Assembly: GCA_036365455.1 (NCBI GenBank) | Contig: JAWQUS010000032.1 | Span: 17,120,001-17,184,000, forward strand | Source of the DNA: Macrosoma leucophasiata | Taxonomy: Eukaryota; Arthropoda; Insecta; Lepidoptera; Hedylidae | Length of the DNA stretch: 64,000 bases | Reading direction: 5' to 3' | Shown: positions 1-64,000 of the stretch, piece after piece | How the letters are laid out: every line of letters begins with the position of its first letter | Position numbering within the stretch: position 1 is the stretch's first letter | Notes under the pieces: generated by a model | Databases searched by the model: none | What the model was told of the DNA's origin: nothing | The model's input: only the letters and a program-made list of their open reading frames with translations | Position numbers and translations under genes: made by a program

Positions 1-264
1 CTACCACCAGAAAATTCCGACTGTACATCAGATTTATCAAACTGGTATCATTGTGCTGACAAGAAGAGTCTTGCTGATTTAGTTTTGAAACAATGCTGGG
101 ACTTAGCAAAGACTATTTCTTTTGTCTTCCACCACAGGTCAGCACAAACTGAAGCTCAGGTTGTTGAAGATAAAGAGAATGTTCCAGTGAAGAAAAAGAG
201 GAAGATTGAAATAGATGAGGACTATTCTGAACCTGATGATAGTGGAGATGAAGATTATAAATGA
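1..264 (+). CDS. 3' terminal coding segment of an unrecognised, probably nuclear protein (partial)
   Basis: Frame 1 is open from the first base to a TGA at 262-264, giving 87 residues; the gene begins upstream of the window. The tail is strongly charged: a basic KKKRK cluster that looks like a nuclear localisation signal, followed by an acidic stretch ending DSGDEDYK. A polyadenylation signal lies 249 bases after the stop, which fits a real 3' end. A pyrimidine-rich run ending CCACCACAG at 118-136 resembles a splice acceptor, so the first ~135 bases could be intron, but the frame reads through with protein-like composition and I treat it all as coding. I do not recognise the family. Confidence 0.55.
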
Positions 265-512
265 TTTACTAAGTTTTATGTACAATCATGAAAGTATTTT
301 TTTTTTCAATTACGCTGCTTTGATTTCTATGAGTAAGCTGCTGTAACATTATATAGTTGTTTAAAGTGATTATGATGAAAAATTTATGTATAAAATGCCT
401 GTTTGGGCCAGCCTACTTGGAGCTGTTTTAAAAACAATTTCAATTGTAGTTTGAGGCATTGTTAATTTTGGCCATTATTCAATAATTGTATTGCAGTCAG
501 TACAATTTACTG

Positions 513-518
513 AATAAA
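513..518 (+). terminator. polyadenylation signal of the gene ending at 264
   Basis: AATAAA within CTGAATAAAAAC, about 250 bases after the stop codon. It is the first good signal downstream. Confidence 0.5.
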
Positions 519-1745
519 AACTTGTAAGAAATGTTCTTGATGACTCATGTTTGAGCACAGATCATTATTTCTTATTTTTTACCATATGTACAACACGGAA
601 AAACTTTGGCGAAGAGGAAAATTGGCATAGTATACTTTCATTCCGCCAATATTGAAACTGGCTTTATTCTGTGTCCGAGCTAGGAAACTGGCGCAAAGCT
701 TACATAGGCAATTTTTTTTTCTTATCCCAGTTTATCGGCCCTAAGCAATAATCAAATTAACTTCACCTGGCATTTTAGTTTAGATAGTACTGGATACTTA
801 CTTGGTTTAAGTTGAATGTGCTGTGTACAGGTGCACTTTTGTTCTAATCATTTTGTTTTTTAGTTTACATTTATTTAAACCAAATACAAGCCTACCTATT
901 ATATGTTTATGTTCTCCTTGTAAATAATAATTATGTAAGTCAATTAGAATATTTTATTTAACTGTTAATGTGAATAATAAAACAATATTGGTTTATTTTG
1001 GTTTCAAATATTTTATTGAACAATATTTTTAGTAACAAATTAATTAATTAAAAATATAGTAATATTTGTTCATTTTAAATTACGTGTAACAATGTAACAT
1101 GTCCCATTGATCGATTGTTAAACAAGCGATTACTATAAGATATGAAGATTCCCAATACTTGCCTATCAACAATCAAATTAAAATATACAGTGCCCAGCAA
1201 AATTTTGCACATGGAGCTCAGGAAAGAGACAATGCTAGTTCCGATTTTGTAGAGCGTTATCTCTGCTAAGCACTGATAGTCCGGTATTGGTCAAATTTTA
1301 TGAAAATGGGCGACAAACGTCATATAGGTTTTGGCGGGCACCTTGAAAGAGACTTGTTATGCTCTTATTTTATTTCGTTTTCTAGATGTATTTTTCAGTT
1401 ATATATTTAATAAAGTTGGTGGCATTTTGTTTGATATAGGTTTATTACAGTTCCCGTATATAGTGAAATAGAATAACAGTGCCAAAACACGGCTTTTCAG
1501 GTTGCCTCCAAAACTTCATTGTAAAATGTTCTGGTAAAGTAGCCATCGCTTTACTCGAATTACTGACTGTGACTCCGACTGACTGACTGATAATTATTTA
1601 TTTATTTATCCATTTATTTCAGGCAACAAAATTGATTATAATTAAACAATAGGCCCATGTAAATATATACGTTATAAACTAACATACATATTAATATATA
1701 TTATATTGTGTTAGTACATACAACTTATAGCTATATTAGTACACT

Positions 1746-3270
1746 TCACTTGCACTGTGTCATTGTGCGGTCGAGTGGCACTTGTCCCCGGAAGCGACGG
1801 AACACCACATTTTGCGGCCAAAAGCTTTCCTCCATGACGAGGTGCAGCAGGAATGTCGGCACACGCACCACGAACGACTTGAAGTTGACGTTGCCGCGCG
1901 ACTCCAACAGCTGCACTTTCAGCGTGTATTTCAGCTTTCGACGTAAGAAGTCTACGACGTCTTCCGCCTCGGTCGTGTAGTGGAGGCGGGAGATGTACAC
2001 CGGCGTGTTCGGTTTCGCTGCGTGCAGACCTATATTGGGGTCTACCGGAGCCTTACCGCAGCTGTTCTTGTCGGTTCGCTGACGGCGCTTCCTCCCTTGT
2101 ACCGTCACAAAACCATCGTTATCACCAGCCCCGTTCGTGGCCTTTTCAGGCCTGGGCTTCGCAGGAATCATCGCAGAAACGCTGTCATTGACCATTCGGA
2201 CCGGTCGTGTTGTCGGTCGTGCAGCGCGGGGAGCACACACCGCGGTCACAGCACTCGGCGCCGGCGACAACACCGCTGACGCGAAGCTTGCAGGCGATGC
2301 ATCGAGGGGGCAAGCACCTCGCACGGTGTTGATGTTATTAGACACCGTCGGTGACCTCGATACCGTCACAGTATTACGCAACTCATTTATTTGATTGCGC
2401 AAATAAGCGACGGTAACTTGGGAGGCGTCTAATTTATTTTGCACCTCTGCTAGGCTCGCCTTCAAAGAAACTATGTCTCTCAAAAGGCAAGTCACATCCA
2501 CGTGGTCGAAGGTTACCGGAGGCAATTTATTCAGGTCCTTCGCCACAACTGTCGGAACTTCATCTGGATCCACCTCCTTCAGCAGGGTAATTATGTCTTG
2601 CAGACTCTTCTTAGTCCCGTCACGTCTACGGGACACCATCTGGTCACTTCTGTTAAGCGACGTATACAGCAACACCTTGGCAGTTGCGATTTCTTGTTCG
2701 CTGAAAGGAGACGTTGCGAGCTCGGCCCTGGTTCGTACATGTTCTCAAAAAATGGGTAAATTATAGAAGAATCCGAAAAAAATACAATTAATTTAATCAA
2801 GAACATATTTTAGAGTTACCACCACATTTAATTCAAACGATTTTATCATTTTCAACCATGTTCAACACGGCGGCGATACAGCCAACGCTTGGTATCAATC
2901 GATTTCGATAGTATTTATAAAATATATTTTTTCTCCAAGTTCTAGATAATCGAAAAATAATTTAAAAGACGAAAATGTCAAAATTACATCGCCCGCCATA
3001 TTCGCCATGTTGGTTTTAAGATGCAATTCTAACTGCAAATAATTATTTGTAACTGCAAACAAAGCTAAATAAGTGAAAATATGCAGTAAAAACGTTTTTA
3101 TATTGATTTTGCCTGTTTAATGATATTGTGTACAATACATGGCCGGAGGTCCATACATTTTTGCAACATCTCCTTTTTTGATGAACAGATTTGGATGGCA
3201 GATATCTCGTCCATCACATCCAGCTTCTGCTGCAAGAACGCCAGCAGCTCGTTGCCATCTGTGAGTCACT
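1746..3270 (-). pseudogene. Retrotransposon ORF1-like protein, split by a MITE
   Basis: The main minus-strand frame runs from 2675 to 1746 (309 aa). It has a leucine/valine-rich stretch of coiled-coil character near residues 55-105, a proline/alanine-rich middle and a C-terminal globular part that could be RRM-like. The frame also continues upstream of its first ATG to the MITE border near 2704. On the far side of the MITE, at about 3182-3265, another minus-strand frame reads NELLAFLQQKLDVMDEISAI, the expected N-terminal part of the same protein type. The original ORF was therefore longer and is broken by the MITE at 2704-3176. Such ORF1 proteins are, to my recollection, common in moth genomes as transposon products; this is not a host gene. 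Confidence 0.6.
2704..3176. mobile_element. TIR element family F, copy 1 (473 bp), inside ORF1
   Basis: The ends are the inverted repeats AAAGGAGACGTTGC and GCAACATCTCCTTT. A second copy of equal length lies at 10272-10744 and aligns along its whole length. It carries no coding capacity, so it is a non-autonomous DNA transposon. Confidence 0.8.
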
Positions 3271-3587
3271 CATAAATTAACTGACTGACTGATTCTTACT
3301 TTAACGCTGCTTTTATACGAATACGAAATATCGTTTTACTTGACACTGGCAATATGCGTAATAGCGATGCCATTTTAAATTTAAGAAAAGTCATATAGCT
3401 TACGTGCGAAAGAGATAACGCTCTACAGACCCGAAATTAGTCTCTTTCCTAAGGTCGATGTGCAATATTTCTTGTTGGATAATATTAATTAGCTTTTAAC
3501 CACCACTAAGAATTAAAGCCCTACTTTTACAATAAAGTTAGATGTGTTATAAAAATAAAATACTGCCTAAAGAGTTATATTCTAACC

Positions 3588-3733
3588 CCCTTATTCATAA
3601 ACGTACTTTAGATACGTTTTAGCTATAGAATGCTTTGTCTTTGTCAGTTGCATTGTCAAATGTACAGGATAGAAAAAGACAAAGGAGAGATTAGCAACAC
3701 CAGCTAAAGTACGTTTATGAATAAGGGGGTTAG
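3588..3733. mobile_element. MITE family P, copy 1
   Basis: About 146 bp bounded by CCCCCTTATTCATAAACGTA and its inverse. A second copy lies at 49712-49866. Confidence 0.75.
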
Positions 3734-4184
3734 ACGTTACTCGAAACATTCCTGGACTCACACTCAGCTGAGGATACTTTATGAAGACGCCTCGAAATCC
3801 ATATTCTTAGTTGTATTTTGACAGTAACTCATGTGCACGGATTATCATAAAGATCATTCACAAAGTCTTGAGAATCTATTTTTATAGAAAAATATGGTAT
3901 TTAATTATATTTCCAGACAGTTTCGACACGAAAAACTGTGAAATGTAAATACTCATCGAAACTTCAAGGTAGGACGTGAGGTACCTTGGAGTTTGAGCAT
4001 TGCTTTCTTACCTCAAACGGAGGCAGAATGTCGAGTTGACGTTGTTAGTTACAACTAAGAATACCAATTCCATAGAGTGAGGTTGAGTTAAGGTCGAGGT
4101 TACGACTTAGAATATGGGTGATAATATTTAGACTGCAAACTGGAAAAGAGGGGTAAGTTATAAACTGTGGCGTAGATTGCATTT
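3734..4184. other. Intergenic DNA, nothing recognised
   Basis: No plausible gene, RNA or bounded repeat seen. Only short unconvincing frames are present. Confidence 0.4.
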
Positions 4185-4467
4185 TTGGTGGTAGAGCTCC
4201 AGTGACGGAGCTCACGGGCGTAGGCACCACCGCATTACCTAATATATTTGCCGCTAAATGGTAGTGTTCAGCACTATCGTGTTCCGGTCAGGTGGTAATG
4301 TACGGCCCTGTAATTTCCGGCACAGAGGTATAACACCTTAGGCCTCAGGAGTGGCAACGCATCTGTATTTTGACCTCAGGTCCTTGTGTGGGTGTCTATA
4401 GGATGCAGTCATCACTTAACATCAATGTGAACTGCACGCTTGTTTGGCACTTTTATTACATAAAAAA
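4185..4467 (+). repeat. Interspersed repeat family A, full copy
   Basis: About 280 bp, starting TGGTGGTAGAGCTCCAGTGA and ending in TTACATAAAAAA. It is the commonest repeat in the window, with about 20 full or partial copies on both strands. The A-rich end suggests a SINE-like retroposon, although no clear tRNA head is visible. Confidence 0.8.
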
Positions 4468-4589
4468 GAGGCAAATAGGTAGACCTCGTCTCAGCACCTC
4501 ATCATAAATATGAAGTGAAATACTTATTAGGTATTAGGTCATAGGACCACCTTTTCGTCGGATGAATATTTTCACCGGTTCCTCCACCA

Positions 4590-4830
4590 GAGAATATGTA
4601 ATAATACTACGTATTGAATGGACACTTTGACGTCCCGCCCGATTTCCCCTCAACAACCCCTCTCCCCCTTGAGAGCCAGTTGGATAAACTTCAATAGTGA
4701 AGTTGCGAGCGGTCTATTTGGTCTCTATTTTTAGTTATTTCACGATTGTTTTAAGTCATGACCCTACGTGCTACATTTCTGTGTGCGCGTGTAAAAACAC
4801 GACAATAAGTGTTTGTATGGAATTTAAGCC
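4590..4830 (+). repeat. Repeat family G fragment
   Basis: Contains GAATATGTAATAATACTACG and GACGTCCCGCCCGATT, also found at 15882-16383, 44875-45290 and 53787-53965. Confidence 0.55.
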
Positions 4831-5177
4831 GTGTCCGGGGTGTGCTTCCTTATAAGCATATTTCAAAAGAAAACAATTGTACTTCAACTAATCCTACCGC
4901 GAGATATTGAGATAGGCTCTGCCCGTTCTGCCTATATGCAATGCACGCCACTGTTAATAACAAAGCCTCTTTCCTTAATCTATAAACCTACTTTAATATC
5001 ACTTTTCTTACACTTATTAATGACACTAAAAAGCGGTCAAGTGCGAGTCGGACTCGCGTTCAAAGAGTTCATAATCAGATAAAAAACTATTTTCTGTTTT
5101 TTTTCACAATTTCGCAAATTAAGTTTCAGAGACAAAAGGGGGGGGAAGATGGTCAATTTTCGTCTTTAAGTGACAAG

Positions 5178-20528
<15,351 letters not shown>

Positions 20529-20865
20529 TAACTTAAACGTAAGACAGCCTATTTATTTCAGATATAAGCATGACAAATCATTTTTTATTTGATGATCGAA
20601 ACAAATAGATGATAATTGGTAAACAACTCAATTGATTCCGTGATCCGTGCTCTGTCAATTTTTTACATATGATTTTGACATTGACATTTAAATATCCATA
20701 GACATCTTTTATTTTTTATGACAAAGGATCTAGTAGAACAGTATGCTCAATCAGGTTCAATCAAATTAAATTCTCTGGACAATGAGCAACTTTTCGTACA
20801 AATATTTGTTTTTGTGTTTTATTCATAGATTTAAGTAGTTTAATAAATCTATGCTTTAATTTAAA

Positions 20866-21065
20866 AACTAGCTGTGCCCACGATTTCATCCGCATGAGAA
20901 TTTTTGATTGTTTAGTATCTACCCAGACAAAGCCGTGAGCGTAGCTAGTATAAAAGTAGCCTAAGTTACTCCTTATTACATAAGCTATGTGCCAGTGAAA
21001 GTACCGTCGAAATCGGTGCAGCTGTTCCCGAGATTAGCCCCAACAGACAGACAGACAGACAAAAA
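20866..21065 (+). repeat. Degenerate repeat between the two SelO genes
   Basis: CTAGCTGTGCCCACGATTTC through to the ACAGACAGACAGACAAAA tail. A related reversed copy is at 46795-46995. It occupies part of the ~0.7-kb spacer between SelO-B and SelO-A. Confidence 0.55.
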
Positions 21066-21206
21066 TTGTATTAAATGTTTTGGTACCATGTATACATACA
21101 TATGCATTTAGTAAAAAGCGCTTATTTTCATATTACAAACAGACACTTCAATTTTATATGTATATGTGTAAAGTTAAAAGCAAAACAGATTATCATTTTC
21201 AAACAT

Positions 21207-21212
21207 TTTATT
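21207..21212 (-). terminator. SelO-B polyadenylation signal
   Basis: AATAAA on the minus strand (TTTATT on plus), 15 bases past the SelO-B stop codon. Confidence 0.65.
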
Positions 21213-21226
21213 TCAAAAGCAGTGTT

Positions 21227-24200
21227 TTAAGTAGAGCAGCTTATTTTCAAAGCATACGCCCATTGCGGTGGTTGTAAAGAAAAACCTCGTCTCTCAGCTT
21301 CCGGTTGCACTTCGTACGGATTTCGCATTACTTCTAGTAAGAATCGTACCTGGAAAAACATATAATTTAGTAATGATTAAAAAGTTTTGAAAAAAAACTT
21401 CTTTAACTTTCGTTGTGATTTGAAAGTCGATGAAACGAAAAAGCGACAGTAAGAAGAGACAGACACATATATTCACAAGATTTAAAGTGGGAGAAAATGA
21501 GATCGGAAGCATTCTATAGTGTCTCCCATGAAATTTCATTTTACTGGTGGTAGAGCTCCAGTGATGGAGCTCGCGGGCGTAAGCACCACCGCATTACCTA
21601 ATTGACTTGCCGCTAAATGGTAGTGTTCAGCGCTATCGTGTTCCGGTCAGGTGGTAATGTACGGCCCTGTAATTTCCGGCACAGAGGCATAACACCGTAG
21701 GCCTCAGGAGTGGTACGCATCTCCATTTTGACCTTGGTTTTCATGTGGGTGTCTACAGGCGGCAGTCATCACTTAACATCAATGTAAACTGGATGCTTGT
21801 TTGTCACTTCCATTACATAAAAAGAAAATTTTTTTGAAGGTTTCATTTCTACCACGTGTAAATGGGCACAGGTTTTTTTAAATCTCCGCTTCTGTGACCA
21901 CAGGAAAAATTTTGTGATGATAGTCGGATATGATACCAATTTTCAACGTCAGTAATAATAAAGTCCTAAAACATTCAGGATACGCTTACAGTACAAGAAA
22001 TTTACCTTCTCAAAGTTATCTTCCTCGGCGTCCATTATGGCTTCTTGAAGCAGCCAATTTCGGGGCACGTAAACCGGATTCACGCTCAACATTCGACAAC
22101 GACGCTCGTCTTCGAAGGAACCCAGTGAATTAGCGTTCACTGACAACAAATTACATTGATAAAATTATATCATAATTTCAGCCGAAAGACATCCACTTTT
22201 TTGTGTCATGAAGTGACAAACGAGTATCCAAATCACTTCGATGGCAAGGAATACTGCAGCCTATAAACATCTACATAAAACAGAGATTGCAATGTAGTAT
22301 CCATTGCTATTTCAGACTTCTTGAGGCCTCCTCTTTGTTAGAATTGACTTGGCCGCACAATAGCACCATAACACTGATCGCTATCATTTAGCGGCAAATA
22401 TATTATGTAATGTGGTGGTGCCTACGACCTCGAGCTCCGTCACCAGAGCTTCACCAGTAAAAGTGAAAAATGAAGAGGAAAGAAATAAAGACACTTGTTT
22501 ATTTTATAAGTTGGTAAAATTCAATTTGGGATTATACATCCTAGTGATACTTACCATCATAAATGTGAACCGTTTGCTTATTTGCCATTTCATGACATAA
22601 AGAAGTCATACAGAATAACCTACCCGCTTCCTTATCCAATCTCTCTCGATACTGATCCAGCCAGACACTCCACGATGAATGCGACGACAGCCTTTTCAGA
22701 GACCATTTTTCTGTTAGTTTGCATTCACTTGACATTTCATTTGGTTGCAGCTTTTTAGAAAAAAATATATCCTTAATGATGTAACTTACTACTCTAAAAC
22801 TATTTTTATTATTGATATAAAATTATGCGATTTACCATGTAAATACAACAACGGTGGTGTTAAAAAATTATCAACTTGAACAAAATATAATCTAACCTTG
22901 ACCGTTGACGAGCCTTCGCAACACTATTACCTCCAGGTTACACATAAACATATCGACATTTAAGTACTAAAACAACCAAAGTTATTTTATCCACTGGAGT
23001 AGCCCAAATGACAAAATCCTTTTACCTGTGTGCTTACCAATTAATACTAGAAGAAATATTTGGGCGACACCATCAAGCCCTCGCTTTGAAGACCTAAGAA
23101 TAATTTTTTTGTCTCAAAAAAAAACTAAAGCACCACGTTTGAAGTTGACAGGCAACGTGTTGAGCAATTGTATAGAAATTTTGGGGACTTTTTTCATGCC
23201 TGATCAAACCACACTTCTTTCCATTTATTTAATTCGTAGTCTAGACTAGTTTCATTTGCCTCGGTGCCTAACAACACTAGTGGAAACGTTGATCATACAT
23301 CATATACATCGTTAAGCTTTCGCACTTAAAGACTAAGCTACCAACAGCTTACCCACAGTACGGACAAAACTTAAATGCCACTGGATGAAGATGGCTGCGT
23401 AAATTTTGCGTCAGTCTCTTAGCCCGTCAATACCGATACAGAGAGAAGGAAAGCGAATTTCAATGTTGACCGGATGAAAGCGAACTACTATCACGTTGTC
23501 CTTCTCGCGTATCGCCTCTATACCATAAAAGCCTTCTTCTCAGCGACTTGTGATTAGCTTCACGAAAGCATTTAATTTTTGCGCGCCGTAGACTTATTTA
23601 CTTAAAACAATTACACCATACTTCAGCCAATTGCCTGAACGTAGCGGTGAAGTCCGCACCGGTCTGCTGCATCATGTCCAAAAGCTTCTCAACCAGTTGC
23701 TCGTCACCCCATCGCTCTTCTTTCAAACCCAACTTTAGTAGGAAGGTCTCTCTGTAAGGGTTAACCTGGTGGTAGAGTTCCAGTGTTGGGATTCGAGCGC
23801 GTAAGTATCCCCACATTACTTAATTTATCAGCCGCCAAATACAAGTAGTAGTGCTCAGTATCGTCTTCTGGTTAGATGGCAACATATGGTCTTGTATTGT
23901 CTATCACAGAGACATAACAAGCAAGGTCCCACGGACGGCTTTGTATCTTAATTTTGACCTCTGGTTTTTGTGTAGAAGTCTATCTTCTTCATGTTTTTTA
24001 TCTCCAGTCATCACTTAACATCCATGTGAACTGCATGTTTGTCACCTTCATTTCATAAAAATAAATGTAAGAAAATTGGCTGTGTTTTTCTGATCGTCTG
24101 ACACAGCCAATTTACTTCGAATCTACTGGTCTGATCGAGTTGAACTTTTGATACACTAAAATATAAGTAGTACCTAAATTAGTGACTTAGACATGAACGT

Positions 24201-27200
24201 AAATAAATTAATTTAAAGGGTGGGAAGCAAAAAATCCTACGATTTCGTGGAGACCACTTCATCGGTGGAAATGTAGATTCAGTACCATTGGAGGGTAAAT
24301 TAGATACAGTAGTTTTTGGATGTAAAACAGGCTGATTAATATTACTTCCTAAACTCGTATGAAAGAAGAATTGAATCATACAGTATTTTATTCTTGCAGT
24401 ATGTCTCCAAAGTCCTCAGTATATGTGACATGTGAATTTGTTGGGACGCCGTGAGGAGTGGTTTCATCGCAGTAGCCAGTTGTCCGATGTTCAGTGTGAC
24501 GACCTAAGTAATTATTGAAACCTAAATAAAATTAATGTCCTTAAGGAATTTAGATTTTTTATAGACAGTCAGAGAACTCTCCACTTATCCAAAATAAATC
24601 ACATATGGCTTTTATTACGACTGCATAAGGTGCCCTCATGGTCAAACGGCCTATTCCCAAATAGGACAAGTGAAAAAAAATTCTAAGATTTACGGAATAA
24701 AATTAAAGCCCGCACGGTGTAAGTATTTATTTCTATTTTTACACACTTGAATTAAAGTATGTCATTGCGTTAAATACAAATAAGTTCTGTCAATGTCGCT
24801 TTGAAACATCTAATTAACTTTATTTGCTTAGAAAGAGCTTATCAATTCATTATATAAAGTTGATTAGCTGTTTCTAAGCAGCACGGGCTTAGTTTTCCTG
24901 CTTTTTTTAACTGCCTCGGTAGCCTAGTGGTAGCAGGCCACTACTACTACGCTAAGATTCTGGGTTCGATTCCCGGTTAGGGGGTTATCAGATGTAATGA
25001 TGTAAAGTCCTTTATCTCTGGTTCTATCAATATTTTTCCATTTTCTGGAAATTTCCCAGTACCTCGAAGTATGGTAATGTGCCCGGAGATGTCAATAGGC
25101 TCACCACCTGTTACATGGGCCAAAACGTAACCGGCGAATCTCTGAATACATTGCCCTGACCCCTACCACCATTTCAGTAATTTCACTTCAATGAAGCATT
25201 TTGGGGCATAATAATTAAAAATATCAAGATTATTAATCTTACATCAGGCTGTTTCGCCAGCGCGTATCGACCCTCGCCATCAGAACAGTTGGCGACGAAG
25301 CCACCGTCGTACGAATCCACGAAACCGAATGGACCATAGTTGAGCGTCAAGCCCAGTAGACTCATGTTATCCGTATTCAGTAGACCGTGGGTGAAGCCAA
25401 AACCTGTAGTTATAAGGAGAGTTTTAAAGTGGTAATAATACGCCTGGAGTGGTGGGCTAGCGGAAAAGTATGTCCCCCACTACGAAAATAGACACGACAA
25501 CATATATACAAATCTCTATACACCAAAGACGACGATTCGCCTTCCCCAAAATCTTTACTTAGAAATATATGTGTGTGTTTATTGAATGATTATAAAGGTA
25601 CCGAACAAGGGCGTCACAGGGAGCAGCAGCTCTTGCGGATTAATATACCTAATAGCTCAATGCATATTAAACCTGAACTCTACGAACGTATAATAAACTA
25701 GACTGGCCCGTCCGTTATACATATTCCCTTCCTATGTCTACAAAAGATGTGTGGCTTGGCTGCTCTTCCATTTGTAGAGATTAATAAAAAAGCTCAATGT
25801 AAATACCCAGATGGACCCTCCAAATATCAGGCCCCTCCGTAGATCATCTGCTAGCGATCCCCTTGGTACCGTGTCAACATTGTATAATTAATTTTATATC
25901 GGATTCTGCCAAATTTCTACAGCGAGCAATGGCGATTCACTAGTTTAGATTACAACGTTAGCAGGTGAACAATAAAAATTATCTTAGTTTCTAAGCCGGA
26001 AGCCGAGAGATAGTTACTTAGGTACTACAGCAGACTGCGCAAGTTATTACGTAAGTAACTAATCAAAATTATTTACCAGATGTTCCAATTCAAAAGCTGA
26101 TTAGTTGCGAGCAGATATGCGCCGATAAAATACACTAAACATATTTAAACAACTTATCATACGTTCTCAGTTAGCACCAGTATTTATTCAATTTTGGAAA
26201 CCATCTAAAGTAAAAAATCAGCGCAAATATTTTTTTTATTTGCATAGTCTTATACTACCTAGTATGTTTGCTCGTGCGTAATGCTTTGTGGAGAAATAGA
26301 GTATCTATCAACCTTTATAATGATGGTTGATGGATGGTTGCAGAGGCCCAGGAAGACCAAGACTGACCTACCACGACCAAATAGGTCGAGTTCTGTCTGA
26401 TGGTGGGATCAAAAGTCTTAGGAATCGGCGTGCATGTATAAAGAGAATGATGAAAGTAGACGAGGCACGAGAGGTTTGTCAGAACCGGGATATCTGGCGC
26501 TCTACATACTCTGCCTACCCCGTTAGGGACCTGGCGTGAAGATACATACATACATACATACATACTTTATAAAATAGCCGGAAAATAATCGTACAATAGT
26601 ATAAGTAAAGTAGAAATCTATTGACTGGAAATTAATACCTTGCCATTTTGCAACGAGATCCATAGTTCTATGAGCTATTTCAGAAAATAATCTTATATAT
26701 CTATTTTCATCTTCTATGTGTATATCCGGATAATATTCCTGAAAAGCATAGAACTGGTTTATAACTAGAAGAACTAAATATTGGACAATGAGCTCAACTA
26801 AAATTATGCGAGTGAATTTAGAAATTAAAGCAAAAATTTAAAGAAATTTTGACTTCAGGCAGGAATCGAACTTGCGACCTCAAAATAACCAGTCCAGCTG
26901 ATTTATCACTAAGCTACCAAAGTTTTTTTTATTTTTTTAATTTCTAAAATTTTACTTCTTACACTGTATTGGAGCTCGAGGTCATCTTTGGTCACTTCCA
27001 AATGGGTGGCAACCCGAGCAGGCTGCTCAACTCAACGCCAGAATAGCTACGCCACTGCTTTGACCATTATGCTAACCTGTCATAAGAATTATACCTTTAT
27101 AACGAAATCAGCCAACTCCTTGAGCACATCGATCTCTCCGCTCTTGGCGTGGATCTCGAAGGAGCCGAATCGGAACCAGCTCGGAGCCAGCCTCAGTAAA

Positions 27201-30200
27201 ACAGCAGCACGTTCTCGATTGCCACATCCCGTGTAGAACTTGTCACGTACCACTAGATCCTCACTCACTGGTGAAGTGAAAAAATCATACGGGAAATTAT
27301 GTGGGTACTTTATTAAAATCTTCGTTACGTTTATTTTATATGTATACTAGCTGACCCGGCAAACTTCGTATTGCCTCAGAATGAAATAAGGTGTCAAAGG
27401 TTTGATAGATACGGACTATTTGTATGGAAAAATAAAATTGTGGTTTTTACTGTTTCCCTTCAATTCCTTCATATTTTCTTACCTTTTAAACCTTCCCTAG
27501 ACTTACAAAAATCATTCAAAACCAAAATTAGCCAAATCGGTGAAGCCATTCACGCGTGATGCCGTGACCAAGGAAAACGGGTTGCATTTTTATATATATA
27601 GACGTGACCGGCTATGCTAACACAAAAAATTTAAAAAGTGGAAATAATTGAATTATACGGTATTTCGTTCACTACAAAATAAATTTAAGTAATTTTATAG
27701 CGTCAACAACACGTGGTAATTATGCTGTTAAAATGTAGCTTGTATGACACGTTTGTAGATTTACCATAACAGCGCCATCTATTGATTACTTACTCAACCC
27801 AGTCGAAAAGTATCGACATCTGTTAGAATCATTTGGAGTTAACAGATAATTGTGACTGTCAAATAATAACAGACAAATAATTAGCAATAAATTAAAATTG
27901 CGACTATAATTTGAGATTTAAACTATCCTATCTCTCAAGTTGGATCGAACTGCACATGGTGTGCGAATTTTATTATAATCGGTTAAGTGGTTTAGGAGTC
28001 CATTGAGGACAAACATTGTGACACGAGATTTATATATATTAAGAAGATTATGAGATAATCATATAAAAAAGTTGAGTAAGTTGGCAATCAGATTAAAGCA
28101 TAATTTATGTGACTAGCTGCCCGCCACGGCTTCGCGTGGGTGCATTGTTACCTACCCTTTCCTATTGATCTTAGCGTGATATTATATATAGCCTATTTAT
28201 AGCCTGTCTAGATAAATAGGCTAACTAACACTTACACTAACACTAACACTAACACTGAAAGATGACGGTCTAGGGGATGCCAGCCTCGAAAACTAATCTT
28301 AACACTGACCTACTATCGCTGCAGCTCGAACTGTGGGGATGCCCAGATGGTAACTAGCTTCGCAGCCCACCATTTCCCTGATGCAAGCCCGCAATACCGA
28401 GCGCCCATCGTACACACGCGAATACGGCGTCTGCCCGGATCCTTTCAATTGCACTTGCCAACGTCCTCCTGATCTGAATGGAACATGCATTTTGAATGCT
28501 AAAAGTAGCTTAGGAATTTAACCCCCAATGCTTTAAAACTGAAGTAGACTAAGACGTATCCTCTCCGGGTTCGTCGCTAATGAAACCCATAAATTGAATT
28601 GAACAAAAGACTTTCTTGCAGTTATTTACATGTCACAGCACATAAAAGACTTTGGCCACTTGGAAGTAACCATCATCGAAGAAGTTTCCGACCATCTAAA
28701 ACATTGTAGACCACTAAAAAGGTACCGACGTGACCGACCAGACATTTCTTCAATGGTACAACTGAAGGGACAAGAAATGGAGATGCTTAGATGGTAGATA
28801 GCACTTCACTGACTGGATGCAAGCCCACAAGGCCGAGTGCCAGTCGCTCACAACACACACATTCGGCGCAATTGTAGCAATAGTGAAGACGCCTTTCTTT
28901 TCTAAAATATTTAAATTTTGTCGAACTAGTAGGGCAGGGCATTTTCTAAACTATATTATACATCCATTTATTAAGTTTTTTAATTTTTTCAATCTAATTC
29001 GTCGCGTACATACTAGGGTTGTTGAGGATTCCTCTTCCTCCTCCTCATAATGAGGAAGTTCCGCAATATTTTGGGTTTCTCAACCGTTTCCGCATCCTCA
29101 TAAATAAAAACAAAAAAATCCTCTTCCGCTACCGCTTCCTTAAAATTTAAGAGGAATTTATGAGGAATTTCATTGCGCATGCGCGTCTCGTTTCCATGGC
29201 AACGCAAACACACGCCGCAGCGCGATGCCGGGCCGAACAAGCGAGCGAGACCTCCCCACCCGCCACTGGCGCTGTTCCTTGCTAGTTTGTTTTAATTTTA
29301 TTGATATACATTACATACAATATTATGTTTATACGCGTAAGCAACTAAAAAATTTTAAATATTCAGGGCTTTACGGAACTGTATCTATGGCATTACCTAT
29401 CTTCTCTTTCATCAATTGTTGTTGAAATGATTAATTGCAACACTGAACGCCATCCATAGTTTATATTTTGTATCTGTTCACAAACTTTTACTGTTGGCAA
29501 CATTACTCTGTAATCTATTGCCTTGTCACTTTACAATATACATTAGACCTGAGTCGATCACTCCTTCGTCGGTATTCGGGTCGATCGCGACCCATTGACA
29601 AGGTGATCGAGTCTAAATGACTCGATCGTTTGGGTCATTTGGGTCGCGACTCGATTTCGCTCAAACGTATACTGTAGCTCATGATTCTCGTGATTCGAGA
29701 CCCATCTGATAAGGATGCGAGACTCGAGATCGCGATCCACACATTATGTCGCTGGTCTTTTTTTTTTTCATTTTAATACATTTCTATTAATTATCACTAT
29801 AATTTCATTCTTAAACTTTATAGGTTTAAAGCATAAATTTTACAATTAGATGACATGGTGCAGGGGAGCTTGATCGATATAACTGTAAACAAACTGAAGT
29901 GTACCTTATGATTAATGTGATAGAGTTCACGAGAAACAAAGTACCCAATGACCCAAAGGACCCAAATGATCGACTTTTTTTGTACGTCACGACCCGATCA
30001 CTTGTGTTTGGATCGTGATTCAATCAAAGTGATTCTATCGCTCGCGATCGACTCAGGTCTAATATACATTATTCCGTCGATTTGCTTAGTTCGTGTTATT
30101 ATTTAATTTCCTAGTTTTATCAAGTAAATACTTAAATACTAACATATTCCAACAGGTTATGGGCAATATATGTCCGATAGTATATTAGGGAATTATTTCA

Positions 30201-33200
30201 AAATATAAACGCTGTGATTCAATTAGATTAAAGTTAGTTAACCTAAAAATTCAAATCAAAATCAACCATTGCCGGCGTGCTTAATTTTTTTTTTCCAGCA
30301 ATTTCAGCTTATTTTTTGAGAAAAGTACATAAAATGGCATCACAAATAACAATGGGTACTATTGAGAAACTAATTGGAAGAGAAAATTACCAAAGTTGGA
30401 AGTTTGCCGTAAAAAACTACCTCGAACATGAAGAATTGTGGCAAGAGATTGAACCTGATCCAGCCTATATATCTGATAGCAAGAAAAATATAAAAGCAAA
30501 ATCGAAAATAATACTGTTGGTGGACCCAGTTAATTACGTCCATGTACAAGAGGCTGTAACAGCGAAACAGGTTTGGACTAAATTAGAAAAAGTGTTTGAT
30601 GACTCAGGGCTTAGCAGAAAAGTAGGTTTATTGAGAGATTTGATCACCACTAGCTTGGACAATTGTTCGAGTGTCGAAGAATATGTCAATAAGGTAATGT
30701 CAACAGCTCACAAGTTGAGAAATATCAATTTTGTAGTAGGTGACGAGTGGCTGGGTACGTTGCTGCTCGCTGGTCTCCCAGATTACTACAAGCCTATGAT
30801 AATGGCTTTGGAGAGCTCCGGTGTGAATATTACTGCAGATTATGTAAAAACTAAGTTGCTACAAGAAGTTAAGGTATCAGATTCAGCTGCTTACTATGCC
30901 AAGTCATATAATAAGCAAAGTATGTCAAAGCAAAAAAATCCTAATAAACAATTTCAGAAAAAAGGGCAATCCAAAGGGCCACGGTGCTTTGTATGTAACA
31001 AGTATGGTCACATGAGTAGGGATTGCTACTTTAAAGACAAAAAAAAGGTTCTGTCAAACAATGACAATTCAAATAATGGTTATTATGCTGCTTTTTCAGC
31101 TGCTGCTGCATTGGATGGGAGTTGCTGGTATGTCGATTCCGGAGCATCACTGCATATGTGCAATAACAAGAATTGGATGTATGATGTATCCCCATCAACT
31201 ATCAACAATATTAAGGTTGCAGACAATAAAACAGTAGCAGTAAAAGGCAGTGGCAAGGTGGATTTTCAGATTAGAGACTCAGATGGCGTAATACGGACAA
31301 TACAGGTCAGTGATGTCTTATATGTACCCACCCTGACAGTCAATTTACTTTCTGTAAGCCAAATGGTAAATAAAGGCTGTGAAGTAAAATTTGAGAGAGA
31401 TAGTTGTCAGATATACCAAAGTAATAAGTTAATATTGACAGCATTGCATCGCAATAACATGTATATATTGAATAATGTTTCTGAAGCACCGGCATTGCTA
31501 TCAACAGCAGATGAGCGAGATATAAATTTATGGCATCTAAGAATGGGCCATCTCAATTTCACAGACTTACAGAAGGTAAATGATAGCGCAGACGGAGTTG
31601 AATTATCAAAAAAAGGTAATCAAATTTGCACAACTTGCTTAGAAGGAAAAATGAGTAGACAACCGTTTAAAAATACTGGTACTAGGGCTTCAGAATTGCT
31701 CCAATTAATTCACTCAGATTTATGTGGTCCGATGGAGACAAGTTCTATTGGAGGTGCCAGATATTATGTTACGTTCATTGATGATTATAGTAGGAAAGTA
31801 TCCGTCTATTTCATGAAGAGCAAGTCTGAAACTTTAGATAAGTTTAAAGAATTTAAGAATTTAGTAGAAAATGAAACCAATAAGAAAATAAAAACGTTAC
31901 GCACAGATAATGGAAAAGAATATGTAAACAATGATTTTAAATTGTTTTTGTGTAAATCTGGTATCCAGCATCAAACAAGTAATCCATATACACCGCAGCA
32001 AAACGGTATGGCAGAGCGTATGAATCGCACATTAGTAGAGAGAGCTAAATGCCTAATTTTGAATTCCAGATTACAGAAAATATTTTGGGCTGAAGCGGTC
32101 TCAACAGCGGCATATATAACAAATCGTTCACCAACAAAAGCTTTGGACTACAAGACGCCATATGAATTGTGGACAGGTAAAAGACCAAACTTAAATAACA
32201 TGAAAATATTTGGTTGTCACGCAATGGTTCATGTACCAAAAGAAAGCAGACGAAAATGGGATTCAAAAGCTACTAAGATGATATTTGTGGGTTATTGCGA
32301 ATATACTAAAGGCTACAGATTGTATGATGAGAGTAAAAAACAAATATACAAGAGTAGAGATGTTGTTTTCTTGGAACACACAGCTAGGAATAATTGTGTA
32401 ATTATGCCACTTACTTCTTTGCAAGAACAGGAAACAACAGCCAAACAAGAATCTGATACCGATACTTTAGTAAGTGAAAGTTCAGAAGAGGAACAATTGT
32501 ATGATGCCAGCAGTGATATGTCAAATTCAGAAAGAGGTAATGACCCAGATTACACACCGGAAAGACATGATGACGATTCTATACCATTAAGAAATATAAC
32601 TCTGAGGCCAAGGAATATCAAACCCAAACCTACTACTTATTTTTGTTATGAAGAGAAATCAACATGTTCATCAGCATTATTAAAGGAACCAGAGACTGTG
32701 GAAGACGCTCTATCAAGCCCAAAAGCAAAAGAGTGGAAAGAAGCTATGGATAGCGAGTATGAATCGCTTCTTCAGAATAATACATGGACGTTGGTAACTC
32801 TACCTGAAGACAAAAGAATAATCCCTTGCAAATGGGTTTATAAAATGAAAACAGATGCAAATGGTGAAGTTGTACGATACAAAGCAAGATTAGTAATAAA
32901 AGGATTCAGACAGAGGAAAGGAACTGAATATAATGAAATTTTTGCTCCCGTAGTACGGCACACTTCAATAAGATATTTGTTTGCACTAGCTGTAAAAGAA
33001 AATTTATATATAGATCAAATGGATGCAGTTACAGCATTTCTGCAGGGAGACATAGATGCTGAAATATATATGAATCAACCACCTGGCTATGAACACGGAA
33101 AAGAAGTTTGCAGATTAAATAAGTCTATTTATGGCTTAAAACAGGCGAGCCGCCAATGGAATTTGAAACTTACTTCTGTTCTCAAACAGTTAGGATTGGA

Positions 33201-36200
33201 AAGTACATCTGTTGATCCATGTATTTACTACAAAAATGATAATGGAAACATCATCTTTATATTGATCTATGTTGATGATTTATTAATTTTTTATAATAAT
33301 GAAGAAAAAGGTAAAGAGATCAAGCTACAACTTAAAAGTAAATTTGAAATGAAATCACTTGGACCTGTCAATTATTTTATTGGCTGGAGGATAAGTCAAA
33401 ACGCGGCCAGAGACCAAATTTATATTGATCAGACTGCTTATATAGAAAAAATCCTACAGAGATTCAATATGACAGATTGTAATCCAGTCCATTCGCCCTG
33501 TGATCTTAGTTCCAAATTGATCAGCACAGGAGATGAAAATAATATTATTAGTAATGCACCTTATCAAGAAGCTATTGGAAGTTTACTTTACTTATCACAA
33601 GGAACAAGACCAGATATTTGTTTTGTTGTAAACAAATTGAGTAGTTTCAACAACAAACCAGAATCACAACACTGGTTGGCAGTAAAAAGAGTGCTACGCT
33701 ACTTAAAAGGAACTAAGGATTATAAATTAAAATTTTGCCAAGATAGAGATGAAAGAGGAGTGTTTGGCTACTGTGATTCAGATTGGGCTTCCGACATTAA
33801 CAGCCGGAGATCATGCTCGGGCTACATTTTTTTGTTTCAGGGTGCTTCAGTCTCATGGTGTTCTAAACGACAGAACACAGTTGCCTTATCAACCATGGAG
33901 GCTGAATATATGGCACTAGCTACGGCCACACAAGAGGCTATGTGGCTAAGGCATTTAGAGTCGAAACTAAATTGGAAGCTTACAGATGTGCCCACCATAA
34001 TTTATTGTGATAATCAAAGCGCTATCAAATTTGCAGGTAATGATTCTTACTGTGCTCGCAGCAAACATATTGATCTGAGACATCATTTCCTCCGAGAAAG
34101 AGTTGCTGATAAGGAAATTCAACTCTGCTATGTTGGGACTCAAGATATGGTTGCCGACATACTTACAAAACCAATTTCTCCGAAGAAGACTGATGACTGT
34201 TCCATGGCTATGGGTTTGCAATTAAGAAGAGGATGTTGAAATGATTAATTGCAACACTGAACGCCATCCATAGTTTATATTTTGTATCTGTTCACAAACT
34301 TTTACTGTTGGCAACATTACTCTGTAATCTATTGCCTTGTCACTTTACAATATACATTATTCCGTCGATTTGCTTAGTTCGTGTTATTATTTAATTTCCT
34401 AGTTTTATCAAGTAAATACTTAAATACTAACATATTCCAACAATTGTCCCAGTGAACGACTTTTTAGCAATGCTGGATTGGTATATTTAATACGATGAGC
34501 TAAGAAACCGGGTGTCAGGGAAAACAGCTTTCAAATTATCTATAATATAAAAATAAGTCGGGTTTTCCTTCCTGACGCTATAACTCCAGAATGCACGAAC
34601 CGATTTCCACGGTTTTGCATTCGTTGGAAAGGTCTCGGGCTCCGTGAGGTTTATAGCAAAATTAAGGATTATAAAACGTCATCCACGCGGGCGAAGCCGC
34701 GGGCAACAGCTAGTTTTTTATAAAAATTAACCTCTCTACAATTAATTTTGATTAATAGTATTCAATTCTTTTATTTTGATTAATAATATTCGACTTATGA
34801 ACCTAATTAACAAAGAAATAGAGACTGCATTCTTATTTTCATTTCAAATTTCTTAATTACATTGTATCATTCACTCAATTTTTTTTGTGTGCGTGTGTTG
34901 TGTAGATACGAGTATGTTACTGAACTCGTCCGTATCTGCTGGACCGATTTTGATGATTCATTATTGTGTGTTTTGAGAATGGTTTAAATTCATAGTTTGG
35001 TCCACTGGCAAAATGCCCTTTTAATTTTTTTTTGTATGTATATGCTTAGTATACTTAGTAGTTACAGTACATAGAGACAGGACAGCGGATTTTGGGGGTT
35101 GGGTCCGCTAGTATTTATAATTTCGTATCATCCTCTTTTCATCTTTCTGAAGCGCGCAAAGCCTTCCTCATAATCACTTCCTCAACAACCCTAGTTATAG
35201 TTATACATACTATGTTATAGTGAAAAATCATCAAGGTCAAGTTATTTTCATAGCATATTGACTATAAGTTTACTATGAAGAATTGTATGTATCTTCACGC
35301 CAAGTCCCTTACGGGGTAGGCAGAGAGTATGGAGCGCCAGAAAAAGGTTTTAAGAAAAATCAGACTTTTGTTGTTCTGACTTGAATCTAAACATTATCAA
35401 ATATTTTATTTTATTTCATACTTATTGACATATTCTCCGATTATATGCGCTCTGCCATCGCCCAGCTGTCCCACCCATATGCCATATTGATGGCCTCCAT
35501 ATCTGCAGAAAAAGATTTAGGTATTTAAAGATGCAGGTGAGGCTTTTTATGTCTAGTGAAGCCGAACTAGGTATGCAGAATTACTTGCGAATGATTTGAT
35601 AATTTAAGGATGTACCATTTAAGCATAAGTATTTGCATAAATTTTTAAAAAATGAACTCGCCGAGCCCTTGACTTACACTTGATATTTATTAATGTGAAG
35701 TCCTTATCAATTTGATATCAATTGAATATCTTTTAGTAGCAGCACAAGCCACTACTGCTAGGCCCTCGCTGAGCCCCTGGGTCCAATTGCCGGAGGCTGT
35801 TAAGTAATTTTTCCATTTTTCGGAATTTTCGCAATGAGTGAGGAGTGCCTTTAGTGATCTTGGAGTTTAGTATTGTGCTCGGAGATGTCAACAGGCCCGC
35901 CACCTAAACGAAAAAGAATACTAAGATGAAAAGATTCGGAGTATCACCAAAGGCGCATTTAATATTCAGCGCCGATAAGGTTTGCCGCCCCATAATATAA
36001 TGATTATAATGAATAAAAAAACAGTCTTATGTCTACAGTTTCTTGTATTTAGACTGGGGACTGGCCTTGGAAGTATTTGGAGAAATAGATATACGGGTGT
36101 ATGCTCGAATGAAAAACCGCTGCCTATTTTTCGAAGAAACAGAGGCGCGAAATATAGTCAAGAAATTTACCGATGAGCGACTGGTAAGGCACCGTACGGT

Positions 36201-37257
36201 AGTTTCCGGCCAGCGACAAATTCAGCAAACTCCTCACGATTGGTTATACCCGGATCCATATCCAGGATCCTGAGAGCGTCTGTTGATGCACACACCAAAC
36301 GAATGCCATGTTCTAGTGGACGTGGTGTAACCTGCATTTGAAATTATACCAGGGCATGGCACCGTTATCTAACAAGAAATATGGATACAATTTTTTACTG
36401 GTGGTAGAGCTCCAGTGACGGAGCTTGCGGGCGTGGGCACCATCGCATTACCTAATATACTTGCCGCTAAAAAGTAGTGTTCAGCACTATCGTTTTCTGG
36501 TCAGGTGGTAATATACGGCCCTGTAATTTCCGGCACAAAGGCGTAACACCTAAGGCCTCAGGAGTGGTAACGCATCTGCATTTGACCTTGGTCTTTGCGT
36601 GGGTGTCTGTGGGCTACAGTCGTCACTTAACATCAATGTGAACTGCATGCTTGCCACTTCCACGACATAAAAAAATATAGACAAGAAACAAGCCAACAAG
36701 AAATACCTACATATTGCACATCGACCTTAGGAAGGAGATTTCGGCTTATTTCGGGTTTGTAGAGCGTTATCTCTTTCACGCCTTACCTATGTGATGTTTG
36801 TCGACCATTTTGACCATATTTGACCAATACCAGACTATCAATGCTTACATAAGCAGTGTGCAGCAGAGATAACGCTATACGAAGTCGAAACTAGCCGATT
36901 GTCTCTTTCGTAGGCTCGATGTGCAATATTTTTTGCTGGGTACTCTATTTACTTATCATTGATGCCCACCCCTCCAAACATGTATACTCATTGCTGGACT
37001 ATATAGTGGGAGTTGTTTTACGGATTACATATTGACCCAGGTTTGTCAGAACCGGGATATCTGCCGCTCCACACTCTCTGCCTACCCCGTTAGGAACCTG
37101 GCGTGTAGACACATCATAATGAAATTTTAAATACCTCTGAAAAAACAATATTTTTCAAATTTGGTTTAATTTGTTCATTATTTTCTCCAATTGGTAACAA
37201 AATATATTTTGGATACTGACAAAATTTCCATTCGGTTAAATTTCTCTTCAATGCCAT
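21227..37257 (-). CDS. SelO: SelO-B: second tandem SelO paralogue, 12 coding exons, DYG Asp replaced by Asn
   Basis: Same family as SelO-A, in tandem on the same strand. Exons: 37257-37135, 36331-36171, 35502-35422, 28473-28310, 27267-27095, 26738-26639, 25403-25243, 24503-24382, 23751-23622, 22750-22624, 22139-22006, 21349-21227; all GT-AG with matching phases, 532 aa. In-frame ATGs at 37275 and 37281 could add 6 or 8 residues. Seven exons have the same length as their SelO-A partners, and the exon-2 region is split by an extra 668-bp intron. Lys132 (QLKGSG), Glu160 (GCEA) and NTDN (277-280) are kept, but the metal-binding Asp of the DYG motif is Asn289 (TLNYGPFGF). The C-terminus is ISCST. 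No stop or broken junction was found, so it looks expressed but may lack or have altered AMPylation activity. The intron between 28474 and 35421 holds a copia element. Confidence 0.88.
21543..21829 (+). repeat. Interspersed repeat family A, full copy
   Basis: Begins CTGGTGGTAGAGCTCCAGTG and ends TTACATAAAAAG. It lies in the last SelO-B intron. Confidence 0.8.
22205..22458 (-). repeat. Interspersed repeat family A, diverged copy
   Basis: From AAGTGACAAACGAGTATCC to CGAGCTCCGTCACCAGAGCT. More diverged than other copies. It lies in SelO-B intron 10. Confidence 0.65.
22900..23590. other. SelO-B intron 9 body, nothing recognised
   Basis: No bounded repeat or RNA recognised. The frame at 23028-23249 has no family features. 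Confidence 0.4.
23768..24062 (+). repeat. Interspersed repeat family A, diverged copy
   Basis: CTGGTGGTAGAGTTCCAGTG to ATTTCATAAAAATA. It lies in SelO-B intron 8, starting 17 bp from exon 8. Confidence 0.65.
24911..25143 (+). repeat. SINE family B, 3' truncated
   Basis: Good head CTGCCTCGGTAGCCTAGTGG with B box GGTTCGATTCCCGG; stops at GTAACCGGCGAATC. It lies in SelO-B intron 7. Confidence 0.8.
25440..26320. other. SelO-B intron 6 body, nothing recognised
   Basis: AT-rich sequence without a recognised repeat boundary, gene or RNA. Confidence 0.4.
26327..26539 (+). pseudogene. LINE reverse-transcriptase C-terminal remnant
   Basis: A 70-residue frame containing [15 protein letters not shown] and [20 protein letters not shown], then [11 protein letters not shown] and a stop, followed by an ACATACATACATAC tail. 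This is the conserved end of a moth LINE protein. Related fragments of the same tail are at 35285 (-) and 37037 (+). Confidence 0.6.
26850..26928 (-). repeat. Degenerate tRNA-like sequence
   Basis: GACTTCAGGCAGGAATCGAA resembles the unit T tRNA-like head, but the anticodon arm and acceptor stem are decayed. Confidence 0.4.
27340..27605 (-). repeat. Degenerate repeat, reverse of 16505-16768
   Basis: Begins CTAGCTGACCCGGCAAACTT on the plus strand and shares GATAGATACGGACTATTTGT with its partner in SelO-A. It lies in SelO-B intron 4. Confidence 0.6.
29420..30154 (+). repeat. 5' LTR of copia, interrupted by a hAT-type MITE
   Basis: The outer parts match the 3' LTR base for base; the 518-bp insert with its 8-bp target copy accounts for the extra length. 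Confidence 0.9.
29544..30061. mobile_element. hAT-type MITE inside the copia 5' LTR
   Basis: Inverted ends TAGACCTGAGTCGATC (16 bp) and an exact 8-bp target duplication ATATACAT at 29536-29543 and 30062-30069. It is rich in GATCG/CGATC motifs and has no transposase. An 8-bp duplication with TAG-type ends fits the hAT superfamily. Confidence 0.85.
30155..30164 (+). other. Copia primer-binding site
   Basis: GGTTATGGGC, complementary to the anticodon loop and stem of initiator tRNA-Met. This implies half-tRNA priming as known for Drosophila copia. Confidence 0.7.
30334..34239 (+). CDS. Copia Gag-Pol polyprotein, intact (1301 aa)
   Basis: A single uninterrupted frame from ATG 30334 to TGA 34239; the stop lies 6 bases inside the 3' LTR. 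Approximate residues in order: Gag domain 1-215; CCHC zinc knuckle [14 protein letters not shown] (~218); aspartic protease WYVDSGA (~265); GAG-pre-integrase [10 protein letters not shown] (~398); integrase core with Asp in HSDLCGP (~460), Asp in RTDNGKEY (~525) and Glu in [10 protein letters not shown] (~558); reverse transcriptase with YVDDLL (~980); RNase H with CDSDWASD (~1148) and [11 protein letters not shown] (~1186). All catalytic motifs are present, so the element may be competent. It is antisense to SelO-B, within its intron. No single-nucleotide decay was noticed. Confidence 0.93.
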   Translation: MASQITMGTIEKLIGRENYQSWKFAVKNYLEHEELWQEIEPDPAYISDSKKNIKAKSKIILLVDPVNYVHVQEAVTAKQVWTKLEKVFDDSGLSRKVGLLRDLITTSLDNCSSVEEYVNKVMSTAHKLRNINFVVGDEWLGTLLLAGLPDYYKPMIMALESSGVNITADYVKTKLLQEVKVSDSAAYYAKSYNKQSMSKQKNPNKQFQKKGQSKGPRCFVCNKYGHMSRDCYFKDKKKVLSNNDNSNNGYYAAFSAAAALDGSCWYVDSGASLHMCNNKNWMYDVSPSTINNIKVADNKTVAVKGSGKVDFQIRDSDGVIRTIQVSDVLYVPTLTVNLLSVSQMVNKGCEVKFERDSCQIYQSNKLILTALHRNNMYILNNVSEAPALLSTADERDINLWHLRMGHLNFTDLQKVNDSADGVELSKKGNQICTTCLEGKMSRQPFKNTGTRASELLQLIHSDLCGPMETSSIGGARYYVTFIDDYSRKVSVYFMKSKSETLDKFKEFKNLVENETNKKIKTLRTDNGKEYVNNDFKLFLCKSGIQHQTSNPYTPQQNGMAERMNRTLVERAKCLILNSRLQKIFWAEAVSTAAYITNRSPTKALDYKTPYELWTGKRPNLNNMKIFGCHAMVHVPKESRRKWDSKATKMIFVGYCEYTKGYRLYDESKKQIYKSRDVVFLEHTARNNCVIMPLTSLQEQETTAKQESDTDTLVSESSEEEQLYDASSDMSNSERGNDPDYTPERHDDDSIPLRNITLRPRNIKPKPTTYFCYEEKSTCSSALLKEPETVEDALSSPKAKEWKEAMDSEYESLLQNNTWTLVTLPEDKRIIPCKWVYKMKTDANGEVVRYKARLVIKGFRQRKGTEYNEIFAPVVRHTSIRYLFALAVKENLYIDQMDAVTAFLQGDIDAEIYMNQPPGYEHGKEVCRLNKSIYGLKQASRQWNLKLTSVLKQLGLESTSVDPCIYYKNDNGNIIFILIYVDDLLIFYNNEEKGKEIKLQLKSKFEMKSLGPVNYFIGWRISQNAARDQIYIDQTAYIEKILQRFNMTDCNPVHSPCDLSSKLISTGDENNIISNAPYQEAIGSLLYLSQGTRPDICFVVNKLSSFNNKPESQHWLAVKRVLRYLKGTKDYKLKFCQDRDERGVFGYCDSDWASDINSRRSCSGYIFLFQGASVSWCSKRQNTVALSTMEAEYMALATATQEAMWLRHLESKLNWKLTDVPTIIYCDNQSAIKFAGNDSYCARSKHIDLRHHFLRERVADKEIQLCYVGTQDMVADILTKPISPKKTDDCSMAMGLQLRRGC
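34234..34442 (+). repeat. 3' LTR of copia
   Basis: 209 bp, TG...CA ends, followed by the target duplication ATTGT at 34443-34447. Confidence 0.93.
34535..34718 (+). repeat. Degenerate repeat ending CGCGGGCAACAGCTAG
   Basis: AATGCACGAACCGATTTCCA through GTGAGGTTTATAGC to GGGCGAAGCCGCGGGCAACA, a common insect repeat type. It lies between copia and the end of the outer TIR element. Confidence 0.5.
35733..35905 (+). repeat. SINE family B, decayed copy
   Basis: Weak head (CAGCACAAGCCACTACTGCT) and the body piece GGAGATGTCAACAGGCCCGC. It lies within the extra intron of SelO-B. Confidence 0.5.
36397..36674 (+). repeat. Interspersed repeat family A, full copy
   Basis: CTGGTGGTAGAGCTCCAGTG to CACGACATAAAAAA. 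It lies in SelO-B intron 1. Confidence 0.8.
36699..36950. mobile_element. MITE family D, copy 2
   Basis: A palindromic ~250-bp element with TATTGCACATCGACCTTAGG at left and GCTCGATGTGCAATATTTTT at right. It lies in SelO-B intron 1. Confidence 0.75.
37037..37115 (+). pseudogene. LINE C-terminal fragment
   Basis: GTTTGTCAGAACCGGGATAT and CTCTGCCTACCCCGTTAGGA match the remnant at 26460-26535. It lies 20 bp from SelO-B exon 1. Confidence 0.5.
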
Positions 37258-37737
37258 TGTTGATTCACCTCCCATTTGCATAATTTGTTTTAGTATTTTT
37301 TTGATTTTTTATTTGTAAAATTAAATTATTGTACAGTACGTAACAAAAATAAAATAATAGAGAAAGAAAAATACTATCAATTACTGTGTAGATAGATACA
37401 TAGATATTTTTATTTATTTTTAACGGTAGGTCAAAGAGTATACAAATACTACGGTAGGTGATGACATGTTTCAAGTAAATGCTAAAAAAGAGCTTCACAC
37501 TTTCATGTGTACTTTTTCTTGTTGCGTGTGTACCTATACATATATAGTATCAGTTTGCTTGCTTACCAACTTTAAGTAAATTTTAATAAAGCACTCGCGC
37601 ATTGCTTTAATTTACACTGTGCGCGTTGGGACTGACTGATGATAATGTTTATTAGGATTTTCATAAAATCTTTAAATTAAGCAATAGTAAATAGGCAGAA
37701 TGAAATATGATTCAAATGACCACAACAAAATAAAAGA

Positions 37738-38147
37738 GTTTTGGCGGGTACCTTGAAAGAGGCGTATGGGTGCTCTTATTTTATTTAATTTTCTTGGTGT
37801 ATTTTTAAGTTATATTGAATAAAGTTGGTGGCATTTTGTTTGATATAAGTTTATTACAGTGCCCGTGTATAGTGAAAGAATAACAGTGCGAAAACACGAC
37901 CTTTCAGGTTGCCTCCAAAACTTCATTGTAAATGTTCTGGTAAAGTAGCCATCGCTTTACTCGAATAACTTGATTGTAACTCACTTGACTGACATATTAT
38001 ACTTGATAACCTATATACTTAATACTTACGTATTATACTTGATGACTGTATTATACTAACTTTTACGCTGTTTAAATAAATACGAAATATCGTTTTACTT
38101 GACACTGGCAATATGCGTAATAGCGAAGCCATAACAAAAAAAAAACA
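37738..38147 (+). repeat. Retroposed repeat family E in the SelO-B/BolA2 divergent spacer
   Basis: Full copy from TTTTGGCGGGTACCTTGAAA to GCGAAGCCATAACAAAAAAA. It ends about 122 bp before the BolA2 start codon. Confidence 0.8.
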
Positions 38148-38269
38148 ATAAAGTTGTCTGTGGTTTTCTAAAAATAACCTCAAAAAGTGAAATCGTGCAA
38201 GATAACCGTTGTTCTGTGTTGTTTAAACATATCAGAAATTACTTTTTTGTCAAGTGAAAATAGACGAAT

Positions 38270-41200
38270 ATGGTGTATACAGAAGAATACATAAAGGAAA
38301 AGCTGAAGAAAGAATTGGACGCCGTACATGTTGTGAGTACTAGCTGTCAAAATTTGTAAATACCACGTCTGTGTTATCGTTTGCTAAGTTATAGTTGTTA
38401 TCAATTAATGCTTTAGAAAGAAGAGAATAGTATTTGAATATTAATACAATGGGTAGGAAGGCGGATCCAGATAGATTCATTATAACAAAAGACGCGCTCC
38501 TGCCCGGCGTATTTTTCGCCTTACTCATTCGATGGTGCGTAGCAAGTTATTCGTACTCAGGGTACAAAAAACCGCCAATGTACGGCGATTTCGAGGCGCA
38601 GCGGCACTGGCAGGAGATCACAGTACATACGCCTATTGGAAATTGGTATCGTAATACAACACAGAATGATTTACAATACTGGGGGCTGGATTACCCTCCG
38701 TTGACGGCATACCACAGTTTCATAATGGGGTTGGTGGCGGACTGGTTAGATCCGGAGTCCGTGAGGCTTTTCGCTTCGAGAGGGTATGAGAAGGAGTCTC
38801 ACAAAGATTTTATGAGGTGGACAGTGTTTCTTAGTGATCTGTACTTCTATGTGACTGCTGTGTTGTGCTTGTGTATTGATACTGAGAGAATCAGACCGAA
38901 AGAAGACAGTAATGTGTTTAAACGTGCCGACATCTGCACAGTCATGTTCTTGCTTTATCCCGGCTTGGTATTGATTGATCATGGACACTTCCAGTACAAT
39001 TGTGTGTCACTTGGTTTATTTTTATGGGCTGCTTTCTTTGTTGTTGCAATAGTTAATGATGTGTTGGCTACAATATTCTTTGTTCTCGCTTTGAATTATA
39101 AACAGATGGAATTGTATCACGCCTTGCCGTTCTTTGTATATTTTTTAAAGAAATGCTTCATTGGTATGCCGCCTAAAGGCAAGATACTGTATGTCGTCAG
39201 TAGGGTTAATAAATTAGCCATAGCTGTGATATCAGTTTTTATTATTGTATGGTACCCAATGTCGGGCTCCTGGGATAACATATTGCAAGTTATATACAGA
39301 TTGTTTCCCATAAAAAGAGGAATATTTGAGGATAAAGTTTCAAATGTCTGGTGTGTCATCAATGTATTTCACAAACTCAAATTTAACTACTCTAATGAGG
39401 AAATGGCTCAAATGTGTTTGTCATTAACAGCACTGGCTGCAATACCGTCCTGTGCTGACTTGTTCTTCCGGATCAATAGGAAGAAATTTGTTTTATCGCT
39501 AATAAATGTTTCATTAGCCTTCTTTTTATTTTCATTTCAAGTCCATGAAAAGACTATTCTGTTGGCCGCAATCCCAGTTGCTATGCACTTCCCCGAGGAC
39601 CCGTTTATTTGTTTCTGGTTTCTCTTAGTGTCCAATTTCAGTATGCTGCCATTACTGTTAAAAGATAACTTACTGTTACCGTTTATCTGTACAAATGCAA
39701 TATATTTAGCTTTTTATAGCATATCAATAAAATTAGCACAGCCCAGTGCTAATATCTTCTCGTTTTTGAATGCAAAACGTATTTACAAGATAGTCGATCC
39801 TAATAAAAGTAGTCATCCGCTGCTTCTGAATATGTCGAGTCTGTGTTTCTTTTTCTCGTTACTCGGTATGTTCTGGTTGACAATTGGTTCAGTTTTTGTC
39901 AAACCGCCCGAACAGTATCCGGATTTATTCCCACTTTTAGTCTCCATATATTCCTGTCTCCATTTTGTAATATTTTATATTTATTTCAATTATAGTCAGA
40001 TGTCATTACCAACATGTTTGCCAGCAATACACAAATTAAAAACTAAGTGATTGTGGATGTGTATTTTACTAAGCACCAAATAAAGATTTTAGCATTTTAA
40101 TAATATTTTTATTTTATCTTATTTCACAACACATAAATAAATAAATACGCTTACACTCGCAACCTCACACTAGGTATAAACCTATGTCGTGGGTGCCGTT
40201 GTTTGTACACACACAAACACCCAGACCCGCAACAAATATATGTAGGCCATACCAATATTAAAGCGCGCATGGTCCCGCGGCTGGTGTAGATCGTAAGCGA
40301 CCTACTCGGTTAAGCGATGCGGGCGCGGTCGGGTGTGTGATGGGTGACCGCTAGTGGCAAATTAAAATGCGCGTTTCCGTGCTTCGGAGGGCACGTTAAT
40401 CCGTCGGTCCCGGTTGCTATCGATAGATAGCAGTCGTTAAACCTTGTCGGAGGCCTTATGGTTTGAAAACACCCGACAGCGGGTTGGCCACTAACCCGTA
40501 TCTGCACCAACCCGCATTGGAGCAGCGTGGTGGAGTAAGCTCCAGGCCTCCCCCAAAAAGGGGAGAGACTCGTGCCCAGCAGTGGGACGTATAATGGGAT
40601 GCCATTATTATTATATAAATATTTGTCCTGGTGCGGGGATGGACTCCGTGACTCTTCGAATCAAACAGTGGTCTCACACTGCTGGACTCCCCCGGTCGTC
40701 ATGCATGACCGTCGTCGGATGTCACAGTTCTCAACTGCATCTGGCCTACCTACTTAACAAAATTGTTGCGGGATTTCGAACAATTAATATTCGATGAACG
40801 GTAGAACGACATAACTTGTTTCTTGACGACCCGGTTAGTCCAGCGGTGTGAGATGACCGTTTGATTCGAAGGGTCACGGGCTCGATCCCCGCACCGGGAC
40901 AAATATTTGTATGACCTACTTATATTTGTTTCAGGTTGGGTGCTTGTATGTGTACCTACAACAGCACCCACGACAAAGGTTTATAGGTACCTAAGCTGTG
41001 AGTGTAAGCGTATTTACTTAAAAAATAAAACTATGATAGCGATATGATATAAGCGTATTTACTTAATAGCCCTGCAATCGAGTTTCCCATGGACCCCTTG
41101 GATGAGGAACTCGATCGGGGTCTACGTAGGAGTGAATAAAATTTGCAAATATGGAAATGTGATATAAATGTAGCGAGGCCCGCATTTCACCACCGCAACC

Positions 41201-44200
41201 AAAAAAAAATTGAAAGTGGTCTACCACAAGAAATAGTTTGACAACCTCTGGTCTAGTGACTAGAGCTTGAAGCTGTAGGTAAATAAGGAGGCAACATGCT
41301 AAACAGCTTCGGTCAATTTGGACCTCTTTTTAAAAAAAGCAAAAGAAAAATTAACAGCAGTACCAAGGTCGATAAAAATAACTGGTGGTAGAGTTCCAGT
41401 TCAGGTCTCGTGGGCGTAGGCACCATCGCATTACCTAATCGTGTCCGGTCAGATGGTAATGTATGGCCCCGTAATAACTATCACAGAGACGTAAAAACTT
41501 AGGTCTCAGAGGTGGCAATCCATCTGCATTGTGTAGATGTCTATAATAATAGGCTGCAGTCACACAATGTGAGCTGCATGCTTGTATGCTACCTTCCTTA
41601 TATAAAAAATCGGTTGCACCCCAGGAGGAACGATGCAGAAGGTGTGAAGTGGAACGTAATCAACGTGGTGTGGTCGGATACCGTTAAGTTTTAATATGGC
41701 TGAGGCGATCGTCAGTCTGTGCTGAACAGTACAAACGGCGCGGCGCGCGAACGTACCGGTTTCGATAACTGTGTATTTGGTAGTTCGATAACAGTTATTC
41801 TTTTTAACGTTGTAATTTATTTCATGGTGAATGGTTACCGATGAACATCTATTGATTTTAGACGATAAAATCGGATGTAAGTATACACGGTTGTGTTGGA
41901 AGTTGTCCCAGCGCTGCAGCGCGACGTCGTTTCTTGTTTATGATATTGGTATGCATTTGTATCATCATGCCATGTGGTTTGCGGTGTAGACATCGAGTCT
42001 GCTATGTAGGTACCTATCCTCGTTAATATGTAATCAAGTGTGTCAGTGTCTTTTCTTTTTTTGTTTTTTTTTATGTATATAATGGTAGTGGCAAACAAGC
42101 ATGCAGTTCACAATGATGTTAAGTGATGACTGCAGCCTATAGACACCCACACAAAGACCAAGGCCAAAATGCAGATGCGTTACCACTCCTGAGGCCTAAG
42201 GTGTTATGCCTCTGTGCCGGAAATTATAGGGCCGTACAATAGATACCGGTATTGTTTACTTTTTTGTATCGGGACTAAGTCGTGTGATAGGTATACCTTG
42301 TAAGAAATGAAATAAACCAAGACAAGGAACGTAAGCAATTTGTAAATTAAACCTTGAAAAATTGTTTAAAAAAAAGAAATGACGGCATATATATAAAACC
42401 GATAAATAATTAAAAAAAAAACCGGCTAAGAGCAGGTCGGACTCGCGTTCATAGGGTTTCATACAATTAGCTTATTGCCTTTATTATCATAATTACCATC
42501 GACTTTTTAAAGCTTTCCAGTAATCTACATACCTACCTATAGGTAAAAAACATACATGTAAATGTCATAGATATTTTAAAAAAAATTGTAAACTCATTTC
42601 TTTCTGAGATAAAGGGGCGTGAACGGTCAGTTTTCGTCTATTTTATCAAATAATTCCAAAATTATCAATACTGATATTAAAGAAAAATACTTTGAGGTCC
42701 TCAAAATAAGGCGTGTCTTACTTACCATATACATATCACACCATATAGTTTACAAAACTTTTTTGAATCACCTAATTTTTTACCCAAAAAGTGGCCTCGC
42801 TTTTTGAAGTGCACTAATTTTCGTGCACGTACTACACGTTCATGATTAAGTCACTGATGTACATGTGTGTACCTTTCAACTCAATTGGTTCTGTACTTAT
42901 GGAGTGAATGGGCAATAGGTATATGGACTGGGAAAGAATGGGAGTAATTGGATCACTCTTTGACAGATAAAATCCATCAAAGATTAGTTCTTTGACGGAT
43001 TTTACCTGTCAAAGAGTGACCGACATAGCTCGCAGGATAAGTACAGTATCCAACAAGAAATAATGCACATCGAGCTTAGGAAGGACACTTCGGCTTATTT
43101 CGGGTCGGTAGAGCGATATCTCTTTCGCACCGTACCTATTTGACGTTTGTCGACCATTTTGATCACGTTTTGACCAATACCGGAATGTCAGTGCTTACGT
43201 AGGCAGTGTGTAGCAGAGATAACGCTCTACGAAGTCGAAACGAGCCGATCGTCTCTTTCGTAGGCTCGATGTGCATTATTAATTGTTGAGTACTGTACTA
43301 ACTTGCAACCAAAGCTCGTTGTGCGACGTTGATCCTATGGACCCATAGAGTAACACCGGAGGGGAGTAGCCATATGCAGGCTTTCCCCTCTGTCAAATTA
43401 CAAGCCCAAATGGGCCTATACCTGTCGCTTAGATGTTAAATTGTATGCGTGAAATTGTCTCTGTATTTTGTTAAAGTCAAGGTGCGAGTTTCGTAGTAAT
43501 AGACGATTTTTGTAGTGTGCGTGTGTGTCGCACGCATTTCCCCCCCACAAAAAATGACAGACTGTTTTGCATCGGTAATAAACGCTATGGCTACTCCCCT
43601 CCAGTCCGCCGCGACCGGTGGGCCGCGTTGCTCCATGTATGGACCAGTCTCGCGGTCAGTCATTAGGTATTATTCGTATGTTTTTCATTTTTGAGAAAGG
43701 GGGAACCCAGCGACAGGTTGAGAAATCGATGGGGGAACCCTAAAAGAAAAAAGTAACATTGAAGTACCTAATCAGTAGTAGTACCTATCAAGTAAATAAG
43801 TTATTTGGTGTTACATAATGATGATTAAACCAAACTTACTTAATTAATTACGCGCTGATGTTTTACCTAACTCGATTTTTTTGTACCTACTTGGTTGTTT
43901 GAATGCGCTAATCTCAGGCATTATTGTGTTCACATTAAAATTGGTATTTTTGTGTTCAACGTCCAGTTATCTAGAAAAAAAATGTTTTGATTAATGGGTG
44001 CGTTCCACTACGAACGTCCGCAAAGATTGTAACGCCCTCTGTAACGTTCCACCTAAGGCCCGTGGTGGTCGCACGCATTCGGCGCTTAGAGCAACACGGG
44101 CCACCGGCCGCGGCGGACTGGAGGGGAGTAGCCATAGCGTTTATTACCGATGCAAAACAGTCTGTCATTTTTTGCGGGGGGAAATGCGTGCGACACACAC

Positions 44201-47200
44201 TCACACTACAAAAATCGTCTATAACTACAAAACTCACACCTTAGCTTTAACAAAATACATAAATAATTTCTCGCATACATTTAAACATCTAGGCGACAGG
44301 TATAGGCCCATTTGGGCTTGTGCTTTGACAGAGGGGAAAGCCTGCATATTGCTACTCCCCTCCGGTGTTGCCCTATGATTCGGCGCATTGGATCGTTCGA
44401 CGTCACCGTACGAGCCCACTTCGCCCACAAAATATTGGTGGGTCGGAGTGGGCTTTCGCTAAAACAGCGGCAATTCGGAAAAATAACGATTTCACCATGG
44501 CGCCATATTGCGAGCAAACATCGCTGGATATGTGCGTGCCACTTACAAGAATCGCCGACAACGCCCGCGGCCTTTTTACGCTAGTGGAACTGCAATTTCA
44601 GCGGTCGTGGTCATTGGCGTTGCCGGGATTTAGTGGAACGTACCCAATATAAATTGCGACCATTTATTTTTTATATTACGAAGGTGGCAAATAAGCATGC
44701 AGTTCACATCGATGTTAGGTGAGAAGTCAAAATGAACATCGCCACCCCTAAGACCTTAGTTATGATGTCTCTGTAATAGTTATCACGGGCCATACATAAC
44801 CATCTACTCGGAACACGATAGCGCTGAACACTACCATTTGGCGGCAGATAGATTAGGTAATGCCGTGGTGGACAGAGAATATGTAATAATACTGCGTATA
44901 GAATGGACACTTCGACGTCCCGCCTGATTTCCCCTCTTGCAGCCCGCACCTCCCCTTGAGTACCGCGCCATATGCCGGCAGCTTTGTGCACTGAGGTTGC
45001 GAGCGGGCAATTGTGTATGTGTGCTTGTATAAACACGTCCTGATTGATTTCTGTGTAGGTAACGAGAAAAAGGCACCTTTCATTCTGCAGCGTGTCGCCG
45101 GTCGCGTGTGGCATACAAAAACGCTACCGGCAAGCACGCGGCACAATGAAAGCCACTATGGAGCTTCATACAAATTGCACCGGTAGCGCGCGTACGCGAC
45201 CGGCGACACGCTGCAGAATGAAAGGAGCATAAGCGTTTGTATGGAATTTTAACCGAGTATCCACGGTGAGCCTTCTGACCTTATACGATAAGGACTTTGT
45301 TATATATTTTTTATATAAAAAAAAGGATACAGCTTATTAGTATTTGTCAAATTGTGCAGGAGGTGACAGATGAGAGCGACGGCTGCGGAGCCAAGTTCGC
45401 TGCGCTGATCGTTTCTGACAAGTTTCAGGGGAAGCCCCTTTTAGCGAGGCACAGGTAAGTTTTCTTTATAGATGCCTTATTTTATACATTTTTTTATTGG
45501 TGGCAGAGTTGATGTGACCTATGCCACGTAGTATTATTACATATTCTCTGCCTATGCATCACCGCATTATCTACATCATTTTTTTAACGTTGTGATGTTG
45601 GCGAAAAGCATGCTTTTCACATTGATGGTAAGTGAACACTGCAGCCTATAAGAACCGGAGGTTAAAATGCAGATGCATTGCCACCTTTGAGGCCTAAGTT
45701 GTTTTGCTCTCTTGTGTAGATATCTATGGGTTACTGATTTTTTTTATGTAACAAAAAGGTGGCAAACATGCTTGCAGCTTACGTGGATGTTAAGTGATGA
45801 CTGCAGTCTATTGACATCTAAACAAAAACTAGAGGTCAAAATTTAGATGTGTGGCCACTTCTGAGGCCTAAGGTGTTTGCCTTTGTGCCGGAAATTATAG
45901 GGCTGTGTATTACCTCCTTACCGAAACACGATAGTGCTGAACACTACCAATTAGCGGCAAGTAGATTAGGTAATGCGGTGGTGCCTACCCTACGCCCACG
46001 TCCGTCACTAGAGCTCTACCACCAGTATTTTGAGAATGGGTTCATTAATTTATTGTCTCATTAACAAATGAACCCATTCTCAAGTTTTATCAAGATTACA
46101 AAAACCGAAATACAAAATAACCAATTGTTCTTAAATTTATTTTAATTGTCTTTTAATTTCAATTCAAAACTTAAATACGCAAATAATAACAACTTATTTA
46201 TAAAAGAACAATAAAACAATATCTTTTGTTTTTTGTAAGGGAATTATTAAAAACTATTCAGAATGTCCATTATGACGAATTGTATGACTATTTGAATGGA
46301 TGTCTTCTACACGACCTCCAAAACGCAAAATTCGCCGTTCACTACTATACCTACGCTGGGGTTATGGGTTCGATTCCCGAGTCGGGGACGATAAAAAATA
46401 ATGGTGTAAAATCCTTTATCTCTGGTTCAAATACTCAAATAACTCAACAAGAAATATTGCACATCGAGGCTACGAAAGAGACAATCGGCTAGTTTCGACT
46501 TCGTAGAGCGTTATCTCTGCTACACATTGCTTACGTAAGCGCTGATAGTCCGGTGTTGGTCAAAAATTGATCAAAATGGTCGACAAACGTCAAATAGGTA
46601 CGGTGCGAGAGAGATAACGCTCTACAGACCTGAAATAAGCCGAAGCCTCCTTCCTAACGTCGATGTGCAATATTTCTTGTTGGTTAATGTACTGTTTTAT
46701 CTATACAAATAAATAAAATTGGAGTGTCTGTTTGAAATATTAAAATAACCGTTTTTAACTAAATGCATATTCAGGTAGACACGGTACGTATACCAAAACA
46801 ACATTTTTTGCAATTTTTGTCTGTCTGTCTGTTTGGCGGGGCTATTCTTGGGAGCGGCTGGACCGATTTTGACGGGACTTTCACTGGCGGATAGCTGATG
46901 TACTTTTATACTAGCTTCGCCCACGACTTCGTCCGGGTAGATATTGAAAAATCATAAATTGTCATACGGACGAAGTCGCGGGGACAGCTAGTTGAGTTGA
47001 TAAATATAAATTTACATGTCACAGTATGTCATTATTTATAGATTACAATTTCTTGTCAGGTTATTAATTATAATTATTGTACATTGCAAAATTCACTCAC
47101 ATTGTTTTTACATATTACATAGGTAGGTACATTAATTGAGATAACAATTCTGATATAATTTTTTTTAAGTAATTTTGGTAAGTTTGGTAACTGGTGGTAG

Positions 47201-50200
47201 AGCTCCAGTTACGGAGCTCGCGGGCGTAGGCACCACCGCATTACCTAATATACTTGCCGTTAAATGGTAGTGTTCAGCACTATCGTGTTTCGGTCAGGTG
47301 GTAATGTACGGCTCTGTAATTTCCGGCACAGAGGGATAACACCTAATGCCTCAGGAGTGGCAGCGCATTTGCATTTTGACCTCTGGTCATTGTGTGGGTG
47401 TCTATAGGCTGCAGTCATCACTTAACATCAATGTGAACTGCACGCTTGTTTGCCACTTTCATTAAATAAAAAAAAATGAATTATAAAATATTATAATTAA
47501 ATAATATAAAATTCATTTAAATTGAAGAAGGCTTTACATAACAACCATTCTTTAAGTTTCTTCACAAATAATGTATTGGGTTTAATGCTTTTTATGCGTC
47601 ATCATCATGTCAGCCGAATATGGTAAAAAGTTGAACCAAAGCCTCCCCTTAAGAGGGATAAAATATGTCATAATCGCCACGCTTGGCATGCGGATTGGCG
47701 ATCGCAGTCTTTTCGCAGGACGCTGCTGCCCATCCGTGCAAAATCCGTGAAGTTATGTCAGAGAATATGTAATAATACTACATAGTTATGTTTATATGTA
47801 CCTACTTGTCTTCTTTTGATGAGACATATAAAAGCTTACAGTCTGAAGTTAGTTGCTAAACAAATAATTTCTGGCCCTGTAATTTCCGGCACAGAGGCAT
47901 AACACCTTAGGCCTCAGAAGTGGTAACGCATCTGCATTTTGACCTCTGGTCTTTGTGTGGGTCTCTCTCATCTGCAGTCATCACTTAACATCAATGTGAA
48001 CTGTGTGCTTGTTTGCCACTTTCTTTACATAAAAAAAATACAGTCTGAAGTTAGATGCTAAACTTTTTTGTGGTTTTGTTTTATTTCTGGTATATTGGAT
48101 TCTTACTTGCATACAATAAGTTCAGTGCTCAACAATAAATATTGCACATCGAGCCTAGGAAGGAGACTTCGGCTTATTTCGGGTCTGTAGAGCGTTATCT
48201 CTTTCGCACCGTACCTATTTGTCCTTTGTCGACCATTTTGATTAAGTTTTGACCAATACCGGACTAATTGCCTAACTAGCATAGTTGGTAATAGATGGCG
48301 CTGCTGCTACCTTAAAGCAATGCAATAGATGTGAAGGAAAGATTTGACAAATCGGGCAGGGCTTCAGTAGCTCAATTGGAAGAGCGGCTGGACTAGATTC
48401 CCAGTAGGTCGCGAGTTCGAGTCTCGCCTGAAGTCAAATTTTTCTTTCCATTTTTCTTTAAAAAATAAAAATATATATATTTCACAAGCATGTGTTAATG
48501 CGAAATAATATAAAAAACAATTATTAAAAGTAAAAGCGACTTCTTAACGATATTCAATAAACTGAAAAGTCTATTATATCGGTTGCCTAACTAGCATAGT
48601 TGGTAATAGATGGCGCTGCTGCTACCATAAAGCAATGCAATAGATGTGAAGGAAAGATTTGACAAATCGGGCAGGGCTTCAGTAGCTCAATTGGAAGAGC
48701 GGCTGGACTAGATTCCCAGTAGGTCGCGAGTTCAAGTCTCGCCTGAAGTCAAATTTTTCTTTCCATTTTTCTTTAAAAAATAAAAATATATTTCACAAGC
48801 ATGTGTTAATGCGAAATAATATAAAAAACAATACCGGACTGTCAGTGCTTACGTAGGCAGATTAGGCAGTGTGCAACAGAGCGCTCTACGAAGCCGAAAC
48901 GAGAGCCGATCGTCTCTTTCGCAGGCTCGATGTGCAATATTAATTGTTGAGTACTGTCTGTACAAACTGTTTTTTTATGCAAGTACATACATTACAATGT
49001 CTGCATATAGATTTGCCAACAATCTTCTTCTAAGATTAAGCAGATGCTGTTGAGACGACATCAGTGCCGGATTAGCCATATAGCAGGAGGCAGCAAATGC
49101 TACGGGCCCCGCGCCTGTGCCCAAAAAAACCCTCAAATATGTAAAATATGTAATACTACACCTTAGCTATTCTCAAAGTGAGCGTTGGCCACACTGTAAT
49201 TACTCGTATATAGGTATATTATTAAGTTGCAAATTGGCAATACCACTATACATGCAGGGGGAATCCCCTAATGTTGTTCTCGATTCCTTTTCCTATATGT
49301 TCTGTTTTATTTCCGACCTAAATTTCAGTAGGCAATGTACCTCTAGGGCCCCATGGTCACAGTTGCTACGGGCCCCGCACCGGTTTTATCCGGCACTGGA
49401 CGACATATTATTATTAATGAATCAGTTGGACGTTTGATCTTGTATAATAAATTCATGGGAACATTTTCCTTGTCCTACGTTCGACATCTTCCTTCTTTAA
49501 TATTTATGAGATTTTGATTAGATATACAGTAGGTACACCTTGAGATGATCTGTGATCTGATAACCTCTGTTCTTTGAGCGGTGGCTGAATTAGTATTTTC
49601 TACTGTTTACTTGTATTCAATAAATATATGTAAACCCTATCGCAATAGGGTATTTGGCAATGTGTAATATATATTTTTTAAATTACATAGTCCGAAAGTC
49701 TTTTGGAAATATACCCCCTCTATTCGTAAACGTACATTAGATACGTTTACGTTAGCTATAGAATGCTTTGTCTTTGTCAGTTGCATTGTCAAATGTGCAG
49801 GATAGAAAAAGACAAAGGAGAGATTGGCAACACTTTAGCTAAAATACGTTTATGAATAAGGGGGTAAAAGTTTAATAAACATGAAAATTATTAAAATTGG
49901 TGCATTATTGTAGAAGAGGAACAAAAATAAAAAAGTATTTTTTTTTTGTTTCAGTTTTCAAATAGTAACCGTAGGTACTTATTACATTCCTTGTACAAAT
50001 CCCAACAACTTTTAATATGCAATCTATTTACAAAATGGCTGTATTAACGAAGATTTTTTCATATTTCTTGAAGTCATTGATTTCGGAGATGTATACAAGC
50101 ACGTGACGTCACAAACCCGTACAATTTTGTATAATCCGTTTGAGATCATTTCATCACTTGCAACTTTTGAAGGGTGATATCTGAAAAATTATTAGTTATA

Positions 50201-50935
50201 GACTAGCGGTTCCAATGACGATATTTACTAAAATTTCATATACATTTTGAAATCACAATAAAAGAATATTTTATTTTTAAAGAAAAATAGAAAGAAAAAT
50301 TTGACTTCAGGCGAGGCTCGAACTCGCGACCTACTGGGAATCTAGTCCAGCCGCTCTTCCAATTGAGCTACTGAAGCCCTGCCCGATTTGTCAAATCTTT
50401 CCTTCACATCTATTGCAATGCTTTATGGTAGCAGCAGCGCCATCTATTACCAACTATGCTAGTTAGGCAACCGATATAATAGACTTTTCAGTTTATTGAA
50501 TATCGTAAAGAAGTCGCTTTTACCCTTAATAATTGTTTTATATTATTTCGCATTAACACATGCTTGTGAAATATATAAAAGAATATTAGTCAAATACCCT
50601 ATCGTATGAAAATATAGCCCACTAACCTGTTTCCCACGACTATGTTCGAGTAACTTTATTGAACTATCCTATGAACGTAGCCTATTTCGATAGGCATCTT
50701 AATTTTGATAGGCCACCTAGTGGATATATATTCTCTAGATTATAAATATGCGTAATAATTAAGTTTGCAGCATATCTAGATGAACGAAATAATTCTACAG
50801 TCCTATTCTGGATCCTGACATATAATTGTTATATTCCATTACAGACTCGTGAATTCAGCACTCCAAGAAGAACTGAAGAGCATACACGCGTTCACGCAGA
50901 AAACTTTGACAGTGGAACAGTGGAAAGCTCAATGA
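38270..50935 (+). CDS. BOLA2: BolA-like protein 2, 3 coding exons (82 aa)
   Basis: BolA2 works with monothiol glutaredoxin in the cytosol and nucleus, binding and passing on [2Fe-2S] clusters and serving iron sensing. Exons 38270-38332, 45360-45454 and 50845-50935, with GT-AG junctions and consistent phases, give 82 aa, the usual length for the family. Landmarks: an N-terminal helix EEYIKEKLKKELDA; Cys30 in SDGCGAKF, at the cluster-ligand position; KFQGKPLLARHR; and the invariant His67 in SIHAFTQKTLT. Intron 1 (7.0 kb) contains the complete ALG6 coding region on the same strand. Intron 2 (5.4 kb) contains several repeats. The stop lies only 80 bp before the mevalonate kinase ATG, with no AATAAA between. 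Confidence 0.92.
38449..40050 (+). CDS. ALG6: ALG6: Man9GlcNAc2-PP-dolichol alpha-1,3-glucosyltransferase, intronless
   Basis: ALG6 adds the first glucose to the lipid-linked oligosaccharide in the ER lumen, using dolichyl-phosphate glucose, before N-glycan transfer. One frame of 533 aa, near the usual length of this GT57 family. The first ATG is 38449; a TTG 15 bases earlier is not a credible start. Family signatures are YGDFEAQRHWQEIT (~44-57), whose acidic residue is the proposed catalytic base, and NDLQYWGLDYPPLTAYHS (~73-90). A series of hydrophobic segments follows, as expected of a polytopic ER protein. The gene is nested in BolA2 intron 1, sense, 116 bp after the splice donor. It has its own AATAAA just after the stop. 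Confidence 0.95.
   Translation: MGRKADPDRFIITKDALLPGVFFALLIRWCVASYSYSGYKKPPMYGDFEAQRHWQEITVHTPIGNWYRNTTQNDLQYWGLDYPPLTAYHSFIMGLVADWLDPESVRLFASRGYEKESHKDFMRWTVFLSDLYFYVTAVLCLCIDTERIRPKEDSNVFKRADICTVMFLLYPGLVLIDHGHFQYNCVSLGLFLWAAFFVVAIVNDVLATIFFVLALNYKQMELYHALPFFVYFLKKCFIGMPPKGKILYVVSRVNKLAIAVISVFIIVWYPMSGSWDNILQVIYRLFPIKRGIFEDKVSNVWCVINVFHKLKFNYSNEEMAQMCLSLTALAAIPSCADLFFRINRKKFVLSLINVSLAFFLFSFQVHEKTILLAAIPVAMHFPEDPFICFWFLLVSNFSMLPLLLKDNLLLPFICTNAIYLAFYSISIKLAQPSANIFSFLNAKRIYKIVDPNKSSHPLLLNMSSLCFFFSLLGMFWLTIGSVFVKPPEQYPDLFPLLVSIYSCLHFVIFYIYFNYSQMSLPTCLPAIHKLKTK
40079..40084 (+). terminator. ALG6 polyadenylation signal, inside BolA2 intron 1
   Basis: AATAAA, 29 bases after the ALG6 stop. Its use would stop transcription before BolA2 exon 2. 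Confidence 0.7.
40131..40700 (-). repeat. SINE family C, split by a 5S-derived SINE
   Basis: Halves at 40131-40262 (tail and body) and 40613-40700 (tRNA-like head GTCCTGGTGCGGGGATGGAC); together they make one element like that at 13309-13535. Confidence 0.75.
40263..40612 (+). repeat. 5S rRNA-derived SINE
   Basis: The head contains GTTAAGC (40309) and, properly spaced, GGGCGCGGTCGGGTGTGTGA then GATGGGTGACCGC (40339-40351). These are the 3' half of a 5S rRNA gene, including its internal promoter. A ~250-bp body follows, ending GTGCCCAGCAGTGGGACGTA, a 3' end shared with moth LINEs. Confidence 0.75.
40823..41031 (+). repeat. SINE family C, full copy
   Basis: Head TTGACGACCCGGTTAGTCCA with B box GGCTCGATCCCCGCACCGGG, ending in ACTTAAAAAATAAAA. 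It lies in BolA2 intron 1. Confidence 0.85.
41381..41610 (+). repeat. Interspersed repeat family A, internally deleted
   Basis: ACTGGTGGTAGAGTTCCAGT to TTATATAAAAAAT, lacking part of the middle. Confidence 0.7.
41611..42070. other. BolA2 intron 1, nothing recognised
   Basis: No bounded repeat or RNA seen; only short chance frames. Confidence 0.35.
42071..42240 (-). repeat. Interspersed repeat family A, truncated
   Basis: GTAGTGGCAAACAAGCATGC to GGAAATTATAGGGCCGTACA; the head half is missing. Confidence 0.7.
43050..43295. mobile_element. MITE family D, copy 3
   Basis: Inverted ends CCAACAAGAAATAATGCACA and GATGTGCATTATTAATTGTT, with a palindromic interior. Confidence 0.8.
43341..43640 (-). 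mobile_element. MITE family K, copy A
   Basis: About 300 bp, with GGAGGGGAGTAGCCAT boxes near both ends in opposite orientation. An inverted second copy lies 450 bp away at 44085-44375. Confidence 0.75.
43995..44650. mobile_element. TIR element L, split by MITE K
   Basis: Ends TGGGTGCGTTCCACTA and TAGTGGAACGTACCCAA are near-perfect inverses. Removing MITE K leaves about 360 bp. Confidence 0.7.
44085..44375 (+). mobile_element. MITE family K, copy B, inside element L
   Basis: Bounded by the duplication ATTCGGCGC on both sides (about 44076-44084 and 44378-44386), long enough for an 8-9-bp hAT-type target site. Confidence 0.8.
44675..44872 (-). repeat. Interspersed repeat family A, partial
   Basis: AAGGTGGCAAATAAGCATGC to TTAGGTAATGCCGTGGTGG, ending where a family G copy begins. 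Confidence 0.65.
44875..45290. repeat. Family G copy split by a palindromic insert
   Basis: The left part (AGAGAATATGTAATAATACT, GACGTCCCGCCTGATTT) and right part (AAGCGTTTGTATGGAATTTT) match the fold-back arms at 15882-16383. The insert is 45075-45228. Confidence 0.6.
45075..45228. mobile_element. Short palindromic MITE M
   Basis: The ends CTTTCATTCTGCAGCGTGTC and GACACGCTGCAGAATGAAAG are exact inverses and the match continues through GCCGGTCGCG. GC-rich, ~150 bp. Confidence 0.75.
45593..45715 (-). repeat. Interspersed repeat family A, fragment
   Basis: GTTGGCGAAAAGCATGC...GGTTAAAATGCAGATGC, partial and diverged, in BolA2 intron 2. Confidence 0.5.
45737..46026 (-). repeat. Interspersed repeat family A, full copy
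   Basis: TATGTAACAAAAAGGTGGCA to GTCACTAGAGCTCTACCACC, in BolA2 intron 2. Confidence 0.75.
46340..46438 (+). repeat. SINE family B fragment
   Basis: GGGTTCGATTCCCGAGTCGG and the ATCCTTTATCTCTGGTTC body piece only. Confidence 0.6.
46448..46684. mobile_element. MITE family D, copy 4
   Basis: Ends CAACAAGAAATATTGCACAT and ATGTGCAATATTTCTTGTTG are exact inverses; full palindromic copy. Confidence 0.85.
46795..46995 (-). repeat. Degenerate repeat, reverse of 20866-21065
   Basis: TTTTTGTCTGTCTGTCTGTT at left, GAAGTCGCGGGGACAGCTAG at right. Confidence 0.55.
47190..47471 (+). repeat. Interspersed repeat family A, full copy
   Basis: CTGGTGGTAGAGCTCCAGTT to TTAAATAAAAAAAA, in BolA2 intron 2. Confidence 0.8.
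47595..47775 (-). repeat. LINE 3' end fragment
   Basis: CATCATCATGTCAGCC then GCCTCCCCTTAAGAGGGATA and CGCCACGCTTGGCATGCGGA, familiar as the reversed end of a moth LINE. Confidence 0.45.
47873..48032 (+). repeat. Interspersed repeat family A, truncated
   Basis: Starts at GGCCCTGTAATTTCCGGCAC (head missing) and ends TTACATAAAAAAA. Confidence 0.7.
48360..48435 (+). repeat. tRNA-like sequence within unit T
   Basis: Same cloverleaf as at 6441, with one acceptor-stem change (GGCTTCA). Confidence 0.6.
48675..48750 (+). repeat. tRNA-like sequence within unit T
   Basis: Second core of the direct dimer, differing from the first by a single base in the T loop (TTCAAGT versus TTCGAGT). Confidence 0.6.
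49062..49398. mobile_element. hAT MITE with exact 8-bp target duplication
   Basis: Ends CAGTGCCGGAT and ATCCGGCACTG, flanked by GACGACAT at 49054-49061 and 49399-49406. The interior repeats TGCTACGGGCCCCGC near both ends. No transposase. Confidence 0.85.
49712..49866. mobile_element. MITE family P, copy 2
   Basis: ACCCCCTCTATTCGTAAACG to TTTATGAATAAGGGGGT, matching 3588-3733. Confidence 0.75.
50271..50574 (-). mobile_element. Unit T inserted as a monomer
   Basis: Flanked by the 13-bp duplication ATAAAAGAATATT (50258-50270, 50575-50587). Contains one tRNA-like core, 50303-50378 minus. The unit is opened at TTTCACAAGC, unlike the dimer at 48266. Confidence 0.85.
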
Positions 50936-50955
50936 CTTGTAACTTTCTCATTACA

Positions 50956-50967
50956 ATGCTGATCTAG
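50956..50967 (+). promoter_or_regulatory. Minimal upstream ORF between BolA2 and mevalonate kinase
   Basis: ATG CTG ATC TAG, the only ATG in the 80-bp gap. It could dampen or reset scanning if both proteins come from one mRNA. Confidence 0.35.
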
Positions 50968-50973
50968 TCCACC

Positions 50974-51015
50974 GTTGTTTTCTTTCCTTCTCTCTCTGTT
51001 TGTTGTGTGAAAGAG
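50974..51015 (+). promoter_or_regulatory. Polypyrimidine tract and possible splice acceptor before the mevalonate kinase ATG
   Basis: TTTTCTTTCCTTCTCTCTCT followed within 20 bases by GAAAG and AG just before the ATG. It resembles a 3' splice site, so upstream exons could be joined directly to mevalonate kinase. Confidence 0.35.
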
Positions 51016-54000
51016 ATGCATACAGTCAGGGTGTCGGCGCCTGGTAAGGTGATATTACACGGGGAGCATTCGGTGGTGTATGGAAAGACGGCCATCGCTG
51101 TAAGTCTTGGATTGAGGACGTCTATTGTTATTAAGGTAAGGATTGGTTATTATTTGAGGTTGTGGTTTTTCTTCTTTATAAGTGGCGAAGTTTACTGGTG
51201 GTAGAGCTCCAGTGACGGAGCTCGCAGGCGTAGGCACCACCGCATTATCCAATATACTTGCCGCTAAATGCTTGTGTTTAGCACTATCGTATTCCGGTCA
51301 GGTAGTAATGCACGGCCCTGTAATTCCCGGCACTGAGGCATAACAACTTAGGCCTCAGGAGTGGTAACGCATCTGCATTTTGACTTTGTGTGGGTGTCTA
51401 TAGGCTGTAGGCATCATTTAACATCAATGTGAACTACATGCTTGTTTACCATTTCCATTACATAAAAAAAACAAACATACAGTTAACATTGATAGTTTTT
51501 TTAAGTAATGAAGGTGGCAAACAAGCATGCATTTCACATTGATGTTAAGTGCTGACTGCAGCCTATAGACCAGAAGTGTTGCCGCCCCTGAGACCTTAGT
51601 TGTTTTGTCTCTGTGATAGTTATTATGGGGCCATACATAGTAAGTTAATTAAAGTATTTTTAATGTTATATGTACGATTCCGAATTCGTGCTGCCGCTGC
51701 AGTGCTGCCGCTGCAGTGCTGCCGCAGCACCATATTTCTCTATTTTCTGTTGCATGCTGCCGCGACAGTGTCGCGTAGCTCGGAATGTAATCTCATATAC
51801 TCATACAAATAATAATATAAGGTTGGGGAAAAAGTTTCTTCGCATTTTTTAAATTTAACTGAAGTATGTATGTACCATTTTGTTCGATAACCTTTTGAAC
51901 CATCTTGTAAGTAGAGACATGATCCCATTGCTATAAAAATTTTGGGACTTCTCATCAAAATACCGCGACAAGTGGATTTGGCAGTCCTCTCGTGATGTTA
52001 ACCTAACATGGTATAAAGAATTCTGAAGAGACCGAAACAGGTGGAAATCTGAAGGTGCAAGGTCAGGACTATACGGCGGATGCATTAACACCTCCCAGCC
52101 AAACTCTCTTAATTTTTGCTGAGTGGCTAATAGATGTGTGAGGTCTAGCGTTATCATGATGAAACACCACACCCCTTCTGTTCAAAGTTCAAAGTTTTAT
52201 TGCTTTCATGTAGGTAGGTCTGTTGATCAAATCCGGCCGCTTACTCTCAACTTCTTGCTTTAATCTCATCAGTTGTTCGCAGTAGAGTTCAAAATCGATA
52301 GTCCTGCCTGGTGGTAATAGCTCATAATGAATAATGCCCTTCCAATCCCACCACACACACAACATCACCTTATTGCGAGTTAACCCGGGTTTCGCCACAG
52401 TCTGTGAAGCCTGACCGGCCTTTGACCACGACCTTTTTCGCACGTTCTTGTCGTACGTGATCCACTTTTCATCACCAGTTATCAGCTTCTTCAAAAATGA
52501 TTCGGTTTCATTACGTCGTAATAAAGAATCACAAATGAGTACACGGTTCATTAGGTTTCTTTCAGTGAGCTCGTGAGGTACCCAAATATCGAGATTTTTT
52601 TTGTACCCAGCTTTTTTCAAATGCGCCAAAACTGTTTTGTGATCAATTCTCAGTTCTTCAGCTACGTCGTAACTACTGATATGTCGATCTTGCTCCACTT
52701 TTTCAAAAATGGCATCCATTTTATCCGTAATAGGGCGACCAGAGCGAGGTGCATCTTTGACATCAAAATTTCCGGATTGAAAACGCTTAAACCAAATTTG
52801 TGCTACTCTTACAGACACTGCACTAGGTCCATAAACATCGCAATTTTTTTTCGCGGCTTGCGTTGCATTTTTACCTTTTTTGTAGTAAAATTTTAAAATG
52901 TATCGAATTTCTGCATTAGATTCACTCATCTTGACAGTACGAAAAACAAATGAAAATCACACATTTGCCTAATTTGAATTTGGAATTATGTTCTTTAAAA
53001 TTTTAACTTTCAATGATACCAAAACCAGCCAGATACAAATACTACAGCCAAAGAGATTTTATTACAAGTTCATTTATACTATAATGCGAAAAGACTTTTT
53101 CCCCAACCTATTATATATGAAGACCGGCAGCCTGCAGCGGCAGCACTACTGAGAGCTGCCTAGGAATCGTACCTTAATTTTTTTAAATTTAATTTAATGA
53201 ATTAAGAAAAAACTGCCTGACAAACCATTAGCGATTTGTCATGCTGACGTAAACAAACAAAACACGAATAATAATATTGTGTAGGTTCGTAGTTCATTTT
53301 AAAAGTGTAAGTGGTACAGAAATACAGTACTCAGCATGAAATATTGCACATCGAGCCTACGAAAGAGACAATCGGCTATTTTCGACTTCGTAGCGCGTTA
53401 TCTCTGCTACACACTGCCTACGTAAGCACTAACATTCCGGTATTGGTCAAAACGTGATCAAAATGGTCGACAAACGTCAAATAAGTACGGTGCGAAAGAG
53501 ATAACGCTCTACAGACCCGAAATAAGCCAAAATCTCCTTCCTAAAGTTGATGTGCAATATGTCTTGTTGGATACTGGATTTAGTAAGAAATAAGCACAAG
53601 TTAAATTAGAACAAACAAGAATAATGTAGTATGATGAAGGGAGCCCTACACCACAACCCACCTCACTTGACTAGTACCGAAAGTTCCAACTACGAAATGC
53701 ACAGGGGTTTCGTAGCATACAAGGAACTCCTTTTTTTGAGAAGTTTGGTCATGTCTGGTCTTAGCGTCCTAACCTAACGCACTAGCGGCAGAGAATATTG
53801 TTTAATACTACGTATAGAATGGACACATCGACGTCCCGCCCGATTTGCCCGCATCACTCAACCCCTTCCCCTCTTATGGGCGACGGTTGGTATTTTATAC
53901 GTGCTACGCACACAGGTGTGCATGTAAATACACGTCACTGATTTTGGCGGAGTGTCCACGGTGTGCTAGTGGTTAGCCGCGGGAGCGGGTAGCCGCGCGG

Positions 54001-57000
54001 CTAGCCTCTTTTACAGTTTAATATACAAGCGCCTGTTATGTAACATAATAAACTGTAAAAGAGGCTAGCCGCGCGGCTACCCGCTCACGTGGCTAACCGC
54101 TAGTGCGTTGTAGATCCGGCCAAACGTTTTGCAGTTCCGGGCCTATAGAATAGGACTGCGGTATCCTTTGCTGTTGTAAGAGGAAATTCAAAAGGGAAAA
54201 GTACCGCGGGCAGCGAGAATGGGGGCTCTGGTTGCCCAGTCTGGTCTCGCAGTTCCATGAGAACGGTTAGCGAGGTAGCCGGAGGCGTGGCAAGTGCCGA
54301 AGTGCGCTCATTAAAGCCCCCGTGGACGAGCCGTATGGAGGCCAAGTGTGGGGAAACCAGTGTTTTAGTTTGCTAAGTCCTGAGTCTTGGTTGCTATCGT
54401 ACACATATTCTCAAACACGCAGACCTGCAATAGATATCTGTAGGTCATACAAATATTTATCCCAGTGTGGAGACTTTTGATATACAATGGTGGGGACAAA
54501 CTGATCGGATATCAGATATCGACCAGTGCTCACGTCCAGTCCTATGTTCTTTCGTCCTCGTAGCATTGCCATGCTTTCAACACAGAAAAAAAATCATACA
54601 ATGTTTTTGAATGAGTACTGGTATTTTTCAGGAAACACCATCCACATTAGAACCATCAATTCGCATCCACCTTCCATCTGTGAACCTCGAAGATACACTC
54701 TCATTACCATATATTCAGAAATATCTGTTTGACCCGCCGTACACAGGCGACAGATCTTGGCTACATCCGGAAAGATTATCCCATGATGCCCACTTGAAAA
54801 ACGTGGATGATTTCTTGCACAAAACAAACAAAGACTTCGCGAATCTCCAAAGCAATCAGAAGAACTCGTTACGTGGTTTTCTTTATGCTTTCGCTGGTAT
54901 ATTCGGCAGCGCAAGTTTTCCAATAAACAGTCTTGATATAACAATGGATTCTGAGCTGACTATTGGGGCGGGAACTGGCAGTTCTGCGTCATTCGCTGTA
55001 TGCTTGGTTGGGGCATTGGTCCAACTGTTGAAGTTGAAGAGCGGGAAAGTTAGTGAGGAATTTTCATTTGAAGATAAACGGGTGATATCAGGATGGGCGT
55101 ACAATTGCGAAAGGATTATGCATGGCTCGCCATCAGGTGAGTTTCTTGAAATAATTTTAACTAAATGATGGTGGATACTCCCTCAGTAGTCTAGTGGTGG
55201 CACGCCACTACTGGTACGCTGAGGCCCGGGTTTGATACCTGGGTCCGGGGTAAGGGCTATTGGATGTTTTCCGTTTTCTGGAAGTTGCCGAATGCCACCG
55301 AGCTTGATTGGTAATGCGACCAACTTGGAAGTTAACATATTAACTTGAAAGTACTCTTTCCAACTAACTTAGATATTTCAAAATGTAAGTATAAGTATGT
55401 TTTTTATCTCAAAAATTCCTCATACTTTGAAGGCTGTTAAAGAACAATCGTTTCCTTCCAGGCATAGACAATTCGACATGCACCTTCGGGTCCATGGTCT
55501 CATTCCGCAGAGGCCATGATCCCCAACTCCTCGACCTGAATGTGGATCTGCGCATCCTCCTGGTGGACTCGTGCGTCAGTCGACAGACCAAGGTGCTCTC
55601 GGCGAAAGTCAGGGGATTGAGGGAGAGGAATGAAGCGGCTGTGGACTGTGTTATGGATGCTTGTGACCACATTACTGGTCGGGTGACTGAGGTGAGTATT
55701 TTTTTTATATTTATACGATGATAATATTTGAGATATCTAATTTGCAAAATTGCTATAGTTGAACCCAAAGATATTATAAGAATAGATTGACAATACACAC
55801 GCTTTTCTATGAAAACCGCTTCAACCATTTTAAGTGGGAGGGAGCTTATCTTGCCGTGAAAATATATACCAATTAGGCGCGAGGTCAACACACCTGACTT
55901 CACCTGATTAGTGTTTGGTCACGCCACAAAACGTCACAAAAATGGCGTTTAACAGTTCGTACACGAGTGTAGAGACTTGATTATACTACAAAATCTAGAT
56001 GTCCGTTGTTTTCCGTGTAAATGAGTTAACTGGCAGTACACAGTCCCTGTTTTGATACGATATATTTGATATAGACACGATGTGATATCGTGTTTAACTT
56101 AATGAAATAACAAAGTTAAGACTCACCGGTGATATGTAATGCTATTGGGTGGTTTAGTTTGCTTTACTGTTCAAAAACTGAACACCAAAACACTCAACAA
56201 TTTGACATTTTTAACGGGTTTTTCTCACTAAGTTTGCGCTCGGCGGGCAAAATCATAATGAATGGATGATGCTTGACGCGTGAGCGGGAACAGTCACCTG
56301 ACCGTCCGCGAGTCTAAACGAACGCTCAGCGGCCGGTGCGTATTGGCAATCTCATTCATCTAATATCTTTGGTTGAACCATTACAAACATGCGAACTAAG
56401 TCATAAATATTTTGTATTAGATTTCTCGCTCACACTTATAAGCATATCGAAACTCTCGCTCGCGCTTCTAGTGTCGTGTGTGACAACAAAGGAGGATTTG
56501 AGAATTTTGGCGGGAACCTTGAAAGAGGCGTATGGTGCTCTTATTTTATTTCATTTTCTTGGTGTATTTTAAAGTAATATTGAATAAAATTAGTAGCATT
56601 ATAGGTTTATTACAGTGCCCGTGTATAGTGAAATAGAATAACAGTGCGAAAACACGACCTTTCAGGTTGCCTCCAAAACTTCATTGTAAATGTTCTGGTA
56701 AAATAAGAGCACCATACGCCCCTTTCAAGGTTCCCGCCAAAACTCCATATTATACTTGATAACTTATATACTTAATGACTATATTATACTAACTTTTACG
56801 CTGCTTAAATAAATATGAAATATCGTTTTACTTGACACTGGCAATATGCGTAATAGCGATGCCATAATAACAAAAAAAAAAAAAAACAAAGGAGGATTTG
56901 TCGATAGTCAATAACAGGTACCTAATCAGGGAAAGTTTAAAGAAACAATGTAAAATATTATTAATCGCACAATTGTTATGGCTCAACTATAGCGGCATTG

Positions 57001-60000
57001 ACGAAATTTCGGAAATACACGCGATTACTGTAAAAACACTTTTGTAAAAACATTATTGGCGATCCATTATGCAAACACAGTAACTGTAATAATAACAAAC
57101 ACTCACACTTTCAACATAGACAATGCTTGCATTTGATTGGTCGCGCCAAGGTCATTTTATGCCCCGCCTACGGTGTGCTCATTTACGTGGTATTTTTTGC
57201 TTAGTTACACTACGTACTCTCTAAAGTGAGATTAAGAGTTTTTTGTGACATAGATAGAGTAAGCCTGGGTTACCTCACGATATTTGTTAAAGTTAGAGTT
57301 AATGTAACATTTCACATCCTTCTCTAACTTTAACAGGTTTCATTAAGTTAGAGAAGGGTGTGAAATGTTACAATAACTTAACTCTAGCAAATATCGTGGT
57401 GCAATCCATTCAGAATAATGTTGTAGTGTGATCGATGAATCTGGCTCTAGTTGTCTAAATAAATAAATCTGCCTTATTGCTTCAACTAAAGCGGGCTATA
57501 ACTAATCGTACTTCACTGGTGGTAGAGCTCCAGTGACGGAGCTCGCGGGCGTAGGCACCACCGCATTACCTAATATACTTGCCGCTAAATGGTAGTGTTC
57601 AGCACTATCGTGTTCCGGTCAGGTGGTAGTGTACGGCCCTGTAATTTCAGGCACAGAGGCCATAACACCTTAGGCCTCAGGAGTGGCAGCGCATCTGCAT
57701 TTTGACCTCTGGTCATTGTGTGGGTGTCTATAGGCTGCAGTCGTCACTTGGCATCAATGTGAACTGCATGCTTGTTTGCCACTTTTATTACATTAAAAAA
57801 AAAAAAAAAAATCGATTCGATTGCGATTGATCTTGTGCAGTCCTACGAAAACTTGTCTCAGTTTACATCGAATACAATACGTTAAATAAATATATTAAAA
57901 CGGTTATTACTTATTTAATCTTTCTATTTCAGCTTTTAGGGAAATTAAGCGGTACTAAGGAAGAGGAGAGCATCAAAAGCATTTACGAACATTTGGCGGT
58001 GAGTACTTTGCTTGTTTTTTTATAGCTTAAATGTGCCTGCCTCAGTAGCGTAGTGGTAGCAGGCCACTTCTATTACGTTGGAGGTCCTGGGTTCGATTCC
58101 CGGGTCGGGGACTATCAGAGATAACGGTTTAAAATCCTTTATCTCTGCTTCTATTGGGATTTTGCCATTTTCTGGAAGTTTCCCAGTACCCCGGAGTTTG
58201 GTAATGTGCCCGGAGATGGCAACAGGTTCGCCACCTGTTACATGGGCCAAAACGTAACCGGCGAGTCGTGGGTGTTTGCATGTATGATTGAATGCATGCA
58301 TTTACCTCTGCCTACCCCTTCGGGGATTACAGGCGTGAACTTACGTTACGTAAATGTGCCAAATAAGGTTACAGTTTTTATAGAGAAGAAATGGAACGAA
58401 AAATTTTACTTAGGTGGTTCCCACTTTAGGTGGGACTTGAACCCAGGACCACTGGGATTACTAGTCCAGTCGCTCTCCTGACTGAACTGCCGAAGTTCAC
58501 ACCCAACTGTTGAATTTTTCCTTCACATTTTGTTGCATTGCCTTGGGGTGGTAGTAACGCCATCTATTGCCAACATTGTTAGTTATGCAACCGATACAAC
58601 AAACTTTTCATTTCTCTTATGCCACTCATAGAGCAACACGAGGTGAGTAGCCATATGCAGGCTTTCCCCTCTGTCAAAGTACAAGCCCAAACGGCCCTTA
58701 CCTATCGCCCAGATGTTTAAATGTGTGCGTGAAATTGTTTATGTATTTTGTTATAGTCAAGGTGTGAGTTTCGTAGTAATAAACTATTTTTGTAGTGTGT
58801 GTGTATCACACGTAGTTCGCGTTCCGCAAAAAATGACAGACTATTTTGCATCGGTAATAAACGCTATGGCTACTCCCCTCCGGTCCACCGTGTTGCTCTA
58901 TGATGCCACTCCAATACAATTAGTGGTAAAGCGGCTAAGTTACTTTCCAGAGGTCGCAGGTTCGAGCTAGAAGTACATTTTTCCTCACCATTTTTTCTTT
59001 AATGTTTCCATAAGTTTACAAGTGTAGTACGCATCAGTCACAGTCTATCATATCGGTTGTATAGCTTTTTATCAGTTATCAATGGATGTCGGTCACCGAC
59101 CCAAAATCGGTTAGTTAGAATCAGAAAGGGAAAGAAAAATTCGACGTTCAGATTATGGATTTCGGTAGTTTAACACGTTCACTGCCCTCAAGCAGACACA
59201 ATAGTTAAAACAATGCAAATGGACACATGTGGTACATGGGACATGGAATGGGTTAATGGTAAAGCGGCTAGACTGGTTATTCTGGGGACAGGTCCGATTT
59301 CTCTCTGAAGTCAAATTTTTCTTTCAATGTTTTCTTGAATTTTTAAAATGTACGCGTACTTTGAACAATTATTATGTGCACCTACCTCCATCTATTTCGG
59401 AAACGTAAAAATAAAATGGATAGAGAGGAAATAGATGGAGGTAGCTGCACATAATAATTTTTCAAACTGCTGTCAGACGAATGCCACCTCAGTCTGCCCG
59501 AGACCACGGAAGCTAAAAAGCGACCGAAACGTCGGGTTTGATTTTAAATAATCATTTTAGTTTAATATACGCGAGATAAATCAGAAAACTAGTTTTATTT
59601 CAATGATTGTAGCTCGCGAAATCCTAAGAACACATGTACGCGTAATGTAAACAACCTAACACCCTGTCATTAACAATTAAAAACGTAAATACGTTTACAC
59701 TCACAGCCTCACAGTAGGTATAAACCTGTTTCGTGGGTGCCGTTGTACACATACAACACATACACAAACACCCAGGCCCAAAACAAATATATGTAGGCCA
59801 TACAAATATTTGTCCCGGTGCGGGCATCGAACCCGCGACCCTTCGAATCAAACGGTCATCATTTTTTTTTTATGTAATAAAAATGGCAAACAATCTTGCA
59901 GTTCACATTGATGTTAAGTGATGACTGCAGCCTATAGACACCCACACAATGACCGGAGGTCAAAATGCAGATGCGCTCCCACTCCTGAGGCATTAGGTGT

Positions 60001-61412
60001 TATGCCTCTGTGCTGGAAATTACAGAGCCATCTCACACCGCTGGACTAACCGGGTTGTCAGTTATTATGACATGTATTGCAGGAACTATGGGAGATGAAC
60101 CACTGTCTACTAGCCGCGTTACACGTGTCCCACCCCGCACTGGAGGACATTCGGGCGGCAGCTCGTGAGAGCGGACTGGCAGCCAAACTCACTGGCGCCG
60201 GCGGAGGCGGGTATGTTTTATTCCGTCCTGTCGCGTATCGTCGAATTCGCAATCGTGCAATTTCATGATAATCGCAATAGCCAAGCCAGCTTGGTGTCTT
60301 TAATCAACAAAGATCCTGTCACTTTCAAGAAATTGAGGAAATCGTGGTGTCACTATGTAAGGTCCCCAACAGAATACCAGCGCCGGACTTTTAATCCTGC
60401 ACAATGTTGAGTTTTTTGGACTATTTGTTAATAAATTAGTTTTTTTTTCTTATTTTTTATTATTAGCACAACTGTTTTTTCTTTTCTTTAAGTCTGGGTT
60501 GCGCCACGACGTATGTTAAAGCTATTGTAACATTTCACATCGTTTTCTAACTTAAATAAATCTGTTAAAGTTAGAGCAGGATGAGTAATGTTATAATAAC
60601 TTTAACTAACACAAAAGTCGTGGTGCAACCCAGGCTGAGGGCGAGATTCACAGACCGCACTACGACTTTACTTTCGAGCAAAGTACGCTTCGAACTGTCA
60701 AAACCCATACATTGGAGTTTTGGCGGGAACCTTGAAAGAGGCGTATGGTGCTCTTATTTTATTTCATTTTCTTGGTGTATTTTTAAGTTATATTGAATAA
60801 AGTTGGTGGCATTTTGTTTGATATAGGTTTATTACAGTGCCCGTGTATAGTGAAATAGAATAACAGCGCGAAAACACGACCTTTCAGGTTGCCTCCAAAA
60901 CTTCATTGTAAATGTTCTGGTAAAGTAGCCATCGCTTTACTCGACTTAACTTGACTGTAACTCACTTGACTGACTTATTATACTTGATACTTACATATTA
61001 TACTTGATTATACTAACTTTGACGCTGCTTAAATAAATACGAAATATCGTTTTACTTGACACTGGCAATATGCGTAATAGCGATGCCATAAAAAATTTTA
61101 AAAAAAAAACCCATACATTTCTGACATTTCTAAGCATACTTTGCTCAAAGTAAAATCGTAGTGCGGTCTGTGAATCTCGCACTTAATGTTTATCTTAAGT
61201 GTGGAGTGGTTTGTCCGAATAAATATTTTTTCTTTCGAAATATATTTTTTTAAATTTTAATGCAACATTATTTCTTTTACAGATACGCTATAGTGCTGGT
61301 ACCGCCGTTTATGCCACAGACTACAATAGACGACTTAAGAAATAGACTGACTAAACGTGGCTACAGAGTCATCGACACCCTCGTGGGAGGCCCGGGGGTC
61401 AGATTACATTAA
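51016..61412 (+). CDS. MVK: Mevalonate kinase, 6 coding exons (392 aa)
   Basis: Phosphorylates mevalonate with ATP in the mevalonate pathway, which in insects feeds juvenile hormone, dolichol and protein prenylation rather than sterols. Exons 51016-51135, 54632-55136, 55462-55691, 57933-57998, 60083-60210 and 61283-61412, all GT-AG and phase-consistent; 392 aa, against about 396 in human. GHMP kinase motifs: [10 protein letters not shown] with Lys11 (residues 9-18), the ATP loop GAGTGSSAS (~152-160), the catalytic Asp211 in SGIDNS, and the C-terminal LTGAGGGG (~342-350). The ATG at 51016 is chosen because the family N-terminus begins just before APGK; an upstream in-frame GTG is not needed. 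Introns carry family A, SINE and E repeats plus a mariner. The product also limits dolichol supply for the neighbouring ALG6 pathway. Confidence 0.94.
51195..51470 (+). repeat. Interspersed repeat family A, full copy
   Basis: CTGGTGGTAGAGCTCCAGTG to TTACATAAAAAAAA, in MVK intron 1. Confidence 0.8.
51500..51645 (-). repeat. Interspersed repeat family A, truncated
   Basis: AAGGTGGCAAACAAGCATGC to TTATGGGGCCATACA; the head half is missing. Confidence 0.65.
51820..53109 (-). mobile_element. Mariner (Tc1/mariner) transposon, about 1.29 kb
   Basis: Terminal inverted repeats AGGTTGGGGAAAAAGTTTCT at left and its inverse at right (AAAAGACTTTTTCCCCAACCT), with few mismatches. The normal TA duplication is not clean. 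It lies in MVK intron 1. Confidence 0.88.
51855..52929 (-). pseudogene. Mariner transposase, broken
   Basis: The N-terminal 246-residue frame (52929-52189) has the helix-turn-helix start, GRPITD linker and first catalytic Asp in GDEKWITYD. It then meets a 42-base in-frame insertion (about 52173-52215) that carries a TGA and partly duplicates the sequence next to it. Soon after comes a one-base frameshift. The C-terminal part continues in another frame (52172-51855) with [14 protein letters not shown], the region of the third catalytic Asp. It is therefore inactive. Confidence 0.88.
53326..53573. mobile_element. MITE family D, copy 6
   Basis: CAGCATGAAATATTGCACAT to GATGTGCAATATGTCTTGTT, full palindromic copy in MVK intron 1. 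Confidence 0.8.
53775..54108. mobile_element. Palindromic element N with a family G insertion
   Basis: Outer ends AACGCACTAGCGG and CCGCTAGTGCGTT are inverses. 53787-53965 is a family G piece. The inner arms (53968-54022 and about 54047-54105) pair through GGGTAGCCGCGCGGCTAGCC and CTCTTTTACAGTTTA. Confidence 0.7.
54100..54345 (-). other. Transposon-like open frame of unknown origin
   Basis: An 81-residue minus-strand frame that is GC-richer than its surroundings, in MVK intron 1. Its composition suggests a retroelement 5' region; no family is recognised. Confidence 0.25.
55177..55360 (+). repeat. SINE family B, decayed copy
   Basis: CTCAGTAGTCTAGTGGTGGC then GGTTTGATACCTGGGTCCGG; body shortened. 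It lies in MVK intron 2. Confidence 0.6.
55700..56485. other. MVK intron 3 left part, nothing recognised
   Basis: No bounded repeat, gene or RNA recognised before the family E copy. Confidence 0.35.
56506..56888 (+). repeat. Retroposed repeat family E, copy with internal inversion
   Basis: Flanked by the direct repeat ACAAAGGAGGATTTG (about 56486-56500 and 56886-56900). An inverted piece of its own 5' end (AAGAGCACCATACGCC...GGTTCCCGCCAAAACT) sits at about 56704-56750. It ends in a 16-base A-rich run. It lies in MVK intron 3. Confidence 0.8.
57266..57412. mobile_element. MITE family O, copy 1
   Basis: Palindrome: CTGGGTTACCTCACGATATT at left, AATATCGTGGTGCAATCCAT at right, with TGTAACATTTCACATCCTTC and its inverse inside. 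Confidence 0.75.
57515..57805 (+). repeat. Interspersed repeat family A, full copy
   Basis: CTGGTGGTAGAGCTCCAGTG to TTACATTAAAAAAAAA, in MVK intron 3, 128 bp before exon 4. Confidence 0.85.
58036..58348 (+). repeat. SINE family B, full copy
   Basis: TGCCTCAGTAGCGTAGTGGT with B box GGTTCGATTCCCGGGTCGGG, ending GGGGATTACAGGCGTGAACT. It starts 38 bp after MVK exon 4. Confidence 0.85.
58418..58500 (-). repeat. Decayed tRNA-like sequence
   Basis: GGGACTTGAACCCAGGACCA and CTGACTGAACTGCCGAAGTT keep T-arm and D-arm features on the minus strand; flanks resemble unit T (GCCATCTATTGCCAAC). Confidence 0.45.
58622..58905 (-). repeat. MITE family K, diverged copy
   Basis: CATAGAGCAACACGAGGTGA at left, GCTATGGCTACTCCCCTCCG and GTGTTGCTCTATGATG at right. 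It lies in MVK intron 4. Confidence 0.7.
59362..59465. repeat. Long hairpin with ~32-bp arms
   Basis: AATTATTATGTGCACCTACC...CTATTTC pairs with GAAATAG...GCTGCACATAATAATT with one or two mismatches around a ~38-bp loop. Confidence 0.7.
59676..60060 (-). repeat. SINE family C, split by a family A copy
   Basis: Body and B box at 59676-59860 (GGGCATCGAACCCGCGACCC), head at about 60030-60060 (CACACCGCTGGACTAACCGG); a truncated family A copy lies between. It ends 22 bp before MVK exon 5. Confidence 0.8.
59861..60029 (-). repeat. Interspersed repeat family A, truncated, inside SINE C
   Basis: TTATGTAATAAAAATGGCAA to GCTGGAAATTACAGAGC; CATC flanks both sides of the break. Confidence 0.7.
60493..60635. 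mobile_element. MITE family O, copy 2
   Basis: CTGGGTTGCGCCACGACGTA and CGTGGTGCAACCCAG ends are inverses; interior as at 57266. Confidence 0.75.
60643..61180. mobile_element. MITE S with ~65-bp inverted ends, split by repeat E
   Basis: GCGAGATTCACAGACCGCAC...GCAAAGTACGC at left is inverted at 61130-61180. The E copy between is flanked by AAACCCATACATT on both sides. Confidence 0.75.
60716..61105 (+). repeat. Retroposed repeat family E, full copy
   Basis: AGTTTTGGCGGGAACCTTGA to GCGATGCCATAAAAAATTTT; 13-bp target duplication AAACCCATACATT. It lies in MVK intron 5. Confidence 0.85.
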
Positions 61413-61460
61413 CTGGTGGTAGTTCCAGTGACAGAGCCCGAGGACGTAGGCATCATTGTA
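61411..61460 (+). repeat. Family A head fragment forming the start of the MVK 3' UTR
   Basis: ACTGGTGGTAGTTCCAGTGA overlaps the last bases of the TAA stop codon at 61410-61412. Confidence 0.6.
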
Positions 61461-61470
61461 TTGACAGCAT

Positions 61471-61476
61471 AATAAA
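61471..61476 (+). terminator. MVK polyadenylation signal
   Basis: AATAAA, 59 bases after the MVK stop codon. Confidence 0.65.
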
Positions 61477-61660
61477 TATTTTCTATGGAGTTGTTAAAAA
61501 ATGTCGAGTATTACATTTGGTCGACTATTACTCGCAAACTAGTAAAGCCAACTTAAGTGCGATAGTTTTCCTTTCAATTTCGTTATATGTAGCTACTATT
61601 GCTGTAACGTTTGAATCTCTAACAACAACCGTTTAGTTGGTAGAAAAAATAAATAGGTAC

Positions 61661-62017
61661 TTTGGGGCCGTTCAAGTATTACGTAAGCACTATGGAGGGG
61701 CGGGGGGGTCTTTGCTCTGCTTATTTTGGATGACATGGGGGGTAGGGGAGTCTAGATGATGATTACGTCATCGGTAGTTATTTACTTATTACATCAGTAA
61801 AATCTAATCTCTATCCTAAATCTATTTTCTTATTTCTAAAATTATAATTATAACATTATAATTATTATATAAAAAAGAAACAATACATTAATTGAAAAAT
61901 GTTTACGTAAGTATGGGGGCAGGGGGTAAGAGCTTTGCTTACTTTTGCTGACAAGGGGATGGGAGGGTAAAGAATTGTAATAAATCTGCTTACGTAATAC
62001 TCGAACGGTCCCTTTAC
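61661..62017. mobile_element. MITE family Q, copy 2
   Basis: GGGGCCGTTCAAGTATTACG to TACTCGAACGGTCCC, matching 19264-19597. Confidence 0.75.
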
Positions 62018-62149
62018 ACGAACGAAACTTAATCGTAAAATTATTTTTGCACATCCGTAACATTTTTAAAATACCTATCCAACGATATAATATACCACAC
62101 TATATAGAAGACGAAAAATAAAAAAATATCCTCGCATTACATGTAGGGG

Positions 62150-62335
62150 AGGTACCCTAAATAATTAACATTTTCATGATTTTATTCTACCACTTTGTCG
62201 GGGTGATGAAGATGTATACTAGTGCCAAATTTCAAGCCTCTAGTACCAATAGGTTTTGCGCTAAGCCGCGGGCGGACAGACAGACGGACATGGCGAAACT
62301 ATAAGGGTTCCTTGTTCACTACGGAACCCCAAAAA
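62150..62335 (+). repeat. Degenerate insect repeat ending in ACGGAACCCC
   Basis: GACAGACAGACGGACATGGC then GAAACTATAAGGGTTCC and TACGGAACCC, a repeat type widespread in insects; a fragment with GGGTTCCGTAGTAA occurs near 18290. Confidence 0.45.
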
Positions 62336-62744
62336 TTTACCTAAGTTACTTACTTACCGCTTCAGACGAGATAAAGACTTCACAACAGAATAATGATGTA
62401 ATAATATAATGAATATAGTTAATTGGTAACATTAAAAACAGATTGTACACTTTATATTTTTATGTCGCGATAGTCGTGAACCTGTGAATAGGTAATAACC
62501 CTACTCCTTCGTGCTTTGCCTCTGGCACAGCTCTACTACCAGTACTACCTGTAAAAACAATGTGCATACGGATAAAGGTTTTAATTATGTCAGGGTGAGG
62601 ATCGGAATATTAGTAATGGTGTAGATCTTAAATGAAAAAGTTATCTTTTTTAAGTATTATTTATTTATTGTAGAAATTAAACTTGCGGATTTTCTCGCGT
62701 ATACAGCACTCCCAAACTTCTTCAGACACCCGACATTTCGGTCG

Positions 62745-62823
62745 CTACGTTGCCATGTCATGCTAGCGCCACCTGTTTCTGAGACATGGTGACAGGTGGC
62801 GCTAGCATGACATGGCAACGTAG
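62745..62823. repeat. Perfect 32-bp hairpin
   Basis: Arms 62745-62776 and 62792-62823 are exact inverses (CTACGTTGCCATGTCATGCT...), with a 15-base loop. Confidence 0.85.
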
Positions 62824-63465
62824 TTTTCAGTAATTTATCGATAGATGGCGCCACTAGTAGTTTACATCGCACCAATGTTGTGTTCTGTTTCAGCTATATA
62901 AGACCAGGCTGAACATCGTCGAATTAGCCTAGCGGTGGGACGGGTCGCAATTTTATCGACCCGGGCGACCCGAATTAATATAGACGCTAGCCCGGGTTGC
63001 ATCTCGGGTTGATTCGGGTTGAAATATAAATAAGAAGTACCTAGTAAATTACTATCTTTGCAATGCCTTCATTGCTTGAGCTAAGTTCACGGTAGTTCAC
63101 ATGTCAACAATGAACCCTCGTAACCATACCTATACAGAAAAGCTGAACGATACTCTGGTTTTGTAGAAATCTATAGGCTGCAATCATCACATGACATCCG
63201 TGTAAACTACATGCATGTTTGGTTAGTTTGCCACCATCACTCCATTAAAAAAAAATCAAAACATGACATCGTAAGAGCGCGCTAAATTCGTATTGTGTTA
63301 ATGTACTTACTTCAAATATTATAACGCGTTACCTCTTACTGGCTCTTACTCTATGACGTAGTGTGAGTGAAAGATAAAATATGTAGGTACCAACTTCACT
63401 TTTCTTATTGAATGTCCAATATCCATTAGGAAGATGACGATGATTAGATAGTTCCATAAGAAATA
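62824..63465. other. Intergenic DNA downstream of MVK
   Basis: No gene recognised. A decayed family A piece may lie near 63165-63250 (TCTATAGGCTGCAATCATCA). Confidence 0.4.
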
Positions 63466-63469
63466 ATTA

Positions 63470-63645
63470 ATATGATAAGATGAGTCCAGTAAAGTGATGG
63501 GGATTTTACTAGAAACTTTTTATGGAGTTTTGAAAACAACACGACAAGTCACATTTTACTACAATAAATCACTTTCCTACTACACTCTTATCCGTGGTCG
63601 AACGCTTTACGAAATAAAACTAATAAAAGCCCGCCAAAACACCCA
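63470..63645 (-). repeat. Family E-like decayed copy
   Basis: GTAAAGTGATGGGGATTTTA through AAAGCCCGCCAAAACACC resembles reversed family E at low similarity. Confidence 0.4.
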
Positions 63646-63691
63646 AGCAAAGTAAGACAAGAACGCTCACGCGCATGCGCGCTTCGTTTAA

Positions 63692-63977
63692 GGATGGCGA
63701 TCTGATCAATGATCAATTAATCGGCAGATCAATCTTTCGGACCAAAAAATCGATTATTTAAATCGATCCACAGCACAGAATCAGTGAAAATAAGACAGGA
63801 GGCCAGATAATGACAGATACCTTATTTTTGGCTCATTTCTTATCCTTGATTGAGTTCTTAGTATTACATAATACAAATCGAATATAAATTGATTAAATGG
63901 AAATATATAAATATCAATTTTAATAAAATAATAATCGATTCAAAGATCGATCTTTTTCAGAAAGAATTGCCATCCCT
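63692..63977. mobile_element. Palindromic TIR element at the window's end
   Basis: Left GGATGGCGATCTGATC and right GAATTGCCATCCCTAGC, with ATCGATT-rich inner arms; probably a MITE. Confidence 0.5.
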
Positions 63978-64000
63978 AGCTGCGCTCCGCGTCATTAGCA

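What the first reader, a model, noticed from the sequence alone, without database searches (positions are those of the whole stretch)
38270..51135. BolA2, nested sense ALG6 and mevalonate kinase may be one composite transcription unit
Sequence shows ALG6 (intronless, 533 aa) starting 116 bp after the BolA2 exon 1 donor on the same strand, and mevalonate kinase starting 80 bp after the BolA2 stop. Neither gap has an obvious promoter, and there is no AATAAA between BolA2 and mevalonate kinase. A primary transcript from the BolA2 promoter could be cleaved at the AATAAA at 40079 to give ALG6 mRNA, or spliced past it to give BolA2 with or without mevalonate kinase. Unspliced BolA2 exon 1 would act as a short upstream ORF for ALG6. 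From memory, and unchecked, Drosophila annotates neighbouring genes CG33671 (mevalonate kinase) and CG33672 (BolA-like) in a shared-transcript arrangement.
Basis: partly seen in the sequence, partly recalled or inferred. Interest (0 to 1): 0.85.

Follow-up and report, generated by a model that had tools for sequence, protein, structure and literature searches.

The report
Three-gene nested insect transcription unit
In a moth or butterfly genome, three unrelated housekeeping genes (BolA2, ALG6 and mevalonate kinase) are packed into one locus, where BolA2 and mevalonate kinase probably share one messenger RNA, as already known in fruit flies, and ALG6 sits inside the first BolA2 intron and may borrow its promoter.

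Summary
BolA2 (3 exons) ends 80 nt before mevalonate kinase (MVK, 6 exons), with no poly(A) hexamer between. ALG6, intronless and the only full-length ALG6 match in this 616-Mb lepidopteran assembly, lies in sense in BolA2 intron 1, 116 nt after the exon-1 donor. The BolA2-MVK half is known: Drosophila CG33672/CG33671 is a dicistronic gene pair, and an Apis EST carries both ORFs (PMC2276209). Indirect evidence extends it to Lepidoptera: BolA2 and MVK ORFs on short assembled contigs share six exact contig lengths (0.4 expected), and a Maniola MVK model reads through BolA2 in another frame. The ALG6 half seems unreported and may be old: a thrips gene model runs from ALG6 into BolA2, whose similarity starts exactly at exon 2, and three bee MVK proteins carry the ALG6 gene name. 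I favour one promoter: splicing over ALG6 yields BolA2-MVK mRNA; keeping intron 1 and cleaving after 40079 yields ALG6 mRNA, led by a 29-codon uORF made from BolA2 exon 1. The shared promoter and uORF are inferred. No transcript or 5'-end data, and no other insect's DNA at this locus, were available. New variant of a known kind.

The parts
38154..38269 (+). unique (non-repeat) stretch before BolA2; presumed shared promoter and 5' UTR
   Evidence: a dispersed repeat copy ends at about 38153 in the window self-BLAST; promoter role inferred
38270..38332 (+). BolA2 exon 1 (21 codons, phase-0 donor TT/GTGAGT)
   Evidence: donor score 6.8, lowest of the seven donors of the locus
38270..38359 (+). 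29-codon uORF (with stop) formed if intron 1 is retained
38449..40050 (+). ALG6 CDS, intronless, 533 aa, nested in BolA2 intron 1
   Evidence: PF03155; only full-length match in the genome
40079..40084 (+). AATAAA, presumed ALG6 poly(A) signal
45360..45454 (+). BolA2 exon 2
50845..50935 (+). BolA2 exon 3 coding part with stop; probably the same physical exon as MVK exon 1
   Evidence: single exon inferred
50932..50967 (+). 11-codon ORF whose AUG overlaps the BolA2 stop (ATGA), ending before MVK
50936..51015 (+). 80-nt intercistronic spacer, pyrimidine-rich, no poly(A) hexamer, no repeat
51016..51135 (+). MVK exon 1 coding part
54632..55136 (+). MVK exon 2
55462..55691 (+). MVK exon 3
57933..57998 (+). 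MVK exon 4
60083..60210 (+). MVK exon 5
61283..61412 (+). MVK exon 6 with stop
61471..61476 (+). AATAAA, presumed poly(A) signal of the BolA2-MVK mRNA

Best explanation
One promoter before 38270 makes a primary transcript with two alternative fates. (1) Intron 1, including ALG6 and its poly(A) signal, is spliced out; exons 1, 2 and 3 plus the MVK exons give one dicistronic BolA2-MVK mRNA ending after 61471, and the BolA2 exon-3/MVK-exon-1 region is a single exon. (2) The weak exon-1 donor is not used; the transcript is cleaved after 40079 and gives an ALG6 mRNA whose leader holds a 29-codon uORF made of BolA2 exon 1. Competition between splicing of intron 1 and cleavage inside it would set the ratio of ALG6 to BolA2 plus MVK. 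Shown here: the gene structures, spacing, single-copy ALG6, and absence of a BolA2 poly(A) signal before MVK. Supported by comparison: BolA2-MVK dicistrony (about 0.85). Inferred: the ALG6 shared promoter and retained-intron leader (about 0.5). How ribosomes reach MVK is open: the BolA2 AUG is in a strong context (A at -3, G at +4), an 82-codon first ORF is long for reinitiation (recalled), and four further AUGs precede the MVK AUG.
For: Exon models and spacing. No poly(A) hexamer between BolA2 and MVK; next AATAAA/ATTAAA at 51648. Drosophila CG33672/CG33671 dicistronic, uORF Ka/Ks 0.07, mORF 0.14, pair on an Apis EST (PMC2276209). Six exact contig-length matches between 33 MVK and 40 BolA2 short-contig rows with source lgn, 0.41 expected from shifted comparisons; for contigs of 2300 nt or more, 5 matches, 0.07 expected; in all six the partners resemble the same group. 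With ena and jgi rows added, 7 matches (0.69 expected), the seventh taxonomically inconsistent; the same test gives 1 for MVK-ALG6 and 0 for BolA2-ALG6. BolA2-MVK chimeric proteins in Aquatica, Eretmocerus and Gonioctena (P0045, P0057, P0095). Two Maniola MVK models carry BolA2 in front of MVK: P0043 residues 1-110 match the +2-frame reading of this window's BolA2 CDS (score 146, best of 300 shuffles 50), P0040 has exon 1 in frame and then the same +2 frame (47 against 43). Neighbouring locus tags: Dendrolimus K1T71_011494/011495, Odynerus KPH14_011049/011050, Cryptolaemus HHI36_021481/021482. For ALG6: thrips P0208 is ALG6 (residues 22-499), 32 unassigned residues, then BolA2 similarity starting exactly at residue 22, the first of exon 2, with no exon 1; 3 of the 85 named rows among 120 listed MVK rows, all bees, carry the ALG6 name 'garnysstan'; donor 38333 scores 6.8 against 8.5-12.8 for six others.
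Against: No RNA evidence from this species. The ALG6 arrangement could not be checked in any other insect's DNA. ALG6 and MVK were never found on one short contig (the single length match, 2312 nt, is too short for both ORFs). 'garnysstan' labels and chimeric proteins are gene-model products that show adjacency, not transcripts; nine other named bee MVK rows in the same list have the ordinary name, and the label could come from orthology naming. In the caddisfly Arctopsyche ALG6 and MVK carry separate names. The exon-1 donor is still in the top 2.5% of all GTs, and the donor matrix was typed from general knowledge. A TCT-like initiator at 50981 could serve an independent MVK promoter.
Confidence: 0.5

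Rival explanations
1. BolA2-MVK is a dicistronic mRNA, but ALG6 is an ordinary nested same-strand gene with its own promoter in BolA2 exon 1 or the 116-nt gap, merely lying inside intron 1.
For: FlyBase regards same-strand nesting as unremarkable (PMC4528330). Many insect housekeeping promoters lack TATA/Inr consensus (recalled), so the negative motif scan does not exclude one. The best 3' splice site in the gap, at 38416, scores 5.8, below all seven modelled acceptors (7.1-10.6), so a spliced shared leader is not obvious.
Against: Only 116 nt are available; three bee MVK proteins named as the ALG6 gene suggest models that share exons or a gene; the exon-1 donor is weak.
Confidence: 0.35
2. 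Three independent tightly packed genes, each with its own promoter; BolA2 is polyadenylated inside MVK intron 1 and any joint transcripts are read-through noise.
For: TCT-initiator-like match at 50981; 45 of 159 fly dicistronic loci also make monocistronic mRNAs for both genes (PMC4528330).
Against: No AATAAA/ATTAAA between the BolA2 stop and 51648; dicistrony in fly with the pair on a bee EST; matched contig lengths; Maniola models.
Confidence: 0.12
3. The nested ALG6 is a recent retrocopy with a separate parental ALG6 elsewhere.
For: It is intronless.
Against: The only other match in the 616-Mb assembly is 35% identical over residues 45-137, probably the related ALG8 (not tested); thrips shows ALG6 upstream of BolA2 exon 2. 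An old retroposition that replaced the original is compatible with all the data.
Confidence: 0.03

Closest known systems
Drosophila melanogaster CG33672 (BolA-like) / CG33671 (mevalonate kinase) dicistronic pair, 49B10 (PMC2276209)
   Same: same two genes, same order, BolA ORF upstream of MVK; pair seen on an Apis mellifera EST
   Different: here the first BolA2 intron is 7 kb and holds ALG6; nothing in the passages read mentions ALG6 at the fly locus
Su(var)3-9 / eIF2gamma (PMC1435931 abstract; PMC4528330 passages)
   Same: an unrelated gene sits in an intron of a host gene, the only copy of each in fly, found in eight insect orders; shared promoter in fly
   Different: there the two proteins share a coding N-terminus; here BolA2 exon 1 would be only a uORF for ALG6 (an in-frame stop at 38428 precludes fusion), and the host is itself dicistronic
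[quoted passage not shown]
   Same: each part of the proposed mechanism has many fly precedents
   Different: both at one locus, with three products; the full lists are in supplementary files that I did not see
Cholinergic gene locus (VAChT nested in the first ChAT intron), recalled, not looked up
   Same: intronless gene nested in sense in a first intron, sharing the first exon
   Different: those two proteins serve one transmitter system; host not known to be dicistronic

Membership tests
BolA-MVK dicistronic gene pair (CG33672/CG33671 type) | BolA-like ORF immediately upstream of MVK on the same strand | tested here: met
   80-nt spacer
BolA-MVK dicistronic gene pair (CG33672/CG33671 type) | no poly(A) signal between the cistrons | tested here: met
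   13 hexamers
BolA-MVK dicistronic gene pair (CG33672/CG33671 type) | a processed mRNA holding both ORFs | tested here: inconclusive
   not available for this species; six contig-length matches in lepidopteran-like (4) and bee-like (2) rows and the Maniola models are indirect
BolA-MVK dicistronic gene pair (CG33672/CG33671 type) | both proteins translated from that mRNA | not testable with these tools
   needs ribosome profiling or reporters
Nested gene sharing promoter and 5' exon with its host (Su(var)3-9/eIF2gamma type) | nested on the same strand within a host intron | tested here: met
Nested gene sharing promoter and 5' exon with its host (Su(var)3-9/eIF2gamma type) | nested gene is the only copy | tested here: met
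   BolA2 exons also match only this locus
Nested gene sharing promoter and 5' exon with its host (Su(var)3-9/eIF2gamma type) | nesting conserved across orders | tested here: inconclusive
   thrips chimera P0208 and bee names; no DNA of other insects at this locus
Nested gene sharing promoter and 5' exon with its host (Su(var)3-9/eIF2gamma type) | shared 5' exon in mature mRNAs | not testable with these tools
   needs cDNA or CAGE
Nested gene sharing promoter and 5' exon with its host (Su(var)3-9/eIF2gamma type) | shared coding N-terminus | tested here: not met
   ALG6 frame is closed upstream by a stop at 38428; so not this subtype
Spliced-leader operon (nematode type) | trans-splicing separates the cistrons | not tested
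   not known in insects (recalled); the AGs at 51013 and 51015 score 3.7 and 0.6, below all seven modelled acceptors

The most novel reading that the evidence does not exclude
ALG6, BolA2 and MVK form a single-promoter, three-protein locus dating from before the split of thrips and holometabolous insects, in which a splice-or-polyadenylate choice at BolA2 intron 1 balances an enzyme that uses dolichol-linked sugar donors (ALG6) against an early enzyme of the pathway that makes dolichol (MVK): an operon-like metabolic coupling kept for over 300 million years (age and pathway roles recalled).
Probability: 0.2. Interest if true: 0.8.

Novelty: new variant of a known kind. Interest (0 to 1): 0.5.

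Why it matters
If ALG6 truly shares the BolA2-MVK promoter, three housekeeping proteins depend on one splice/poly(A) decision; annotation pipelines that allow one CDS per mRNA will mis-call them (chimeric or shifted models are seen in a thrips, two beetles, a wasp and two Maniola butterflies, and odd gene names in three bees); and knock-down or editing of one gene may disturb the others. It also offers a natural test of how a downstream essential enzyme is translated from an evolutionarily old dicistronic mRNA: CG33671 mutants are lethal in fly and rescued by a genomic fragment (PMC7193564, passages), while CG33672 is listed as viable in a smORF study (PMC11674832, one table passage).

Tried and rejected
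Alternative splicing straight to MVK: the pyrimidine-rich spacer looked like a 3' splice site by eye, but its two terminal AGs score 3.7 and 0.6 against 7.1-10.6 for the modelled acceptors. In-frame BolA2-MVK read-through in this species: MVK lies in another frame than BolA2 and stops intervene. An early count of an 81-nt spacer was one base off; one search corrects it to 80. BolA2-ALG6 in-frame fusion: excluded by the stop at 38428. ALG6-MVK short-contig match at 2312 nt: rejected because the two ORFs (533 and 388 aa) need about 2.8 kb. The MVK-BolA2 match at 1418 nt joins a firefly-like MVK to a BolA2 whose nearest rows are unnamed and unlike those of insects listed higher, hence probably chance. 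Intron-1 repeats (38% of 40051-45359, none in 38270-40050) were weighed as a sign of constraint, but coding DNA is repeat-free anyway, so little weight is given.

DNA synteny from other insects: the search for related loci gave only two stray ALG6-like pieces in bacterial bins, L003 (36%) and L004 (55%), and nothing in viral contigs; L004 was read and was of no use, L003 was not examined. The contig comparison by species used 42 species typed by hand from the three 120-row listings, 41 of them with two or three of the genes: 43 of 45 gene pairs have equal contig lengths; the two misses are Papilio xuthus and Danaus plexippus. Dropped: Bombyx (MVK 8158832, BolA2 14454745, clusters mixing two species). 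Plutella and Papilio machaon each had a second BolA2 row with another contig length, not used. Sharing a chromosome is weak evidence in any case. In one search, five ALG6 rows with contigs over 20 kb (P0180, P0185, P0200, P0229, P0235) and all rows on chromosome-size contigs were left out. Papers: nine searches (terms CG33671, CG33672, BolA with mevalonate kinase and dicistronic or bicistronic, dicistronic with Lepidoptera, garnysstan, CG5091, ALG6/BolA/mevalonate kinase/intron, nested gene) showed no report of the trio in the listings seen; PMC3689595's main text holds none of the terms mevalonate, bola or alg6. The library lacks most subscription papers.
Full report
What is there. The window lies in an unnamed 616-Mb, 61-contig assembly at C32:17120001-17184000. 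The top-scoring named proteins are lepidopteran: MVK 63% (Mythimna, Epargyreus), ALG6 75% (Pectinophora), BolA2 91% (Parnassius), so the species is taken to be lepidopteran. Splicing by hand with GT-AG borders gives BolA2, 82 aa in three exons (38270-38332, 45360-45454, 50845-50935), and MVK, 392 aa in six exons (51016-51135 to 61283-61412); Pfam confirms both. ALG6 is one uninterrupted exon, 38449-40050. All three are on the + strand. ALG6 begins 116 nt after the BolA2 exon-1 donor; MVK begins 80 nt after the BolA2 stop.

Copy number. The only other ALG6-like stretch found in the genome is 35% identical over residues 45-137 on C14, probably the related ALG8 (not tested). BolA2 matches only its own three exons. 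The MVK copy-number search did not complete. So the nested ALG6 is most likely the functional gene, not a spare retrocopy.

Sequence signals. The 80-nt spacer has none of 13 poly(A) hexamers; the next AATAAA or ATTAAA is at 51648, inside MVK intron 1, with weaker variants from 51251 on. Absence from 80 nt alone is not remarkable, as the + strand of the window carries 111 AATAAA. A monocistronic BolA2 mRNA would have to be cut beyond MVK exon 1 or use no recognisable signal. ALG6 has an AATAAA starting 29 nt downstream of its stop. TATA, TCAKTY, DRE and Motif 1 are absent from 38333-38448 and 50845-51015 and also from the 200 nt before BolA2, so this says little; one TCT-initiator-like match lies at 50981. 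With a matrix typed from general knowledge, the exon-1 donor (TT/GTGAGT) scores 6.8, against 8.5-12.8 for the other six donors, though it is still in the top 2.5% of all GTs. The best acceptor in the ALG6 gap (38416) scores 5.8, below all seven modelled acceptors. Retention of intron 1 is therefore easier to picture than a spliced ALG6 leader. Retention makes a 29-codon uORF from exon 1, ending at 38359, 89 nt before the ALG6 AUG, with another AUG at 38408. ALG6 cannot be fused in frame because of a stop at 38428.

Repeats. In a self-comparison of the window, 38154-40134 and 50578-51189 are free of repeats, while 38% of intron 1 after ALG6 and 53% of intron 2 are repeat. A repeat copy ends at about 38153, leaving 116 nt of unique sequence before BolA2 for a promoter. 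Coding DNA is expected to be repeat-free, so this is a description, not a test.

BolA2-MVK is a known pair. Hayden and Bosco 2008 (PMC2276209; section 5 part 1 and passages seen) list CG33671/CG33672 among the dicistronic genes renamed from Misra et al. 2002: MVK as main ORF, BolA-like as an 86-residue upstream ORF, both with Ka/Ks well below 1 (0.14 and 0.07), with an Apis mellifera EST as the most distant transcript holding the association.

Evidence in Lepidoptera. The protein database gives, for each cluster, the length of its longest contig. Among 33 MVK and 40 BolA2 rows with short contigs and source lgn, six lengths coincide exactly (2631, 3436, 3273, 1882, 2557, 3585) where shifted comparisons give 0.41 on average and 3 at most; above 2300 nt it is five against 0.07. 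In all six the BolA2 and MVK partners resemble the same group (four lepidopteran-like, two bee-like). With ena and jgi rows included there are seven against 0.69, the seventh (1418) taxonomically inconsistent; the control pairs MVK-ALG6 and BolA2-ALG6 give 1 and 0. Both proteins are near full length (BolA2 75-87 aa, MVK 382-414 aa) on contigs of 1.9-3.6 kb although MVK has six exons here, so these are most likely spliced transcripts. That equal lengths mean the same contig is inferred; the contigs could not be fetched.

Gene models point the same way. P0045 (Aquatica), P0057 (Eretmocerus) and P0095 (Gonioctena) are BolA2-MVK chimeras. In Maniola jurtina (P0043) residues 1-110 before MVK match the +2-frame reading of this window's BolA2 CDS with score 146, against at most 50 in 300 shuffles; frames 0 and +1 do not. 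In Maniola hyperantus (P0040) a genuine exon 1 is followed by the same +2 frame (47 against at most 43). So both models place BolA2 exons on the MVK transcript. Locus tags are consecutive in Dendrolimus, Odynerus and Cryptolaemus; in Scirpophaga they are nine apart (ACJJTC_010862, 010871).

ALG6 beyond this genome. The Frankliniella fusca protein P0208 is ALG6 (residues 22-499), then 32 residues of neither, then BolA2 similarity beginning exactly where exon 2 begins in this window, without exon 1. The last residues before it (SSIFFP) look like a translated polypyrimidine-AG end of an intron. This places ALG6 upstream of BolA2 exon 2 in a thrips, as it would be if nested; ALG6 lying before an unannotated exon 1 is the alternative. 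Three of 85 named rows in the 120-row MVK list, all bees (Ptiloglossa, Calliopsis, Xylocopa), bear the name 'ALG6 alpha-1,3-glucosyltransferase garnysstan', as would happen if ALG6 and MVK transcripts were merged into one gene; nine other named bees there have the ordinary MVK name. In five named lepidopterans (Dendrolimus, Plutella, Bombyx mori isoform X2, Scirpophaga, Euphydryas) a BolA2 model lacks exon 1, which fits a gene lying between exons 1 and 2 but can also be plain loss of a 63-nt exon; Plutella also has a full-length row, and only 11 of 120 BolA2 rows show weak exon-1 similarity.

Mechanism. I favour a single promoter with a splice-or-cleave choice at intron 1, because the exon-1 donor is weak, ALG6 follows within 116 nt, and the bee and thrips models behave as if ALG6 and BolA2-MVK overlapped. 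[quoted passage not shown] Su(var)3-9/eIF2gamma (PMC1435931, abstract) shows that such a nested arrangement can last some 400 million years in insects. Translation of MVK is unsolved: the BolA2 AUG has A at -3 and G at +4, four more AUGs lie before MVK, and one of them overlaps the BolA2 stop (ATGA) and opens 11 codons.

Verdict. Observation confirmed. Dicistronic BolA2-MVK is already known in kind and very probably present here. The nested ALG6 and its inclusion in the unit were not found in the nine paper searches made and are moderately supported. Linking dolichol supply (MVK) to a dolichol-dependent step (ALG6) is attractive but rests on general pathway knowledge only.

Noticed in passing
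window 6262-6338, 6441-6517, 48360-48436, 48675-48751, 50302-50378: Five near-identical tRNA-Ser(AGA)-like predictions sit inside longer repeats (48268-48521 and 48583-48832 are 97.6% identical; 50266-50577 matches 48474-48789 at 96.5%); probably a tRNA-derived SINE rather than five tRNA genes (Rfam lists four of them).
   Followed up: partly
window 52189-52929 (-): Mariner-type transposase ORF of 246 aa in MVK intron 1 (Transposase_1, HTH_48).
   Followed up: partly
window 30277-34239 (+): Long ORF of 1320 aa that looks like a Copia-type retrotransposon polyprotein; not searched against families.
   Followed up: no
P0335 (Bombyx mori), P0323, P0341, P0346: BolA2 models with a different or missing first exon before the conserved exon 2; the Bombyx one is annotated as isoform X2, which might be a second start inside intron 1.
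   Followed up: no
L003 3117-4529, L004 247-644: Eukaryotic ALG6-like coding sequence in contigs deposited as bacterial MAGs (Verrucomicrobiaceae, Clostridia): probably contamination or chimeric contigs (L004 ORFs listed, L003 not examined).
   Followed up: partly
window 50932-50967: AUG overlapping the BolA2 stop (ATGA) in the MVK reading frame, closed after 11 codons; resembles a termination-reinitiation arrangement.
   Followed up: partly
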